Origin: Streptomyces sp. NBC_00536
GTDB taxonomy: Bacteria > Actinomycetota > Actinomycetes > Streptomycetales > Streptomycetaceae
Direction of reading: 5' to 3'
Length of the DNA: 64,000 nt
NCBI RefSeq assembly: GCF_036346295.1
Contig: NZ_CP107819.1
Location: 1 to 64,000, forward strand
How positions within the stretch are numbered: position 1 is the first letter of the stretch; the number at the start of each line of letters is the position of its first letter. Made by a program: the position numbers and the translations under genes. The notes under the pieces were generated by a model that made no database searches, was not told the DNA's origin, and saw only the letters and a list, made by a program, of their open reading frames with translations. Shown in pieces: positions 1-64,000 of the stretch.

Positions 1-300
1 GTACCTGAGCGCTGCGCGCTCAGGAGAGAACCGCTCCGCTTCGCGGAGCAGAGCCGGCCCTTTGGGCCGGGGTCCTACGCTTCGCTTCGGACTGTCCGGA
101 TTCCGCTGCGCTCCATCCGGACTGGCCCGCTGCGCGGGCCCAGAGAACTCCCTTGCTTCGCGCGGGAGCTGACCTCGTTTCACGGGGTGTAGACCTTCGG
201 CTTGTTGGGGTGTTCGCTTCGCTCCCACCCTGGTCCTTCCGGCTTCGCCTTCAGGACCATAGGGGCCCGCTTCGCGGTCCCCTGCTGGCAGCAGCGGGAA
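1..300. repeat. Telomere-like palindrome cluster at the replicon end
   Basis: The stretch is a chain of GC-rich hairpins with three-base loops. The stems are 4-12/16-24 (loop TGC), 33-39/43-49 (loop TTC), 54-60/64-70 (loop TTT), 94-101/115-122 (larger, imperfect interior), 124-130/134-140 (loop TGC) and 148-156/160-168 (loop TTC, one mismatch and one wobble). Weaker ones follow to about 290. Closely packed palindromes with 3-nt loops are the hallmark of Streptomyces telomeres, where the 3' overhang folds and is filled in by terminal-protein-primed synthesis. The order and sequences do not match the archetypal telomere starting CCCGCGGAGCGGG that I know. Either the very tip is missing or this is a non-archetypal type. 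The helicase gene just inside agrees with a telomeric position. Confidence 0.75.
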
Positions 301-800
301 GGCCGCGGCCTCTCTTCGGCTGACGGCCAGTGAGAGCCAACCGAGAGCAGGGACCTTGGATCCCCCACTCAGGTGCGTCCCCCCGGTAGGGCTCGTGGTT
401 GGTTTTGGGATCCCGCTACAGTCCATGACTCTTCCAGGCCCGAGAGGCCGTCCAACCGGCCCGGGCTTCGCTCTACCCCACCTGATTCATTATAGAGCCA
501 GGATAGATATGGGAACGGATCCGTTGCAGCGCTCCGAGTGCAGCGGCCGGGTCCCCCGTGTGCGGCGAATGCGGACACGGCCCAGTAGTGCACGGTAGTT
601 GGGCGAATTTCACCGCATCGTGTGGATCGGCGCATCTGCGCCCCGCACCAATGGGTAGTCCCTTGGTGGCTCTTCATGGGGCCAATATGACCAGGTACCC
701 AGGCCATCCATCGCCCTCACGTCCCATCACCTTTACGTACGGGTCGACCGTCCCCGCCTCCTCGAAATCGACCGGCCCACCCAGGAGGAGACAGGCCAAA
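301..800. other. Subtelomeric non-coding stretch upstream of the helicase
   Basis: About 500 bases without a convincing gene. The open frames here have no codon bias or recognisable motif. It must carry the promoter of the helicase at 801. An AGGAGG sequence at about 782-787 serves as its ribosome binding site, with a rather long spacing. Confidence 0.5.
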
Positions 801-3335
801 ATGCCGATCACAAACCGCGTCGACCAGCGCGAGGCCGCTCAGCGAGAAGCCATTGACGCAGTTCTCCGCGCCCTGGAACCGCCTACAAGAGCGCACGCGC
901 CCGAGGGAGGGCTCCGGACACAGGTGATCATGGCGACCGGATCGGGAAAGACCCGGGTGGCTATCCACAGCGCGGAAAAGCTCCATGCCAGCCGTGTACT
1001 GGTCCTCGTCCCCTCGCTGGACCTGCTCGCCCAGACCGAGGCCGCATGGCGCGAGGGCGGCCGTCGAGGACCCATGATCGGGATCTCCTCGCTACGCGGT
1101 GAGGAAGTCCCCTTCCCCAACACCACGGACGTGCACGAGCTGGTGGAGTGGACGCGAAGCCTGGACAAGGTCACCGTCTACGCCACGTACGCCTCCCTCG
1201 GCCTGGGCACCCTGGAGAAGGCCCACAACGCCGGCCTCTCAGCTTGGGACCTGATCGTCGTGGACGAGGCGCACCGGACGTCCGGGCGGATCGGAAAGCC
1301 GTGGGCGGTGATCCACGACAACACCCGGATCCCGGCTTTGCGCCGACTGTACATGACGGCCACGCCGCGGATGTGGCAGCTCGGGGACGAGGAACAGGCC
1401 GGCTCGCCGGGCGAGCTGGTCGCAAGCATGGACGACGACCCGGACGGGCCCTTCGGCAGCCGCTGCTTCACCCTGACGCTCGCGGAAGCCATCGACAGGG
1501 GAATCTGCGCCCCCTACCAGGTCGTATGCGTGGACATCACCGACCCCCAGCTCCAGGCCGCACAACTCCTGGGCGCCGAAGCCCGCTCCGAGGAGATCCG
1601 CGGGGCCCGGCTCGCCGCTCTGCAGACCGCCCTGGTGAAAGCATCCTCAGAAGAGGACTTCCGCAGAACGCTCGTCTTCCACCACGTCGTCAAAGAGGCC
1701 GAAGCCTTCGCCGCAGGCCTCCCCGACGTCACCGCGCAGCTGAACGACACGGACCCCAAGCTGTACCCGGCCACGATCTGGGCGGACTGGCTCTGCGGCG
1801 AGCACAGGCCACTCCACCGGCGCCGCGTCCTCGCCGAGTTCGCGGACGGCACCGCCACGGACGGCACCGCCGTGGAGAAGGCCTACCTGTCCTCCGTAAA
1901 GGTCCTCGGGGAAGGCGTCGACACCCGCACCTGCGACTCCGTCTACTGGGCCGACGTCCGCGGCTCCATGCCCGACCTCGTCCAGGCCCTCGGCCGCGCC
2001 CTCCGCATGCAGCCCGACGAAGGGAAAGTCGCCTCCCTCGTCGTGCCGATCCTCCTCGGACCCGGCGAGACAGCGGACAACATGCTCACCAGCCGGGCGT
2101 ACGACGGACTCGCCAAACTCCTCGAAGCACTCCGAGCCCACGACGCCCGGATCGTGGAGACCCTCGCCGAGCAGCAAGCGCCGAGCCGCTACAAGCCCGT
2201 CAGCGAACGCGGCAGCAGCAAGAACGGCAATGGGTCCGGCAGCGGCTCCGGGAGCGTCAGCGCCCCCGCCAAAACCCTGCTGAAGTTCTCCACACCGCGC
2301 GACCCGGCCGCGCTCGCAGCGTTCATCAACCTGCGCATCCTCAACCCCGAACACGAACACTGGCGCCGCGGGGTAGAAGCCACCGTCATCTACGCCCGCA
2401 CCCACGGCAACCTCCGTGTCCCATCCACCTTCCGCGTTCCGGACGCGGACAACACGAAAGCGTCCGGTTGGCCAGCCTCGCTCGCCAACTTCCCCCTCGG
2501 GCAATGGACCGCCGACGCCAGGAAGCGCTACACCCGCGGACACATGAACGCCGAGCGCGTCACCCAGCTGGAGAAACTCGGCATGATCTGGTCCCACCAC
2601 GACGTCGCGTGGGAAGAAGGCCTGGCCGCCGCACGCGGCTGGGCCGCCGAACACGGCCACCTCCTGGCCCCGCGAGACGCCACCTACCAGGGCACGGCAG
2701 TGGGAATCTGGCTGAAGAACGCCCGAGTCGCCGCCCGCAGAACGGCGGAGAACGAGCAGCGGCACTCCGAGGGACTGCCCCTCCAGCCATCGGCCTGGAC
2801 GATGACACAGGACCGCCGCAAGCAGCTGGAGGACATCGACCCCTCCTGGTGCCCGGACTGGCCCGTGACATGGCAGCGCTGCTTCCACCTCGTCCGACTC
2901 CACCTCAACACCGGCCAGGCACTACCAACCGCGGCAAGCAAGGTCATGCGCCAGGGCGAGGACCTCAGCCGGTGGGTCACCTCAGTCCGGCGCGGATGGA
3001 GCCAACTCACCAACGTGCAGCAGTGGATGTGCACGCAGATCCTCGGCATCACACCCGCGACCGAGAACAAGAAACCGAAACCCCGTACCAGCCAGGCCAA
3101 CAAGTGGGCGATGCACTACGAAGCCGCAACCCAGTTCTTCGAGCGCGAGGGGCACCTGGCTGTGCCCCGCAAGCACATCGAGACGATCACCATCGGCGGC
3201 GACAGCGAGGACCAGAAGCAACAAGACGTGGCGCTGAAGCTCGGCGCGTGGATCGCCAACCAACGCGCCCGGGCCGCCACCCTCGCACCGGAACGCGTCG
3301 AGCAGCTGTCCAAGGCCGGGATGCGGTGGGCGTAG
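801..3335 (+). CDS. Telomere-type superfamily 2 helicase with C-terminal HA repeats (TtrA-like)
   Basis: An 844-residue DEAD/DEAH-box ATPase. The Walker A motif MATGSGKT is at about residues 44-51, DEAH at 154-157, then an MTATP motif III and the arginine-rich motif VI QALGRALRM near 394. After a Gly/Ser linker near 475-485, the C-terminal half is built of ~65-residue helicase-associated (HA) repeats, recognisable by conserved Trp/Gly spacing and ends like LEKLGMIW and LSKAGMRWA. This is the layout of the terminal helicases found next to Streptomyces chromosome and plasmid telomeres (TtrA family), which have been linked to conjugal transfer or end function. I chose the ATG at 801, behind AGGAGG, over the earlier in-frame ATG at 558 because homology-like sequence begins there. 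It is the first gene inside the telomere and reads away from it. Confidence 0.85.
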   Translation: MPITNRVDQREAAQREAIDAVLRALEPPTRAHAPEGGLRTQVIMATGSGKTRVAIHSAEKLHASRVLVLVPSLDLLAQTEAAWREGGRRGPMIGISSLRGEEVPFPNTTDVHELVEWTRSLDKVTVYATYASLGLGTLEKAHNAGLSAWDLIVVDEAHRTSGRIGKPWAVIHDNTRIPALRRLYMTATPRMWQLGDEEQAGSPGELVASMDDDPDGPFGSRCFTLTLAEAIDRGICAPYQVVCVDITDPQLQAAQLLGAEARSEEIRGARLAALQTALVKASSEEDFRRTLVFHHVVKEAEAFAAGLPDVTAQLNDTDPKLYPATIWADWLCGEHRPLHRRRVLAEFADGTATDGTAVEKAYLSSVKVLGEGVDTRTCDSVYWADVRGSMPDLVQALGRALRMQPDEGKVASLVVPILLGPGETADNMLTSRAYDGLAKLLEALRAHDARIVETLAEQQAPSRYKPVSERGSSKNGNGSGSGSGSVSAPAKTLLKFSTPRDPAALAAFINLRILNPEHEHWRRGVEATVIYARTHGNLRVPSTFRVPDADNTKASGWPASLANFPLGQWTADARKRYTRGHMNAERVTQLEKLGMIWSHHDVAWEEGLAAARGWAAEHGHLLAPRDATYQGTAVGIWLKNARVAARRTAENEQRHSEGLPLQPSAWTMTQDRRKQLEDIDPSWCPDWPVTWQRCFHLVRLHLNTGQALPTAASKVMRQGEDLSRWVTSVRRGWSQLTNVQQWMCTQILGITPATENKKPKPRTSQANKWAMHYEAATQFFEREGHLAVPRKHIETITIGGDSEDQKQQDVALKLGAWIANQRARAATLAPERVEQLSKAGMRWA

Positions 3336-3522
3336 CCGCGCGCAGTGGTGGATATCAGGGGGACCTCGGCCCGCAGCCAGACGCAGGGGTAGCTCAATAG
3401 CAGTTCTGTAAACAACGGCCTGTCCGCATCGCCGACCGTACTGCCGCGCAACCCCAGCACGCTGGCATCCAGAACCCCGTTGCCCGCCACCGCGGGGCGT
3501 CACCCGGGGAACACAGGAGCCA

Positions 3523-5838
3523 TCAGCACCATCGCATGTCCAGGGCCTCCAGAGCGTTGATCTGCCGCAAAGTGAGCCGGGCGGGATCGCGGCGCCGTTC
3601 GCACAGCCAGCGGCGCAGCAGGAGCGGGTCGCCCGCATCGTCGCCGCGGTAGGCGGTGGGGACAGCGAGGTGCTGATGGGTGCGCCAGAACAGGTAGGCC
3701 TCGCGCAGCCCTCTGTGGAAGGCCCAGGCCGAGTATCCGCGAGGCCGGTCCAGCAGGTGGGCGAGGGGGTGGCGCAGAGGGATCTGGCCGAGGAGTTCGT
3801 GCTGGGTGGCGGTGAGGTGGGGCAGAGCGGCTATCTGATCGGCCAGCCAGTGGCTGTAGGGGTTGGTGGCCTGTTCGGGACCGAGGTCGGGGAAGGGAAC
3901 CTTGTTCCGGCGTGCGGCACTGAGGACGGCCGCGTAGGTACGGCGCCACTGCCCGCCCGGGTCCCAAGGGCTGTTCCACCAGGGGTAGATCTCGTTGAGG
4001 GCGCGGTGATAGCAGTAGGGCAGGGTGTGGCGGTCTGCTTCGGCGCGGCGTCGGGAGAGCCACATACCCAGACGGACCCCGTGATGGGTTTCGGTGCGGG
4101 CGGGGGCAAGGTGGCCATGGCGGCCGGTGTAGTCGCGTGCGATGTCGAGAGTGAACTCGATGCTGGTGGGCGGGTGTTCCCACCGGATGCCGAGGCGTTC
4201 GAGGTCTTGGGCGCGCTGTGGCAGGAGCATGCCGTGCTGTTTCATGGAGCGCTGCCTGCCGACCCACCAGCCCAGGTAGAAGCCGTCCGGAGCCTGGTGG
4301 CGGCTGGGAACGTTCAGATGGTGGTGGGTGTCGTAGTAGGCCTGGGCGTGCTGGTAGGCGGTGTCCCAGATCTGGTTGGGAGCGGACACGTGCCGGGGGC
4401 GGAGCAGGCCGATGAGTTCGTCGGCCCGTAGCGGCCGGGCAAGGGTGTAGGGGCGCTGGGTGCGGTCGCCACTGTGGAAAATGACGCGGTCGAAGACGAG
4501 TTCGTCCCACATGCTGAGGCTGATGAGGATCTGGTGCAGCAGGTGGAAATTGGTGCCTTTGACTCCGTCTTCGATTTTCTGGTTCGGGCTGAGGTAGACG
4601 GGGACGATGATGCGGGCGATCTTGCCCTGTCCGGGGATCTGGCGAAGGGCTCGGCCGATGGCCTGGAGGATCTGGACGGGGCTGCTCTTGGGATCGGCGA
4701 ACAGGACGGAGTCCAGAGCGGGGATGTCGACGCCCTCGGTGAAGCAGTTGCAGTTGCTGAGCACCGCTCTGCGCGGAAGATCCTCTCCCGCGGGGCCATG
4801 CGTGGGGGTGTCGATGAACTCCTGGAGTGCCGTGCGGCGGGTGATGGCGCGAAGGTTGCTGTGGACCACGTTGCTGGAGAGACGGCAGCGCATGTACGGG
4901 GGCATGTACTGCGCGGTCTCGGCGAGGGTTTCGGCGAAGACAGAGGCATCGGCGATGTAGGTGTGGAAGGTAAGGGTCCGCCTGAGGTCGTAGAGGTGCT
5001 GGGCCTGCAGGAGGGCGACTTGTGCGGCTGCCAGGCGCAGTCCCTCACTGGTGGCGTCGGTTCGTCCGGGATGGCGCAGGGCTCGTCTGAGGTCCTCTTC
5101 TGTGACTTCGACGGCGACGATCTCGTAGTCGGCCAGAAGGCCTTCGGCGATCGATTCGGCCAGGGAGAGACGGCAGACGACCGGCCCGTACAGGCGTGGG
5201 TCATCCATGGAGGCGATGACGTCGGTGCCCAGGGTGTCCCCGTCCGTGCCGGGGGCGAGGACGCGGGGTGTGGCGGTCATGTGCAGGCGCCTGCGGGCGG
5301 GAAAGAGGGCGTCGTCAAGGACACGGGCCCAGGGCCGGTTGCCGTCACCGGCGGTACGGTGGGCCTCGTCGCAGATGATGAGGTCCCAGCGGGCGAGGTG
5401 GTGGTCGCGGTGGGCCTCTTCGATCTTCTCCTGTGACTGGTAGGTGCAGAAGACATTCAGGGGGCCGAAGGCCGCAGCCCTGGCGGCGTGGTGGGCCAGT
5501 TCCGCGGATGATCCGACCCGCAGGACACCGGCGGGCAGGGTGCTGCCAGCCTCCTCGTGGCAGATGATCAGGTAGAGGCCCCGGCGGCCTTCACTCTGCC
5601 AGGCCTGCGCGGTCTGGTAGAGCAGTTGGATGTTGGGGGCGAAGAGCACCACGTTGCCGTGCGGGGCGATCCGGTGGGCGATGTGGAGGGCGACGAGGGT
5701 TTTGCCGGTGCCGGTGGCCATCACGACGCTGATGCGGGCGTGATGGTCGAGGAACGCGGAGACGCTGTTGTCGACGGCGACGGCCTGGTGGCCGCGCAGC
5801 GGGGTGGCGAGCTGTTCTTCGGTGACGGTTCCGGGCAC
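3523..5838 (-). CDS. Second DEAD/DEAH-box helicase with HA repeats
   Basis: A 771-residue relative of the first helicase on the opposite strand. It has Walker A MATGTGKT near residues 40-47, CDEAHRTAG as motif II, HMTATPR as motif III and QAIGRALRQIPGQGK as motif VI. At least three HA-type repeats follow, ending in LEALDMRWC. The two helicases converge, with a ~190-bp gap between their stops. Two divergent but related telomere-type helicases inside one presumed mobile element suggest either duplicated function (telomere processing or transfer) or a component of the transposon. It is divergent from the transposition operon starting at 6041, so the shared 200-bp gap at 5839-6040 probably holds both promoters. 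Confidence 0.82.
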   Translation of the reverse strand: MPGTVTEEQLATPLRGHQAVAVDNSVSAFLDHHARISVVMATGTGKTLVALHIAHRIAPHGNVVLFAPNIQLLYQTAQAWQSEGRRGLYLIICHEEAGSTLPAGVLRVGSSAELAHHAARAAAFGPLNVFCTYQSQEKIEEAHRDHHLARWDLIICDEAHRTAGDGNRPWARVLDDALFPARRRLHMTATPRVLAPGTDGDTLGTDVIASMDDPRLYGPVVCRLSLAESIAEGLLADYEIVAVEVTEEDLRRALRHPGRTDATSEGLRLAAAQVALLQAQHLYDLRRTLTFHTYIADASVFAETLAETAQYMPPYMRCRLSSNVVHSNLRAITRRTALQEFIDTPTHGPAGEDLPRRAVLSNCNCFTEGVDIPALDSVLFADPKSSPVQILQAIGRALRQIPGQGKIARIIVPVYLSPNQKIEDGVKGTNFHLLHQILISLSMWDELVFDRVIFHSGDRTQRPYTLARPLRADELIGLLRPRHVSAPNQIWDTAYQHAQAYYDTHHHLNVPSRHQAPDGFYLGWWVGRQRSMKQHGMLLPQRAQDLERLGIRWEHPPTSIEFTLDIARDYTGRHGHLAPARTETHHGVRLGMWLSRRRAEADRHTLPYCYHRALNEIYPWWNSPWDPGGQWRRTYAAVLSAARRNKVPFPDLGPEQATNPYSHWLADQIAALPHLTATQHELLGQIPLRHPLAHLLDRPRGYSAWAFHRGLREAYLFWRTHQHLAVPTAYRGDDAGDPLLLRRWLCERRRDPARLTLRQINALEALDMRWC

Positions 5839-6040
5839 CGGTGGCTCCCTTGCGATCGCATGCCTGGAACCTCATGGTCCGCGCAGGAAACCGTGCCCAG
5901 TTTCCTTTTCGCCGACCGGTTCACACTTTCGGGCATATCCGACGGGCAGGCAGGTTTCGGCGGCACGGTGCGGAGCAGCATGAGGCAGCCGTGCTCTCGA
6001 CAGCGGTGTCGGCAGCGGGGCAGCTCCGGAGAGGGGAAAG

Positions 6041-7162
6041 GTGAACGGGCAGGGAGCGGTGCCCTGGCGGTTCGGCCCTCGCCGGCCGCTGCCGGTGCGG
6101 GTCGTGCCGGTAGAAGGCGAGTCGACGGGCAGTTTCGTCGGCCGGCTCGCACACGGCCAGGGCCTTCAGCTGGAAGAGCTGCTGGAGCGCGTGGGCTTCG
6201 GACAGGCCTCAACCGATCCGGTGCGGGTTCGGGCCTATCCCTCCACCACCGAGATGTACGTCAACGAGCAGGGACTTGAGTACCTGGCGGTACTTGCCGG
6301 GAGCACCGTGCGGGCGCTGCAGGAGGCCCTGCCCAGCACGGCGGCCGCGCACCTGCTCAAGGCCGAAAGCACACCGGTGTGGAAGTGGCCGTGGCTGGTG
6401 CGCGAGGGTCACCTGGTGCCGCTGTGCGGGGCTTGCGCCGCCGACCGCGGGGTGCGGGAGAGGGTGTGGATGCTCAGTGCGGACCGCTGGCGGGTGTGCG
6501 GGGAACATGGGCGGTTCACCGACAACGACAGCACCGGGGGCGAGCGCGGGCTGTCGCTGAAACTGCTGCCGGAGACGGCACGGGCGCACCAGGAGCGGGA
6601 AGCCCTCCAGCGTCGGTACGGGCCAGCCGGCCGGGAGCTGTTCGCCGACGCCTTCCAGATCACGGTGCACTGGTGGACACACCTCCCCGGCACCCCACGC
6701 TGGATACAGCGGGCACGGGAGGCGGACCTCACGGCGCGGGCGGTGTCTACCGCGCCGCTCGTGCTGATGCCGGAGGCCGCGGCCCTGGCGGAGCGGCTGG
6801 CCGCTTTCGAGCAGGCGGACCGGCGGGACGGGCAGGCCCGTACGCGATGGCTGGACAGGCTGCGGGACGAGATGGACCGGTGGGGCGTCGACTTCCCCGT
6901 CGGCCGGCTGGCGCTGATGGACTGGCTGCAACGACACAGCACCCCCACCGCCCGGGCGCCGGACACCACCGGCGGGCTTGCCGTGGAAACGGCACCGCCG
7001 GTGCGACCTGGTCGTGCCGGCGGACCGGCCGCCGGAGAACCACGGCAGGTGCCGGACCTGCGACTGCCAGCCGGACACACACGAGCGGCACAATCCACCG
7101 GGGTCCTTCAGGCGGCATCGTGCCTCCCCTGGCAACTGGGACAGCCCGCATGCGAGATGTGA
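6041..7162 (+). CDS. TniQ-family targeting protein of the Tn7-like module
   Basis: The N-terminus has the TniQ signature: a proline-rich start, then VPVEGESTGSFVGRLA. This is followed by a helical region and a CxxC-type segment (LCGACAADRG) and a Trp-rich CRVCGEH-like part (WRVCGEHGRF), resembling the TniQ zinc-finger region. TniQ/TnsD proteins choose the target site of Tn7-like elements. The GTG at 6041 lies just behind a GGAGAGGGGAAAG purine stretch. The last ~50 residues in this frame look unlike TniQ and read as shadow sequence. A neighbouring frame (about 6985-7260) carries a Cys-rich tail with CRTC and CETRRRDGVLCGRRC, so a frameshift near 6980 may have changed the C-terminus. First gene of the tniQ-tnsA-tnsB-tnsC run. 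Confidence 0.72.
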   Translation: MNGQGAVPWRFGPRRPLPVRVVPVEGESTGSFVGRLAHGQGLQLEELLERVGFGQASTDPVRVRAYPSTTEMYVNEQGLEYLAVLAGSTVRALQEALPSTAAAHLLKAESTPVWKWPWLVREGHLVPLCGACAADRGVRERVWMLSADRWRVCGEHGRFTDNDSTGGERGLSLKLLPETARAHQEREALQRRYGPAGRELFADAFQITVHWWTHLPGTPRWIQRAREADLTARAVSTAPLVLMPEAAALAERLAAFEQADRRDGQARTRWLDRLRDEMDRWGVDFPVGRLALMDWLQRHSTPTARAPDTTGGLAVETAPPVRPGRAGGPAAGEPRQVPDLRLPAGHTRAAQSTGVLQAASCLPWQLGQPACEM

Positions 7163-7287
7163 AACCCGGCGGCGCGACGGCGTCCTCTGCGGGCGGCGAT
7201 GCCGCGGAGGATACGGGAACGGGCAGTGGCGTTCCCCGGCGGTCTGGTGTGCGCAGCGGCGCGACACTTCTGCGGGAAACGGGCGGC

Positions 7288-8049
7288 ATGAGCGCGGTGG
7301 AGAGTCCCGGCGGCCTGCCGGAGAGTGAGACGGTCCGGGGCCTGGAGCGGGATGTCGTGGCCTGGTACCGCGAACCGTACGGACCGGCGCGCGTCTGCGA
7401 CGCGGCGGGGCTTCGAGAAGTGGCGCTGGAAGAGTTCGGGCCGGTGAGCGAGCCGGTGCCCTACCGGGGCCGCAAAGGCATCATCACCTACTGGCCCCTC
7501 GCGAACGGGCGGACGGTGATATGCGGGTCGCTACGCATGTGGCACATCGCGCTCGCGCTGGACTTCGACGAGCACATCGATGCGTTCAGCTGCGAGCCAC
7601 TGGAACTGCGCTGGCGAGCCGGTCAGCGGTCAATGCGGTGGCGGCCCCCGTTCGTAGCCCGTACCCGGGACGGGGAGCGCCAGGTCCTGCTCCTGTCGTT
7701 CCCTGCAGGGGCGCCGTCCGCGGTGCACACCGACCGGCTGCGCGTGCTCGGCGAGGTCGCCCAGGCAGCCGGGTGGCAGATCAGGCACGTGCCAGACCCC
7801 TCCACCTTTCAGACGCAGAACCTGCGATGGCTGGCCGGCTACCGCTTCCCCTCCCCGGCAGCAGCAGGTGAACGCGAGGCGCTGCTGGGCGCCTTCGGCC
7901 AGCCCATCGGGCTGCGGCAGGGATGTGCGGCCAGTGGTCTGCCTGCACTGGCCGCGCTGGACTTGGCGTACCGGATGATCTGGCAGCGAAGGCTGCACAT
8001 CGACTGGCAGCGGCTGCTGTTGCCCGATTCACTCGCCTGGGCCGGCTGA
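7288..8049 (+). CDS. tnsA: TnsA-like heteromeric transposase endonuclease subunit
   Basis: A 253-residue protein placed directly upstream of tnsB. It resembles actinobacterial TnsA-like endonucleases. Acidic and basic residues sit in the expected layout of a restriction-enzyme-like fold: the segment EHIDAFSCEPLELRW, then an outer beta strand RPPFVARTRDGERQVLLLSF, then a GWQIRHV region. TnsA cuts the 5' strand at the element ends while TnsB cuts the 3' strand, giving cut-and-paste movement. I start it at the ATG at 7288, where the conserved part begins. The open frame extends much further upstream but overlaps TniQ. Ten bases separate its stop from tnsB. The assignment rests on position and partial similarity, so catalytic residues are not certain. 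Confidence 0.7.
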   Translation: MSAVESPGGLPESETVRGLERDVVAWYREPYGPARVCDAAGLREVALEEFGPVSEPVPYRGRKGIITYWPLANGRTVICGSLRMWHIALALDFDEHIDAFSCEPLELRWRAGQRSMRWRPPFVARTRDGERQVLLLSFPAGAPSAVHTDRLRVLGEVAQAAGWQIRHVPDPSTFQTQNLRWLAGYRFPSPAAAGEREALLGAFGQPIGLRQGCAASGLPALAALDLAYRMIWQRRLHIDWQRLLLPDSLAWAG

Positions 8050-8059
8050 GGAGCACTCC

Positions 8060-10435
8060 ATGGCAAAGCGTGGAGCGGACCGAGGCACGGTCGCGGTCCT
8101 GCGTCTGGGGACGCGGGTTCGGTGGGAGGGTGAGCGCTGGACGGTGGTCACGTTGGCAGGGCCCTTGGTCACGCTTGAGCCGTTCCCTGGCGCCGGTCTG
8201 CCGCAGGCGGTGCTGTACCGATGGTTGACGGGCGCGGCTGACTTTGCGTTGCTCGACACCGAGAATGAGCCGATGTCTCCCAGCAAGGTCACAGCTCCGG
8301 GGGCGTTGGAGGGACTGTCTCGTGCTGACCAGGAGCAGGCCCGGATCTGGCATGAGCGCCTGGTGGAGATCGATACCGGCTTCGCTCCGGGTGCGGCCCG
8401 GGCGCGGCCCGAGTTCGACCCGGGCACCACCAATCTGGGCCAGCGGTGCGCCGCCATGTCGGTGCGGCTTGGCGACGCCGGTGTCACCGTCTCTGCCCAC
8501 ACGCTGGCGGACAAGCGACGGGCCTGGAAGGCCGCCGGAGAGAACGCGGCGGTGCTGCTGCCGAAGAAACGCGGGCGCGTTCCGGGAGGCCGCACCGACC
8601 GCAGGGTCCTCGCAGCCATGCAGGAGGTGGTGAGCAGCTACGCGCGCAAGTCGGACGTGACCGAGGACGCCGTCTTCGAGAAGGTGATCCAGCTTCTGAA
8701 GGCTCGCTACCCCGGCGAAATGAAGGATCCCGTCCAGGCGAAGGCCCTGCTGGTTCCGCGCACGACTTTCTACGTGCGTATGAAGGACACCGGGCTCGCG
8801 GAGCAGCTACGCGACACCACCCGCCGGCGTACGGCGAGGGCGGCCAAGCCCGCCCTCCCCCACGGCAGCACTTTCATGCGCCCCCGACGGCCGGGCGAAG
8901 TGACGCAGATCGACACCACGCCGCTGCGGATCGTGGCCCGGGGCGACGACGGGAAGCCGGTGAGCGTGGAAATGACCACGTTGGTCTGTGTCTCCACCCG
9001 CTCCATGTGCGCCCTGATGATCACTCCGACGGCGAGGAAGGGCGAAACCGGTGGCGGCCGGGCGACGCGAGCGGTCGATCTGACGCTGCTGCTGGCGCAG
9101 TGCTATGCGCCGTGGCCGGTGCTTCCCGGATGGGACCCTCTTTCCGCGGCCGCGCTCTCCCGCCTCCCGTTCGCCTCCCTCCAGGCCGCCGACCCCCGCT
9201 TCACCGAGGCGACCGCGGCACGCCCGGTCATCCACCCCGAGATGATCGTCTACGACCAGGGAAGCCCCTATGCGAGCAGTCACTTCCATGAGGTGTGCGC
9301 CCGCCGGCGGATCGCCCTTCGCCCTGCCCGCAAGGGCACCCCGACGGACAAGCCACTGGTGGAGCGCTTCTTCACTACCCTGGCCACCCGATTCAGCCAG
9401 CACGTGACGCACGGCTGGCAAGGCCGCAGCCATCACACCCGCGGCCGGGGAGTGGAACGCAAAGCGCTGTACACCATCGACGAGCTGCAGCACATGGCCC
9501 AGGAATGGGTCGCGTTGGAGTACCAGCAGTCCTTCCACCGGGGCCTGCGCAGCCCCTTCCTGCCCAGGGTGCACCTGTCCCCCAACGACATGTATGCGGT
9601 ACAGGTCGCGCGCTGCGGCTATCGGCCGCTGCCGCTGGCACCAAGGGAGAGCCGCAAGTTCCTCCTGGCAGCCTGGGTCAAGCCCAGCACAGAGGGGTTC
9701 ACGGTCGGCCACCGTACTTACCAGCCCACACGGAAGGACCTGGCGCGCTACGAGGAGATCCTCCTGCGCGGCCCCTCCGGCCGCCCCGGCAAGAACGGCC
9801 GCTGGGAGTGCCGGTACAACCCGTACCGGCCCGAGCGGGCCTGGCTGTATGACCACACACGTGACGGCTGGGTCGAGACCGACTTCATCCACCGGTCCTT
9901 GCTGACCTGCCAGTGGACAGCGGACATGTGGCAGGAGGCCGCTGAACGCCACACCGGGGCTGGCGGCGATCCAGGTGAGGAGGCCGCGATCGCCCTCGCG
10001 CTGGAGCAGCGGCGACGGCGCACTCGCAAGCCGCCCCCTCAGCGCCGCACGTCCGACGAGCCGTTTCAGGGTCTGCCTCTCCAGGTCGACGATCACAGCC
10101 CTGGGGACCGGTACGTCGATCTACCCGTGATCGACCTGTCGACGCTCAGGCCGTACCCGTCCCTGCCCGTTTCCCCCGCCTCGCAGACCTCTTCGGTTCC
10201 CGCTCCATCGTCCGGCAAGGAGACCGGTGAGGGGGCGGGGGCCGACGCGCTCTCCATGCTGGATGCGCTGTTCGCCACCGAGGGGGCCGCGGACAGCGAT
10301 CAGGAGGAAGCCAGCTCCCTGGATGCATCGCTCGGCTACGCCAGCGAGATCTTGGACCTGGAAGAACCGGAAGACACAGACGTGTGGGACGCCGACGTGT
10401 GGGAGGGCGAGGAGGAAACAGGAACGCCCAGCTGA
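8060..10435 (+). CDS. tnsB: TnsB-like DDE transposase
   Basis: A 791-residue retroviral-integrase-type transposase. The catalytic triad is readable: D285 in TQIDTTPL, D399 in IVYDQGSPY and E435 in TDKPLVERFF, giving a DDX35E spacing. An N-terminal helix-turn-helix region lies near residues 180-230, a C-terminal beta-barrel (Mu-type) region near 540-600, and an acidic tail rich in Glu and Asp ends the protein. Tn7 TnsB uses its C-terminus to contact TnsC, so the acidic tail may do the same. TnsB binds repeated sites at the element end, and candidate sites are the 20-bp repeats at 13772-13810. The ATG at 8060 has a GAGGAGC sequence upstream. Confidence 0.9.
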   Translation: MAKRGADRGTVAVLRLGTRVRWEGERWTVVTLAGPLVTLEPFPGAGLPQAVLYRWLTGAADFALLDTENEPMSPSKVTAPGALEGLSRADQEQARIWHERLVEIDTGFAPGAARARPEFDPGTTNLGQRCAAMSVRLGDAGVTVSAHTLADKRRAWKAAGENAAVLLPKKRGRVPGGRTDRRVLAAMQEVVSSYARKSDVTEDAVFEKVIQLLKARYPGEMKDPVQAKALLVPRTTFYVRMKDTGLAEQLRDTTRRRTARAAKPALPHGSTFMRPRRPGEVTQIDTTPLRIVARGDDGKPVSVEMTTLVCVSTRSMCALMITPTARKGETGGGRATRAVDLTLLLAQCYAPWPVLPGWDPLSAAALSRLPFASLQAADPRFTEATAARPVIHPEMIVYDQGSPYASSHFHEVCARRRIALRPARKGTPTDKPLVERFFTTLATRFSQHVTHGWQGRSHHTRGRGVERKALYTIDELQHMAQEWVALEYQQSFHRGLRSPFLPRVHLSPNDMYAVQVARCGYRPLPLAPRESRKFLLAAWVKPSTEGFTVGHRTYQPTRKDLARYEEILLRGPSGRPGKNGRWECRYNPYRPERAWLYDHTRDGWVETDFIHRSLLTCQWTADMWQEAAERHTGAGGDPGEEAAIALALEQRRRRTRKPPPQRRTSDEPFQGLPLQVDDHSPGDRYVDLPVIDLSTLRPYPSLPVSPASQTSSVPAPSSGKETGEGAGADALSMLDALFATEGAADSDQEEASSLDASLGYASEILDLEEPEDTDVWDADVWEGEEETGTPS

Positions 10436-10523
10436 CCGCCCCGCCGCCACCGATCCCGCGCCGCATGCCCACCAGTGCTCGGCACGGCCGCCCCCTGCAC
10501 GTGAACGCCCCGAAAGAGGAACC

Positions 10524-11648
10524 ATGAAGGCCACCGTGGAGTCGCAGAAGAACCGCGAGCAGCGACTGCAGATGCAGATGCGCGCCACCCCGATGCGCCC
10601 GCTCAATCTCCTCTACCGCAGCGGGTGGGACGAGTTCGTCCGCGAAGAGGTCAACCGCCCGCACGACTCCCTGGCCCCTGGCGCTGACGCCCTGGCGGAT
10701 TCCGAGGAAGTACGGGCAGCTCGGATCGCCTACCACCGGCACATGCGGATGGTCCTCACCACCCCAATGGAGAAGGTGATCAATGAAGTGGCACAGGCGG
10801 TCCACCTCAACAGCGGGCGCCGTGACGGACTGCTGGACCGTGTGATCGACGGCCCGCATGGGACAGGCAAGAGCGCGCTGCTTCGCGCGGTGGGCCGACG
10901 GGTGCAGCAGGACGTGGAGAAAGGCCAGCGCGGGCACGACGCGAACGTCGTTCCGGTGGTGCACATCACCGCTCCCGACGAGGCCGAGTCCAAGACGGCA
11001 TGGGTCTGGGAGATCGCCTGCTTCCTCGGCCTGAACCCGGCCCCCAAGAACAAGACCGAGCTGCTCGACTGGCGCAAACACCCCGACCTGTCCCAACCGG
11101 TCAACTACGTACTGGAAGTTGTGCAGACACGGCTCCTTCTCGTCGACGGCCTGGACACCGCCACCCCCGACCAACTGATCTGCGTACTCCCGTACTTCGA
11201 CTACCTGCGCAACAAGCTCGGCATCACCACGATCTTCTGCGGCACCGGTGCCAACGCCCGCATCCACCAGGCCCGCCACCGCGCCGACAACCAGGTCCGC
11301 GTCCACACAGCACCCCTGCGCGCGGCCGAAGCCCCCCGCGGCATGCCGGATACTGCGGCATACCGCTCCCCTGGCCTTCCTGTCGCGTGGATGCTCCCCC
11401 TCCCCCTGGACAAGGACGATCCGGAGACCTTCCGCCGGGTCCTGGCCGGATTCCAGGAAGACCTCAGCCTGTACAAGCTCGACGACCACGCACTCACCCG
11501 CCATGCCACACAGCTCCACGCGATCACCGACGGCCACATCGCGCTCCTGTCCCAGCTCATCTGCACCGCCGCCGTCCAGGCGATCGTGTCGGGAACGGAG
11601 AACATCACCCTCGCCGACCTCAGGGCCATCAACATCAGGGCCCGGTAA
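10524..11648 (+). CDS. tnsC: TnsC/TniB-like AAA+ ATPase
   Basis: A 374-residue AAA+ ATPase with Walker A GPHGTGKSAL near residues 110-118 and Walker B RLLLVDGLD near 203-210. A Thr/Gly-rich sensor I segment (TTIFCGTGAN) follows. TnsC bridges the target selector (TniQ) and the TnsAB transposase. The ATG at 10524 follows an AGAGGA ribosome binding site with ideal spacing. The earlier in-frame starts overlap tnsB and lack similarity. It ends the transposition operon and converges with the DUF6414-type gene at 11760. Confidence 0.87.
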   Translation: MKATVESQKNREQRLQMQMRATPMRPLNLLYRSGWDEFVREEVNRPHDSLAPGADALADSEEVRAARIAYHRHMRMVLTTPMEKVINEVAQAVHLNSGRRDGLLDRVIDGPHGTGKSALLRAVGRRVQQDVEKGQRGHDANVVPVVHITAPDEAESKTAWVWEIACFLGLNPAPKNKTELLDWRKHPDLSQPVNYVLEVVQTRLLLVDGLDTATPDQLICVLPYFDYLRNKLGITTIFCGTGANARIHQARHRADNQVRVHTAPLRAAEAPRGMPDTAAYRSPGLPVAWMLPLPLDKDDPETFRRVLAGFQEDLSLYKLDDHALTRHATQLHAITDGHIALLSQLICTAAVQAIVSGTENITLADLRAINIRAR

Positions 11649-11759
11649 CCCGCCCAACCACCCCCGGCATGCCGCCGCCACGCGAACACAACGATCCGCG
11701 AGTCCCCCCGGACGCCGAACCGCACAAGCATCCCGCAGCGGACAGCACACGACCCGGGC

Positions 11760-12629
11760 TCAGTACAAAGCGATGGCATTCACCACAACGGCAGGTCCGC
11801 TGATGTAGGCGTTCACATCGCCGCTCGGCAAAGCAATGCCCACATCGGCCCAGGCCCTGCGCAGCTCCGCCAAGACGTCGTCCACCTGCGTCATGACCGT
11901 CCGCCGGAACATGTACTCCCAGCCCGACAGGAGCCACTCCTCCGCGCTCAAATACCCGTCCGGGGAACCATCGATGATCCGCGACACGGTACCGAGCACT
12001 CGCAGACCGCCCTCGACACGATCCGCCGAGGCATCGTCAATGAAATGGTTCGGGTCCACGTTGACATACACCTTGCATGGCAGCCCGGAACGTTCCAGCT
12101 CAAGCAGGACCGGCACAGGCGGAAGCTCGTTGTGCAGATACACCCGCTTCATCTGCTCCTGAAGACGGGGGTCCGTCCCACTGAGCGTGGCAGGCAGGTT
12201 GCCCAAGTCCTCCAGGTTCGCGTCCTCCAGGACCCGGCGCAGGATGAAAAACAGCTTCCCGAAGTGACTCGCAGCCGTGATCCTCGTGATCCCCTCGACC
12301 TCCACGAGGTCATCCCGGGCCAGAACACCGTCCGCTCCCGGCCGGGTCCTGACCGCGCCGTCCGCGATCAGAGTGTCGATGACTCTGCTGACCTTCGCCT
12401 TGAGGCTGGGATCAAGACTGTAGGTGCTCTGCCGCTCGACATCGCTTCCCCGCGAGGCATCGACACCGGCGGCCGCCGCTCCCACACCGAGCTTGAGCTT
12501 GCCCCCGCCCGAACGCCGCCGGGTCGTCTTCTCCACGATCTCCTCGCGCTGCGGCACATCGATCTCGTGGTAGTCCGCCTCAGCGAAGAGAGTATCCGTA
12601 TCCAGGTAGATCGGTGTACGCAAGGCCAT
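11760..12629 (-). CDS. DUF6414-like protein of unknown function
   Basis: A 289-residue protein beginning MALRTPIYLDTDTLFAEAD, the IYLDTDTL opening typical of DUF6414 proteins. A low-complexity Gly/Ala/Lys segment follows (about residues 30-50). The middle reads like an alpha/beta domain with a SxxxKxKVSRVIDTLI stretch. The C-terminal half contains LLSGWEYMFRRTVMTQVDDVL and ends at IALY. No catalytic motif is visible. I start at the ATG at 12629, because the 27 residues upstream are low-complexity Gly-rich shadow. It is the last intact gene before the transposon end and points toward tnsC, so it is probable cargo of the element. DUF6414 proteins occur near defence and mobile genes, but I cannot assign a role. 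Confidence 0.6.
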   Translation of the reverse strand: MALRTPIYLDTDTLFAEADYHEIDVPQREEIVEKTTRRRSGGGKLKLGVGAAAAGVDASRGSDVERQSTYSLDPSLKAKVSRVIDTLIADGAVRTRPGADGVLARDDLVEVEGITRITAASHFGKLFFILRRVLEDANLEDLGNLPATLSGTDPRLQEQMKRVYLHNELPPVPVLLELERSGLPCKVYVNVDPNHFIDDASADRVEGGLRVLGTVSRIIDGSPDGYLSAEEWLLSGWEYMFRRTVMTQVDDVLAELRRAWADVGIALPSGDVNAYISGPAVVVNAIALY

Positions 12630-13497
12630 ATCCAGAGTGTCCCATCCCCCACTGACACCACACGCTCCTCCAGCCCAGGCCCCGCCCGTGCCGTCCCCGG
12701 GCGCTCCCACTTACCGCCCAAGGCCCGCGCCCACGACCCCTGTCAACCATCACCACCCAGCGACGGCGGACACCATCAAGCGCCGAGACGCCCACCGACA
12801 ACCAGACGCCCCGTACCCGCACAGCAAGATCCAACCCAGGCTCCCCGTCCGCGCTGCAGCCCCACGCAATAGGAATCCCGATATCTCCACAACTTTCCAC
12901 ACCCGCACCTACACCCACAGGCCAGAGCCACCCCTCCCCCAGAACCCCCAAACCACATAGCCCCTGACAGCGCACCAGCAATCCCGAGATCCCCACAACC
13001 TCAGCAGATCAGAGACCTAGAAAGACAGCAGCAAACCCAGGAATCCACAGCCGCCACAGCGGCCATGATCAGCCCCGCAGCCGCCTCCCCGGCGCCCGCG
13101 GCCGCACCATGCCTCACAGACACCGCAATCCCCTGCGTTCCCCGTGCACAGTGCACGCGGTATTACGGCGAAAGCCCCACCGACGTCGCCGACTACGGCG
13201 TCGTTCTCCCCTGCCTGAGGCTCGGCTACGTCCGCTGCCTGGACTCCCTAGGCCCCCGCCTTTCCGAAGAACACGCATAGGGCCCCTCAGCCCGAGGGCC
13301 GATGCATCCCGGACCATCACCCGCCCCCGAACAACCCTCCACGAGGCGGGTGAACCGGCGAAAGCCTCTACCAGCACCCCACCCCGCAACAGCCGGTCAC
13401 CCGGCAGACAGGACGCCCCCCGCCCGAGCCGCGGTACGTCCTCGACACCTGCATCGACGCACAGCTGCAGACAGGCAGCCCCGATCAGCCGTCCGGT
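12630..13497. other. Gene-poor internal flank of the transposon end
   Basis: Nearly 900 bases without a convincing gene. It is C-rich on the plus strand and less GC-rich than its surroundings near 12870-13050. Two imperfect direct copies of a ~21-bp sequence (AATCCCGATATCTCCACAAC and AATCCCGAGATCCCCACAAC) lie at 12874 and 12980, about 106 bases apart. They might be protein binding sites or decayed repeats. Confidence 0.4.
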
Positions 13498-13650
13498 TCA
13501 CACACGCGGGTATTCGTGGCCGGGCGGCGGGTACTCCTGGCCGGGGAGTTCGGCGACGCCGTAGAGGACGATCCACTCGAACTCCGACAGCTCCCCGCCC
13601 CGCCCGAGGCCGTCGTCAGCGGCTTCGTCGATCGCCTTCAACAGCCGCAT
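13498..13650 (-). CDS. Possible small acidic protein, hypothetical
   Basis: A 50-residue frame beginning MRLLKAIDEAADDGLG and ending HEYPRV. Its composition (many Glu/Asp, then a Pro/Tyr-rich tail with two GxEYPP/R motifs) is more protein-like than that of neighbouring frames. A GGGAG sequence lies about 8 bases before the ATG. No family is recognised. It lies just inside the presumed transposon end. Confidence 0.35.
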   Translation of the reverse strand: MRLLKAIDEAADDGLGRGGELSEFEWIVLYGVAELPGQEYPPPGHEYPRV

Positions 13651-13772
13651 CGACCGGCTCCCGGTCCGCCATAGTCCGCGCCAACGACGGCCGGGGCAGA
13701 CCGGCCGTGGTCTGCGGACACTCGGACCGGATGCCGGGACTGCCCGCAGACAGCCCCAAACGCCCACCGCAA

Positions 13773-13886
13773 TTCTCAATACATTTGCGGGACTCTCATC
13801 CAACTTGCGGGACCGCAGGTCAAGACCCCTCCGACACCGGAAACAACCCATCACGGACCGCCTCATAGACCCACAGCCTCACAGGT
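13773..13886 (-). repeat. Candidate inner end of the telomeric Tn7-like transposon (copy A)
   Basis: A 114-bp sequence that recurs inverted at 20256-20368 with roughly 85% identity by eye and one 1-bp indel. Read on the minus strand it begins ACCTGTGAGGCTG. The first TGT corresponds to the TGT...ACA tips of Tn7-family elements, and the tip would be at 13883. On its inner side are two 20-bp-spaced repeats, CCGCAAGTTGGATGAGAGT (13792-13810) and CCGCAAATGTATTGAGAAT (13772-13790), in the arrangement expected of TnsB binding sites. Its orientation places the element body to the left, toward tnsC and the telomere. Confidence 0.65.
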
Positions 13887-14041
13887 TGTGAACGTTCTCG
13901 TTATTCGGCTCTGTCGGGGATCTTGTGGTGCTCCTTCAAGGGCAGGGGCGGCGAGTCACTTCGCAGCCCGTTCTGCCGGCACTGACTCAAGACGGAGAAG
14001 TTCTTCGGCGGAACAGTCGGAATCGGGTCTGTCCAGTAAAC
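13887..14041. other. Flank between transposon end and ISL3 element, with a solo IS-end-like motif
   Basis: No gene. The sequence CTCTGTCGGGGATCTTG at about 13909-13925 closely resembles CTCTGCCGGGGATCTTG at about 39594-39610, which looks like a shared terminal repeat of some lost insertion sequence. Confidence 0.35.
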
Positions 14042-14078
14042 GGCTCTGTCTCACATTCGGTGGTGACGGAGGGTGGTG

Positions 14079-14888
14079 TTATCCGAGAAGGATGCGGTGA
14101 CGGAGCAGGGTGAAGCCTGCTCGTCCGTGCATCTGGCGGGCCATCCGCTTGGTCTTGGTGTTGATCCCCTCGGTCGGGCCGTTGCTGTACGGAAGTGTGA
14201 CCGCGGCGATCACAGCGTCGCGGTCTCGCTCGAGGCCGCGACTGAAGGCGTGCAGGTGCGGCAGGTCGGCAGTACGGACCTGGGCGATCCAGAGTCCGAG
14301 CGCGTCGGCGTTCTCGGGCCGAGGCTTCAGAAGCGGGGCGAAAGTCCGGATGGCAGCGGACAGGTGGGTCATCTCGGGGCAGGCAGCGGTCAGCTGGTCC
14401 AGGAGGTCGCGATGTCCTGCCTTAAGGCTCTCGGGCCTGGTCAGGAGCATCCGGGCGAGCCTGCGCGGGGAGATGTGGCTGCGGTCGGCGTCCGCGCGAC
14501 CTTGGTTGATGTACTTGTGCAGGAGGTTGAGGCAGCCTGTGAACCCTAGGGCCTTGATCTCTTCGAAGAGGTGCTGGACGGGAACAGCAGGGTCGTCAGC
14601 CCGGCGTCTGCGCAGGTGCTCGCGGTGGGGATCGACGAGGCTGGACCGGTATTTGGGGACGCGGAGCATCCGCTCCGGCCGGTCGGCGCGGGCATAGCGT
14701 TTGACGGTGTTCAGGGCCAGTTGGAGGCGGCGGGCGCATTCGAGGAGGCCCACGCCCTGGTTGAGTAGGTCGTGGACTTGGTGCCAACGTTCCAGCGTGG
14801 TCTTGGCTCGGGGCCCGTCATAGAGAGGGGCGTCGAGCACGGTGGCCCAGCAGTTGCTGTGTGCCTTCACCTCGTCCAGGGCGGCTTC
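14079..14888 (-). CDS. ISL3 transposase, 3' exon
   Basis: The last ~269 codons of the transposase, starting EAALDEVKAHSNCW at the intron border. It contains the second half of the DDE domain, with a helix-turn-helix segment (GLLECARRLQLALNTVKRYAR) inserted as in ISL3 proteins, and the final catalytic region YSNGPTEGINTKTKRMARQM, where the Glu of TEGINTK is the likely third acidic residue. Joined directly to the 5' exon it gives HVWHNLC-EAALDEV without a break in frame, matching the DRWHVWHNL context of ISL3 transposases. Confidence 0.85.
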   Translation of the reverse strand, partial: EAALDEVKAHSNCWATVLDAPLYDGPRAKTTLERWHQVHDLLNQGVGLLECARRLQLALNTVKRYARADRPERMLRVPKYRSSLVDPHREHLRRRRADDPAVPVQHLFEEIKALGFTGCLNLLHKYINQGRADADRSHISPRRLARMLLTRPESLKAGHRDLLDQLTAACPEMTHLSAAIRTFAPLLKPRPENADALGLWIAQVRTADLPHLHAFSRGLERDRDAVIAAVTLPYSNGPTEGINTKTKRMARQMHGRAGFTLLRHRILLG

Positions 14889-17065
14889 GTAAGGTCGGCC
14901 CAGGGCGCGGTACTGGCCTTTCGACCAGCCCGTCTCCCCGGACCGCCTCCCGAACCCGCCGTGCGAGTCGTCCTCGCAACGGGCTCTCCACAACTCCCGT
15001 ACAGAGCCGTAGATTTAGGCCCTCATGCTGATGCGAGTGGCCAGGGTGAGGGAATCACTGATCCGCGATAGCGATACCGGGTCGTACGCACCGTCCCGGT
15101 CTGGAACAGCTCTCGCTCCTGCCCTCTTGGCCACCATCCGCCGTCGCAGTAGCGGCGCCGGAGTTCCTTCCACGTGATCCGGTCGTGCTTGCGACGAATC
15201 CATCCGATCACCCGGCGCCACGCATACGCGCTCAGGTACTGGAAGGTCGCGCTCGACACCCCCGGGCGGAAGAACGCAGACCAGCCCCGCAAGACCGGAT
15301 TAATCCGGCGCAGGAGCTCGTCCAGCGGTTCGTTCGCACTGACCTGCCGACACAGCGTCTTGACCTTCGCCATGACGGCGCGAAGCGCCTTCCTGGACGG
15401 GTAGGTGTAGACGTAGAACCGGTCGGTTCCCCTCTTGCGGTGGCGCTGGATGTGCCAGCCCAAGAAGGTCATTCCCTCGTCGATATGGGTGATCAGGGTC
15501 TTCTCCTCCGACAGGTGCAGGCCCATCTGGACCAGTACCTGGGCAGCCTCTTCCCGGAGGCCCTGGGCATCGTCCCTCGTGCCCGCCACAGCGAGCACCC
15601 AGTCGTCCGCGTACCGGACCAGCCGGTAGTTGGGCAGACCGTGGCGTCGGCGCTTGCGCCGCTCGCCATGGGTAGATACGGGGCCTCCCGGCGTCCGGGC
15701 GAAATGCTCGTCCAGGACTGCGAGGGCAATGTTGCTGAGCAACGGCGACAAGATCGAACCCTGCGGAGTGCCGGTGTAGCTCTCCTTCAACTCGCCTTCC
15801 TCTGTGAAGATGCCAGCCTTCAAGAACGCCTTCACCAGCGCCAGGACGCGTCTGTCTCCGATTCGATTTCGAACCCGATCAAGCAGGTCCGGGTGTGAGA
15901 TCTCGTCGAAGCAGGACCGGATGTCACCCTCCACGATCCACTCATAGGAGTGGGACGTCAGGTGTCGCACCTCGGCCACCGCGTCATGGACCCGATGGTT
16001 GGGACGGAACCCGTAGGAGCACGGGAGGAAATCCGCCTCAAAGATCGGCTCCAGCACCAGCTTCATGGATGCCTGCACCACCCGGTCGCGGATTGTGCTG
16101 ATCCCCAGGCGGCGGCGCTTGGCCGTCCCCGGTTTCGGGATCAGTCGCTCCCGCGCCGGCAATGGCTGGAAACTACGCTCCTTCAGTGAGGTTCGCAGAA
16201 TGTCGAGGAATTCCTCGACGCCCAGCCCCAGCGTGATGGACGAGACCGTACGGCCGTCCACCCCGGCAGTCTTGGCACCCTTGTTGCTCCGAACCCGATC
16301 CCATGCGATGAGCAGGAAGGCGGGGTCGGTTACGAGGTTGAACAGGTCGCAGAACCGCCGATGAGGATCATCCACGGCCCAACGGTGCAGCTTGGTCTGG
16401 ATCTCCAGTACCCGGCGTTCGGCCTTCATCAAGACCCACTCCAGCTCGTCGGTATTCACCAACGTCCTCCTGGCATTCCAATCTCCTTACTGCTGAGTTG
16501 CTGGGCCCCTTCGCCGTGTACGCGCCTCTCGCGCGCTCGGACTACTACGGGCCCTCCGCCCCACCCGACGGCCGTCGGCCGACACCGGGCCTGCCCGTCA
16601 CCGGACTGGATGTCCGGCGGGAGGGCAACCGCGGGTGGTTCCCACGTTCACTACGAATCGTTCGGTCAGGTCGGCGTCCAGCTGTACCCCGGCAGCATCA
16701 CCACGCCTACGCCGCAGGCTTTCAACGTGGTCTCCAACCGGCCCATGCAGACGGTATTGGAGTTGGCCCTGCCCAATGAGATCGGGCCACGCACTGCAAA
16801 CCCAGCCCATATCCACCAGGTTGGAGCTGGGAGGCACTGTTACGGGGCTTCGGACACTGATTCACTTGCGTTACGCCTTCTGACCTTGCTAGCCGAACCC
16901 GAATCGTCTGGCAGTGCCGATCCGTCCCGGCGTTGTCGAGGCTGCTTACCGCCCTTCCTGTCGGTTCCCAGGTCAGGCTGCCTCCAGCTTCTGCCAATCC
17001 GCTGCGACAGATCGGCGGTGGAGCCCTTTCATCTCCACACGAATTCGTAGCGCCTCGTGGCGCAC
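14889..17065 (-). mobile_element. Group II intron, copy 1 (2177 bp)
   Basis: On the minus strand it starts GTGCGCC at 17065 and ends CCTTAC at 14889, the GTGYG...AY borders of group II introns. A domain V hairpin is readable at 14952-14986: GAGCCCGTTGCG, a bulge, CGCACGGCGGGTTC. Domain VI follows. About 600 bases of 5' ribozyme (17065-16463) precede the maturase gene. It abuts copy 2 with no exon base between them. Confidence 0.88.
15023..16462 (-). CDS. ltrA: Group II intron reverse transcriptase/maturase, copy 1
   Basis: A 479-residue intron-encoded protein inside domain IV. The RT motifs are in order: LIPKPGTAKRRRLGI (RT2), SYGFRPNHRVHDAV, EGDIRSCFDEISH (RT3), TGTPQGSILSPLLSNI (RT4) and LVRYADDWVLAV with the YADD active site (RT5). 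Then come LGWHIQRHRKRG and the maturase domain X (LRRINPVLRGWSAFFRPG...WIRRKHDRITW...). No HNH endonuclease domain follows domain X, so mobility would rely on priming without second-strand cutting. The translation is identical to copy 2. Confidence 0.95.
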   Translation of the reverse strand: MVNTDELEWVLMKAERRVLEIQTKLHRWAVDDPHRRFCDLFNLVTDPAFLLIAWDRVRSNKGAKTAGVDGRTVSSITLGLGVEEFLDILRTSLKERSFQPLPARERLIPKPGTAKRRRLGISTIRDRVVQASMKLVLEPIFEADFLPCSYGFRPNHRVHDAVAEVRHLTSHSYEWIVEGDIRSCFDEISHPDLLDRVRNRIGDRRVLALVKAFLKAGIFTEEGELKESYTGTPQGSILSPLLSNIALAVLDEHFARTPGGPVSTHGERRKRRRHGLPNYRLVRYADDWVLAVAGTRDDAQGLREEAAQVLVQMGLHLSEEKTLITHIDEGMTFLGWHIQRHRKRGTDRFYVYTYPSRKALRAVMAKVKTLCRQVSANEPLDELLRRINPVLRGWSAFFRPGVSSATFQYLSAYAWRRVIGWIRRKHDRITWKELRRRYCDGGWWPRGQERELFQTGTVRTTRYRYRGSVIPSPWPLASA

Positions 17066-19242
17066 GTAAGGTCGGCCCAGGGCGCGGTACTGGCCTTTCG
17101 ACCAGCCCGTCTCCCCGGACCGCCTCCCGAACCCGCCGTGCGAGTCGTCCTCGCAACGGGCTCTCCACAACTCCCGTACAGAGCCGTAGATTTAGGCCCT
17201 CATGCTGATGCGAGTGGCCAGGGTGAGGGAATCACTGATCCGCGATAGCGATACCGGGTCGTACGCACCGTCCCGGTCTGGAACAGCTCTCGCTCCTGCC
17301 CTCTTGGCCACCATCCGCCGTCGCAGTAGCGGCGCCGGAGTTCCTTCCACGTGATCCGGTCGTGCTTGCGACGAATCCATCCGATCACCCGGCGCCACGC
17401 ATACGCGCTCAGGTACTGGAAGGTCGCGCTCGACACCCCCGGGCGGAAGAACGCAGACCAGCCCCGCAAGACCGGATTAATCCGGCGCAGGAGCTCGTCC
17501 AGCGGTTCGTTCGCACTGACCTGCCGACACAGCGTCTTGACCTTCGCCATGACGGCGCGAAGCGCCTTCCTGGACGGGTAGGTGTAGACGTAGAACCGGT
17601 CGGTTCCCCTCTTGCGGTGGCGCTGGATGTGCCAGCCCAAGAAGGTCATTCCCTCGTCGATATGGGTGATCAGGGTCTTCTCCTCCGACAGGTGCAGGCC
17701 CATCTGGACCAGTACCTGGGCAGCCTCTTCCCGGAGGCCCTGGGCATCGTCCCTCGTGCCCGCCACAGCGAGCACCCAGTCGTCCGCGTACCGGACCAGC
17801 CGGTAGTTGGGCAGACCGTGGCGTCGGCGCTTGCGCCGCTCGCCATGGGTAGATACGGGGCCTCCCGGCGTCCGGGCGAAATGCTCGTCCAGGACTGCGA
17901 GGGCAATGTTGCTGAGCAACGGCGACAAGATCGAACCCTGCGGAGTGCCGGTGTAGCTCTCCTTCAACTCGCCTTCCTCTGTGAAGATGCCAGCCTTCAA
18001 GAACGCCTTCACCAGCGCCAGGACGCGTCTGTCTCCGATTCGATTTCGAACCCGATCAAGCAGGTCCGGGTGTGAGATCTCGTCGAAGCAGGACCGGATG
18101 TCACCCTCCACGATCCACTCATAGGAGTGGGACGTCAGGTGTCGCACCTCGGCCACCGCGTCATGGACCCGATGGTTGGGACGGAACCCGTAGGAGCACG
18201 GGAGGAAATCCGCCTCAAAGATCGGCTCCAGCACCAGCTTCATGGATGCCTGCACCACCCGGTCGCGGATTGTGCTGATCCCCAGGCGGCGGCGCTTGGC
18301 CGTCCCCGGTTTCGGGATCAGTCGCTCCCGCGCCGGCAATGGCTGGAAACTACGCTCCTTCAGTGAGGTTCGCAGAATGTCGAGGAATTCCTCGACGCCC
18401 AGCCCCAGCGTGATGGACGAGACCGTACGGCCGTCCACCCCGGCAGTCTTGGCACCCTTGTTGCTCCGAACCCGATCCCATGCGATGAGCAGGAAGGCGG
18501 GGTCGGTTACGAGGTTGAACAGGTCGCAGAACCGCCGATGAGGATCATCCACGGCCCAACGGTGCAGCTTGGTCTGGATCTCCAGTACCCGGCGTTCGGC
18601 CTTCATCAAGACCCACTCCAGCTCGTCGGTATTCACCAACGTCCTCCTGGCATTCCAATCTCCTTACTGCTGAGTTGCTGGGCCCCTTCGCCGTGTACGC
18701 GCCTCTCGCGCGCTCGGACTACTACGGGCCCTCCGCCCCACCCGACGGCCGTCGGCCGACACCGGGCCTGCCCGTCACCGGACTGGATGTCCGGCGGGAG
18801 GGCAACCGCGGGTGGTTCCCACGTTCACTACGAATCGTTCGGTCAGGTCGGCGTCCAGCTGTACCCCGGCAGCATCACCACGCCTACGCCGCAGGCTTTC
18901 AACGTGGTCTCCAACCGGCCCATGCAGACGGTATTGGAGTTGGCCCTGCCCAATGAGATCGGGCCACGCACTGCAAACCCAGCCCATATCCACCAGGTTG
19001 GAGCTGGGAGGCACTGTTACGGGGCTTCGGACACTGATTCACTTGCGTTACGCCTTCTGACCTTGCTAGCCGAACCCGAATCGTCTGGCAGTGCCGATCC
19101 GTCCCGGCGTTGTCGAGGCTGCTTACCGCCCTTCCTGTCGGTTCCCAGGTCAGGCTGCCTCCAGCTTCTGCCAATCCGCTGCGACAGATCGGCGGTGGAG
19201 CCCTTTCATCTCCACACGAATTCGTAGCGCCTCGTGGCGCAC
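17066..19242 (-). mobile_element. Group II intron, copy 2 (2177 bp), head-to-tail with copy 1
   Basis: Same length as copy 1 and identical in every stretch I compared, including the whole maturase translation. It begins GTGCGCC at 19242 directly after the transposase codons for NLC and ends CCTTAC at 17066, where copy 1 begins at once. Domain V lies at 17129-17163. The exact junction fits a second insertion at the 5' exon/intron border, where the upstream exon-binding target still exists, or a recombination-driven duplication. Confidence 0.88.
17200..18639 (-). CDS. ltrA: Group II intron reverse transcriptase/maturase, copy 2
   Basis: A residue-for-residue duplicate of the 479-aa maturase of copy 1, offset by exactly 2177 bases. 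It has the same YADD active site and domain X and the same lack of an endonuclease domain. Perfect identity implies a very recent duplication or ongoing gene conversion. Confidence 0.95.
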   Translation of the reverse strand: MVNTDELEWVLMKAERRVLEIQTKLHRWAVDDPHRRFCDLFNLVTDPAFLLIAWDRVRSNKGAKTAGVDGRTVSSITLGLGVEEFLDILRTSLKERSFQPLPARERLIPKPGTAKRRRLGISTIRDRVVQASMKLVLEPIFEADFLPCSYGFRPNHRVHDAVAEVRHLTSHSYEWIVEGDIRSCFDEISHPDLLDRVRNRIGDRRVLALVKAFLKAGIFTEEGELKESYTGTPQGSILSPLLSNIALAVLDEHFARTPGGPVSTHGERRKRRRHGLPNYRLVRYADDWVLAVAGTRDDAQGLREEAAQVLVQMGLHLSEEKTLITHIDEGMTFLGWHIQRHRKRGTDRFYVYTYPSRKALRAVMAKVKTLCRQVSANEPLDELLRRINPVLRGWSAFFRPGVSSATFQYLSAYAWRRVIGWIRRKHDRITWKELRRRYCDGGWWPRGQERELFQTGTVRTTRYRYRGSVIPSPWPLASA

Positions 19243-19992
19243 GCACAGGTTGTGCCACACATGCCAGCGGTCACTGACCTGCACGGCGTCCGGCAGGGCC
19301 CGGCGGATGGCTTCCGCGTAGGTAGTCGATCCGTCACGGCACACGACCTCGACCCCCGGATGGGCACGCAGCCACGCTTCCAGCGTGCCGGCGGTGCGGT
19401 CGGGCAGGACATCGATCCGTTCATGGGTCTCGGCGTCGATCACCACGGTGGCATAGCGGTGCCGTCGTCGCAGAGCGAAGTCGTCCACCCCGATCACTCG
19501 CGGCACCTGCCCGACCGGCAGGGGGATGCCAAGCAGGACACGAAGGGCCGTGTGACGGGACAGACCCATGGCGAGTACCGCCAGCAATCGGACTCCCGCC
19601 CGGCCCGCTAACTCCTTCACCACCGCCTTGACCTGCCTGGTCAGACGGGTAGTGCGCCTCTGATAGCGCTCTAACACCCCTGGCACCTGCTCACGGAAGG
19701 TCTGGAGGCACCCGCGCGTGGGACACACCAGGCGCCGCACTCGTACTTGGAGCACCACCCGTCGGCCGTCGACCGGCACATCGGCCACCTTCCGCCAGTG
19801 ATAGCCGTGCACCTGCCCCGACGGTGCCCCGCACACCGGGCAGGGCGCGGGCTCCTGCGGAGCCCGCGCCCTCACCACGACCCGCCCGCCGTCATCGACC
19901 ACATCCTCGATGACCAGCGGGGATATCCCCGAAAACACCATCTGCACGAGCTCGTTGACATCCATCACACCGACAACAACGACCTCCGCCAC
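19243..19992 (-). CDS. ISL3 transposase, 5' exon
   Basis: The N-terminal ~250 codons. A zinc-ribbon-type start shows [24 protein letters not shown] and [11 protein letters not shown], with paired cysteines. An HTH-like segment follows ([26 protein letters not shown]), then the first DDE motif [21 protein letters not shown] and the second [14 protein letters not shown]. The frame reaches [10 protein letters not shown] at the intron border. Read-through into the intron adds ~30 spurious residues. The start could be the first ATG at 19992 or the one nine codons later at 19965. Confidence 0.87.
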
Positions 19993-20036
19993 TCAGCGTC
20001 ACCACCGAATCTGAGACAGAGCCGTTCCTTTTACAG

Positions 20037-20221
20037 TCCCCTCGGTACCGCCAGGCGGCTTCGTAGCCGCGGTTCCAGTCCTGGCGTTCGGTGTCGAAGA
20101 CGGCGTAAGTGATCCACTTCGCGATGAGCGCGGGGTCGCGGGGCGCCGCGAAGCGAAGCAGCAGCCGGGCCTCTTCGCCGTCGTCGTCGGGTGCGTCGCC
20201 GATCTGTGCGTTCTCGTTCAT
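20037..20221 (-). pseudogene. Fragment of an HA-repeat helicase (linker and first HA repeat)
   Basis: It begins MNENAQIGDAPDDDGEEARL, then LLRFAAPRDPALIAKWITY and ERQDWNRGYEAAWRYRG. This matches the linker/HA boundary of the helicase at 801-3335 (LLKFSTPRDPAALAAFI...HWRRGVEATVIY). It is cut at the left by the ISL3 element. No helicase core remains. Confidence 0.6.
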
Positions 20222-20255
20222 GGTGCGGTGTGGCTGTTGACGGGCTGTCTCTTTG

Positions 20256-20368
20256 ACCTGTGATGCTGCGGGTCGTTGAGGCGGTCGGTGATGGGTGGTT
20301 CTGGTGTCGGAGGGGTCTTGAGCTGCGGTGCCGCAAGTTGGATGAGAGTCCCGCAGGTGGATTGAGAA
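20256..20368 (+). repeat. Second, inverted copy of the Tn7-like transposon end (copy B)
   Basis: A 113-bp inverted match to 13773-13886, starting ACCTGTGATGCTG. The TGT tip is at 20259. Two 20-bp-spaced internal repeats lie at 20331-20349 (CCGCAAGTTGGATGAGAGT, identical to copy A) and 20351-20369 (CCGCAGGTGGATTGAGAAC). Its orientation puts the element body on the right, where only helicase debris and insertion sequences are found, so it marks a second, decayed element. Confidence 0.62.
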
Positions 20369-20430
20369 CAGCAGTCCGCGGTCCGGCTCGGGGGTTGTGG
20401 TGTTCTCGGGATTTCACACAGCCCCTCCTG

Positions 20431-20582
20431 CGCCCAGTCCACTCCGAGTTCGGCGAGTGCGTGCAGTTGCCCGGCGTCGAGCCGGTCGCGGCGCTGTTTC
20501 TGGTTCACGACCCACACCCCAGTCCGATGCGGCCCGCTCGGCAACTCCTCAGCTTGCCGTTTATCCACCGGCGTCGAACTGA
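20431..20582 (-). pseudogene. C-terminal HA-repeat fragment of a helicase
   Basis: The frame reads TPVDKRQAEELPSG, then TGVWVVNQKQRRDRLDAGQL and HALAELGVDWA. This is the last part of an HA repeat with its usual ending, as in the intact helicases (LSKAGMRWA). It runs toward transposon end copy B and is cut upstream by a transposase gene. Confidence 0.55.
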
Positions 20583-20679
20583 GCTCGAACTTGTTCGGGG
20601 TTTCCCCAGTTCACCGGACGTGCGTGAGGCCGGGCCCCGATCCTGTGCTCAGGGTTGATCCAGCACGGAGGCCGGGATC

Positions 20680-22053
20680 GTGGGACTGGTCGAGCACAGC
20701 GTCCAACGAGACGAGTTGACGAAGGTGTCGGAGTTCCGGTCGGAGCTGTACGCGTGCCTGACGTCGAGGGCGGATGCGCTGTTCGACTTGTGTGACGCGC
20801 TGCTGTGCACCGACGGACCGGTCCGTACCCTCGTGGATCTGGCGCTTGCGCCGGAACACCGACGTGGGCACGGGGCCTTGTACTCCGGGATCAACCAGGG
20901 CCGGATCGACGTCGCCCGCCTCCGTCGCGCTCTGGCGGACGTGCCGTTGCCCCGGGCGAGCGACGGCCGCCTGGTGTTGGCCGTGGACGTCTCCCCGTGG
21001 CTTCGGCCGGACGCAGACACCAGCTCAGACCGGTCCTTCTGCCACACCTTCGGCCGTGGCCTGGGCAAGCACCAAATGGTCCCCGGCTGGCCCTACTCAA
21101 TCGTCGCCGCCCTGGAGACGGGCCGGACCTCATGGACGGCCCTGCTGGATGCGATCCGGCTGGAGCCCGGCGCTGACGTTGCCGCGGTCACCGCCGATCA
21201 GGTCCGCGACGTAGTCGAACGCCTCATGGAAGCCGGCCAGTGGCGGGAGAGCGACCCGGATGTCCTGGTTGTGCTCGACGCCGGATACGACGCACCCCGC
21301 ATCGCCCACCTCCTCGCCGACCTGCCCGTCGAGGTGCTGGGTCGGCTCCGTTCGGACCGGGTGATGCGCAAGCCCGCTCCGGTGCCGTGGATCTGCCCGC
21401 CGCAGGGCGGCCGCCCGCCCAAGCACGGAGGTGAGTTCGTCTTCGGCCGGCCCGAGACCTGGGGCGAGGTCACCGCGGTGACCGTCACCCACACCGACCG
21501 GTACGGGACGGCGACCGCGCAGGCCTGGGACCGGCTCCATCCCAGACTGACTCGTCGGGCCGCGTGGCTCGACCACGAGGGCCCGCTGCCGGTCATCGAG
21601 GGCACCGTGATCCGCCTGTCGGTCGAGAAGCTGCCCAGCGGCGGGGTGAACAAGCCCGTCTGGCTGTGGTGGTCGGGCACCGGCGCCCGTCCGAAGGACG
21701 TTGACCGGTGCTGGCAGGCCTTCCTCCGTCGCTTCGACGTGGAGCACACCTTCCGGCTCCTCAAGCAGACGCTCGGATGGACCCGGCCGAAGCTGCGGGA
21801 CTCGGCGGCAGCTGACCGCTGGACCTGGCTCGTCCTGGCCGCGCATGCTCAGCTCCGCCTGGCTCGACCTCTCGCACGGGATCTGCGACGGCCGTGGGAG
21901 AGGCCTGCGGAACCGAACAGACTCACCCCGGCCCGGGTCCGACGGGGGTTCAGGAACCTGCGCGCGAAGACGGGGAGGCTGTCGCACAACTGCCGCCCAC
22001 TGGTGGTCAAGTGCGAGCCGATGTTCGGTTCCGGTCTTCTGTGGGGCGTCTGA
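20680..22053 (+). pseudogene. DDE transposase (IS701/NF041680-like), C-terminus replaced by IS1182 insertion
   Basis: The frame begins GLVEHSVQRDELTKVSEFRSEL and shows an IS4/IS701-type DDE domain. The first Asp is in LVLAVDVSPWLR, the second in VLVVLDAGYDAPRI, and the Glu is in FDVEHTFRLLKQTLGW. At AKTGRL (about 21977) it runs into the left inverted repeat of an IS1182 element, and its last ~25 residues come from that element. The missing proline-rich tail (PGTPAGAPKPTRPGPGRPLG) is found at 23637 onward. The same family is represented by a decayed copy at 24902-25240. Confidence 0.8.
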
Positions 22054-23635
22054 GCCTGGATCTGTGGGGCGGAACTTTCTCCTGTGTGACCGTAACCGTG
22101 TGCTTGAGATGCCGCAGGACGTGCGGGAGTGGCTGCCACCCGACCACCTGTGCTGGAAGGTGCTCGACGTCGTTGATCACCTTGATTTGTCGGAGTTCGT
22201 GGACAGCTACCGCGATGACCGTCAGGGACGAGCGGCCTATCCTCCGCAGGCTCTGATCGCGCTGCTTCTGTACTGCTACAGCAAGGGAATCCGCTCTTCC
22301 CGCAAGATCGAACAGGCCTGCTTCGATGACGTGGGATGCCGAATCATCACCGCGAACCGAAGAGTCGACCACTCCACCCTCGCTCGCTTCGTCCGACGTC
22401 ATCGGGAGGCTTTAAAGCTGTTGTTTGTGCAGGTCCTGGCGATGTGCAGTCGTCAAAAAGGACTGCTTAACCTCGCGGCCGTTGCAGTGGACGGCTCTCC
22501 GATGGAGGCGAATGCCTCACGTGATTCGAACCAGCGCCTGCAGCGGATTGACCGTGTGATCTCGGAGTGTGAAGCCGAGATCGACAACATGGTGGCCGGA
22601 TCCCTGCAACCTGACGTGGGCCGGGACGGGGGGTCAAAGGGAACAGGCTCGGACAGCGACGTGGTGCCGAATGAGTGGCCGCGGTTTTCGCGTTTGTTGG
22701 ACCGGTTCAACCGGGCGGTCGCGGCCAGACAGAAGCTCTTCGAGCGTGCTCTTCCCTCGGCTGGGGAGATTCGGCTCAAGGTGGAGGCGGCCGAGCGCAT
22801 GGTGGCTCGGGCGGAGAGGCGACTGAACTCAGAATCTGAGGCCCACAGGAAGAAGCTGGAGAAGTACGCCGAACGGACCCGTGCGGACCTGGCGGCGGGG
22901 CTTCGCGGGGCCAACGGCCGGCCACCGGTGCCGATGGAGCACAAGACTGTACTGATCCGGCAACGGAAACGGCTGGTCAACGCCCAGGCATGGCTTGAGC
23001 GGGCCCGCAGCCCGAGGCCGGCTCCTTCCTCAACTGCTCAGGCCTCGCTCAGCGATCCTGATTCTCGGATGATGCTTTGCAAGCGCGGCGGGTTCGTCCA
23101 GGGCTACAACATCCAGATCGCCTGCGCCCGCCGCCAGCTTCTCCTGGCGATCGAGGTTCAAGACAACCCGTCCGACATGACCGCCCTCGTCCCCATGGTG
23201 AACAAGACGCAGGTCAACTGCCTTGCCGCCGGGATAGAGCAGCCGATCCAGCTCTGGCTCGCCGACAGTGGATATGCCTCGACCTCAGCCTTCGAGGCAC
23301 TCGCTGACTTTCCACTCCTTGTCTCGGTGACCAGTGAGGCCCACCAGGCAGGCTTCGAGGCGAAACGCGAAGGTCCACGGGGTGGCCAGCACGAGATGGC
23401 AGCCCGCCTCGCCACACCACTGGGCAAGGAGCAGTACAGACAACGGGGTGCCCTGGTCGAGCCCGGGTTCGCCCAACTCTTCCAGAGGTTCGGACGTCGG
23501 CTGAACTACCGCGGCCACGACGGCGTGGACACCGAGATCAAACTCCTCGGTGCGGTCCACAACCTCAACAAACTCTTCGATCACAAGGCCAGAACAAGGT
23601 CTTGAACGCTGCCGGGCGGCAGTTGTGCGACAGCC
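21977..23635 (+). mobile_element. IS1182-family insertion sequence
   Basis: A 1659-bp element bounded by perfect 22-bp inverted repeats starting GGCTGTCGCACAACTGCC (21977-21998 and complement at 23614-23635). It lies inside the preceding transposase gene. The flanking bases GGGA and TCCC make the match look longer, so the insertion site may be palindromic. Confidence 0.85.
22109..23605 (+). CDS. IS1182-family transposase
   Basis: About 498 residues from MPQDVREWLPPDHLCWKVLDVV. The conserved lead RNFLLCDRNRVLE lies in frame upstream, so the true start may be earlier and non-ATG. The N-terminal DUF772-like domain reads YPPQALIALLLYCYSKGIRSSRKIE. The catalytic Asp is in VAVDGSPMEANAS. A long coiled-coil-rich middle follows, then ADSGYAS (second acid) and the C-terminal FQRFGRRLNYRGHDGVDTEIKLLGAVHNLNKL. 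It is intact, and the element looks recent. Confidence 0.88.
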   Translation: MPQDVREWLPPDHLCWKVLDVVDHLDLSEFVDSYRDDRQGRAAYPPQALIALLLYCYSKGIRSSRKIEQACFDDVGCRIITANRRVDHSTLARFVRRHREALKLLFVQVLAMCSRQKGLLNLAAVAVDGSPMEANASRDSNQRLQRIDRVISECEAEIDNMVAGSLQPDVGRDGGSKGTGSDSDVVPNEWPRFSRLLDRFNRAVAARQKLFERALPSAGEIRLKVEAAERMVARAERRLNSESEAHRKKLEKYAERTRADLAAGLRGANGRPPVPMEHKTVLIRQRKRLVNAQAWLERARSPRPAPSSTAQASLSDPDSRMMLCKRGGFVQGYNIQIACARRQLLLAIEVQDNPSDMTALVPMVNKTQVNCLAAGIEQPIQLWLADSGYASTSAFEALADFPLLVSVTSEAHQAGFEAKREGPRGGQHEMAARLATPLGKEQYRQRGALVEPGFAQLFQRFGRRLNYRGHDGVDTEIKLLGAVHNLNKLFDHKARTRS

Positions 23636-23636
23636 T

Positions 23637-23831
23637 CCCGGCACGCCAGCCGGTGCACCAAAACCCACACGACCCGGTCCCGGCCGCCCGCTCGGCTCGA
23701 AGAACCGGCGGCCAGCCACCCGCTACGACGTCGGACGCGTTCTCGCCACCGGCGAGGCATACACGCGCCCAGCACACCACAAGACAGGAACCAAACCGCG
23801 GCGCGGTGGTGACCCGAACCCATCGCCGTGA
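23637..23831 (+). pseudogene. Displaced C-terminal tail of the IS701/NF041680-like transposase
   Basis: The plus-strand frame reads PGTPAGAPKPTRPGPGRPLG, then SKNRRPATRYDVGRV. This is the proline/arginine tail typical of this transposase family and completes the gene at 20680 once the IS1182 element is removed, although the simple join is not in frame. Confidence 0.6.
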
Positions 23832-24181
23832 ACACGGCGATGTTGGATAGCGGCATGGTGAGACGCAAGAAGGAGAAGAAGAAGCGGCCCGCCTGGGGCA
23901 TTCCGAAGGGAATCGTCCTGTTGGCGACGCCGGAGGGCTGGCGCACCAGTGTCCTCACCATGGAAGGCGGAATGCTCTGCGGGCGCCTGGACATGCCGAT
24001 CAACACCGACCCACAAGACGCGCGGGCCGCGGCAGTGGTGATGGTGACGGAACTCGCGCGCGCCTTCCATGACACCGACGTCGAGGTGACCTGGGATCCG
24101 CCCCAAGAGCCCTGGTCATGGACCGCCCAAGTCACCCTCGCCACCGGCAACGAAACTCCTTCGCCAGCTACCGGTGCATAA
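23828..24181 (+). CDS. Hypothetical small protein
   Basis: A 117-residue frame. After a Lys-rich start (VRRKKEKKKRPAWGIPKG), it reads LLATPEGWRTSVLTMEGGML, then CGRLDMPINTDPQDARAAAV, then a helix VVMVTELARAFHDTDVEVTW and a strand PWSWTAQVTL. It looks like a compact alpha/beta domain of a type common as unknown proteins in Streptomyces. Starts at 23828 (GTG), 23840 or 23855 are possible. It stands alone among mobile debris. Confidence 0.5.
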   Translation: MNTAMLDSGMVRRKKEKKKRPAWGIPKGIVLLATPEGWRTSVLTMEGGMLCGRLDMPINTDPQDARAAAVVMVTELARAFHDTDVEVTWDPPQEPWSWTAQVTLATGNETPSPATGA

Positions 24182-24900
24182 ACGTCAAGCTCATCGACCT
24201 TGCCTCACGCCGTCTGGCCGGGTGGGTGATCTCTCCCCCTCATGCTCCCCCTCGGTCTGTCCGCTCCTCCGTCCGAAGCGGGCCCCACAGGCCGGCGCAG
24301 GAGGTCCCGGCGTTCTGCGCTGCGGGCGCTGACATCGAGCCTGCTCTACAGCAGCCCGGCACGCCTGAACTGGCAGGCCCTGTCCAGGCGTCGCAGGCCT
24401 GGTTCGATGTGCATGATAGGCAGGGCCATGACTCCCATCTCCGTGCAGCACGCACGATGCACAGGCGCCGCCACGTCACCAACTCACCGAACCCGGTCCT
24501 GCCGTGCACGGCGCCTGAGCTGATGCTCATCCTCCTCCCGCAGCAACTCACCGAGCGCCCGTCCGGCGGAAGTGACGCCGCTCCTTCCCGGCTGTTGTCC
24601 GCGGACGAAAGCCGGCCCCTCGGGGCTCGGCAGGCGGATGAGGAGGAAGGCATCGCCCGGGCCTCGCTACCGCGCTGCCCACCAGGACGGTGACACGTCG
24701 ACGGACCAGGTGTAGCCGACCTGATGGCCATGCGGATCAGGTTCGTTCGAGCCATCCGGGGGCGACGAGGACGTGGATGCGGCCACCGGACTCAGGTACG
24801 AGGTAGCGGCGCGCATCCTCCGCCTCGTCCTCGAGTCCGCCTGCGTGGCCCGGGTACAGGTTTGACTCAAACTGCGACTTTCACATCGAGTATCGAAGCA
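24182..24900. other. Decayed region with an IS3-family scrap
   Basis: No intact gene. At about 24186-24224 the frame LIDLASRRLAGW matches the second DDE strand of IS3-family OrfB (V/LIDLxSRRVVGW). The rest looks like eroded sequence. Confidence 0.4.
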
Positions 24901-24901
24901 T

Positions 24902-25240
24902 GTGCTGAACTGCGGGCGCATCGAGGTGCCCGGGCTGCGGCAACGCGCTGGCGATGCTGCCGCAGCCCAAGGCAGCGGACAACCGCCTCGTCCTGGCGGT
25001 CGCCATGACCGACTGGCCGCGGTCGGACGCCCCGTACAGTCCCGAGGGGCTGTTCTGTCACGTCTACGGCCTGAACGGACGCTCCAGCGACCAGTTCATT
25101 CCCGGCTGGCCGTACTCGTTGGCGCGGCCCTGGAGACTGGCCGCACCTCGTGGTGCCAGCTGCTGGACGCGGTCCGGCTCAGCCCGAACGACGATGTTGC
25201 CGAGGCCACCGCCGTTCGGGTTGGTCGCGTCTTAGCCGAC
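24902..25240 (+). pseudogene. Frameshifted fragment of an IS701/NF041680-like transposase
   Basis: The frame DNRLVLAVAMTDWPRSDAPY, then FCHVYG...FIPGWPYSLA, continues after a frameshift near 25125 as ALETGRTSWCQLLDAVRLSP. This parallels LVLAVDVSPW...FCHTFG...VPGWPYSIVAALETGRTSWTALLDAIRL of the copy at 20680. Both ends are missing and the first catalytic Asp is changed to Met/Thr context. Confidence 0.7.
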
Positions 25241-25243
25241 CTG

Positions 25244-25603
25244 TCAGTCGATGTGCAGGTGTTTGATGTACATGTAGGGAGCGTCGCCCGCCTGCCCCTT
25301 GGTGAAGTACACCCGCTGCTCCACGCCGTTGGCGTCGTTGTAGCTGAACCAGCCGGTGTTCGGCCCGGCGCCCCAGGGGCCCGGCTTCCACATGGGCAGC
25401 GTCATCGGATAGTCGAGGTCACCGTGGCCCTTGAAACAGGTGGTGCCGCTGAACGGGGCGACGAAGTAGAACTGCGTGCCGTTGGCCTCGCAGGTGGCCC
25501 GCTGCAGGGTACTCGTCGCGGCACCCGACGGAGCGGTACCGAGCACGAGCGTGGCGCACGCCGCGGCGGCGACGGCCCCGCCCTTGGCGATGGACAGGCG
25601 CAT
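25244..25603 (-). CDS. Small secreted protein, possibly beta/gamma-crystallin-like
   Basis: A 119-residue exported protein. The signal peptide MRLSIAKGGAVAAAACATLV...SGAA has a cleavage site near residue 29. The ~90-residue mature part has two cysteines (ATCEANG, GTTCFKGHGD), aromatic-rich strands (TQFYFVAPFSG, GWFSYNDANGVEQRVYFTK) and ends IKHLHID. The FxG...TCF and GWF...VYFTK pattern recalls Streptomyces killer-toxin-like beta/gamma-crystallin proteins, but that is a tentative fold guess. GAGGAGTCC precedes the ATG. A perfect 10-bp palindrome lies just upstream. It is an isolated gene among insertion sequences. Confidence 0.65.
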   Translation of the reverse strand: MRLSIAKGGAVAAAACATLVLGTAPSGAATSTLQRATCEANGTQFYFVAPFSGTTCFKGHGDLDYPMTLPMWKPGPWGAGPNTGWFSYNDANGVEQRVYFTKGQAGDAPYMYIKHLHID

Positions 25604-25619
25604 GAAGGACTCCTCACTA

Positions 25620-25641
25620 TGATCCGGTACTTACCGGATCA
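25620..25641. promoter_or_regulatory. Perfect palindrome upstream of the small secreted protein gene
   Basis: TGATCCGGTA, two bases, then TACCGGATCA, about 16 bases before the start codon and next to the ribosome binding site. It is either an operator for a dimeric repressor or an RNA hairpin in the leader. No regulator gene is adjacent. Confidence 0.5.
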
Positions 25642-25697
25642 GTCTGGCCACGCCGCCACTGCCCCGAACGCCCCCGGACAGCAAGCTGCCAGCGCGG

Positions 25698-25740
25698 AAC
25701 CGCCCCCGTCCTGGACTGGGGAACCAGGACGGGGGCGGTT
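25698..25740. terminator. Strong bidirectional hairpin terminator
   Basis: A 17-bp perfect stem (AACCGCCCCCGTCCTGG at 25698-25714 pairing with 25724-25740) with a 9-base loop. Strong GC hairpins without a U run act as terminators in Streptomyces. No gene now ends directly into it, so its original partner was probably lost to IS insertion. Confidence 0.6.
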
Positions 25741-25856
25741 GGCAGGAGACGGACACTCAGCCTCGGTCCAGCCGCCGCTCCCGTGGTCGGGCCTTGACCC
25801 TGGGTTTTGGACACCGGAGACACTTGGATCTTGATGGTCCAGGAGAACGGAGTCCC

Positions 25857-25918
25857 TGTGGGGATGAAGCATTACCCCGCCGAGTTCAAGGCAGACGCGG
25901 TCGCGTTGTACCGCTCTA
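25857..25918 (+). pseudogene. 5' scrap of IS3-family orfA
   Basis: The frame VGMKHYPAEFKADAVALYRS matches the N-terminus of Streptomyces IS3-family OrfA (MKHYPPEFKADAVALY). It is interrupted at 25918 by the IS5 element, and no continuation is seen at the other side. Confidence 0.65.
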
Positions 25919-26922
25919 GGCACTGTTTCTCGGATCTCCTGACGCGGGTGTGATGTTGGGGTCAGGCTGGCCGTATGGGTCGTGGAGATCTGACGAACGC
26001 GGAGTGGGATCGGCTGGAGTCGTTCCTGCCTCGTGGTGGTGCGCGTGGGGGCCGGTGGAGTGATCACCGTCGGGTGATCAACGGGGTGCTCTATCGGGTG
26101 CGGACGGGTGTGCAGTGGCGGGATCTCCCGGAGCGCTTCGGGCCTTGGGAGACGGCTTATAAGCGGCATCGCCGCTGGTCAGCGGATGGAACATGGAAGA
26201 TGCTGCTGTCTCGCGTCCAGGCGGCCGAGGACGCTGTGGGCCAGATCGACTGGGACGTGTCGGTGGACTCGACAGCGGTGCGAGCCCACCAGCACGCCGC
26301 CGGCGCGAGGAAGACACCGCCCACCGCGATCCCTCAAAAGGGGAGTCTGCAGGGGACGAACCGGGTCGATCCGGTGTTGCAGAAACTGGCCGTCCGGCTG
26401 GCGGAGGTGGTCAGATCGGCGAATGCCTGGGACGCTCCCGAGGCGGCTTCACCACCAAAATCCACCTCGCCGCCGATGGACGGTGCCGGCCCCTCGCCCT
26501 CGTCCTGACGCCGGGCCACTACGGTGACGGCCCCCAACTCGATCGCATACTTGAGCAGATATCGGTGCCCCGGACCGGAGTGGGCCGGCCCCGCACCCGA
26601 CCCGACCATGTCCTCGCGGACAAGGCCTACACGTCCCGAAAGAACCGCCGCTACCTGCGACGACGCGGAATCCGGCACACCATCCCCGAACGCCTCGACC
26701 AGCAAAGACACCGCAAGAACCGCGGGTCCCGAGGCGGCCGGCCCACCGGCTTCGACAGCGAGCACTACAAGAAACGCAACACCGTCGAGCGAGCCATCAA
26801 CCGGCTGAAGGGCTTCCGCGCGGTCGCCACCCGCTACGAGAAACGCGCCTACATCTACCTCGGCACCATCACCCTCGCCGCCCTCATCATCTGGCTCCGA
26901 ACATGATCCGAGAAACAGTGCC
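25919..26922 (+). mobile_element. IS5-family (IS427-type) insertion sequence
   Basis: A 1004-bp element with inverted repeats GGCACTGTTTCTCGGATC (25919 onward and complement ending at 26922), flanked by TA on both sides as a 2-bp target duplication. The left flank is an IS3 scrap and the right flank is the 3' end of a decarboxylase-like gene. The two flanks do not belong together, so DNA was deleted next to the element. Confidence 0.88.
25975..26906 (+). CDS. IS5-family transposase made by -1 frameshifting (orfA/orfB)
   Basis: OrfA starts MGRGDLTNAEWDRLESFLPR and carries the DUF4096-like N-domain (RRVINGVLYRVRTGVQWRDLPERFGPW) and the first catalytic motif QIDWDVSVDSTAVRAHQHAA. OrfB, in the -1 frame, has GGFTTKIHLAADGRCRPLAL, then HVLADKAYTSRKNRRYLRRR and RNTVERAINRLKGFRAVATR. 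The slip site is AAAAGGGG at about 26337-26344, typical for IS427-group elements. OrfA alone would stop at 26508. Confidence 0.85.
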
Positions 26923-27437
26923 TAGGCCTCCCAGCCGAAGGCGTCGGGACGGATCAGGAGCGCCGCCGGTCGGCGCAGGTGGGTGAGGGTGTCTCGGGCC
27001 CGGGCCAGCTGTTCCGCCGCATGCTCTGCGGCGAAGGTCTCGTGCGCGATGCCGAGTGCATCCAGGATAGGAAGTGTGGCCCTGCCCATGGGGAGGTTCT
27101 CGGCGGTGGTGTCCAGCCCGGTCCCCCGCAGGCTGATGACGAGGAGGATTGGCATCTGGTACGGGACGATCAGGGACGCCAGGGCGTTCACCGACTGGCC
27201 GAGTCCGGAATTCTGCATCAACGCCACCGGCATTCGTCCGGCGAGTGCCGAACCTGCCGCGAGGCCGACGGCGTTGTCCTCCCTCGATACCGTGACGAGG
27301 TCGCCCCGCGACTCGAGTTCGGTCAGCAGGGGGGCGAGGATTCCGCACGGTGTCGCGAAGAAGGGGCCGAAAGCGTTCCCGGTAAGTTCCCTGGTCATGG
27401 CTGAGACGGCATCGACCGCGACGGCTGGGGTCGTCAT
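26922..27437 (-). CDS. TPP-binding decarboxylase alpha subunit (sulfo/phosphonopyruvate decarboxylase-like), possibly truncated
   Basis: A 171-residue TPP-enzyme PYR domain. FFATPCGILAPLLTELE, VSREDNAVGLAAGSALAG with the cofactor-activating Glu, and VALMQNSGLGQSVNALASL, then ISLRGTG, are hallmarks of the N-terminal half of phosphonopyruvate or sulfopyruvate decarboxylases. The PP domain that binds the diphosphate would follow as a second half or a beta subunit. Here the frame ends exactly at the IS5 element, and the TAG stop spans the junction. The partner is therefore missing, whether this was one fused gene or an alpha/beta pair. It is the last gene of the operon, one base after the S9 peptidase stop. 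Confidence 0.75.
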   Translation of the reverse strand: MTTPAVAVDAVSAMTRELTGNAFGPFFATPCGILAPLLTELESRGDLVTVSREDNAVGLAAGSALAGRMPVALMQNSGLGQSVNALASLIVPYQMPILLVISLRGTGLDTTAENLPMGRATLPILDALGIAHETFAAEHAAEQLARARDTLTHLRRPAALLIRPDAFGWEA

Positions 27438-29546
27438 TCAGTTCACCTTTCTCGTCATGGTGTTGTCCCGGAACAGCGCGTCCTTGAGGAACTGAACCTG
27501 GAGCCGTAGGAGGTTCCGTTGCACGTCCGGATCCTCGACCATGTGCGAGGTGCCGGGCAGGGGCAGGACGGTGTGGGGCCGGCCGGCCCGCAAGAGCGCT
27601 TCCGATAGGCGGTAGGTGTGGGCACTGACCACGTTGTCGTCGGTCGTCCCGTGTATGAGCATGAGTGGCCGGGTCAGCTTCGGCGCGTCGTTGATCAGGG
27701 ACGACCGCGCGTAGGAGTCGGGATGGTCGGCCGGGTGTCCGAGGTGTCGCTCGCGCCAGTGCGTGTCGTAGAGAGCCTGATCTGTGACCGGGGCGCCCGC
27801 CACGGCTGCGTGGAACACGTCGGGGCGGCGCAGCACAGCCAGCGCCGCCAGGTATCCGCCGAAGGACCAGCCGCGGATTGCCACCCGGTTCAGGTCGAGG
27901 CACGGCAGGGCGGCGGCCGCACCGCGGAGCCCGTCGACCTGGTCCTGGAGGACGGGTGAGGCGATGTCCCGGTGGATGGTCCGCTCCCAGGCAGGGCCGC
28001 GCCCCGGGGTGCCGCGGCCGTCCACGATGACGACGGCGAACCCTTGTTCCGCCAGCCACTGGGGCAGCAGGTACGCGTCGAACTCCTCGGTGACGCGCTG
28101 GAGATAGGGGCCGCCGTACGGGTCCATGAGGACAGGGAACGCGGTGGTGCTGTCCGCCTCGGTCGGCAGCACGACAGCGACGCGCAACTCGCGCTCGCCG
28201 ACGGTCAGCAGCCGGACGTTCGGGGTAAGAACCGGTCGTTCCGCCAGGGAGCGGATGTCCCGTTCGTGGCCGGAACGATCGCGCACGGTGGCTGTCCAGC
28301 CGGCGCGGTCCATGGTGCGGCCGTGGACCACCAGCGTGCCGCCACCGGCGGCGCCGTTCCAGACCCCGGCTGCTCGGGTCTCGCGCCGGGCCCCTCTGTC
28401 AGGGTTCCAGCTCCACAGTTGAGTCTGGGTCGGCTCGCGGGACGCGCGGAAGAAGACCGTCGCTCCGTCGGTGCCGACCACTTCCCGTACCTGGAGTCCG
28501 GTCGGTGTCACGACGTCCCCGTCGATCAGCAGCCGACGGCTGCCCTCGCGGTCGCCTACCCAGATGAGCTGTCCGGAAGGGGTCCGCGATGGGATTCCCC
28601 TCACCACTGGGACCCAGCAGGAGTCGGATTCCTCGTGCAGCACCCGAGCACTGCCGGAGGCGGGATCCACTGCCAGCACGCGCATCCGGCGCTGGCTGCG
28701 GTCTTGGACGACGACGAGCGGCTCGCCCGCCGACCATTCGACGTTCACGACGTACTCGAATTCCTCGCGGTCCCACCGCACGGGAACGAGGGCACCGCCT
28801 GGTCCGACGAACCACAGGGAGACATCGGCGTTCGTCGTCCCGGCCGCCGGATAGGCGATCTCCCGTGGCGGCACGGCGGGTTGCGTTGGATCGGCGAGGT
28901 ACCAGCGCTGCACCGCGGCCGTATCGACGCGCGCGACCAGCAGACTTTCGCTGTCCGGCGACCACCAGAAGCCCCGCGTTCGCTCCATCGACTCGGCGGC
29001 CACGTGCTCCGCCACGCCGTAGGCGACGTCCCGGTTCTCGGGGGCGACGAGGAGCATGTCGCCGGAACCGTCGGCGCGGACCATACGGAGCGCCCCGTTG
29101 TCGATGTAGGCGATCCGGGTCCCGTCGGGCGACAGCCTCGGGTCGAACGCGGGTGGAAGGCCGTCGAGGAAGCGGGTGCGCCCCGAGTCGACTCGGACCG
29201 TGCCGATCCTGCCGTTGACGGAGAACACTGCTGAGGTCACCGCCGCGTCGGTGGCGAAGGAGGTGATGCCTCGGGAGCGCTGGCGCGTGCGCTCGCGCAT
29301 CCACTCCTCGGCCGTGAGGGCTTCGCCGTCGTCGGACGGGAAGACCGCGGAGGGATCGGCGAGCAGAGACTCCCCGCCGGTCGTCGCGGACAGCCGCCAC
29401 AAGCAGGAGACGGGGTCGGTGCCACTCCGGGAGCGCAGGAAGAGGACCTTGCCCCCGTCCGGCGACACCGTGAAGGACGTCGGCACGCCCAGCTGGAATC
29501 GCCGGGTGCGCAGGAACTGTTCGAGGAACCGTTCAGCAAGGCTCAT
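27438..29546 (-). CDS. S9-family prolyl oligopeptidase/dipeptidyl peptidase
   Basis: A 702-residue serine peptidase. The N-terminal beta-propeller includes TSFTVSPDGGKVLFLRSR and RLSPDGTRIAYIDNG. The C-terminal alpha/beta-hydrolase domain has VIVDGRGTPGRG, the nucleophile motif RGWSFGGYLA (GxSxGG), VAGAPVTD, LMLIHGTTDDNV with the catalytic Asp and TSHM with the catalytic His. No signal peptide, so cytoplasmic. The ATG at 29546 overlaps the methyltransferase stop (ATGA), which argues for translational coupling. In this cluster it could trim a peptide intermediate, release a product from a scaffold, or confer self-resistance by cleaving it. Confidence 0.88.
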   Translation of the reverse strand: MSLAERFLEQFLRTRRFQLGVPTSFTVSPDGGKVLFLRSRSGTDPVSCLWRLSATTGGESLLADPSAVFPSDDGEALTAEEWMRERTRQRSRGITSFATDAAVTSAVFSVNGRIGTVRVDSGRTRFLDGLPPAFDPRLSPDGTRIAYIDNGALRMVRADGSGDMLLVAPENRDVAYGVAEHVAAESMERTRGFWWSPDSESLLVARVDTAAVQRWYLADPTQPAVPPREIAYPAAGTTNADVSLWFVGPGGALVPVRWDREEFEYVVNVEWSAGEPLVVVQDRSQRRMRVLAVDPASGSARVLHEESDSCWVPVVRGIPSRTPSGQLIWVGDREGSRRLLIDGDVVTPTGLQVREVVGTDGATVFFRASREPTQTQLWSWNPDRGARRETRAAGVWNGAAGGGTLVVHGRTMDRAGWTATVRDRSGHERDIRSLAERPVLTPNVRLLTVGERELRVAVVLPTEADSTTAFPVLMDPYGGPYLQRVTEEFDAYLLPQWLAEQGFAVVIVDGRGTPGRGPAWERTIHRDIASPVLQDQVDGLRGAAAALPCLDLNRVAIRGWSFGGYLAALAVLRRPDVFHAAVAGAPVTDQALYDTHWRERHLGHPADHPDSYARSSLINDAPKLTRPLMLIHGTTDDNVVSAHTYRLSEALLRAGRPHTVLPLPGTSHMVEDPDVQRNLLRLQVQFLKDALFRDNTMTRKVN

Positions 29547-30187
29547 CCGGCGTGCTCCGGCAGCCTGGACCACAGGAAGTAGTAGTCCTCGAACCCGGGC
29601 CCGCACTCGAAGGCGCCCACAATCTCGAGACCGGATTCCTTGACCATCGGAGTGAAGTCTCCCGGAGTGGAGAACCGGTGGTTCTCCTGGATCACGACGG
29701 ACCCGCCGGGACGCAGGAAACGAGGAGCATCTGCGTAGAAGTTGCGGTGGATCCCCCAGTCCTCGTCCTGCCAGATCAGGGGTGAATGAGCGTGCTGATA
29801 CTCCGAGGCCGGTGCCGCCGCGTTGACGTGCGGAGGGTTGCCGACCATCAAGTCCCAGCGGCTGTCCGCCGGCACCCCGGAGAACCCGGCGGACAGGTGG
29901 AAGCGGACCCGGTCCGCGAGATCGTTCTCACGCGCTGTCCGTTCCACCGCGGCTCGGGCCGCCGGGTTCACGTCACCGAGGTGCAGAGCGTCGCAGCAAC
30001 CGGCGGCCAGTAGCGAGAAGCCGATGAATCCCGGCCCCGCGCACCACTCGAAGAGGTTCTCCACCCGTCCGAAGTGCTCCTCGACGAAGGGAACGTAGGC
30101 GCGCCCGAAGGTATTGCCGCCACCGTCGAGTTCCGCCGTGTAGGACACCGCGATCGATCCGTACTGCGCCTGCGAGTAACTGGTCAT
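29543..30187 (-). CDS. HemK/PrmC-like SAM-dependent methyltransferase
   Basis: A 214-residue class I methyltransferase. The glycine motif is FEWCAGPGFIGFSLLAAG, then HLGDVNPAARAAVER (ribose-binding Asp) and the catalytic signature LMVGNPPHVN, an NPPY-type motif seen in enzymes that methylate amide or planar amino nitrogen. A Glu-rich tail ends with EDYYFLWSRLPEHAG. Such proteins occur in natural product clusters as N-methyltransferases. It is the sixth gene of the minus-strand operon and is coupled to the S9 peptidase. Confidence 0.8.
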   Translation of the reverse strand: MTSYSQAQYGSIAVSYTAELDGGGNTFGRAYVPFVEEHFGRVENLFEWCAGPGFIGFSLLAAGCCDALHLGDVNPAARAAVERTARENDLADRVRFHLSAGFSGVPADSRWDLMVGNPPHVNAAAPASEYQHAHSPLIWQDEDWGIHRNFYADAPRFLRPGGSVVIQENHRFSTPGDFTPMVKESGLEIVGAFECGPGFEDYYFLWSRLPEHAG

Positions 30188-30228
30188 GGACGTCTCCGTC
30201 GTGGGGGGGGTGGTCAGGGAGAAGGGGC

Positions 30229-31254
30229 TCAGTAGATGACGCGTTCGTGTGCGGCGAGGCGCGCATCGCGTGATTTGCGGAGGTCGCGGGCGATGTTGAC
30301 GCGCTTCAGCCAGCGATCTGTCCCGTCGTAGCGGGCGGTAAAGGGGCGACGTCCGTGGACGGCCTTGAAGTTGTCAATGAAGATTAATTGGCCGGGTTCG
30401 AGGACGACCGTGCGCATGCGTGCCTCGACTTCCGCGCAGAAGGCCGCCATGGCGCGGCGGGCCGCGTCGTCGTCGATCGGGGCGATGTAGTAAGGGTGTA
30501 CGCAGACGTAGGGGTCGGCGGGATCGCCGGACAGGATGGGAATCGGCTCCGGGGCCTCGAGCATGCGGCGGATGCGCTGGTAACTGCGCTCCTGGAGCGC
30601 GGCGACCGGTGAACCGGGCCGCTGTTCGGCGCGGTTCTCGGGCCGGTGCGCGTCGTCGGGGATCAGGGGGAAGTGCGCGCCGGCCAGGAGCACCCGCATT
30701 CCCTCGTCCAGCGAGAGGTCTTCGATTCCGACATAGGTCGTCTCGGCGGCGTCCGGGTTGCGCAAGCACATCAGGCCGACGTAATCAGCCCGGTAGGGAT
30801 GGAAGGCGTCCTCGGTGTGCCACTCGAGCGGGGTGATGCTCCCCGTCCCCAACTGCCCGATCTCATGGCCCTTGATCGGCATGATGTCGTGCAGGATGCG
30901 CCCGTCCTGCTGAGTCGCCCAGGCGATGGGATCGCCCAGGAGCTGCCCGCAGAGCAGGAAGAACAATTCCTCCTCGAGCGTCGGCGAGGCGGCCAGGAGC
31001 GTGTTCCAGTGGTCGGGGGTGCAGCCGATCCTGTCGTCGTCAACGGGGAAGCCGTCGACGACACACGCGGCGGCCGGTTCCCGGAGGCGGAACTCGTTGA
31101 GCGCGGCCCGAAGGTTCCTCGGCAGCTCCTGGGCGAGCACCGGGGCGTCTGCGAGGAATTCCTCCGAGTCGACCGACGGGTAGCGTCGCGCCAGGTCTCC
31201 CACGAAGCGCCGGGCATGAGCCGCATCTTGTGGAGAGATGGTGATGAGATACAT
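30229..31254 (-). CDS. Fe(II)/2-oxoglutarate dioxygenase, VioC/OrfP-like arginine beta-hydroxylase
   Basis: A 341-residue clavaminate-synthase-like oxygenase. The iron triad is visible: His and Glu in EWHTEDAFHPYRADYVGLMC and the distal His in NFKAVHGRRPFTARYDG, followed by the 2-oxoglutarate-binding Arg in TDRWLKRVN. The HTEDAFHPYR stretch is characteristic of arginine and enduracididine hydroxylases such as VioC, OrfP and MppO, which act on free amino acids. Beta-hydroxyarginine or a related residue is thus the likely building block made here. ATG at 31254, with AGGAGT a few bases upstream. Confidence 0.88.
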   Translation of the reverse strand: MYLITISPQDAAHARRFVGDLARRYPSVDSEEFLADAPVLAQELPRNLRAALNEFRLREPAAACVVDGFPVDDDRIGCTPDHWNTLLAASPTLEEELFFLLCGQLLGDPIAWATQQDGRILHDIMPIKGHEIGQLGTGSITPLEWHTEDAFHPYRADYVGLMCLRNPDAAETTYVGIEDLSLDEGMRVLLAGAHFPLIPDDAHRPENRAEQRPGSPVAALQERSYQRIRRMLEAPEPIPILSGDPADPYVCVHPYYIAPIDDDAARRAMAAFCAEVEARMRTVVLEPGQLIFIDNFKAVHGRRPFTARYDGTDRWLKRVNIARDLRKSRDARLAAHERVIY

Positions 31255-31304
31255 CGAGCAACTCCTTCGGAGAGACCGCCGTCGCGTGTCGGGCGGCCCT
31301 GGAA

Positions 31305-32633
31305 TCAGCGGCGAGCCAGAGCCACCGAGGGAAGGGCGCCGTGGCCGTGAATGCTGACCACGCCGTGTCCCCCCGGCGGTAGATAACGGACCATGCAGCC
31401 ACCCGGCTTGCCGTCGAACACATAGGGGCTGAAGACTGGCAGGACGTCCGCCTCGTACGTGTCGCCGTCCGCGTCGGCGAACTCCATGGGACACGCGACA
31501 GGTACCACGTACTGCTGGACGATGTGGTCCTCGTGCGCCGCGGCCCGGGTCACCGTCCGACGCCACAGCTCCGCGTCGCAGTCGCGGCCGACGAGGACGT
31601 CCTGTGCCTTCATGCCGACGGCGGGCTTCAGGACGAACTCCTCCGGGCGGTCGAGCAACAATTCGGGAAGCACGTAAGAGGATCCCTGCCACCGCGTGGC
31701 GCGGTCGCTCACCACACGGGTCCAGGGCAGGTACCGGTCGACGATGTCGCGGTCTTGCTCCGTCATCCAGGGCCGGCCCTCGGAGACCCAGCCCAGCACC
31801 TTCTTGTTGGAAATCAGATAGGCGGTCTGGGTGGAGATGAGAGTGCACCCCGCGTCGAGCGCGGTGCGGACGGGGGCCAGGTCGATTCCGTGACCACGCC
31901 ACTCCGGGATGGTGAAGTGGCGTAGACCCACTTCGTAGCGGGGTCGGCCGGGCAGGCCGAGGCCCTCCAGGAGGTCCTCCGGTTCGAAGAACTCGGCTTT
32001 CATGCCCCGGTTCCGGAGCGAGTCGACCTGAACGTCGTAGTAGCGGGTGGTCCTGCTGCCGTTCAGGTCTCGGGCAGTACCGACGATGGCGACGGCCGGT
32101 GCGACACCGAGCTCCCGCACCGCGCGCACGAAGATCTCGTCCCGGACGGCGAGCGGGTCGGGCCCGGTGAACGGTGCCAGTTCGGGCCCGCCGTACGCCG
32201 CGGTCCACGCCGCGGAGTTCAACGCGGTGTCGACCACGCCGCCGATGCCAGCCCCGATGTTGAACTCGACGAACTTCGGCCCGGTGGCGTCTACCATGAC
32301 ATCGGGGCGGGCTATGCATGTGGCGAAGGCCTCCTCGACCTCGCCGTCGATGAAGAGCGGGTACAGGTGCTCGTCGGCGCCGAGCGCGGCGATGCGGCCG
32401 GCCGAGGCCGGCGCGGATTCCAGGAGTGTCCTGCGCAGCAGCCGGAGCAGTGCCGATGCCGCCGTGAACAGCTCGCCGTAGGACTGCTGGGAGAGCACCA
32501 CAGGTCGCAGGGACGCGGGATCCATCGGGAACGCGATGTCGTCCATGGCCCGGGTAAGGCCCTCCACGAGGGCGGGGACCGCGACGCGCGAGCCGGTCGG
32601 CAGGGGGTCGGTTGCGTACCACTGAGTGGTCAT
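31305..32633 (-). CDS. Circularly permuted ATP-grasp ligase
   Basis: A 442-residue protein. PKFVEFNIGAGIGGVVDTAL (a pre-ATP-grasp-like segment), then STQTAYLISNKKVLGWV with a Lys in the ATP site, EEFVLKPAVGMKAQDVLVGR (the ATP-grasp Lys and Gly-rich loop) and HEDHIVQQYVVPV with the hinge Glu-equivalent region. The order of parts follows glutathionylspermidine synthase-like ATP-grasp proteins. It would activate a carboxylate as an acyl phosphate and join it to an amine. The ATG overlaps the GNAT stop (ATGA). A peptide-bond-forming step on the hydroxyarginine-type building block is the natural inference. Confidence 0.75.
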   Translation of the reverse strand: MTTQWYATDPLPTGSRVAVPALVEGLTRAMDDIAFPMDPASLRPVVLSQQSYGELFTAASALLRLLRRTLLESAPASAGRIAALGADEHLYPLFIDGEVEEAFATCIARPDVMVDATGPKFVEFNIGAGIGGVVDTALNSAAWTAAYGGPELAPFTGPDPLAVRDEIFVRAVRELGVAPAVAIVGTARDLNGSRTTRYYDVQVDSLRNRGMKAEFFEPEDLLEGLGLPGRPRYEVGLRHFTIPEWRGHGIDLAPVRTALDAGCTLISTQTAYLISNKKVLGWVSEGRPWMTEQDRDIVDRYLPWTRVVSDRATRWQGSSYVLPELLLDRPEEFVLKPAVGMKAQDVLVGRDCDAELWRRTVTRAAAHEDHIVQQYVVPVACPMEFADADGDTYEADVLPVFSPYVFDGKPGGCMVRYLPPGGHGVVSIHGHGALPSVALARR

Positions 32634-33814
32634 GGGCGCGTCCTTCGGTTGAGATGTGCGGCGGAACGTGGGGCGAGGAACTCATCCAGGTTGACCTCGC
32701 GCACACGGGAGACACCGGGCGACTTCGCCGAGTAGTCCAGCTGGGGCGGCCGGGCAGAATCGTGGAAGTACACCGCCTCCAACGACCTGTCGGCCGCCTC
32801 TGCGAGCAGCGGGTTGGCGACCAGGAAGTCCCGTACGGCGGGTGTGTCGCGTCGGACCTGAAGCCAGAGCCGCTTCTCCCCGAAGTGGTTCGGCGGGAGG
32901 ATCACCTCAGTCGCGAACCGGCGCTTCCACTGGTAGGTGCCCTTGCTCAGGAAGGGCTCGGTGCCTTGGAAGTCGACCCGGCGGACACCGTTGTGCGCGG
33001 CCCAGTCGATCAGGAAGTGGTAGATGGCCTTGAAGGCACCGCTGTCGTAGTGCTGCTTGGCGCCGTCGACCACGCCGAGCAGACGGAGGGTCAGCACACA
33101 GGACTCGGGGTCCCAGTGGCACAGGGCGCCGCCGATGCGTTCACCGTCCTGGGACAGACTGAACATCCGACCGCCGCGGAAGAGGCACTCGTAGGAGACC
33201 TCCCTACTCTCGGTTCGTTCGCGTTCGCCATGACGTTCGCGCATGGTCGGGCGGTACAGGCGGTCGTAGAAGAAGTCGAACCAGGCCGGTTCGGTTTCGA
33301 CGGCCCAGGTCCAGTCATGGATCCGCATGTCACGGTTGAACTGCGAGCGTTCGCGCTTGGAGATCCTCTGCCGGATTAGGTCGGGAGCCTCGTCGGTGGC
33401 GACGACGAAGTGGACGCGCATCGGCACAATCAGGGAGGCCTGCCTCGGCAACCGCCGCGCCTGTTTGGCGCCGGTGCCCACGATGACGATGTCGGCGTCT
33501 GGCAGGGCGGCCGGTGACCTGAGGGTCTTCCCCGTGAGCTTGGCGGCGGTGCGGCGGGCGCTCTCGCCGTCCTCCGACTCTCGGCGTAGTTCGGTGAATT
33601 CCAAGGTGTAGGCGAGCCCTTCGGCGAGGCCTGCGTACGTGACGGACAATCCGCCCAGTTCCGAGCGGATCGCGGGGAACACCGCTCCGCCGCGGATGTC
33701 CACGGCGGTGCGCAGCCGGGTCACGATCGGATGGCCGCTGTTGCGCCAGTGGTAGCCGGCGTGCATGCGCAGCCTGTGGGGCAGGGGAGAGCGGGGTGGG
33801 GGAATGACGCGCAC
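32630..33814 (-). CDS. FemAB/GNAT-like acyl or aminoacyl transferase
   Basis: A 394-residue protein. RQRISKRERSQFNRDMRIHD with an arginine-rich helix, then WFDFFYDRLYRPTMRERHGE, a GNAT-type core strand and GGALCHWDPE, and KAIYHFLIDWAAHNGVRRVDF near the acyl-donor site. The layout fits the FemABX/GNAT superfamily, in which some members use aminoacyl-tRNA to form peptide bonds in natural products. GTG start at 33814. The spacing to the LanB stop is 28 bases. Next to a LanB-like enzyme, a second tRNA-using enzyme would be coherent, but this is inference. Confidence 0.65.
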   Translation of the reverse strand: MRVIPPPRSPLPHRLRMHAGYHWRNSGHPIVTRLRTAVDIRGGAVFPAIRSELGGLSVTYAGLAEGLAYTLEFTELRRESEDGESARRTAAKLTGKTLRSPAALPDADIVIVGTGAKQARRLPRQASLIVPMRVHFVVATDEAPDLIRQRISKRERSQFNRDMRIHDWTWAVETEPAWFDFFYDRLYRPTMRERHGERERTESREVSYECLFRGGRMFSLSQDGERIGGALCHWDPESCVLTLRLLGVVDGAKQHYDSGAFKAIYHFLIDWAAHNGVRRVDFQGTEPFLSKGTYQWKRRFATEVILPPNHFGEKRLWLQVRRDTPAVRDFLVANPLLAEAADRSLEAVYFHDSARPPQLDYSAKSPGVSRVREVNLDEFLAPRSAAHLNRRTRP

Positions 33815-33842
33815 AGCGGCTCAGTCCTCGTGGGTCGGTCGA

Positions 33843-36359
33843 TCAGTGTCGTGGGCTCGAGAAGGCGGCGTAGCGCAGCTCGGATGTGTAGTGGCCACGA
33901 GGGTCCGCCACCCACAAGTGCTCGGGGCCCGGCAGCATCTCGGAGAGGTCTATGGGTTCCGAGGACAGCGCGGCCATCCGGGTGAGCTGCCGGACCAGGA
34001 GCGGACTCTCCAGATCGCAGTAGAGGGGCTTCGTCTCCCCGGGGACCTTGGCATACATGTGCCGGGTAAGGCACCGCTCCTCGCGGACCTGCTGGACCTT
34101 CAGGAACGCGTCGCGTCTATGGCGGGCCGACAGCTCCTCGGCGGGTACCCGCCAGTGCTCCCTCTGCAGCACGACGGAGTCCAGCGTGATCCGGGGCAGG
34201 TGCGGATGACGGGATCCGGGGAGCAGCCTCCCTCCCTGGTGCCGGGCGAAGCCGAAGGGCACGAAGGGGTTCTGGCGGACGCCCAGCCAGGCGTACGGCA
34301 GCGCGGCCATGCGCTGGAACCTGCCGGTCTCCGGGTTCCGCAGCCTCAGAGTGCCCTCCGCCGCCATCACCCGCAGGTCGGCCAGGACCAGGACCCGTTC
34401 GCGGGGCAGCGGCGATCGCCCGATGGCCTCGATCTCCACGGTGTCCAATGCCGTGCGGATGTAGGACTTGTTCCGGTGGGCGAGCGTCACAGAGGCGAGG
34501 TCTTCGTCCTCGGCGAGGAGCCGGCGGTACGCGCCGGTGACCGCCGAGGTGAAGCCGGGATACCGCTCGTCGAGCACCGGGCCGAACAGGCCGTGGCTCA
34601 ACGACTCCTCATTGGCATGGAGTTCGCTGATCACGAGAGAGAAGTCGCCGGACGCCAGGTGTGCGTGGGACGCGGCCGCGATCATGAGGTCGGGATTGCA
34701 CAGGACCGGGCTGCCGTCCCCGATCGCCGCCACCAGCCGCCGCACGGTCGTGGCCTCCACCGATACGGCCGAGGCGTCATACGAGCCCGACGGGATCAGC
34801 GCCGTCTCGATCCGGTCGAGCAACGCGGCCTCATGGGCGTCGATCTCCGCGTAGTCGGCAACCAGTCCGTCTGAGTCCTCGATGAACGCGGTGAGGTACT
34901 CGTGGATGCCCACCTCCATCCGCCCGGGGAACCGCTTCGCGTACCATGAGTTGAGCAGCCGGGATTCGGCGGCGTACCGCTGTTGAGGCACGGCCATAGT
35001 GAGCTCGTAGGCGAGCGGCAGGACTTCCTCGATATGGTCGGTCAGCGGCTTGCCGATGGACAGGTCGGCATAGCGACCCGAACAGTCCTCGTGGAGCACC
35101 GACCGGTCTCCGTAGAACCTTCCGCTGCCGCGTTCGGCAGGGACACCGGTGTAGGCCTCGAAACTCTGCTTGAGTGAGTCGAGTGCGCTTCGACGGTCCG
35201 CAGTCGTGCTGTCAGCAGCACCGAACTCGGCAAGCCGGTGCTGTGCCTCCAGCAGCAGACCGCGCCAGGCGTTGGCCTCCTGGTCGCCCTCGTACGCCGC
35301 GAGTTCGGCCAGCGGATCGGCCGATCCGTACGGGAGTTCCGGCCCCACCACGATCGCGCCCAGCCGTTCGAGGCGGAGCAAGCTCTCCCGGACGTCGCCC
35401 GACGGGTGCTCGCCGGGCGCGGCCAGCGGGGCCAGTTCCGAGATCCGGGCCACTGTCCGGGCGCCGTCGCACAGCGCGAGCACAGCCTGGTCGTAGGGGC
35501 CGAGCTCGACCGGGGGGCGTACCTGGGTCGCGTCCCTGATATCCCGTACCCGTGCGGTGGAGTCAATGGCCAACACCTGGAGGACGCCGTGCGAGAGCAG
35601 GGCGCCGGGTGCCCTCCGGGGACGGCACTGCGCGACGACCCGAGGGTCATCGCGCATGGCGGTGGCGATCGCCTCGCCCGCCCAGCGCGACAGCAGCGGG
35701 AGCCGGGTCAGGCGGACGGGCTCGGCGGTGACTCCCAGAGAGTCGGAGGCGAAGGTGCCGAGGGCGTACGGCCCGAGGTGGGAGGTGGTGTCGTTCTTCG
35801 CGCAAGCCCGCTGGAGATGGCGGACCAGGGTGTCGACCCTGGACCGGTCGTCCTTGTGCCAGCGCCATTCGGGCTGCCTGGTCTTCTCGACCCACCGGCT
35901 GAGTACGGGTTCGGAGCTCTCGTTGGACACCAGCAGCGCGTCCCGCAGGTCCGCGTTTGTCTGGAAGAGCCCGACCAGGCGATCCGATGTCCTGAGCTCC
36001 TCGGTCGGGTAGAGCTCGAGGAACTCCTGCTCGGCCCGGACCTCGTCGTCAAGGAGAGCGGTGAACCGGTCCCCCATCGTCCTGATCCCGGTCTGGGCGA
36101 CTTCGGACATGATCTGCGGGGCCGGGCACTTCCGTTTCCGAATCGCTCGCAGGACGGCGCCGTCCGCGCGGGAGCGGGCGATCGACAACACCTCCGAGGA
36201 GTGGGACGCGGCCACGGTCCGCTCGATCTCGTCTCGCAACAGGACGAGCCGGCGGGCCGCGTCAGCCGTCGCGACGGACGACAGCCGTTCCAGGAGCTCG
36301 AACGGGAACCCGGACATGCGCAGGGCGAAATAGGGCAGCGTCACCCAGTCGTCGTTCAT
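33843..36359 (-). CDS. LanB-like protein with lantibiotic dehydratase N-terminal (glutamylation) domain, PEARL-like
   Basis: An 838-residue protein with the LanB opening FALRMSGFPFELLERL, the region CAKNDTTSHLGPYALG and R-rich patches (LRLRNPETGRFQRM) typical of the glutamyl-tRNA-using domain. The separate elimination domain (SpaB_C) is not visible. Full-length LanB enzymes dehydrate Ser/Thr. Shorter ones of this size include PEARLs, which add amino acids from aminoacyl-tRNA to a scaffold peptide. The ATG at 36359 overlaps the upstream stop (ATGA). I found no convincing precursor peptide gene near it. The substrate might be a small molecule or a peptide encoded elsewhere. Confidence 0.78.
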   Translation of the reverse strand: MNDDWVTLPYFALRMSGFPFELLERLSSVATADAARRLVLLRDEIERTVAASHSSEVLSIARSRADGAVLRAIRKRKCPAPQIMSEVAQTGIRTMGDRFTALLDDEVRAEQEFLELYPTEELRTSDRLVGLFQTNADLRDALLVSNESSEPVLSRWVEKTRQPEWRWHKDDRSRVDTLVRHLQRACAKNDTTSHLGPYALGTFASDSLGVTAEPVRLTRLPLLSRWAGEAIATAMRDDPRVVAQCRPRRAPGALLSHGVLQVLAIDSTARVRDIRDATQVRPPVELGPYDQAVLALCDGARTVARISELAPLAAPGEHPSGDVRESLLRLERLGAIVVGPELPYGSADPLAELAAYEGDQEANAWRGLLLEAQHRLAEFGAADSTTADRRSALDSLKQSFEAYTGVPAERGSGRFYGDRSVLHEDCSGRYADLSIGKPLTDHIEEVLPLAYELTMAVPQQRYAAESRLLNSWYAKRFPGRMEVGIHEYLTAFIEDSDGLVADYAEIDAHEAALLDRIETALIPSGSYDASAVSVEATTVRRLVAAIGDGSPVLCNPDLMIAAASHAHLASGDFSLVISELHANEESLSHGLFGPVLDERYPGFTSAVTGAYRRLLAEDEDLASVTLAHRNKSYIRTALDTVEIEAIGRSPLPRERVLVLADLRVMAAEGTLRLRNPETGRFQRMAALPYAWLGVRQNPFVPFGFARHQGGRLLPGSRHPHLPRITLDSVVLQREHWRVPAEELSARHRRDAFLKVQQVREERCLTRHMYAKVPGETKPLYCDLESPLLVRQLTRMAALSSEPIDLSEMLPGPEHLWVADPRGHYTSELRYAAFSSPRH

Positions 36360-37735
36360 GCCTCGGCAGCCTTGAACACGACGTCCCGCAGCATGTCGCC
36401 GTCGTGCACGGTGTGCAGCGCCGCCGGTGCCAGCGGGGTGAAGTCGTCGACGCCATAGCACCCCGAGCCGTGCACCAGGACGTCGTCCTCGGCAACGAGG
36501 CCGCGGTCGATGGCGTTGAGCAGCCCGGTCACCGCCATGACCAACGACCACTCTCGAAGGGCCCGGGGATCCGCCGGCACTGTCACACCACCCTGGCGCA
36601 GGAGCGCCCGGCTCTGTGCGTACCGCGTGAGGCACTCGTGCAGGGAAACGACGATGCCTCCGCCACCCTGGGTGCGGATCAGCTCGTTCATCCGGGCCGA
36701 CGTGGGCGGCTTGCGGGTGTAGAACGTGGTGTCGAGGACTTCGTCCGGGTCCAGGGTGGTGGAGGGGAACCTCGGGTCCTCGTGCTGGACGAAAAGCCCG
36801 AGCCGGTCGTCATGGTGGTACGTGGGCAGGAGGTCCCGGTCCGTGCCCCCGCGGTAGAGGCTCAACACCATGTCGGGGGTGCCGAGGTGCTGAACCAGGA
36901 GGTAGTGGGGCTCGGGCAGCTCCTTGCGCCGGGACTCGTCCAGCAGCTCATGCCCTCGCGCGTGCCCCAGCAGGCCGTAGGCGCTCGAGACGGCATGGAC
37001 GTGCAAGCGCGACGTGGTGGCGGGGAACAGCTCGGCCTCAGCGAAGGCGCGCATGACGTCGGCGGCCATGTAGTTGTCGAGGTCGAGCGTGTACCAGAGG
37101 TTGACTCCCGTGGCGTCCTTGAGCGGTGCGGCGTAATGGTCGACCACGTGACGGGCCAATGCCTTCACATCGGACGGCTCTGCACCCGGGAACACCGCGA
37201 CCGGGTTCCGTGCCTGGAGTTCGGGATCGTCATTCAGCCGGGACGCCCAGAGCTTCGGCGTCGAGCTCCGGGGGACGACGGCCGAAACGCTCAGCTGCTC
37301 CGGTGTGACGAGCCCCGCTTCCACGGCGCGCAGCACCGCGTCGCGCATGGCAGTGGCCTTGTTGGCGGACGACGGCGTCAGGATCATGACCCGCTCACCG
37401 GTGTCCTGGATGAACCGGACGGCCCGGGCGACCGTCACCAAAGAGGCGAGCGTCTTCGTCGTACGGGTGCCGGGGTTCTGCGCCAGGTTGAGCAGCGAAA
37501 GATGCTTCCCCTTGTACTCGCCAAGTCGTGAGAACGCTAGTCCGGAAACGGAGAAGAAATCGCGTACCCGGGGGGTCAATTCTGGGAGAAGCGTTCCCGG
37601 ATTGAATTCACTCGATGCTTTGTCGCTTCGACTGAGCAGCAGATTCAGTGTTGCGGAGAGTTGTGGGTAGTAGTGCTCGGCGGCGTTCGCCAGGCCGATA
37701 TCTTCGGGGGCCTCCCGTAATGGCGTGACCTGCAC
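36356..37735 (-). CDS. DUF6002-like protein with a PLP fold-type II look
   Basis: About 459 residues from the GTG at 37735, which has GGGGAG six bases upstream. An earlier GTG at 37786 is possible but lacks a ribosome binding site. The segment LLNLAQNPGTRTTKTLASLV resembles the NPTGSFKDR loop of threonine-synthase-type PLP enzymes, with the Lys of TTKT as candidate. MILTPSSANKATAMRDAVLR resembles their serine/asparagine cofactor loop. I recall this family as DUF6002. It is the first gene of the operon, so it may make or condense an amino-acid precursor such as an O-phospho or sulfo amino acid. Confidence 0.6.
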   Translation of the reverse strand: MQVTPLREAPEDIGLANAAEHYYPQLSATLNLLLSRSDKASSEFNPGTLLPELTPRVRDFFSVSGLAFSRLGEYKGKHLSLLNLAQNPGTRTTKTLASLVTVARAVRFIQDTGERVMILTPSSANKATAMRDAVLRAVEAGLVTPEQLSVSAVVPRSSTPKLWASRLNDDPELQARNPVAVFPGAEPSDVKALARHVVDHYAAPLKDATGVNLWYTLDLDNYMAADVMRAFAEAELFPATTSRLHVHAVSSAYGLLGHARGHELLDESRRKELPEPHYLLVQHLGTPDMVLSLYRGGTDRDLLPTYHHDDRLGLFVQHEDPRFPSTTLDPDEVLDTTFYTRKPPTSARMNELIRTQGGGGIVVSLHECLTRYAQSRALLRQGGVTVPADPRALREWSLVMAVTGLLNAIDRGLVAEDDVLVHGSGCYGVDDFTPLAPAALHTVHDGDMLRDVVFKAAEA

Positions 37736-38111
37736 TTGTTGCTCCCCGTTCGAATGTGTACCGGTTGATCGGCGCAATTCGAACACACGTCCAGGTGGTG
37801 ATCAAGAGGAATCCCCATGATGGCCGGATCGAATCGGTGGCATCCTTCGATCTGATCGAATCCGTGTAGGGCGTAACCGAGTTGGGACGCGAACGATCGC
37901 TGGCGGAGTGTTGGCGCCACTCGTCCGGTGAGGTTCATAGATTCGGCCACTGGCACACCGGCCGGATCCGCAGAGATGACCGAAAGCCATCGCCGCCGCC
38001 GGATCGGATCCCTGGTCGACCAGGCGGCAAATCCGACCCGGGAAGTGGTTGAGCACGTCACGGCGTAGCGGACCCTTGACAAGGGTGCGTCCGATGTGCC
38101 TAGAAACTCTC
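37736..38111. promoter_or_regulatory. Divergent promoter region of the biosynthetic operon and exporter
   Basis: A 376-bp gap between divergent genes. It must hold the promoters of the minus-strand operon and of the MFS exporter. No regulator gene is adjacent, and I see no strong palindrome. The exporter start at 38112 lacks a clear ribosome binding site and could be leaderless. Confidence 0.45.
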
Positions 38112-39392
38112 ATGACTTCACCGAATTCGGAGGGCGTGAGCCTCGACGAGAGGCCTCGCCCGCTGCGCTACGTCCGCAACTTCCGCCTTTTTTGGCTTTC
38201 TCGTATCCTATCCGGGGCAGGATCGGCCGTCGCGTACGTCGCCATGCCCGTCCTGGTGTACGAGAAGACACATTCCCCGCTGCTGGTGTCCTTCGTGGCG
38301 GCCGGCGAGGCCATGCCGTACGTCTTTTTCGGACTGTTGGCCGGAGCGCTCGCCGACCGGCTGGACCGGCGCCGCATCATGGTGGCTGCCGATCTCGCGA
38401 ACAGCGTGTGCCTGACGAGTGTCCCGCTGGCGGCGGCCACCCACTCGTTGACCACGGTCCACATCGTGGCCGTTGCCTTCGTGTCGTCGACGCTCTACGT
38501 CTTCTTCGACGCAGCCGGGTACGGAGTGGTGCCCGCTGTGGTTGGGCGGGAGCGCCTCGCCCAGGCCAACAGCCTGATCTGGGGCGGGGAAACAACGGTA
38601 CGGATCATCGGCACGGCCATGGCAGGCTTACTCATCGGCGTGTTGGGCACCACCGGCGCACTCGCCCTTCAATCGGTCACCTTCCTCATCTCCGCGCTTC
38701 TGGTCGGTGCCATGGCCATGCCGACCGGTGTTCGCACGGCTCCGTCCGAGAACCTTCGGATCCTGGAGTCGATCAAGGAGGGGGTGCAGTTCTTGTGGCG
38801 GCAGCCGGCCCTCCGGATCATGACGGTATGCGGATGTCTGCAGTCCTTCGCAGGCGGCGCGTTCCTGGGACAACTCGTTATCTTCGCCGATCGCGATCTC
38901 GGCCTGGTGGAGTCCGATTCCCGGATCGGACTGCTCTTCACCGCCTGGAGCGTCGGTGGCGTCCTGGGCTCGATCGCCCTTCCCCGCCTGCTCCGGAAGG
39001 TCGACGCGATGCACGTGATGCGGGTCGCGCTACCGGCCAGCGCGGGTCTCGGACTGCTGACCACGACGATGGACGACTGGCGCTTCGCGCTGCCGACCAT
39101 CACGGCGTGGGGTACGGTCTACCTGATGATCATCGTGAACACGGTGACCTACGCCCAGTCCGTAACTCCCGAACCCCTCCAGGGCAGGGTGAACGCCACC
39201 CGTCGCATGCTGTCCTCCGGGATCGGAGCCCCTGGCGGCGCGATGATGGCAGGGTTCGTCACCGCCGCCTTCAGCGTCCGTTCGGGGCTGCTGATGGCCG
39301 TCGCCGCGGTCGGCCTGGCGGCGGTGTTCGCCTGGTCGATGCGTCCCACATCGGGGGACGGCCCGGACGCCCGGACCGCCCCGTCCCGGTGA
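38112..39392 (+). CDS. MFS transporter, probable product exporter
   Basis: A 426-residue major facilitator protein with about 12 hydrophobic segments. It starts MTSPNSEGVSLDERPRPLRY, then FRLFWLSRILSGAGSAVAYV. The A-type loop motif GLLAGALADRLDRRRIMVAA lies between segments 2 and 3. The family resembles MFS_3/enterobactin-exporter-like proteins of actinobacterial clusters. Being divergent from the operon, it is the obvious exporter or self-resistance pump. Confidence 0.85.
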   Translation: MTSPNSEGVSLDERPRPLRYVRNFRLFWLSRILSGAGSAVAYVAMPVLVYEKTHSPLLVSFVAAGEAMPYVFFGLLAGALADRLDRRRIMVAADLANSVCLTSVPLAAATHSLTTVHIVAVAFVSSTLYVFFDAAGYGVVPAVVGRERLAQANSLIWGGETTVRIIGTAMAGLLIGVLGTTGALALQSVTFLISALLVGAMAMPTGVRTAPSENLRILESIKEGVQFLWRQPALRIMTVCGCLQSFAGGAFLGQLVIFADRDLGLVESDSRIGLLFTAWSVGGVLGSIALPRLLRKVDAMHVMRVALPASAGLGLLTTTMDDWRFALPTITAWGTVYLMIIVNTVTYAQSVTPEPLQGRVNATRRMLSSGIGAPGGAMMAGFVTAAFSVRSGLLMAVAAVGLAAVFAWSMRPTSGDGPDARTAPSR

Positions 39393-39624
39393 CGGCAGCG
39401 CCCGGGCGGACTGAGCCGGGCATGCTCGTCGGCCCCCTCGGCTGCTGACCGGCTTCGGCGAAAAGCGGCCTGGGCGATCCCGGAGGCCCCGAACCTTCTG
39501 ACCAGCCCGTTCGCTCCCCCTGAAGCACACCTTGGGGCTGCTGACGATCCAAATCGCGAGGGGCGGAATGGACGCACTACTGCAGTGAGGGACTCTGCCG
39601 GGGATCTTGGGATTCTCGGGTGGA
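39393..39624. other. Non-coding stretch with a solo IS-end-like motif
   Basis: No gene. It contains CTCTGCCGGGGATCTTG at about 39594, nearly identical to a motif at 13909. This suggests the remains of an insertion sequence end separating the exporter from the decayed cas genes. Confidence 0.3.
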
Positions 39625-40610
39625 TCAGTGTGATCGACGGGCATGCCCGGCTCGGAAGTGAAGACCACACGTCGTTTCCGGGGTGTCCCGAGTCCCTGCA
39701 CCCCCGCTCTGGTGAGTCTCCTCCGAGGCCGGCGAGTTCGGGTTCAGGAGGGACTGGACGTCGCGCACGATGCGGGGCAGCAGCCGAAGAAGCCGGAGGT
39801 CCTCGCGGAATTTTCGGCGGGCGTCCCGTTCCGGGTCCGGGGAGTCGTGGAGGGAGAAGGCCAGTGGGAGGGTCGTCTGCGCTTTGTAGAGGTCGGCGAT
39901 GTCGTAGACGAAGGCGTGCTGTGTTCCCGCGTGGACGAAGCCGAGCGCTGGTGAACAGCCCAGCGCGAGGAGGGCCGCGTGCACGATTCCGTACATACAC
40001 GTGTTGGTTGCCGAGAGCGCGAGGTTGACCGGGTCCTGTTCGTGCCACTGGTCGGGGTGGTAGTTGCGGCGGAAGCGGCCGATGCCGTGCTGCTGGGCAA
40101 GGAGGCGGTACAGGGCCTTCATCCGCTGCCCTTCCATGCCGCGGAGCTGGCCAAGATCCGCTCCTGCCGGAACCTCGTCGCCGAAGCGCATCTTGTACAT
40201 GCGTACGGCGACCGGTAGGCGGCGCTCAGGATCGGAGAAGGCATGGACCTGGTGTTCGAGCCAGGTGGTGGTGAGGGAATCCGGTAGCACCGACGCGTAG
40301 GGCGGACGCCTCCCGCCCCGGTCACCACGACGCTGGTTCCATGGCGGGCGAGCGTCGCCAACGCGCGTGTGGCGATGGAGACTCCGGGGCCCAGCAGGAG
40401 GCAGGACAGCGCGGCAGTCGGGATGCAGACCAGGTCGGTGCAGTTCTCGTCCACGCGGATCTGCGCGCATACCCCGGTGTCGTCCTGCACGACGCGGACC
40501 ATATCGAGATAGAGGAAGGACAAGGAGTCGGCCACGCGCGATAGCATGGCGAGTGTCGGGGCGGCAAGACGCCGACGGGCCTGGCCGCTCTCGCCTGAAG
40601 AGGCCGTCAT
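39625..40610 (-). pseudogene. cas1e: Frameshifted type I-E cas1
   Basis: The N-terminal part (40610 to about 40300) reads RVADSLSFLYLDMVRVVQDD, then TAALSCLLLGPGVSIATRAL and ARHGTSVVVTGAGGVR, the Cas1e N-domain. After a ~1-nt loss near 40300 it continues in another frame as PYASVLPDSLTTTWLEHQVH. Next come KALYRLLAQQHGIGRFRRNY, ALSATNTCMYGIVHAALLAL and FVHAGTQHAFVYDIADLYKA, the integrase core with the catalytic Glu, His and Asp region. The ATG overlaps the cas6e stop. No cas2 gene and no CRISPR repeats are visible, so spacer acquisition must be dead here. Confidence 0.8.
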
Positions 40611-40924
40611 GCTGCGGCTGCCGGGACCAGTGTCAGCAGCCCGGCACCGTAGGGCTTGCCGCGGCCGATGCCGGACAGCACCGCGGCCATGAGGGCCTGC
40701 GGGTCCGTGCCCGTCGCCGTGCCGTCGTAGCGGACCAGACTGTGGCGCAGAGATTGAAGAGAGCAGACCGCGGCGATGCCGAGTTCCTTGCGGGTCCGGT
40801 GGGTGAACTCGCAGACGACCGACTCGCGCCCCAGGGGGCGAGGCTGTGGCACACCTCGGGGCTTTCGCAAATCACCGGCCATCACGCCGCGACGCCGATG
40901 AGGTGTCCTGCTGGCATCGCACAC
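40607..40924 (-). pseudogene. cas6e: Truncated cas6e (C-terminal part)
   Basis: The frame ends SLRHSLVRYDGTATGTDPQA, then LMAAVLSGIGRGKPYGAGLL, the C-terminal beta strand and glycine-rich loop of Cas6e crRNA endonucleases (GIGRAKxYGCGLLTL). The N-terminal RRM with the catalytic His is missing, because an in-frame stop lies just upstream. Coupled to cas1e by a 4-base overlap, as in intact type I-E operons. Confidence 0.75.
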
Positions 40925-41356
40925 CCGCCTAAATCGGGAAGTTCCCGATATTTTCCCCGTCGGGGCCGCTGGCCCGGTGGTCGGAAGTCTGTCGCACCGG
41001 CGCGGCCCCGTGACGGGCGTGCATGAGGTGCGGCGATGGGCTCATGCCTCGACGGCCGCATGGCCGACTTTCAGGTCGGCCAGTTCGCGCAAGCAGGGCG
41101 ATCTGTCGTGTGAGAAGCGGTTCGCGGTTCGCTTCGGGCGATGGTGAGTTTCGTCGACGAGGCCAGCGAGACAGTCCAGCAGGCCCGGACGTCGCGTCAC
41201 TTCTCCGATCCGCCCGACAGCGATCAGGCCGTCGAGGACGTCGACGACGAACTGGGACGAGGGGCATGGTTTCGAACTCGTCTCGTGAGTCGTCGTTCAG
41301 CACCGTGTGTGCGTGTCAGGTGACGGATGCTCAGCGATGGCGGCCGGGCCCACCGG
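40925..41356. other. Gene-free stretch between cas remnants and DUF1330 gene
   Basis: No supported gene. A short palindrome ATCGGGAA-G-TTCCCGAT at 40933-40949 is the only structure I noticed. Confidence 0.4.
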
Positions 41357-41662
41357 TCAGTCGATGCCGTCGATGATGCGGAAGTCGCGCTCGACGCCGT
41401 CGGGGAGGGCCGCCAGCGCCTTCTGGTATGCCTCGCTCTCGTATGCCGCGACGGCCTGTTCAAAGCTGTCGAACTCGATCAGAACGACGCGTTGCGTGAT
41501 TCCGGCCTCGTGGGCGACGACTCGACCGCCACGGGACGGGATCCGGGACAGGACGCGCCCGCCCCCGGCCTGGACAGCCGGACCGGCCAGCTTGTCGTAG
41601 GCAGTCAGCCCCTCAGGGCCGGAGATGGCGGGGTAGACACTGACCCAGTAGCCCTTAGCCAT
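41357..41662 (-). CDS. DUF1330 family protein
   Basis: A 101-residue dimeric alpha+beta-barrel-type protein: MAKGYWVSVYPAISGPEGLT, GGRVLSR...GITQRVVLIEFDSFEQ with the typical R-V-V-L-I-E-F strand, and AYESEAYQKALAAL. DUF1330 proteins resemble small oxygenase or stress-response ferredoxin-like-fold proteins with unknown reactions. The ATG at 41662 has AGGAGGTTTCC just upstream. Divergent from a LysR gene, which probably regulates it. Confidence 0.88.
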   Translation of the reverse strand: MAKGYWVSVYPAISGPEGLTAYDKLAGPAVQAGGGRVLSRIPSRGGRVVAHEAGITQRVVLIEFDSFEQAVAAYESEAYQKALAALPDGVERDFRIIDGID

Positions 41663-41850
41663 GGAAACCTCCTGTGTTGGGACGGACATCTCCGACTCCG
41701 AATTGACACTCAGACCTATCGATCCCGGCGACGGGTACTGCGGTCAGTCGAATCGTCATATGCGCAGGTTAGGGCTTGATGTGCGGTCGGGGGAAAGACC
41801 GGTACGGGATAGACTCAGAACGGATCGTTATCAATCGGCAGGGAGAGCAC

Positions 41851-42753
41851 GTGGCGCCGGACACGGTGAGCCTGCGGTACTTCCTGGTGCTGGCACAGGA
41901 GTTGAACTTCACCCGCGCGGCCGCACGGATCGGTATCGCACAGCCCGCACTCAGCGCCCGGATGCGCCGACTGGAGGCGGAACTCGGTACGGCCCTGCTG
42001 GTCCGCAACACGCGTAGCGTCGTATTGACCACGGCCGGTGCGGCTTTGGCGGAGTCCGCGCCGGCCGCGCTGGCGGCGCTGGACCGGGCATGGGACACCG
42101 CCCGGAGCGCAGCGGCCGGTGAACTGGGCACGCTGCGTATCGGATACAGCCTCAGCACCGGGGCCGAGACGGCACCGGCCCTGGTGGACAGGCTGATTCG
42201 CGGCAACAGCGGACTCGAGGTCGGCGCGGTCCCGATGGCGACACCGGAGATCTCCCCCGCGGTCGCCGACGGCCGCATCGATGCCGGGATCACCCGCGGT
42301 GAACAGCCGGGCCGTGGCGTGCGCCGGTTCCTGCTGCGCCGTATGCGCGTCGGGGTGCAGCTGGCGCAGCACCATCCGCTGGCCGAACACCCGGAGATCG
42401 AGATCGCCGACGCGGCCGCGTATCCGCTGCGACTCCCGGACCGTGCGGCCAACCCCGTGATCCACGATCAGCTGTCCGCAGTGTTCCGGGACACCCGACC
42501 ACACCCCCGATTCCACACGCCCGCAGTCTCTTTCGACATGTCCCAGCGCGACCTGCGCGACGGGGTCACCCTCGCCCCGGCCGGAGAAGCCGCGGCCACG
42601 GCACAACCGGCCGGTCTCACCTGGCGACCGCTGCGGGGCGCGCCCAGCCTGACGATCCACCTGGTCCTCCCCCGCGAGCAGTCGCCACTACACCGCCGCA
42701 TCCGTGCCGTCGCCAAAACCCTGGCGCACGAGCTGCACTGGCTGCCGGACTGA
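41851..42753 (+). CDS. LysR-family transcriptional regulator
   Basis: A 300-residue LTTR. The N-terminal helix-turn-helix reads YFLVLAQELNFTRAAARIGI, then AQPALSARMRRLEAELG. The effector domain follows (GTLRIGYSLSTGAETAPALV...). The GTG at 41851 with AGGGAG upstream gives the usual start of the HTH. Longer in-frame starts exist to 41776. Divergent from the DUF1330 gene in the classical LysR arrangement, so that gene is its probable target. Confidence 0.9.
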   Translation: MAPDTVSLRYFLVLAQELNFTRAAARIGIAQPALSARMRRLEAELGTALLVRNTRSVVLTTAGAALAESAPAALAALDRAWDTARSAAAGELGTLRIGYSLSTGAETAPALVDRLIRGNSGLEVGAVPMATPEISPAVADGRIDAGITRGEQPGRGVRRFLLRRMRVGVQLAQHHPLAEHPEIEIADAAAYPLRLPDRAANPVIHDQLSAVFRDTRPHPRFHTPAVSFDMSQRDLRDGVTLAPAGEAAATAQPAGLTWRPLRGAPSLTIHLVLPREQSPLHRRIRAVAKTLAHELHWLPD

Positions 42754-43023
42754 CGCGCAAGAGGTCAAGCGAGACGGACCCCTGCGGTGGCGAGGCCGAA
42801 GACCTTGCGCCCGGCGGACTTCGCGGTGATGACGACGGCGGTCTTGCTGAATGTCCGACACGACCTCGCTACGACGGCGGATCAGCATCCGGTGACGGCC
42901 CCGGGTCCGGTCCGAGTCGTACACCGCGGCGACGTCCTCGCTCTGCCCGAGATCTCGGCGGATACCGCGCCTTCGCCGACGCCAGACCGGACAAGCATGG
43001 GTAACCGGCGGGAACGCCCGCCG
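42754..43023. other. Eroded stretch downstream of the LysR gene
   Basis: No supported gene. It leads into an ISKra4-type transposase fragment. Confidence 0.35.
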
Positions 43024-43331
43024 TCAACGGCGTCCATGACATCGGTCAATCCGCAGGTATCGGGCCTTGTTACGGAGGTAGCCGATGGGGTCGTTGATGC
43101 CCTTGCGTCGGTTCTTCTTCAACCGGGCGCGCGGGCAGCGGTATGGAGTGCGGCAGCGAATTGTTCGGCGCCGCCGAGGATGGTGCGGGTGTGGCGGGCG
43201 ACCCAGGCTTCGGCGGCCGGATCGTGCAGGCACCAGGCCGCGCTGCAGAGGTATTCGAGCACGTGGATGAGGTCGATCACGATGTGCACGTTCGCGCCTC
43301 GACGTTCGGCTTTGGACCTGCGCGACAGCAT
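43024..43331 (-). pseudogene. ISKra4-like transposase fragment, frameshifted
   Basis: The frame ANVHIVIDLIHVLEYLCSAA, then WCLHDPAAEAWVARHTRTIL (43331 to about 43130), matches the second catalytic region of ISKra4-family transposases (VHIVVDFVHVLEYLWKAAW). After a frameshift it continues RRKGINDPIGYLRNKARYLR, matching their YLxxKAxYLxY helix. Both ends are missing. Confidence 0.65.
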
Positions 43332-43376
43332 CGTGGACCGCCCCCGTTAGCCGGTCGAATTGTATCGGCCGGGGCG

Positions 43377-44162
43377 CTACGGCTCGGAGCGCCGACGCGC
43401 GAGATGGACCGTGATGTCGGCGGCGATCTCGACCGTCCCGGGCAGCACCCGCAGGATCCGGTCGAACACCCGCTCTTGGTCCGAGGCCGGCAGGACGAGG
43501 TAGGCCGAGACGGTCGAGAGGTGGCCGACGTACTCGCGGGCACTCATCGTCAGGCGCCGCTCGATCACGGACTGCTGGACATCCGTGAACCACTCGGAGC
43601 GTCGGAGTTCCGTACCCGGCCACTGCATGTCATACCCCGGAGGTGTCCCGTCCGGGGACGGGACGTCGTCGCTCTCCAGGAACGGTGCCCGCACGGTACG
43701 TACGGCGCCCGCCACGGCTGGGTCGGCCAGCTCGACCGGACCGCCGAACGAGGCGAACACGCCCCCCGGCTCCAGCAGCGCGGCCGCGCGCGGCCACCGG
43801 CCCTCCGGGTTTGTCCAGTGCAGCGCCGCCGCCGCGTACACCAGCCCGTACCGCTCCCGCTCCCCCGGCCGGAGGTCCTCGAACGCGGCGCGCACCGTCG
43901 TGACTCCGGCAGCCGGTACATGCTTGCGCAGCTCGGCGAGCATGGCTCCGTCAGGCTCGGTCGCGGTGACCGCGACCCCCCGCTGAGCGAACAGCCGGGT
44001 CGCCTTGCCCGTCCCGGCCCCGATCTCCAGGGCTGTCCGCACCGGATGGCCCGCGTACCCGATCACCCTGTCAAAAAGCTCCACGGGATACCCCGGCCGG
44101 AACCGTTCATATGCTTCCGCCATCACTCCGAAACTCAGCGCGCGACCAGACATGCCGAGCAT
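43377..44162 (-). CDS. Class I SAM-dependent methyltransferase
   Basis: A 261-residue methyltransferase. AEAYERFRPGYPVELFDRVI is a common opening of this group. TALEIGAGTGKATRLFAQRG is motif I, ATEPDGAMLAEL the ribose-binding acidic loop, LVYAAAALHWTN a motif with the HW typical of the methyltransferase_11 family, and LLEPGGVFASFG motif III. The start may be the ATG at 44162 or 44153. It is a standalone gene of unknown substrate. Confidence 0.85.
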   Translation of the reverse strand: MLGMSGRALSFGVMAEAYERFRPGYPVELFDRVIGYAGHPVRTALEIGAGTGKATRLFAQRGVAVTATEPDGAMLAELRKHVPAAGVTTVRAAFEDLRPGERERYGLVYAAAALHWTNPEGRWPRAAALLEPGGVFASFGGPVELADPAVAGAVRTVRAPFLESDDVPSPDGTPPGYDMQWPGTELRRSEWFTDVQQSVIERRLTMSAREYVGHLSTVSAYLVLPASDQERVFDRILRVLPGTVEIAADITVHLARRRSEP

Positions 44163-44225
44163 CCTGACACGGCTCCGCCGACAGCGGCCCCGGTTTTCTC
44201 TTCAGTGGTCTCTTCGGGGTTCCCT

Positions 44226-45218
44226 TCAGGCGCTGAAGCGTTCGACGAGTGTCCTCATGGTGTCGAACGCGGGCTTGGGGGTGTAGTCGTCGGTGGTGAG
44301 CCCGAATCGGTGGAACAACCCTGGCTGGGAGCTGTCGGCGTCTCGCAGCGCGAAGTGTGTGTAGCCGCTCAGGTGGAGTCGCTTCGCTTGGGCGGCGATC
44401 ACCCCGATCACGGTCTCGATGACGTCGGCCTGCCGGTGCGGGTGCCGGTCGGGCCCGGTGGGCCAGCCGTGCTCGGTGATGTGCAGCGGTAGGTGCCCCA
44501 AGCCGGCGGGTGTCAGCGCCGCGTCACGGTGGTGACGCAGCAGTCCCTCGACGGCGTGCGCGAGATCGGATGCGGCGACGGGCTGGAAGACGTCGGGGAA
44601 GAAGTCCAGGCCCACGTAGTCCAGATCGGCGATGAAGTCCTCTCCCCCACGGTCGGTCAGGTCGGTGACGAAGGCGGTGGCCGGGCCGAAGAGCGGAGTG
44701 GTGTTGAACCCGACGTGCAGGTGTGTGTGCCCGAGTTCGCGTGCTCGCGCCTTCACGGCGCGGACCCCACGGACGATCGCCTCGCGCACCGCCGGGTAGT
44801 AGCCGTCCAGCGTCGGGTTCGACGTGATGTTGGGCTCTTCCGCCACCTGCAACGTGCGCGTGACCGCGCCGTACTGCTCGACCAGCTCGCGCAGGAAGGC
44901 GCAGTATCCGTCGACGTTCCCGGCCGTGGACCGGTACTGCGCCACCAGGTCCAGGTGGCGCCCCCGCACAGCGTACTGAGCCGCGGTGGCCGGTGTCGCG
45001 GTCGCGTGCGGCTCGCCGGGGCGGGTGGTGTCGTCGAAGCCTATGTAGGCGCGCACCAGGAACGGGCGGCCCGGTCGGCCCTGGAGGCGGTCGAGTGCAC
45101 TCGATACGAGGGCCGGGTCATCGGGCGGGCCGGAGGCCAGACCCCCGGTGTCATCGCCGGTGACTCCGCCCGGGTAGATCCCGAAGAGCATGCCGTCCTG
45201 CGTCGCCGTCAGCGTCAC
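44226..45218 (-). CDS. Hypothetical TIM-barrel (glycosidase-like) protein
   Basis: A 330-residue cytoplasmic protein. FLVRAYIGFDD, QVAEEPNITSNPTLDGYYPA with an acidic residue where GH-type barrels place the acid/base, HVGFNTTPL, DYVGLDFFPDVFQPVA and LHITEHGWPTGPDRHPHRQA (a strand-7-type ITEHGWPT, where Glu would be the nucleophile) together look like a retaining glycoside hydrolase barrel of clan A. No signal peptide. The GTG at 45218 with GAGGA upstream is preferred to the longer frame that overlaps the PadR gene. It follows the PadR gene by 19 bases, so they form one operon. Confidence 0.6.
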   Translation of the reverse strand: MTLTATQDGMLFGIYPGGVTGDDTGGLASGPPDDPALVSSALDRLQGRPGRPFLVRAYIGFDDTTRPGEPHATATPATAAQYAVRGRHLDLVAQYRSTAGNVDGYCAFLRELVEQYGAVTRTLQVAEEPNITSNPTLDGYYPAVREAIVRGVRAVKARARELGHTHLHVGFNTTPLFGPATAFVTDLTDRGGEDFIADLDYVGLDFFPDVFQPVAASDLAHAVEGLLRHHRDAALTPAGLGHLPLHITEHGWPTGPDRHPHRQADVIETVIGVIAAQAKRLHLSGYTHFALRDADSSQPGLFHRFGLTTDDYTPKPAFDTMRTLVERFSA

Positions 45219-45237
45219 GTGTTCGATTCCTCTGGGT

Positions 45238-45846
45238 TCAGTGTTCTGCGGTGTGTGCGGGAGGTGTCGCGGCATCGGTGGCCGGCCACGTCAGTGAGCC
45301 GGTGCGGACGTCGTCGATGACCGAGTCGATCCATGCCGTCTCGGCGCGGGCGAGGCACAACGCGTACTCGGCTTCGATGACGTGCAGGCGGGGTGCGCCG
45401 GCCGCCAGGGCGTCCGCGAGGCGTTTCTCATCGGCGGACGTGCGCTGCCGGAGGCGCTCGGCACGCTCGCCCAGGGCCGCCACCGCGCCGCTCGGCCCGA
45501 GGGCGCCGAGGTAGGTGACCGCGCCCAGGAACCGCGAGAACTCCCGCTCCGGGTTGCGGATCTGGGAGTCCAGCCGCCGTACGAGTTCGTCGTAACCCGC
45601 TTGCGTGAGGGCGTAGACGGTCCTCTCCGGACGGTTGCCCGCGCGTTCCTGTCCTTGCGAAGCGAGCCATCCCGCTTCGGCCAGGGCGGCGACGGAGTTG
45701 TAGAGCGTGCCCCGCGTGATCGCGGCCGCGTGGTGATCACTGCGCTCGCGCAGCTCGGCAAGCATCTGGTGCGGGTGCGAGGGCTGTTCGAGCAGGAGAC
45801 CCAGCACGGCCAGAACGATCGGGTTGTCGAGAGCGCGTCGAGGCAT
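45238..45846 (-). CDS. PadR-family transcriptional regulator
   Basis: A 202-residue winged-helix regulator: MPRRALDNPIVLAVLGLLLE, then PHQMLAELRER and ITRGTLYNSVAALAEAGWLA, the PadR DNA-binding signature. RTVYALTQAGYDEL is the wing. The C-terminal Vir_act_alpha_C-like helices run to residue 190. It is first in a two-gene unit with the glycosidase-like protein. An inverted repeat at 45854-45881, just before the start, is the likely autoregulatory operator. Confidence 0.88.
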   Translation of the reverse strand: MPRRALDNPIVLAVLGLLLEQPSHPHQMLAELRERSDHHAAAITRGTLYNSVAALAEAGWLASQGQERAGNRPERTVYALTQAGYDELVRRLDSQIRNPEREFSRFLGAVTYLGALGPSGAVAALGERAERLRQRTSADEKRLADALAAGAPRLHVIEAEYALCLARAETAWIDSVIDDVRTGSLTWPATDAATPPAHTAEH

Positions 45847-45853
45847 AGTCGAA

Positions 45854-45881
45854 CTCTATCAGTCCAAATAAACTATTAGAG
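45854..45881. promoter_or_regulatory. Putative PadR operator
   Basis: CTCTATCAGT, eight bases, ACTATTAGAG: an AT-rich inverted repeat with two mismatches starting eight bases before the PadR start codon. It is AT-rich in a GC-rich neighbourhood, so it probably overlaps the promoter. Confidence 0.55.
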
Positions 45882-45906
45882 ATCGGGTCGGCCACGGTCG
45901 GCCACC

Positions 45907-47222
45907 TCACTGGTTCCAGGGCAGCACCTCACGGCCCGGCGGTGCGATCAGCCCGTCCGGAACGGGTACGTGCGCCACCGAGTCCAGCGCGACCAGCAAC
46001 GGCCGGACGCGCGCGTCGTGGACCAGTGTTCCCAGCTCGCCCACCACCTCCTGGTAGGCCGCCTCGTTCCCCTTGGTGCGCAGGTAGGCCAGGAGGTCGG
46101 TCAGCTGCCGCACCCGCTCGACGCGCTCCGGCCTGACTTTCCGCCACAGGTCCGGCGGCAGCAGAACGTCTCGTCGTCCGGCCGGTTGGCCAGCCGCAGG
46201 CGCGCCCCCGCGGGCAGGGCCTCGACCGTGTAGGACACGACGACCGAACGGACGTCCTCCCGCGGGTCGAGCCCCGGGTTCGCGACCTGCACCCGCTTCG
46301 ACAGGACGAGCTGCCCGGACGTCCGCCTCAGCGGCTCGCCGTCGACGGTCCACGCCACCGTCACGGGTACGTCGGCGGGCGGGTAGACGTAGTTCCGCCC
46401 GCCTGGGGCCAGCACCTCCACCGCCTGCGGAGGCAGGCCGGTATCCCGGCCGCGCCAGTGCCGGCTGCGCAGGGTGAACACGGCGGGGCCCGCGGTGGCC
46501 GGATCATACGTGCGCGCATGGAGCCATCCACGGCGCAGCGCGGTGGTCGCGTTCAGGCTCGGGCCGAGACCCGAATACTCCGGCCGGCCGCCTCGCGGGG
46601 CGGCTGGGAAGTACGGGCCGCCGATGCCGCCGTAGGCCATCGCGCTCTTGACGCAGTACGGGTGCGCGTAGCCGCCGTAGTCCTCACCGGGATCCTTGAA
46701 GGCGGGGTCGCCGAACGAATGCGTCACGCGCAGCGCGTGACCCAGCTCGTGAGCCACGAAGTCGAACCGGTCCTTCACCCGCGTTCGGAAGCGATCGGGA
46801 TCTACCGGATCCCGGTCAACGACCTGGACGGGCGCCCAGGCCCATTGCCACACGCTGATGCCCGGCGTACGGGAGAACCAGATCTTCCCGCGGGTGCCCT
46901 CGACTGCGACGCGCGGCCAGGCTTCGGCGATGCGCGCCCGGTCCGTACCGTGAGAACTCGGCTGAGAACGCAGCACATCGGCGAGGATGACGATGATGTC
47001 GTAGCCCTCGAAGGAGGGCGCTTCGGCCAGCCGCTCACGCAGGGCCGTCCCGACGCATGCACCGAGTGGGCCGAGGTTCTCGGGCAGGTAGCGCAAGAAC
47101 GGGATCGCGACGCCGTCGGCGCCCAGCAACGTGGCCCCCGATCGTGCGGCAGACCCTTTGTTCGGCGCGTGGGCGGCATGACTCGATGCTCTCAGCGGCC
47201 ACCGACACACCACCGCTCCCAA
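45907..47222 (-). pseudogene. Metzincin-like zinc metalloprotease, frameshifted
   Basis: The larger part (47222-46101) has the zinc motif DFVAHELGHALRVTHSFGDP, HExxHxxxxxH with Arg replacing the usual Gly. A Met-turn-like KSAMAYGGIGGPYF follows, as in metzincins, with a beta-rich C-domain after it. Near 46150 the frame shifts. The second part (to 45907) continues DVLLPPDLWRKVRPERVERV, then RQLTDLLAYLRTKGNEAAYQ and ends PPGREVLPWNQ, clearly the original C-terminus. The N-terminus near 47222 is ragged and has no good start or signal peptide. Either a real pseudogene or a sequencing error in a GC tract. Confidence 0.65.
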
Positions 47223-47361
47223 CTTGCACGATGAGCAGACAAATAATCCGTAGGGGTTAACTTCCCGCGCGACCCCTATGTGACATTGGCACGCTGCGTT
47301 GTCATATTCCTGCCAGGTCTGACCCGCTCATCTCGTCGCACCCATCAGGGAAGGCAGGAAA

Positions 47362-47925
47362 ATGGGCAAATTCAGGTACGGAACCACGGCATCGGCGATC
47401 GCGCTGGCCGCCTTGGGATCGCTCGCTTCCGCGGCAGGCACGGCCCACGCGGAAGCCGGCCAGGACACCATCACCATGCTGAAGCAGGAGAAGACCCAGT
47501 GGTGCTGGGTCGCCTCCGGGCTGACCATCGCCAAGTTCCAGGGCTTCGGCTCCACGCAGGCCGACTTCTGCACCCGGGCCCAGCCCTACTACGGCTGCAA
47601 CAACCAGCCCGCCACGCTCGACGACATGGCCAGGGGCTGGAGCAGCCTCGGCATGACACACCTGGGCTCGGCGCTGAGCAGCGCGGCCACGTTCGACCAG
47701 GTGTACACCGACGTCAAGGCGGCCCGGCCGATCGGCGCCCGCATCGGGTGGTCCTCCGGCGGCGGCCACATGAACGTGGTCTACGGCTTCGACACCTCGA
47801 ACACCAAGATCGCCGTGGCCGACCCGTGGCCGGACACCACCACGTACACGTGGTGGAACTACAGCGACTACGTGAGCAACAGCTCCTCCAAGTGGACCCA
47901 CTCCCGCATCGGCATCTCCCGCTAA
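47362..47925 (+). CDS. Secreted AvrRpt2-like papain-fold cysteine protease (C70)
   Basis: A 187-residue exported protein. The signal peptide (MGKFRYGTTASAIALAALGS...AHA) is cut near residue 31. The catalytic Cys sits in KTQWCWVASGLTIAKF, the QxxWCWxA motif of AvrRpt2/C39-like proteases. The His is in GGGHMNVVYGFDT and the Asp-type residue in VADPWPDTTTYTWWNYSDYV. Four further Cys/Tyr-rich residues (FCTRAQPYYGCNNQP) suggest a disulfide. It is followed after 10 bases by a membrane-anchored partner, so the pair is probably one operon. Such pairs are common in Streptomyces and of unknown role. Confidence 0.85.
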   Translation: MGKFRYGTTASAIALAALGSLASAAGTAHAEAGQDTITMLKQEKTQWCWVASGLTIAKFQGFGSTQADFCTRAQPYYGCNNQPATLDDMARGWSSLGMTHLGSALSSAATFDQVYTDVKAARPIGARIGWSSGGGHMNVVYGFDTSNTKIAVADPWPDTTTYTWWNYSDYVSNSSSKWTHSRIGISR

Positions 47926-47935
47926 GGCAGGCGAC

Positions 47936-48889
47936 ATGCGCGACACCAGTGGCACCAACGGCAACGCCAGCAACACCACCTCTCGCCTCTCCCGTCTGTC
48001 CATCGTCATCGCACTGAGCGCATCCGCACTGCTGTGCGTCGTCGGTCCGGCCCACGCGGCCCACCCGGCTCACTCAGCCCCGGTCACGGCCTCGGCGAAC
48101 AAACCGGCCAAGGACCCGCTCCCGGCCGACATCCCCGACTACCAGGCCGCCCTCGACGCCGTGAAGTCCCCGGACGTCCTCAACACCGTCTGCCGCTTCC
48201 TGCGCACGCCATTGCCCGCCGCCGGCGGCGCCGGCGGGCCGGTGCAGACCATCCCCGACACGGCCGAGCCCTGCCAGGGCCTGCCGGCCTTCACCATCAA
48301 GGACCCGGTCGCACGCAACGAGATCACCCCCGGGTTCGCCGCGGGCACCGCCCAGCCCCTGCCCACCGAGGCCATCGCTCTGACACAGCTGGTCTCCTCG
48401 CTGAGCGCCACCGTCAACGGCCGCAACGCCACCGTCATGCTCGCACCCACCCAGGGCGGCGGCTGGCATCTGGCGGCCGTACGCGACGGCGACAGCGACG
48501 CCACGTACGCCAGCAAGGCCACCCTGGGCACGCTGGTCTTCACCGAGCCGCAGATCCGCGGCTGGTACCAGCTCAAGCTCACCACCGTCGAACCGCTCAA
48601 CGACCAGGCCCGCCAAGGACTGGACGGCCGGGCCTCGGCGTCGCTCAGCGACTACCAGAAGCTGGTCAAGGCCCGCTACGCCGACAAGCAACCCGGCTCG
48701 GAATACGCCACCAAGGGCTACTCCAGCGGCTACGGCCTCCAGAGCCTCCAGTCCACGACCTCCAAGACCTCCACGACCGACGAGACCTCGTCCTCCGCCC
48801 TGCTGCTGGCCGGTGGCTCCGCCGCGGCACTCGCCCTCGCGAGCGGGGCCGTCGTACTCCGGCGACGCCGGCGCACAAGCACCCGCTGA
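47936..48889 (+). CDS. Exported, C-terminally anchored partner of the C70 protease
   Basis: A 317-residue protein. The signal peptide (LSIVIALSASALLCVVGPAH) ends near residue 45. A mature domain of unknown family contains two Cys (NTVCRFL, AEPCQG). A Ser/Thr-rich stalk (QSTTSKTSTTDETSSS) leads to a single membrane helix (ALLLAGGSAAALALASGAVV) and a positive RRRRRTSTR tail. There is no LPxTG. It probably displays a substrate or inhibitor domain outside the cell for the protease encoded just before it. Confidence 0.72.
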   Translation: MRDTSGTNGNASNTTSRLSRLSIVIALSASALLCVVGPAHAAHPAHSAPVTASANKPAKDPLPADIPDYQAALDAVKSPDVLNTVCRFLRTPLPAAGGAGGPVQTIPDTAEPCQGLPAFTIKDPVARNEITPGFAAGTAQPLPTEAIALTQLVSSLSATVNGRNATVMLAPTQGGGWHLAAVRDGDSDATYASKATLGTLVFTEPQIRGWYQLKLTTVEPLNDQARQGLDGRASASLSDYQKLVKARYADKQPGSEYATKGYSSGYGLQSLQSTTSKTSTTDETSSSALLLAGGSAAALALASGAVVLRRRRRTSTR

Positions 48890-48925
48890 GCCCAGCCCCG
48901 TACACCCGTCAGTCCCCGGTCACCC

Positions 48926-48962
48926 CGTGCCCGGCCCCGGCAGCCAGCCGGGACCGGGCACG
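48926..48962 (+). terminator. Hairpin terminator after the protease operon
   Basis: CGTGCCCGG..CCGGC, loop AGCCA, GCCGG..CCGGGCACG: a long GC stem with a small internal bulge, 36 bases past the stop of the operon. Confidence 0.6.
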
Positions 48963-49146
48963 CCCATGAGCGGTCCGGCTGGCGCTGCCGGATCCGGCCT
49001 GGGCGACCAAGGTGCCCGTCCCCGCGCTCCCATGCGTCGCTGGAAACGGCGGGATGTGCAGCGGAGCTTCGGGGGTGAGCGGTCCTGGCCCGGCGCGCGG
49101 ACGACCGGGCGGTGCTGAGCGCGCGGCGGCAGCCCGCCTGCCGTGA
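48963..49146. other. Intergenic stretch between convergent operons
   Basis: No gene seen. It lies between the terminator of the protease pair and the end of the LodB-like gene. Confidence 0.4.
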
Positions 49147-50157
49147 TCACGCCGGGCCGCCGACGCCCACCGGACGGCCCGCCGTGCGGGGGCCGAGCCG
49201 GGCGGCGTCCAGCTCGTCCTGCCAGGCGCTGGAGGCGAAGGCTGAGCAGTACAACTCGGCGCAGGCCGCCAGGTGTTCGGCGAACGCGGCGCGGAGCCGG
49301 GCGGTGTAGTGCCTGCACAGGGCGGCCACCGGGGTCCCGCCCGCGTCGGCGTCGATCACGGCGGCGGCGAGGACTGCCGTGCGCAGGGCCTGTGCGGTTC
49401 CCGTGCCGCTGAGCGGGTCGTAGCGGATGGCGCCCGCCCCGACGGTCAGCACCCCGGACGGCGACTCGTTCGTGGGCTCCAGCGCCGGGGCGAGGTGCAG
49501 CCGGGGGGCTGCCGGGATGGCGGCCACCGTACCGGGCGGGCGGCGCAGTACGTCGCCCGCCGCGGACTCGGCGAGCAGCCGGGCCAGCAGCCCGGCCGGG
49601 TCCTCGACAGGACCGGGGACCATGGCCTGCACCAAGCAGTCGCCCGCACCAAGGGGGGTGATCTGGACCCAGCCCAGACCCGTGGTGTCCAGCACGGCAG
49701 TCCGCTCGTCCCGGCCCTCCCGCAGCGGTGCGGTGCCGGCCAGCAACCGTCGTCGCCCGACCGCGTGGTGGGCCGGCGGTGCGCCGTCCACCGCCTGCGC
49801 CGTCACCCTCCACCGCGCCGGGCCGCCCGTGTCCGGCGTCGGCCGGGCCCCGAGCCGCTCCCGCATCCGAGCCGCCAGCAGCGCCCCGTCCACCACCCGT
49901 CCCGCCTGTGCGAATCGCGTGGGTCGGGCCCCGTCCCCCCACCGCACCCGGCGGTGGGTCAACTCCCACGCATCGTCGAGAAGTCCGTCTCCCCAAACGG
50001 AGCGGAGCAGCTCCAGCGTCGGCCCGGTCAGCAAGAGGGGCCGGGGACCCGCCCCCGGGCCCGGCGCCACGAGCCGGATCCGGTGCCCGCGCCCGAGCAG
50101 CAGCCACGCGCAGGTGAGTTCCGCCAGCCCCGATCCGGAGATCGCGACGGGGCTCAC
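49147..50157 (-). CDS. LodB-like FAD-dependent quinone-cofactor maturation protein
   Basis: A 336-residue flavoprotein of the halogenase/monooxygenase type. The Rossmann start SPVAISGSGLAELTCAWLLL is a GxGxxG variant (GSGLAE) and RIRLVAPGPG follows. GVLTVGAGAIRYDPLSGTGTA is the second FAD motif (GDA-like with PLSGTG). LodB-type flavoproteins hydroxylate tryptophan during formation of the cysteine tryptophylquinone cofactor of LodA. It overlaps the preceding stop by four bases, and its place after the LodA-like parts makes this role likely. Shorter than typical halogenases. Confidence 0.7.
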   Translation of the reverse strand: MSPVAISGSGLAELTCAWLLLGRGHRIRLVAPGPGAGPRPLLLTGPTLELLRSVWGDGLLDDAWELTHRRVRWGDGARPTRFAQAGRVVDGALLAARMRERLGARPTPDTGGPARWRVTAQAVDGAPPAHHAVGRRRLLAGTAPLREGRDERTAVLDTTGLGWVQITPLGAGDCLVQAMVPGPVEDPAGLLARLLAESAAGDVLRRPPGTVAAIPAAPRLHLAPALEPTNESPSGVLTVGAGAIRYDPLSGTGTAQALRTAVLAAAVIDADAGGTPVAALCRHYTARLRAAFAEHLAACAELYCSAFASSAWQDELDAARLGPRTAGRPVGVGGPA

Positions 50158-52064
50158 CCGTTGCCGCCGCCGTCGTGCATGGTCAGTGCGCCGAGCAGTG
50201 CTTCGGTGTCACGGTAGTGGCGCACCACCATCCTCCGCTCGCCCACCTCGACGAGGCCGAAGAGCGCCTCCTGGGCCCGCATGGCAGCGAGGGCCGCGGC
50301 CCTGGTGAGCGGCCCGTCGGCGAGGGCCGGCCCGCCCGCGGGGGCGGGCCCCGCCAGCCATGCCGGGAGCGTGAAACGGGGTGCCACCCCGCGTGCGGCG
50401 AGCATGTGGTTGATCTCGTGCAGGTTGGCCATCGTACGGCGGGACTGCTCGATCAGCACTCCGCCCGCGCTGTCGCCCAGCGCGAACGTGGGCCGCAGCG
50501 TTCCCAGCAGCATCGCATAGTACAGGTCGCCGAGTTCCAGGAGCCGTGTGTGCAGGGCGCCTCCGTCGCCCGGCCCCAGGTCGCGCAGGTACCGGTCGGC
50601 GGTGAACGGCGCCAGATGGCCCTTGACGGCTTTGAAGCGGTTGAAGTGGTCGCCGCCCTCGTCGATGATCAGTTTGATCAGGTGGGCGAGCCGCTCCCAC
50701 TCCGGGAAGAGGTCGGGCCGCTTCACCAGGGTTTCGTGCAGCTTGACGTACATCCCGTCCACACCGGTGTCCACCTGCTGGCTGGGTGCCTCGACGTCGA
50801 TGAACCACTGCAGCTGGGCGGCGTCGAGCGGACGCAGTGCGAAGTCGTGTGCGCCGTCGCGCTCGATCGTGACCGCACGGCCGAGGACGACGGGCTCCCC
50901 CAGTGTTCCGAGGGCCTCGTTGACCCACCGCAGGTGCCGCATCTCGTCGACCGCGACGGCGAACACCTCCTGTGCGGCCGCGTACACCTTCCTGGTGAGG
51001 TCACTCGGGTTCGCGGGCAGGCTCATCGGCGCCTGGAGCGAGTAGTGGGCGAACAGGTACTCCACGCACAGCGCGTGTTCGACCGTGGCCAGCGTCTTCA
51101 GCTTCTCGATGACCGTCGGCCGGTCCAGCGGCTTTACGGACGAAGGTCCCGGGATGCCCTTGCTGTCGTCCTCGCGGTCGTTGAGGACCACGGGCAGCAC
51201 GTTCCAGTTCGCGATCAGCCCCGGGTAGGTGAACTCCAGCGCCGTGCGCACTCCGCGTGGGGAGGCCGCGTCGGCCGCGTCCGTGTCCAGGTCGGATACC
51301 GGCGTACGGTCCCTGCGCAGGAAGTTCATCTGGGGGACGCTGCCGTCCGAGCTGCTGGTGACGTCGGGTTTCGAAGCTGCCCAGTAGAAACACCCGCAGT
51401 CGCGGAAGTCGTACTGCCACGGCGCGCACAGGCTGCGCGTGAGGTCGCCGGGCTGGTACACGTCCGGGTCGATCACGCCGTCCGGGTCCAGGTAGCGGGC
51501 CCGGTCGGCGATGAGCAGGGCGAGTTTGAAACCGCCGTTCGGGCCGCGCCGCACGAAGCCCGCGTTGTTGCGCCGCAGCCCGTTGACGTCCCCGACGGCC
51601 AGGGCGCCGTCCGACCACCTGCCGGGTCCAGGACCGAGCAGAACGGCGATCCGGCCGGGCAGCAGATCGCGCACCCGCCGCCAGACGTCCAGGCCGTCCA
51701 GCCCGCGGCAGTCGATCACGGGGGCCTGGGACTCCGTCTGATCCACGGTCGTGCGTCCGCACAGCGCCCAGATGTACAGGGGGGTGTCGGGGTCGTTCAC
51801 GTCGGCGGCCGTCAGGCCCTGCGCCGAGGCGGCCCCGCCGTCGACGGTCACGACCCTGGAACCGCTGCCGCGTTGGAAGTCGACGGTCAGGCCCGGGAAG
51901 AACGCCCTGTCCAGGTTGCGCTGATCGAATTCGAGGCCGGGGAAGCAGTTGTCGACACCGCTTTCCGGGCGGGTGCCCGAGGGGTTGCCGCGCACGACGT
52001 AGTCGGCCCGGGCAGTGAGGTTGCGCGGGAACAGCTTCCCGTCGGGGGACGGAAGGTCTGGCAT
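50154..52064 (-). CDS. Fusion of a LodA-like C-terminal (CTQ) domain with a VioB-like ferritin domain
   Basis: A 636-residue protein. The first ~260 residues match the second half of LodA/GoxA oxidases: FPGLEFDQRNLDRAFFPGL, then DLTRSLCAPWQYDFRDCGCF and YWAASKPDV, where a Cys and the Trp after Tyr are candidates for the CTQ cross-link. Residues ~310-560 form a ferritin-like four-helix domain of the VioB/iminophenyl-pyruvate dimer synthase type, with helix motifs TVEHALCVEYLFAHYS, AVAVDEMRHLRWVNEALG, EGGDHFNRF and ANLHEINHMLAARG (Glu/His iron ligands). The LodA N-terminal half is a separate gene at 53506. ATG with AAGGAG upstream. Confidence 0.72.
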   Translation of the reverse strand: MPDLPSPDGKLFPRNLTARADYVVRGNPSGTRPESGVDNCFPGLEFDQRNLDRAFFPGLTVDFQRGSGSRVVTVDGGAASAQGLTAADVNDPDTPLYIWALCGRTTVDQTESQAPVIDCRGLDGLDVWRRVRDLLPGRIAVLLGPGPGRWSDGALAVGDVNGLRRNNAGFVRRGPNGGFKLALLIADRARYLDPDGVIDPDVYQPGDLTRSLCAPWQYDFRDCGCFYWAASKPDVTSSSDGSVPQMNFLRRDRTPVSDLDTDAADAASPRGVRTALEFTYPGLIANWNVLPVVLNDREDDSKGIPGPSSVKPLDRPTVIEKLKTLATVEHALCVEYLFAHYSLQAPMSLPANPSDLTRKVYAAAQEVFAVAVDEMRHLRWVNEALGTLGEPVVLGRAVTIERDGAHDFALRPLDAAQLQWFIDVEAPSQQVDTGVDGMYVKLHETLVKRPDLFPEWERLAHLIKLIIDEGGDHFNRFKAVKGHLAPFTADRYLRDLGPGDGGALHTRLLELGDLYYAMLLGTLRPTFALGDSAGGVLIEQSRRTMANLHEINHMLAARGVAPRFTLPAWLAGPAPAGGPALADGPLTRAAALAAMRAQEALFGLVEVGERRMVVRHYRDTEALLGALTMHDGGGNG

Positions 52065-52075
52065 GGACGGCTCCT

Positions 52076-53509
52076 TCAGACGGCGCTGGCGGGGCTGGCG
52101 GGGCTGACGAGAGCGGGGCCGGAGTCGGCGGACGCGGCGAAGAACTCGGGTGCGGCGGCTGAGAGTTCGACGTAGGCCGACAGGCAGAAGGCCAGCCAGC
52201 CGCGGATGTACTCACAGCCCGGCCGTCCCCGGCGGCTGACCTCGTGGTAGCAGCCGCCGCCGCACAGGTAGCGGGCCCAGCAGGACCGGCACGGCTCCTG
52301 ACGGTCGACATGGCGCAGCGCCAAGTGCCGGGCGCGGGCGGCAACGTCGGAGCCCTCCGCCAGGGAACCCATGGCGAAGGCCGGGTCGTCGACCAGCCGG
52401 TGGCAGGCGTACAGGCCTCCATCGGCGGAGGCGCTGAGATATCCGGCGCCCGCACCGCAGGGGTACGGGCGGTGCGTGCCCCGATGCAGTTGGTGCATCG
52501 CGGTCTGGAAGTTGCCGAAGGGGTAGGCGCGCCCGGCCGACAGCTCGCGCAGCGCCTTCTCGCCGCACTCCACCATCCGGTCCAGGAACCCGGTGAAGGC
52601 CTCGGTGGTGATCTCGTACGCGGGATCGGGCGCGCTGACCACGGCGGCGAAGCCGACCTCGTCGAAGCCGAGGCCGATGCCGTGCTCCAGTACGTCGAGC
52701 AGCCGTCCGGTGTGCGGGGTGACGCTGACCCGCGCGGCCAGGTGGCGGGGCCGTCCGTGCCGGGCGAGCACCTCCAGTCCGGCCCGCAGACGGTCGTACG
52801 CGCTGCCTCCGCCCGGTGCCCGCCGCAGCGCGTCGTGGCCCTCGCGGTCACCGTCCAGGCTGACCGTGACGGTGAAGGGGTGGCCCGCGAACAGGCGGGC
52901 GTCCTCGGGGCGTACGGTCGTCAGGTTGGTGGTGAGGGCGAAGCGGACCCGGTTTCCGGCCGCGGATCCGGCCCGTTCGGCGTACGCGACCACCTCGTGC
53001 AGCAGGTCCCGGGCCAGCAGCGGTTCGCCGCCCATGAAGCCGACCACCACGTCCGCGCCGGGCGCGGCTTCGGCCAGCAGCCGGTCGACCGCCTCGAACG
53101 CCGTGCGCCTGGGCATCGCACGGGCGGCACCGCCGAACTTGCCCTCGTCCGCGTAGCAGTGCCCGCAGCTGAGGTTGCACGCCTGCATCACATTGAGCGA
53201 GAGGGAGGCGAGCGGCGGCGGCTCTGCGGGCGTGCCGTCGATGCGCCGCTCCGCCCACAGGGGCAGCGCGAGCTCGCGGGCCAGGTCCTCCAGCGAACCC
53301 TCCGGGGCCGCCGTCCACCGCTCCAGCCGGGCGGCGGTCTGCTCGGGCAGGTCGTACACCCGGCTGCCGTCCGCGACGAAGAGATGCGCACCGTGCGCGC
53401 TGCGGAAGACCCGGACCTCGGAGCGCGGATCCGGGGTGGTCCGAGCGGTCACCGCGTCCGCCGGAGGCGGCTCGGCCGGGCGGCGGCCGATCTGCAGCAG
53501 TACGGTCAT
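52076..53509 (-). CDS. Radical SAM/SPASM maturase (QhpD/PqqE-like)
   Basis: A 477-residue protein. The radical SAM cluster motif CNLSCGHC lies in NVMQACNLSCGHCYADEGKF (CxxxCxxC), followed by VVGFMGGEPLL (GGE motif) and TVSLDGDREGHD. The C-terminal SPASM cysteines are in CGAGAGYLSASADGGLYACH, then EPCRSCWARYLCGGGCYHEV with C-x2-C-x5-C-x3-C. Enzymes of this type build thioether or other cross-links in quinone-cofactor proteins and peptides. The ATG at 53509 overlaps the LodA-N stop (ATGA). Lying between the two LodA halves, it probably modifies one of them. Confidence 0.88.
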   Translation of the reverse strand: MTVLLQIGRRPAEPPPADAVTARTTPDPRSEVRVFRSAHGAHLFVADGSRVYDLPEQTAARLERWTAAPEGSLEDLARELALPLWAERRIDGTPAEPPPLASLSLNVMQACNLSCGHCYADEGKFGGAARAMPRRTAFEAVDRLLAEAAPGADVVVGFMGGEPLLARDLLHEVVAYAERAGSAAGNRVRFALTTNLTTVRPEDARLFAGHPFTVTVSLDGDREGHDALRRAPGGGSAYDRLRAGLEVLARHGRPRHLAARVSVTPHTGRLLDVLEHGIGLGFDEVGFAAVVSAPDPAYEITTEAFTGFLDRMVECGEKALRELSAGRAYPFGNFQTAMHQLHRGTHRPYPCGAGAGYLSASADGGLYACHRLVDDPAFAMGSLAEGSDVAARARHLALRHVDRQEPCRSCWARYLCGGGCYHEVSRRGRPGCEYIRGWLAFCLSAYVELSAAAPEFFAASADSGPALVSPASPASAV

Positions 53510-54936
53510 GACCCGGGCTCCGTGTTCTCGCGCAAGGAGTCTGCCCATCCGGTGAGCAGGTCGTACTGGCGGCGGGTCAGGTGCAGCGGTCCGGCGTCGG
53601 CCCCGCGCATGGCGACGGGCATACGGCCGTCGAGGTAGTCGGGTGCGTCCTCGACCGGTTCGCGGACCACCCGCCGGATCAGGTCGGGCTGCTCCCGCAG
53701 CAGGTCCTCCAGCACCTCCAGCGCCACGAAGCGCCGGTGACGGCGCCGACCGCCGTCGGTGAGCGCGAGCAGGACACCGGTCAGCGGTTCGGGGACCGTG
53801 AGCGGGCCGCGGTCGTTCACGCCGTCTCCGTCGCGGTCCTCGCCGTACACGTCGCGGACGCGCTCGTTCTGGACGTCAACGTTGATGTTCCCCACCGTTT
53901 CCAGGATCCGCTCGAACAGGTCCCGGATCTCCAGGGTGGTGAGCTGCTGTTGGGCCAGGTACGCGGGGTCCTTGACCTCTGCGCGCTGGACCCGGTCCGC
54001 CAGCCCGTCGGCGAGCGAGACGAAGGGCCTGCGGTCCGGGGCGAAGTCGGGCGGGCTCACCACGATCCGGGCCGAGGCTTCGAGGCCCCCGGGGAGGGTG
54101 ACGGTGACCGTGCCGTCGCAGATGTCGTCCACCAGCCCCAGGCTCTTCCGGTTTTCCGCACCGGCGAAGAGGCCGCCCGGGACGGTCCTCGGGTCGTCGC
54201 TGGTGTCCTGGAGCGGGAAGCCGCACCACTTGGCGTCCGAATTGAGGATCAGCCGCTGCGGCGGAAGCTCGTAGTCGGTGTCCGCGGCGCGGGTCTGCAG
54301 ATCGGTCGGTCCGTAGACGGCGCCGACGCCCGGCCTGAACCGCAGCCGGAGTTCCGGGAGGGCGGCGTTCGGCGTGGGCACCTGTACGGAGCCCAGCGGC
54401 AGGCTGTGGCCGAGGGGTACCAACGGATTCGCGACGCCTTGCGGCGAACCCCCGGCCAGCGGACGGAGGGTGTGGTCGTCGCCCCGCACCTCCACGAGCG
54501 CCTCGACCCGGTCACCGTCGGACTGGGTGTAGTGGTGCGCCTTGTGATTGGCCACCGCGACCTTCCACTGCAGATCCGCCAGGGTCAGCCCGGACTCCGT
54601 CAGCACTGCCCGGGTCAGCGGCCCGCTCCCGCGGTTCCCGCCGAAGGTCCAGCTGCCGTGCAGCTCGAAGTACGGGCACACCGGCCGCCAGCCGTCCTGG
54701 TCCTTGAAGAGCACCGGAGCGGGCAGCCCCTCGGGCGTTTCTTCGGGCATGCGCTCGGTCAGGGTGCCGTCGGGGGCGAGGTCGAGGGTGGGGGCCGGGA
54801 CGACGGTGGTCTTGCCGGAACCGCGCGGCGACAGGTCGCTCGGTCCCCAGCTGTAGTTGTCGCACGGCACGGGGGAAGGCCCCAACCGGGCGATGGCGAG
54901 CGGTGGATGGAGCCAGATTCGGTCGATCACCGGCAT
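53506..54936 (-). CDS. LodA-like N-terminal half
   Basis: A 476-residue protein opening RIWLHPPLAIARLGPSPVPC, the family start of LodA lysine epsilon-oxidase-like proteins (IHPPIGIARVG). SDAKWCGFPLQDTSDDP, a middle beta-sandwich and LFERILETVGNINVDVQNER follow. It lacks the C-terminal Trp/Cys cofactor segment, which is found instead in the fusion protein at 50154-52064. First gene of a four-gene operon with its promoter at 54937-55090. Confidence 0.75.
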   Translation of the reverse strand: MPVIDRIWLHPPLAIARLGPSPVPCDNYSWGPSDLSPRGSGKTTVVPAPTLDLAPDGTLTERMPEETPEGLPAPVLFKDQDGWRPVCPYFELHGSWTFGGNRGSGPLTRAVLTESGLTLADLQWKVAVANHKAHHYTQSDGDRVEALVEVRGDDHTLRPLAGGSPQGVANPLVPLGHSLPLGSVQVPTPNAALPELRLRFRPGVGAVYGPTDLQTRAADTDYELPPQRLILNSDAKWCGFPLQDTSDDPRTVPGGLFAGAENRKSLGLVDDICDGTVTVTLPGGLEASARIVVSPPDFAPDRRPFVSLADGLADRVQRAEVKDPAYLAQQQLTTLEIRDLFERILETVGNINVDVQNERVRDVYGEDRDGDGVNDRGPLTVPEPLTGVLLALTDGGRRRHRRFVALEVLEDLLREQPDLIRRVVREPVEDAPDYLDGRMPVAMRGADAGPLHLTRRQYDLLTGWADSLRENTEPGS

Positions 54937-55100
54937 CTCCTAGCGGTGGCAAGCCCGGGGAGGAGACGAGCGTGTGCGACCTCGTGGGTCGCGGGCCGGG
55001 CCCGCAAAGACAGAGCAGAATCACGGTACGTGATCAAACGTACGAGATTCGTCACAATCTGTCACGCACGACACGGGCGGTGCGTGCCGCACCGCCAACA

Positions 55101-55168
<68 letters not shown>

Positions 55169-55202
55169 GCGACGCTCCGCCCGCTCTGGCTAGGCTGTCG
55201 CC

Positions 55203-56171
55203 ATGACCAGCGCAGGGACGAGCCGTCGGCGGATCATCGGTGCCGGGCTCGTCGCGGCCTCGGCGGCGCTCGCCGGATGTTCGGGCAAGCCCGCTCCGGT
55301 GCGGCGGCTGCGGCTCGCGACCGGGCCGGAGGGAGGTCCGTACAACGCCTTCGGGAAGGCCCTGGCACAGGCCCTCGCCGCCGACGGGCGCGGCCCGGAG
55401 ATCGTCCCCGTCAGCACCGCGGCCAGCGTGGACAACCTGCGGCAGCTGGACGAGGGCACCGTCGAACTGGCCCTCGGGATGGCGGACACCGCCGAGGACG
55501 CGGCCCTGGGACGGGAGTCGTTCACCCACCCCGCCACGCATGTGAGCGCGCTGGCCCGGGTCTACGTGAACTACACGCACCTCGTCGTCCCGGCCGACGG
55601 CCCCGTGCGCGAGGTCGGCGCTCTCGCGGGCCGTCCGGTCGCGGCCGGTGCCACCGGGTCGGGAGTGCAGGTGGTCGCGGGCAGGGTGCTGCGGGCCACC
55701 GGGCGGGGCGGCGGCGCCGCGCCGGACGAACGGCCCCTGGGTCTCGCCGCGTCGGTGGACGCCCTGCGTGCGGGCCGGGTCGACGCGCTGTTCTGGTCCG
55801 GCGGCGTGCCGACGCCGGCGCTCGCCGACCTGGCCCGTGAACTGCCGCTGAGATTCCTGCCGTTGGACAGCCACGTGGGTCCGCTACGGGAGCGCTACGG
55901 TCCCGTCTACTCAGCCGTCACCCTTCCGGCCGGGGTGTACGGGCTCACCGATCCGGTGGGGACCATCGGGGTCGGCAACTACCTCCTGGCCCGCGACGAC
56001 CTGCCGCGGAGCACCGTCGAGGCCCTGCTGCGGGTGGTGTTCGACCGGTGGCGGGACCTGCTGCGCGAGGTCACGGCGGGAGTCCGGCTGGAGCCCCGGT
56101 TCGCCATCTCGACCGGCAGGGTACCGCTGCACCCGGGCGCGGCGGCCTACTACCGCTCGGTGTACGGCTGA
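55203..56171 (+). CDS. TAXI-family TRAP transporter solute-binding lipoprotein
   Basis: A 322-residue exported protein. The signal has a twin-Arg-like start (TSRRRIIGAGLVAASAAL) and a lipobox LAGCSGK. The mature part reads LRLATGPEGGPYNAFGKALA, then VSTAASVDNLRQLDEGTVEL, the TAXI family N-domain, and TGSGVQVVAGRVLRATG in the ligand lobe. TRAP permease genes are not adjacent. The two-component system to the right is of the TctD/TctE type, and TAXI proteins can act as sensors for such kinases. Converges with the kinase gene. Confidence 0.87.
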   Translation: MTSAGTSRRRIIGAGLVAASAALAGCSGKPAPVRRLRLATGPEGGPYNAFGKALAQALAADGRGPEIVPVSTAASVDNLRQLDEGTVELALGMADTAEDAALGRESFTHPATHVSALARVYVNYTHLVVPADGPVREVGALAGRPVAAGATGSGVQVVAGRVLRATGRGGGAAPDERPLGLAASVDALRAGRVDALFWSGGVPTPALADLARELPLRFLPLDSHVGPLRERYGPVYSAVTLPAGVYGLTDPVGTIGVGNYLLARDDLPRSTVEALLRVVFDRWRDLLREVTAGVRLEPRFAISTGRVPLHPGAAAYYRSVYG

Positions 56172-56175
56172 GCCG

Positions 56176-57579
56176 TCACGCGGCGGGCAGCCGCAGTTCG
56201 AGGACCAGTCCGTGCGGCGTGTTCCCGGCGGCCCGGAGCCCGCCTCCGCTGCTCCGCGCGATCTCCTCGGCGATGGCGAGCCCCAGCCCGCTGCCCCGTA
56301 CGTTCTGATGTTCCGGAGACCGCGCGAAGCGGCGCATCAGCAACGGTAGTTGGTCCTCGGGTACGCCGGGGCCGTCGTCGCTGACCCGCACCACGACACC
56401 CCCGTCGGCGGCGCGCGAGACCCGCACCTCGACGCTGCCGCCGAGCGGAACGAACTTCACGGCATTGTCGAGGAGGGCATCCAGGATCCGGCCCACCGCG
56501 TCCGGCAGGGCACGCACCACCAGGCTCCCGGGAAGGCCGCCGCCCGTCGGCCCCAGACGCAGCCCGGCGTCGCGGAACACCGGACCCCAGGCCGCCATCC
56601 TGTCCCGTACCGCCCGCGCGGCGTCCTGGTCCCTCGGCTCCGCCGTACCGGACTCCACCCGCGCCAGCGCCAGCAGCCCGTCGAGCAGTTCCTCCAGGCG
56701 CGCCGCCTCGTCCAGGGCGCGGGTGTGCTCGGCCAGGCCGGGCCCGGGGGCGATGTACGGCTCGACGTTCTCCATCTGCAGCACCAGCGTGGCCAGCGGA
56801 TTGCGCAGTTGGTGGGAGGCGTCGGCGACGAAGTCGCGCTGGCGGCCCATGGAATCGGCGACGTCCTGCGCCATGGTGTTGAAATGCCGTCGCAGGTTCC
56901 GCAGTTCGGGCGGTCCGGAGTCGGAGACGGCGCGCGCCTGGAGCCTGCCCGCGGTCAGCCCCTCCACGGCCCGGTCCAGGTCGCTGACCGGACGCAGCAG
57001 CCAGCGCGCGATCCCCGCCGCGACCAGCGCGGCCGCCGCGAAGGCGGCGAGCGCCCCGGCGGCGATGAGCGACCACCGCGCCGTGACGTCCCGGCGGGCC
57101 GCCGCGGTCGGCAGGGCCATCAGGACGGCCCCGCTCACCCGCTCGTCACGACCCACCGGCTCGGCCAGCACCACGGAACCCGGGCCCCAGGGCCGGATGG
57201 TCGGCAGCCGCTCGGTGGAGCGGCCGGTGAGTGCCCGGCCCCGGGCCTCCGCCACCGCGGCGGAGGGCTCCGAGCCTGCGCCCTGCGCCAGGGCCCCCGC
57301 CGTTCCGGCCCGGGCCACCGTCCGGCCCGAGGTGTCGACGACGGCCACCGCGGCCCCGTACAGCTGCGCGTACCGGCCGATCTCCGCGGAGAGCTCGGAG
57401 CGGTCGGCCTCGGTACGCATCCGCTCGGCGAGTTCGGCGAACCGTACGGCCTCCGAACGGCGTTGCAGCAGCATGTGCTCGGTCCGTCCGCGCGCGTAGG
57501 CGTCCGCCAGCGGCAGGCAGAGCAGCAGCATCGCCGCGCCCATGAGCACCAGCAGCACGGCCAGCAGCCTGCGCCTCAC
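56176..57579 (-). CDS. Sensor histidine kinase
   Basis: A 467-residue kinase. N-terminal membrane helix, an extracellular loop of ~130 residues, a second helix (WSLIAAGALAAFAAAALVAA), HAMP (ARWLLRPVSDLDRAVEGLTA), H-box FVADASHQLRNPLATLVLQM with the phosphorylated His, N-box LDNAVKFVP, and G-boxes DDGPGVPEDQ and GSGLGLAIAEEIA. Overlaps the response regulator stop by four bases. TctE-type by sequence feel. Confidence 0.92.
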   Translation of the reverse strand: MRRRLLAVLLVLMGAAMLLLCLPLADAYARGRTEHMLLQRRSEAVRFAELAERMRTEADRSELSAEIGRYAQLYGAAVAVVDTSGRTVARAGTAGALAQGAGSEPSAAVAEARGRALTGRSTERLPTIRPWGPGSVVLAEPVGRDERVSGAVLMALPTAAARRDVTARWSLIAAGALAAFAAAALVAAGIARWLLRPVSDLDRAVEGLTAGRLQARAVSDSGPPELRNLRRHFNTMAQDVADSMGRQRDFVADASHQLRNPLATLVLQMENVEPYIAPGPGLAEHTRALDEAARLEELLDGLLALARVESGTAEPRDQDAARAVRDRMAAWGPVFRDAGLRLGPTGGGLPGSLVVRALPDAVGRILDALLDNAVKFVPLGGSVEVRVSRAADGGVVVRVSDDGPGVPEDQLPLLMRRFARSPEHQNVRGSGLGLAIAEEIARSSGGGLRAAGNTPHGLVLELRLPAA

Positions 57580-58283
57580 GGCGCGGGGTCCGCGCCGGCG
57601 GGACAGCCGAGCTGATAACCGAACCCGTGCACGGTGCGCACCAGTTGTGGGCGCCCGGTCTTGGCACGGATCCCGGCTACGTGCACGTCCAGCGAGCGGG
57701 AGGTACCGAGGAAGGCATCACCCCAGATCCGGTCCAGGATCTCCTCGCGGGCGTGCACCTCGTCCGGGCGCGCGGCAAGAAAGGCGAGTACGTCGAACTC
57801 CCGCCGGGTGAGCCGGACTTCGACTCCCGACACGGTCACGGTCCGGCCCGCCGGATCCACCTCCACGTCCCCGGTGCGCACGGCCCGGCCGCCGCCACGC
57901 CCGGCGTCCGCGTCGAGGCGGCCGGAACGCCTGCCCGAGCGGCGGCGTACGGTGTCGATACGGGCCATCAGCTCGGCCATCCGGAACGGTTTGACGACGT
58001 AGTCGTCGGCGCCCGCCCGCAGCCCCTGCAGGACGTCGCGCTCCTCGCACCGCGCCGTCACCACGATCAGCGGCACGTCGCAGACCGTGCGCAGCCGTCG
58101 CAGCAGTTCGAGCCCGTCCAGATCGGGCAGGCCCAGGTCAAGGAGGACGAACTCGGCCTCGCGCAGGTGCAGCAGGGCGTCCAGGGCCCGGCCGACGCGG
58201 CGGACGGTGTGCCCGCGCTGGGCGAGAGCGGTGCCGAGGGCCTGAGCCATGCGGTCGTCGTCCTCGACGAGAAGCGCGTGCAT
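57576..58283 (-). CDS. OmpR-family response regulator
   Basis: A 235-residue regulator. The acidic pocket is MHALLVEDDDRMAQALG, the phosphoacceptor Asp is in FVLLDLGLPDLDGLELL, Thr is in LIVVTARCEERD and Lys is in DDYVVKPFRMAEL. The C-terminal winged helix has EVRLTRREFDVLAFLAARPD and VDVHVAGIRAKTG-type recognition sequence (SLDVHVAGIRAKTGRPQLVR). First of the regulator/kinase pair, 76 bases after the MHS transporter start region, so all three may be co-transcribed. Confidence 0.93.
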   Translation of the reverse strand: MHALLVEDDDRMAQALGTALAQRGHTVRRVGRALDALLHLREAEFVLLDLGLPDLDGLELLRRLRTVCDVPLIVVTARCEERDVLQGLRAGADDYVVKPFRMAELMARIDTVRRRSGRRSGRLDADAGRGGGRAVRTGDVEVDPAGRTVTVSGVEVRLTRREFDVLAFLAARPDEVHAREEILDRIWGDAFLGTSRSLDVHVAGIRAKTGRPQLVRTVHGFGYQLGCPAGADPAP

Positions 58284-58359
58284 AGACAGTCCTGACCCTG
58301 ATCCCGATCCTGGAGCAGCAGCTTACGTGCGGGCCCGCCCCGGGTCACCGGTGCCGCTT

Positions 58360-59766
58360 TCAGCGCGCGGCCTCGACGGACGCCTCCGGCCGCCCCCGCT
58401 CCGGCTCGCGGCCCTCGCCCTCGCCCTCGCCATCGGCCTCGGCCTCGGCGCGGCTGAGCACGGCATCGCGGGTGTCGGGCATCAGCAAGTACGTCACGAG
58501 GGAGATCAGCGCACAGCCGGAGACGTACCAGAAGAACAGCTTCTCGTGGCCACTGCTCTTGAACCACAGGGCCACGTACTCGGCCGTGCCGCCGAAGAGC
58601 GCGTTGGCGATCGCGTACGGCAGAGCCACGCCCAGGGCCCGCACCCGGGTCGGGAACAGCTCGGCCTTGACCGCCGCGTTGATCGAGGTGTAGCCGGTGA
58701 CGATCACCAGGGCCAGCAAGGACAGACCCAACGCGGACCAGTACGAGGACGCCGACCCGAGGGCCGTCATGATCGGGTACGTGCCGACGGTGCAGCCCAC
58801 GGCGAAGGTGATCAGCAGGGGGCGCCGCCCGATCCGGTCGGACAGCATCCCGGCGAAGGGCTGGAGCACGGCGAAGAGCGCCAGCGCGGTGAAGCTGACC
58901 AGCGTCGCCGTGGTCTTCGGCATCCCGGCGCTGCCGACCAGGTACTTGGTCAGGTAGGTGGTGTACGTGTAGTAGGCCACGGTCCCGCCGAGGGTGAGCG
59001 CCATGACCAGCCCCGCCTGCCGCCGGTGCTGCCACAGGACCTTGAGGGTGCCGCGCGCGCTGTCGTCGCGGGCGCCCTCTCCCGCCGACTCCTCCTTGAA
59101 CGCGTCGGTCTCCGGGAGGCGCCGCCGGATCCAGAAGACGACCACCGCGAACAGCGCCCCGAGGACGAAGGGGATCCGCCATCCCCAGCTGCCCAACTGT
59201 GCCGTGGTCAGGGTGTGCTGCAACGTGATGAGCATGCCCAGGCCGAGGAGCTGGCCGCATGTCATCGACACGTACTGGAACGAGGAGCCGCGGCCCCGCC
59301 GGTTCCGGGCCGAGGCCTCGGTGAGGTAGGTCGCACTGGCCGCGTACTCGCCTCCGATGCTCATGCCCTGGAGCAGGCGGGCAAGCAGCAGCACCAGGGC
59401 GCCGAAGTACCCGGCCTGCCCGTAGGTCGGGGCAACGGCGATCAGCAAGGCGGCCACCGACATCATGGTGACGGTGAGTGTGAGCGCGCTCTTGCGTCCG
59501 TGCCGGTCGGCGGCCCGGCCGAGCACCCACCCGCCGACGGGGCGCATGAGGAAGCCGACCGCGAAGATCCCCGCGGTGTTCATCAGCTGCGTGGTCGGGT
59601 TGTCCCCGGGGAAGAAGGAGTCGGCGAAGTAGATCGCGAAGCTGGCGTAGACGAACCAGTCGTACCACTCGACGAGGTTGCCGAGCGATCCGCCGACCAG
59701 GGCGATGCGGCGCTTCTTGCGTTCGTCCGCGAGCGGTGCTGCGGGGACGGCGACGGACGAGGACAT
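58360..59766 (-). CDS. MHS-family MFS transporter (alpha-ketoglutarate/citrate:proton symporter-like)
   Basis: A 468-residue, 12-helix transporter. The MHS signature is GSLGNLVEWYDWFVYASFAIYF (helix 1, in two parts), then GFLMRPVGGWVLGRAADRHG RKSAL with the RPxGG and D-R-x-G-R-K loop. LLQGMSIGGEYAAS is helix 4 and LPETDAF closes helix 6. The C-terminal tail is Glu-rich and repetitive (EAEADGEGEGEG). The ATG at 59766 has GGAGG four bases before. An organic-acid uptake role fits the neighbouring TAXI protein and TctD/E-type system. Confidence 0.88.
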   Translation of the reverse strand: MSSSVAVPAAPLADERKKRRIALVGGSLGNLVEWYDWFVYASFAIYFADSFFPGDNPTTQLMNTAGIFAVGFLMRPVGGWVLGRAADRHGRKSALTLTVTMMSVAALLIAVAPTYGQAGYFGALVLLLARLLQGMSIGGEYAASATYLTEASARNRRGRGSSFQYVSMTCGQLLGLGMLITLQHTLTTAQLGSWGWRIPFVLGALFAVVVFWIRRRLPETDAFKEESAGEGARDDSARGTLKVLWQHRRQAGLVMALTLGGTVAYYTYTTYLTKYLVGSAGMPKTTATLVSFTALALFAVLQPFAGMLSDRIGRRPLLITFAVGCTVGTYPIMTALGSASSYWSALGLSLLALVIVTGYTSINAAVKAELFPTRVRALGVALPYAIANALFGGTAEYVALWFKSSGHEKLFFWYVSGCALISLVTYLLMPDTRDAVLSRAEAEADGEGEGEGREPERGRPEASVEAAR

Positions 59767-60178
59767 GACGCCTCCAGGCGAGACCCCTGACAAGGGGGCG
59801 GGAGCGGCCCCGACGGCGGGGAGTGCCCAGAGCATGCGTCCTCCCCGATCCCCGGACAACGACTGCCCCACAGATCTAACGTCCCGCTAAGAAAGGGTGA
59901 GGACCGCCGGGGAGAACCGTGTGCGCCCAGCCAGAACGGGAACCGGCCGACGCGCGCCTCGGCCGCCACTTCCCCGATGATGCCCAGTGCCCCTGCGAGG
60001 GTGCCCGTGTGGGGTCGGAGGGAAGCTCCGCGAGCGCGTTACCTGAGGCCCCGCTTACCTCTCCCTTAAGCGGAACCTAAGACTCACATCCGCCGCCCCG
60101 AATCGAACGATTGTCCATTTCGGGGCGGATAGCGTGCTGCCACACCCGACCCCCGAGAAACCCAGAGGCAGGCACGCG
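59767..60178. promoter_or_regulatory. Divergent promoter region of MHS transporter and chitinase
   Basis: A 412-bp gap. TTACCT repeats (in GTTACCTGAGG and CTTACCTCTCC near 60039-60063) and CTAAGAAAGGG near 59886 are possible sites for the OmpR-type regulator. No chitinase-type direct repeat (TGGTCTAGACC) is seen. Confidence 0.35.
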
Positions 60179-61678
60179 ATGGGCACTACGACCGGCCACC
60201 GGCGCACGACGAGCAAGAAGGCGAAGGCCACCGGAGCGATCTCGGTGGCGGCGGTGATCGGTGGCGCCGCCTTCGCCTTCACCGGTACCGCGCAGGCCGC
60301 CTCCGTCGGAGCCGTGTACACGAAGTCCACTTCCTGGAGCGGCGGTTACACGGGGCAGTACGTCATCACCAACAACACCGGGCAGGCCCAGCCGGATTGG
60401 ACCCTCCAGTTCGATCTGCCCGCCGGGACGAAGATCGGCTCCCTCTGGAACGGCACTCACACCGTCAACGGTCAGCACGTCACCGTGAAGCCCGCACAAT
60501 GGAACAAGGAGCTGGGCGCGGGGGCCTCTGTCACGGTGGGCTTCGTGACGAGTACGAGTGGCAGCGCCAACCCCGGCAACCCGACGGCCTGCCGGATCAA
60601 CGGGGTGAAGTGCTCGGTGGACCAGGGCGCGACGCCCCCGCCGGGCGGCCGGCCCACCACCGCCCCGACGGCGACCGCGAGCGCCCCCACCCCCTCCACG
60701 CCATCCACCCGGCCCACCCCCACCGGGACGCCGACGCCGACCGCGACCGCCACTCCCCCGCCCTCCACCGGCACCCCGGCCGTCGGCGGAGCACGTTTCG
60801 CCCCGTACGTGGACACCTCCCTGTACCCCGCCTACGACCTCCTCGACACCGCCGCCAAGACGGGGGTGAAGGAATTCCACCTCGCCTTCATCACCTCCGG
60901 CGGCGGCTGCGCGCCTCTGTGGGGCGGTGTCACCGACCTGGCGAACGACAAAGTCGCCGGGCAGATCGGCGCACTGCGGGCCAAGGGCGGCGACGTACGT
61001 GTCTCCTTCGGCGGCGCCGCCGGGCGCGAGCTGGCACTGAACTGCGCGGGCGCCGACGAACTGGCGGCGGCGTACGGCAAGGTCATCGACCAGTACCGGC
61101 TGACCAAAGTCGACTTCGACATCGAGGGCGCCGCCCTGCCCGATGCCGCGGCCAACGCCCGCCGCGCCCAGGCCATCGCCAAGCTGCAGAAGTCGCACCC
61201 TGGCCTGGACGTGGCGTTCACCCTGCCCGTGATGCCGGAGGGCCTCACCCAGCCGGGTGTGGCGCTGCTGGCCGACACCAAGCGGGCCGGAGTCCGGATC
61301 GACGGCGTCAACATCATGGCGATGGACTACGGGCCCGCGTACAGCGGTGACATGGGGCAGTACGCGATCCAGGCGGCCACGGCCACGCAGGCACAAATCA
61401 AGGGGGTGCTGGGGCTCTCGGACGCGGCCGCGTGGAAGGCGGTGGCCGTCACGCCGATGATCGGCGTCAACGACGTCGCGAGCGAGGTCTACACCGTCTC
61501 CGACGCGACGCAGCTCGTGGACTTCGCGAAGTCGAAGGGGATCGGGCGGCTGGCGATGTGGTCCGCGACCCGTGACCAGCAGTGCGCGGCGGGCGAAGTG
61601 AACCACGCCGACCCGACGTGCAGTTCGATCACGCAGCAGCCGCTGGCCTTCACGAAGGCGTTCGGCACGCTCCACTAG
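60179..61678 (+). CDS. Secreted GH18 chitinase with CBM2-like cellulose/chitin-binding domain
   Basis: A 499-residue exported enzyme. The signal peptide ends at TAQAAS near residue 41. The carbohydrate-binding domain (SVGAVYTKSTSWSGGYTGQY, NNTGQAQPDWTLQFDLPAG) is CBM2-like. A Thr/Pro linker (PTTAPTATASAPTPSTPSTR and on) leads to a GH18 barrel: FAPYVDTSLYPAYDLLDTAA, HLAFITSGGGCAPLWGG, VRVSFGGAAG and the catalytic strand LTKVDFDIEGAALP with DxDxE, then NIMAMDYGPAYSGDM. The start at 60179 lies behind a GAGGCAGGC stretch. It degrades environmental chitin. Confidence 0.92.
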   Translation: MGTTTGHRRTTSKKAKATGAISVAAVIGGAAFAFTGTAQAASVGAVYTKSTSWSGGYTGQYVITNNTGQAQPDWTLQFDLPAGTKIGSLWNGTHTVNGQHVTVKPAQWNKELGAGASVTVGFVTSTSGSANPGNPTACRINGVKCSVDQGATPPPGGRPTTAPTATASAPTPSTPSTRPTPTGTPTPTATATPPPSTGTPAVGGARFAPYVDTSLYPAYDLLDTAAKTGVKEFHLAFITSGGGCAPLWGGVTDLANDKVAGQIGALRAKGGDVRVSFGGAAGRELALNCAGADELAAAYGKVIDQYRLTKVDFDIEGAALPDAAANARRAQAIAKLQKSHPGLDVAFTLPVMPEGLTQPGVALLADTKRAGVRIDGVNIMAMDYGPAYSGDMGQYAIQAATATQAQIKGVLGLSDAAAWKAVAVTPMIGVNDVASEVYTVSDATQLVDFAKSKGIGRLAMWSATRDQQCAAGEVNHADPTCSSITQQPLAFTKAFGTLH

Positions 61679-61739
61679 CCAACCCCGAGCGCACGGAACG
61701 GCTCTCCTTTCTCGGCCGAACGCCCCCGCACCCGTTGGC

Positions 61740-62609
61740 CTATCGGGTGCGGAGGGCGTCGACGGCGATGCGGGCGGTGGTTCCGATGACGGCGTCTACG
61801 GCGGGGAGAGTGGCGGCGGGGTTGTCCGCGCGGGTGAAGACGGCGATGGCGTAGCGGCCGCCGTCGGGGTATTCGATGACGCCGACCTCGTTGCGGAGGG
61901 TGGGCAGGGTGCCGGTCTTTCCGGCGACGTGGACGTCGTCGAAGGGGAATCCGGAGGCCATGCGGTGGGGCCATACCTGGAGGCCGAGGAGGCGGCGGAT
62001 CGCGGCGCCGTGTTCGGGTGTGCAGGCTTCGTCGCGCCAGATGGCGCTGAGGAGGCGGGTCATGTCGCGAGGGGTGCTGTGGTTGGTGCGGGCGGGGTCC
62101 AGCGCGCGCAGGCGGGCGATGACACGGGGGTCGGTCAGGGCCTGTGCGCCGTCGGGGCCGGCGTCTTCCCGGATGGTGGCGAGGGTCTGGGCGAAGGTGT
62201 GCGGGGCGAGGGTACCGGTGAGTCCGAGGCGCCGGGTCGTGGTGTTGACGGCGTCGAGGCCGACGCGTTCCAGAAGGAGTTCGGCGGCGGCGTTGTCGCT
62301 GACGGCCGTCATGAGGTAGGCGGCGTCGCGCAGGGAAATCCGGACGGGGTCGAGCATGGCCGCCAGCCCGGTCGGTCCTGGCGTGCGTCCGGCGGAATGA
62401 CATTCGAGCTGTTCGGTCAGGTCCAGGAGGCCTTGCTCGGCCTGCTGGTGGAGGGTGAGGAGCAGGCAGAGCTTGTGGACGCTGGCGGTTGCGACCGTAC
62501 GGTCGGCGCCCGCGTTGATCTCGGCGCCGGTGTCGATGTCGGTGGCGTGGAGCCAGCCGGTGGCACCGGCTTCGGCGAAGGCGCTGTGGATGCGCTGGAG
62601 GGGGTTCAC
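61740..62609 (-). CDS. Class A beta-lactamase-like serine hydrolase
   Basis: A 289-residue protein with S43-x-x-K46 in TASVHKL, S104-D-N106 in TAVSDNAAAEL and VAGKTGTL near 230, all motifs of class A beta-lactamases. The omega-loop Glu (ExxLN) is not clear, and there is no signal peptide, unusual for a penicillinase that must act outside. It overlaps the LysR stop by four bases, so the two are co-expressed. Could be a cytoplasmic hydrolase rather than a resistance enzyme. Confidence 0.82.
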   Translation of the reverse strand: MNPLQRIHSAFAEAGATGWLHATDIDTGAEINAGADRTVATASVHKLCLLLTLHQQAEQGLLDLTEQLECHSAGRTPGPTGLAAMLDPVRISLRDAAYLMTAVSDNAAAELLLERVGLDAVNTTTRRLGLTGTLAPHTFAQTLATIREDAGPDGAQALTDPRVIARLRALDPARTNHSTPRDMTRLLSAIWRDEACTPEHGAAIRRLLGLQVWPHRMASGFPFDDVHVAGKTGTLPTLRNEVGVIEYPDGGRYAIAVFTRADNPAATLPAVDAVIGTTARIAVDALRTR

Positions 62610-63571
62610 AGCCAGTACTCCGATGCCGGACGCAGGTGGAGGGGGTGCTGGGGACGGTCGGCGGACACCCCTGTGGTGGTGCGCAGGACGTTGAGGGCGG
62701 TGTCGGCGAAGGCGGTGACGGCGCCGCTGTTGCGGTCCTTCGGCCAGGCCGCGGAGAAGCGCCAGGCGAGCGGGGTGCCTGCCAGGGGACGCCAGATGAT
62801 GCCCGGACCGCCGTCGTCGGCCGTTTGACCCGGGTCGGGTGGAGCGAAGGCGACGGCGTTGACGGAGTGAATCAGGCCTCGGATGAAGCTGTCGCCCTGG
62901 CCGTGGCGGACGGTGTCGGGGGTGTACCCGCCGCGGGCACAGGTGGTGAGCAGCTCGTCGTAGAGGGCGGGGGCATCGGCACGGGGGAAGAGGATCAGGT
63001 CGTACCCGGTGAGGGCGGACAGCGGCACATCGACGCGTGCGGCCAGGGGCGAGTCCGGTGGCAGGAGCACGCCCAGTTCCCGGCGCAGGACCGGGCCGAG
63101 TTCGAGCCCGGTGGTGTCACAGGGGTGATGGATCAGCCCCACGTCGAGTTCGTGGGAGGACATACGGGCGAGTTGTTCGGCGGTGGACAGCTCGTGGAGT
63201 TCCACCTCCAGGCCGGGCTGGTGGCGGCGCAGGTCGGCGAGGATCGCGGCGACGGGCTCCCCGGCGATGCCGGAGGGGAGCGCGGCACGCAGGAGGCCGC
63301 TGCGGCCGTCCCGGATGCGGGAGGCCACGGCAAGGAACGTGTCGGTACGGGCGAGGAGAGCGCGCGCTTCCTCCAGCAGGAGTGCGCCGCCCTGGGTGAG
63401 GGTGACCCGGCGGCTGGTGCGTTCGAAGAGCCGTACGCCGATTTCCTTCTCCAGGCGCTGGATGCGCTGGGAGAGGGGTGGCTGGGCCATGCCCAGCCGG
63501 ATGGCGGCTCGACCGAAATGTCTCTCCTCTGCAACAGCGACGAAGCACCGCACATGTCCGACTATGTCCAT
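62606..63571 (-). CDS. LysR-family regulator co-transcribed with the beta-lactamase-like gene
   Basis: A 321-residue LTTR from MDIVGHVRCFVAVAEERHFG, then RAAIRLGMAQPPLSQRIQRL, the HTH. The effector domain includes GLLRAALPSGIAGEPVAAIL and ELDVGLIHHP. Longer in-frame starts reach 63664 but the HTH begins at residue 15 from 63571. No clear ribosome binding site. The 3' end overlaps the hydrolase gene (ATGA). LysR genes beside beta-lactamases are known in Streptomyces (BlaA type). Confidence 0.88.
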   Translation of the reverse strand: MDIVGHVRCFVAVAEERHFGRAAIRLGMAQPPLSQRIQRLEKEIGVRLFERTSRRVTLTQGGALLLEEARALLARTDTFLAVASRIRDGRSGLLRAALPSGIAGEPVAAILADLRRHQPGLEVELHELSTAEQLARMSSHELDVGLIHHPCDTTGLELGPVLRRELGVLLPPDSPLAARVDVPLSALTGYDLILFPRADAPALYDELLTTCARGGYTPDTVRHGQGDSFIRGLIHSVNAVAFAPPDPGQTADDGGPGIIWRPLAGTPLAWRFSAAWPKDRNSGAVTAFADTALNVLRTTTGVSADRPQHPLHLRPASEYWL

Positions 63572-63582
63572 GATCAGGAACG

Positions 63583-63620
63583 ATATCAGAAGCACATCAT
63601 TGCGGATTTGATTCTGATAT
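63583..63620. promoter_or_regulatory. Inverted repeat, probable LysR operator
   Basis: ATATCAGAA (63583-63591), 20 bases, TTCTGATAT (63612-63620): a perfect 9-bp inverted repeat in the gap between the LysR gene and the rightward ORFs. It is AT-rich against a GC-rich background. Confidence 0.55.
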
Positions 63621-63656
63621 TGGACATGGTGCCGGTGCAGGTGCTGATCTCGGGAC

Positions 63657-63788
63657 ATGCCCACGCAAACGTGTCACGCCGTCGGTCTTCTCCTCCTTCT
63701 GTTCGCCGTCGGCGTGGGCGCCTGCGCCCTGGCGTGCGCACCGGCTCTTGAGCGCCGGCTGGATACGGAAGGACCGTTCGATGCCTGA
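63657..63788 (+). CDS. Tiny membrane protein
   Basis: A 43-codon frame, too short for most gene calls: MPTQTCHAVGLLLLLFAVGV, then GACALACAPALERRLDTEGP. One hydrophobic helix and three cysteines. Its stop overlaps the next start (ATGCCTGA), which points to translational coupling with the exported protein at 63781. Divergent from the LysR gene. Confidence 0.5.
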   Translation: MPTQTCHAVGLLLLLFAVGVGACALACAPALERRLDTEGPFDA

Positions 63789-64000
63789 GCCTCAACACCC
63801 TGCCCCCGACCGGCGCCGACGTTGGCGCCTCTTCAGCACTGCCGCCGCGGCGGCCACCGTCGCCGCGGCGGCCACCGTCGCCGCGGCGGCCACCGTCGCC
63901 GCGGCCGGAACGTACGCCGCGCAGTGGGGACCGTTCTCGCCGGACGAACCGGTTACCGATCCGGCCGCCGTGGCCCAGGCGCAGGGGGTTCCTGGTGGAC
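63781..64000 (+). CDS. Start of an exported or membrane protein, cut by the window end
   Basis: 73 codons visible: MPEPQHPAPDRRRRWRLFST, then an alanine-rich signal helix built of an 18-base tandem repeat encoding ATVAAA three times, and GTYAAQWGPFSPDEPVTDPA. An arginine run before the helix gives the usual signal. The family cannot be told from this part. Confidence 0.6.
   Translation, partial: MPEPQHPAPDRRRRWRLFSTAAAAATVAAAATVAAAATVAAAGTYAAQWGPFSPDEPVTDPAAVAQAQGVPGG

Follow-up and report, generated by a model that had tools for sequence, protein, structure and literature searches.

Introduction

Transposons of the Tn7 family normally have two ends. Telomeric transposons of linear bacterial replicons, a principle reportedly published by Hsieh et al. 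in Science in 2025, are said to combine Tn7-like genes with one specific end, to use the telomere as the other boundary, and to reside on both chromosome and plasmid ends. Elements of this type are reported to move by means of two ends from two bridged telomeres and to carry genes for telomere upkeep. We analyzed positions 1 to 64,000 of contig NZ_CP107819.1 of Streptomyces sp. NBC_00536 (the whole stretch is called the window), and found at its tip a unit that, by analogy, appears to belong to the published telomeric-transposon kind. In what follows C1 is the chromosome of this strain, C2 its 267,650-bp plasmid contig, and G numbers denote other genomes.

Results

A telomere-bearing unit at three replicon ends

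Bases 1-13049 of the window are also present at the right end of C1 and at the left end of C2, so that together with C1 left three replicon ends of the same genome carry the unit. Its 13,049 bases contain a telomere, two HA helicases, TniQ, TnsA, TnsB, TnsC and a DUF6414 gene. These features, together with the adjoining target DNA, are as follows:

1..296, no strand: telomere, a row of palindromes at the tip (fold and plasmid-tip matches; block also at C1 right and C2 left)
801..3335, plus: Hel1, HA-domain helicase of the kind adjoining plasmid tips (Pfam HA, ResIII)
3523..5838, minus: Hel2, second HA helicase, linked to tns genes (Pfam; homologues beside tns genes)
6041..7162, plus: TniQ (PF06527, 41.2 bits, cut-off 27)
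7282..8049, plus: TnsA-like endonuclease (NCBIfam NF033179.1, 115.7 bits, cut-off 110)
8060..10435, plus: TnsB, DDE transposase (Pfam; D285, D399, E435)
10515..11648, plus: TnsC, AAA+ ATPase, TniB/AAA_22 (Pfam; Walker A and B read in the translation)
11760..12710, minus: DUF6414 protein, possible cargo (PF19952, 38.2 bits, cut-off 25)
12874..12892, minus: TnsB-site-like repeat, inner copy (sequence repeat; putative TnsB binding)
12980..12998, minus: TnsB-site-like repeat, middle copy (sequence repeat; putative TnsB binding)
13030..13049, minus: transposon terminus TGTGGATTCCTGGGTTTGCT (three genomic copies end here, with three flanks; element/flank junction 13049/13050)
13050..13886, no strand: target DNA, what is left of another Tn7-like element that ends in 13773-13886 (uninterrupted relative; same end in G173)

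The three copies show no substitutions and a single 1-bp indel, at which C1 right and C2 agree with each other against C1 left. On the outside, the C1 right copy starts from base 3 and the C2 left copy from base 15. On the inside, the boundary is identical to the base in all three (...GGAATCCACA/, reverse complement TGTGGATTCC...), and beyond the common ...AATCCACA the flanks continue in three different ways (/GCCGCC, /TAGGGC and /CAGTGC). When the 210-bp end was used to search the genome, the only three matches were the three known copies (20 of 20 candidates scored). The right tip of C2 is palindromic yet different, C2 having the unit at one end only, and comparison of the element's proteins with the ends of C3 and C4 gave no match. 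The unit has a single transposon end with the telomere as its other boundary, and this boundary is shared by several replicon ends. From the near identity of the three terminal copies and the differences between their flanks, we conclude that 1-13049, bounded by the tip and a single Tn7-type end, is very likely a telomeric transposon, one that takes its telomere along when it moves.

The inner end lies at 13049

Since the three copies break off at that same base into different flanks, the inner end of the element is at 13049 and not at 13886; the original prediction, which had placed it at 13773-13886, was off by 837 bp. Two copies of a 19-base TnsB-site-like motif lie directly inside the 13049 terminus, and a 21-base stretch near this end is repeated with 3 mismatches (449 bp tested). 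Judged by sequence, the TGT terminus with repeated, putative TnsB sites is the arrangement of a Tn7-like end. The motif used for searches was built from the two copies, both of which match by construction; with 3 mismatches allowed, the window holds one other match, at 20395-20413, against a chance expectation of 0.04. A second end on the telomere side of the core genes was sought with the element's own motif, at up to 5 mismatches, and with its terminal 20-mer; neither query gave one, in a search that would miss an end with strongly different sites. This agrees with the earlier claim that no end lies there, and a conventional second end inside 1-6000, which that claim's authors would have taken as contrary evidence, likewise did not appear with either query. 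One end per copy was found, in place of the two inverted ends of Tn7-like elements. The three flanks contained no 5-bp target duplication, since none of their 5-mers is the reverse complement of another; a missing duplication would be the expected outcome if the other half of the target had been lost, and the transposition step stays a proposal.

The target DNA

An uninterrupted relative of 13050-13886, 94% identical, is located at C1:8525299-8526136, and this sequence at 8.525 Mb is related to both chromosomal targets. Further copies of the 13886-type end were found at 20256-20368 of the window and at C1:8525299-8525583; the end also recurs in other genomes, including G173, where it follows another TnsC homologue on contig C15 at a distance of about 0.25 kb. 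These relationships indicate that 13773-13886 is the end of a different Tn7-like element into which the telomeric one landed. The left and right flanks on C1 are related (98.7%, offset by 226 bp) and have 0.75 kb in common past the element, and C1 right could be an arm copy of C1 left with an adjacent deletion; this caveat does not touch the comparison of C1 with C2. Among plasmids, the flank 13050-14070 gave partial matches only, in 17 records. The C2 flank was compared with the window, with the final 40 kb of C1, with L073 and with the right 20 kb of C2, and matched none of them; as a 601-bp query it also gave no match elsewhere in the genome (40 of 150 candidates scored). No empty C2 site was present among the 15 plasmid matches listed of 94, all of which start at least 2.6 kb inside the junction.

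Telomere, helicases and transposition genes

Palindromes of telomere type had been predicted at base 1, and this was borne out by a fold of the bottom strand of 1-290 with a z of -4.75 (0 of 200 shuffles equally good) and by matches of bases 1-296 to Streptomyces linear plasmid tips. All 25 matches listed (of 54 records) are to such tips, at most about 360 bp from the record end; terminal palindromes common to other linear replicon tips, a feature of Streptomyces-type telomeres, are thus present. Hel1, which we take to be TtrA-like and whose start codon at 801 was picked by eye, has homologues less than 5 kb from a plasmid record end in 34 of the 40 listed (769 records in all). Because the plasmid collection holds 769 records that match Hel1 versus 182 that match TnsB, most Hel1-like helicases occur without this transposase. 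In NBC_00868, the one record opened, the telomere is of the same class as in the window, and the first 20 kb hold no annotated tns gene. No terminal-protein match was seen among the Pfam and NCBIfam matches of the seven genes. A role at the telomere is probable for both Hel1 and the palindromes.

The Tn7-like set of TnsA, TnsB, TnsC and TniQ is complete. As originally predicted, both HA helicases were found by Pfam, as were TniQ, TnsB and TnsC, with TnsA recognized by NF033179.1. The rve match of TnsB lies under the Pfam cut-off (E 3.7e-6); the residues named beforehand, D285, D399 and E435, are conserved without exception in an alignment of 10 sequences, the window's own included, and D399 and E435 align to the TnsB of Tn6677. 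The expected Walker A and B motifs of TnsC read GPHGTGKS and LLLVDG. Homologues of Hel2, 48-54% identical, lie beside TniQ/TnsABC (the Streptomyces cellulosae plasmid and G098), TniQ/TnsB/TnsC (G093) and TniQ/TnsA/TnsB (G053), and Hel2 is likely the transposon's own helicase. Both helicases also match PADLOC restriction-type models across their helicase part; a defence-system reading was dropped, these matches being taken as shared helicase domains.

Relatives in other genomes

The pattern recurs in Streptomyces sp. NBC_00557 (G117), where the TnsABC family and the telomere are both different ones. Its C1 left, C2 left and C2 right ends have 1-6599 in common at 99.96-99.97% identity, and all copies stop at ...GCGACA/, followed by CCGCG on its C1 and GGCGT on its C2. 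The earlier claim that the telomere is the outer boundary, moves with the element and spreads between replicons is therefore supported, by three copies with a common inner boundary and three flanks and by this second case.

The linear S. cellulosae plasmid CP109185 has the order Hel2-TniQ-TnsA-TnsB-TnsC at each of its ends, and the G098 chromosome has it near each end of its contig; at the left end of G093, Hel2-TniQ-TnsB-TnsC are in order and TnsA was not detected. The inner end of relatives was not located, either by direct repeats (S. cellulosae, G098, G093, G053, G151, G290 and G196) or by breakpoints of pairwise alignments, S. cellulosae included. The contig tips of G098 and G093 had no similarity to the other tips compared, and the left contig of G098 runs about 3.6 kb past the point matching its right tip. 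A TnsB search of the genome contigs gave one locus, 48% identical, which is G053:C2.

TnsB homologues also occur away from contig ends. Internal homologues had been named as evidence against a telomere link, and internal-looking copies do exist in G290, G007, G012 and NBC_01230. Those of G290 and G007 lie roughly opposite dnaA on contigs opened near dnaA, positions that fit joined ends; neither the G012 copy, at 264 kb from an end, nor the broken copy in NBC_01230, at about 146 kb, is at a tip. TnsB places less than 100 kb from a contig end numbered 16 of the 28 listed versus 0.64 expected (15 single-contig genomes), a comparison of light weight only, given that the genomes were picked, several for terminal matches, and that left and right copies are not independent.

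Discussion

By analogy with described telomeric transposons, we infer movement by two bridged telomeres; the earlier suggestion that two joined telomeres may be required is in line with what is reported for those elements. TnsA and TnsB would cut the 13049 end under the control of TnsC and TniQ. Because a single telomere offers only one end, two telomere-bearing ends would have to supply the pair needed by TnsB, paired either by terminal-protein bridging or by head-to-head fusion. Insertion into another replicon would then split the target and cap both halves with telomeres; with loss of the half lacking a replication origin, the net result would be replacement of one arm tip.

Alternatively, plasmid and chromosome might have swapped ends with no transposition involved, through recombination of the homologous or break-induced type. 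End exchange of linear plasmids with chromosomes is described in PMC8743542, PMC8627663 cites work on S. rimosus pPZG101, and the 0.75 kb common to the chromosome arms past the element would suit such an event. We nevertheless consider it unlikely, as all three copies end at one base, a terminus of TGT type followed on its inner side by a repeated motif, the C1 and C2 flanks have no detectable homology, and another base-exact TGT terminus in G117 behaves likewise. Still less probable is an ordinary two-ended Tn7-like element that inserted near the telomere and then lost its outer end. Two ends are the norm in this family and some TnsB homologues lie away from contig ends, but the loss must predate three placements, all with the same telomere tip outermost, and the telomere side lacks a motif match even at 5 mismatches; the three shared tips largely refute this account. 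As for 13773-13886 being the true inner end, with 13050-13886 part of the element, that sequence is indeed a genuine element end that recurs elsewhere, once close behind a TnsC homologue, but 13050-13886 is wholly absent from the C2 copy, and its first 226 bp are missing at C1 right, which rules this boundary out and leaves it a negligible probability. A telomeric transposon ending at 13049 is the reading that we retain.

The locus is a clear-cut example from nature of a telomere replaced, probably by transposition, and for two of the targets an uninterrupted relative is available; the surprise is limited, the telomeric-transposon principle having reportedly been published in 2025. Related cores sit behind unrelated telomeres, and the Hel2-TniQ-TnsABC core may work behind any telomere. 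We tentatively suggest, at a shade under an even chance, that it does so, that a copy recently overwrote three replicon tips in one cell line, and that such transposons, not homologous recombination, are one of the main causes of the scatter of telomere classes over Streptomyces regardless of phylogeny. Related transposition cores behind different telomeres bear on this scattered distribution, which is described for streptomycetes in PMC8743542.

Among individual replicons, S. cellulosae CP109185 resembles the window in the order of its core genes, which it has at both ends (identity 56% for TnsB, 51% for Hel2 and 48% for TniQ), and differs in a tip without similarity to the window telomere and in about 14 kb of other genes between its TniQ and TnsA. 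With Streptomyces invertron telomeres the unit shares its terminal palindrome row and an HA helicase less than 1 kb from the tip; it differs from them in that a transposition module is attached to the telomere. Like Tn7-like transposons, it has a full TnsA/TnsB/TnsC/TniQ set, a TGT...ACA-type terminus and a repeated end motif resembling TnsB sites; unlike them, it has one end found and a physical DNA end as its other boundary. Tn7-like genes, one end, a telomere boundary and occurrence on chromosome and plasmid ends are together what it has in common with the telomeric transposons reported by Hsieh et al.

A telomere-bounded unit at three replicon ends

The window covers the leftmost 64 kb of the chromosome of Streptomyces sp. 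NBC_00536 (contig C1, 8,664,208 bp, in a four-contig genome) and begins with a row of palindromes at bases 1-296. The bottom strand of bases 1-290 folds with a z of -4.75, with 0 of 200 shuffles equally good, and 54 plasmid records match the query 1-560, the best 25 of these 54 matches all lying no more than about 360 bp from a record end. Because of this palindromic fold and these matches at plasmid ends, bases 1-296 are a telomere. A second palindrome row of the same class, about 80% identical, is found at C1:8641339-8641581 (17131-17373 of the fetched locus L011), 22.6 kb in from the right chromosome end and with its tip facing outward; it resembles a former end that has since been buried. 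The genes behind the window's telomere were assigned with Pfam and NCBIfam.

Genes of the element
801-3335, convergent with Hel2: Hel1, the HA helicase beside the tip
3523-5838, minus strand: Hel2, the second HA helicase
6041-7162: TniQ
7282-8049: TnsA
8060-10435: TnsB
10515-11648: TnsC
11760-12710, minus strand: DUF6414 protein

The TnsB residues D285, D399 and E435 are conserved in every sequence of an alignment of 10 that includes the window's own. The terminal palindromes, the two HA helicases and the TniQ-TnsA-TnsB-TnsC set with this triad, all part of the original prediction, are thus confirmed by fold test, domain assignment and alignment. The closest other TnsB among 7,988 candidates scored is 68% identical, and the next among the matches listed are 57-60% identical.

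A search of the genome with bases 1-2000 retrieved the same sequence at the right end of C1 and at the start of C2 (a plasmid contig of 267,650 bp). When these copies were fetched and aligned, C1 right corresponded to window 3-13049 and C2 left to 15-13049. The three copies show no substitutions, and their single difference is a 1-bp indel around base 56 at which C1 right agrees with C2. All three share a last base (...GGAATCCACA; in reverse complement, TGTGGATTCCTGGG...), beyond which the flanks differ: GCCGCC at C1 left, TAGGGC at C1 right and CAGTGC at C2 left. A target duplication was looked for among these three flanks and not found, and the 210-bp inner end, used as a genome query, matches only at these three copies. 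The stretch from the telomere tip to the TGT end is one unit that recurs at three replicon ends, beside a different flank each time, which upholds the telomere as the outer boundary of the element. Two versions of a 21-base stretch, differing at 3 positions (AGGTTGTGGGGATCTCGGGAT, AAGTTGTGGAGATATCGGGAT), lie 48 and 154 bases inward of the terminus. The end motif built from these two copies, which both match by construction, was allowed up to 3 mismatches and then matches the 64 kb three times against 0.04 expected, namely at the two founding copies and at 20395-20413. At this threshold the interval from the telomere to the tns genes holds no match, in agreement with the prediction that no end lies there, in a search that strongly different end sites would escape; at 5 mismatches there is one extra, weak match at 11214, within tnsC.

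The right tip of C2 is palindromic but different, with a weak 57-bp similarity to the window's telomere; the two tips of C2 are thus of different kinds, which is what replacement of a single arm tip would produce. The C2 flank of the element has no match in the window, the final 40 kb of C1, the fetched locus L073 or the right 20 kb of C2, and a genome search with 601 bp of it, in which 40 of 150 candidates were scored, found none elsewhere. The element's genes were also looked for at the ends of C3 and C4, and none were found.

Target DNA and an older end

An inner end had been placed at 13773-13886, but the three copies stop at 13049, and 13050-13886 is target DNA. An uninterrupted 94% relative of this segment lies at C1:8525299-8526136 and spans both chromosomal insertion points, the junction of C1 right lying 226 bp deeper in the target DNA than that of C1 left. 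Over 749 bp the two chromosomal flanks show 9 substitutions whereas the elements themselves show none, so the element postdates its flank in at least one arm, or else the flank underwent local conversion; by eye, C1 right agrees with the copy at C1:8.525 Mb at some of the differing flank positions. The 13886-type end recurs at window 20256-20368, at C1:8525299 and in other genomes, and in one of these (G173:C15) a TnsC-homologue match (30% identical) ends 256 bp short of it. This end is that of another Tn7-like family. Window 20205-20520 holds a second 13886-type end in the opposite direction, with a TnsB-site-like match (2 mismatches) at 20395. Its flank at 20205-20255 is common to the copy at C1:8.525 Mb and similar in G173 and in another genome, G012, and this common flank suggests that the older 13886-type element had a preferred target site. 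Between the two ends, at 14079-19992, two tandem group II introns with a 2,177-bp period split an ISL3 transposase gene; their maturases (15023-16462 and 17200-18639, both on the minus strand) have equal Pfam scores.

A second genome with the same pattern

In Streptomyces sp. NBC_00557 (G117), the first 6,599 bases are common to C1 left, C2 left and C2 right at 99.96-99.97% identity. These three copies also stop at one base (reverse complement TGTCGCTGATC...), with the flank CCGCG on C1 and GGCGT at both ends of C2, a 342,739-bp plasmid whose inverted repeat extends to about 8,969; the right tip of C1 is related to, but different from, the other three. The pattern of a shared unit with different flanks is therefore not peculiar to one assembly. 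The TnsB of this genome is 31% identical to that of the window over residues 13-654, and the two telomeres share just two short weak matches of 26 and 34 bp. The G117 telomere, which we take to be of the archetypal class, matches the tips of other plasmids (12 of 12 at tips among the best 12 of 86 records).

Pairing of telomeres and transposition genes

With 3 candidates scored per genome, 111 of 295 genomes of the genus gave a TnsB match at E 1e-40 or below. In the nearest relatives that share it, the same core lies at both ends of the linear S. cellulosae plasmid CP109185, whose inverted repeat is 99.98% identical across the 45.7 kb that were compared, close to both ends of the chromosome contig in G098 and at the left end in G093, where TnsA was searched for without a match; an 83,960-bp scaffold, G053:C2, also carries the core, with TnsC not matched. 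The contig tips of G098 and G093 have no similarity to the other tips compared, and these assemblies may therefore end before the telomere or carry another kind. Other copies look internal. In G290 the core sits at 4.0 Mb of an 8.05-Mb contig, and G007 has a more divergent tnsB (38% identical) at 5.2 Mb of a 9.96-Mb contig. Since dnaA is near the contig start in both (137 kb and 244 kb, respectively), these copies fall roughly where joined chromosome ends would be, and single-contig Streptomyces assemblies opened near dnaA may hide such joined ends. A search beside the G290 copy found no inverted repeat and no S. cellulosae telomere. Two further copies are both incomplete and away from the tips, and count against the telomere link: the one in G012 lies 264 kb from an end, and the 60 kb searched there gave no match to TniQ, TnsA or a helicase, while the one in NBC_01230 lies 146 kb from an end and its tnsB is fragmented.

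Despite the same core, the tip of CP109185 has no telomere similarity to that of the window; its first ~38 bases are found again at or close to the ends of other plasmids in the best 15 of 25 records, 3 of them from S. cellulosae. Conversely, the telomere of NBC_00868 is of the window's class and is accompanied by an HA helicase, with no tns gene annotated in the first 20 kb of this record in an incomplete annotation table. Hel1 relatives, at most 82% identical, lie less than 5 kb from a record end in 34 of the 40 rows listed, and 769 plasmid records match Hel1 versus 182 with any TnsB match. Our reading of these comparisons is that a telomere module (tip and Hel1) and a transposition module (Hel2-TniQ-TnsABC) can be paired differently. 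Telomere classes do not follow phylogeny, and transposition is given as one possible cause of their exchange (PMC8743542). Directly after tnsC, at 23786-34897 of the fetched locus L054, CP109185 is annotated with phospholipase-D-like, helicase and methyltransferase genes resembling defence cargo.

Proposed mechanism

The element is likely a telomeric transposon, and the near-identity of its copies indicates recent activity. Of the original prediction, the telomere-bounded element moving with its telomere stands, with its end at 13049 rather than 13886. We propose that TnsAB would act on the 13049 end, while the second end would come from another telomere, held alongside or fused; insertion would then leave a telomere on each half of the target, and whichever half has no origin would be lost. 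Telomeric transposons have already been published by Hsieh et al. in 2025; they reportedly move with two ends that are supplied by two bridged telomeres, and the mechanism proposed here agrees with this.
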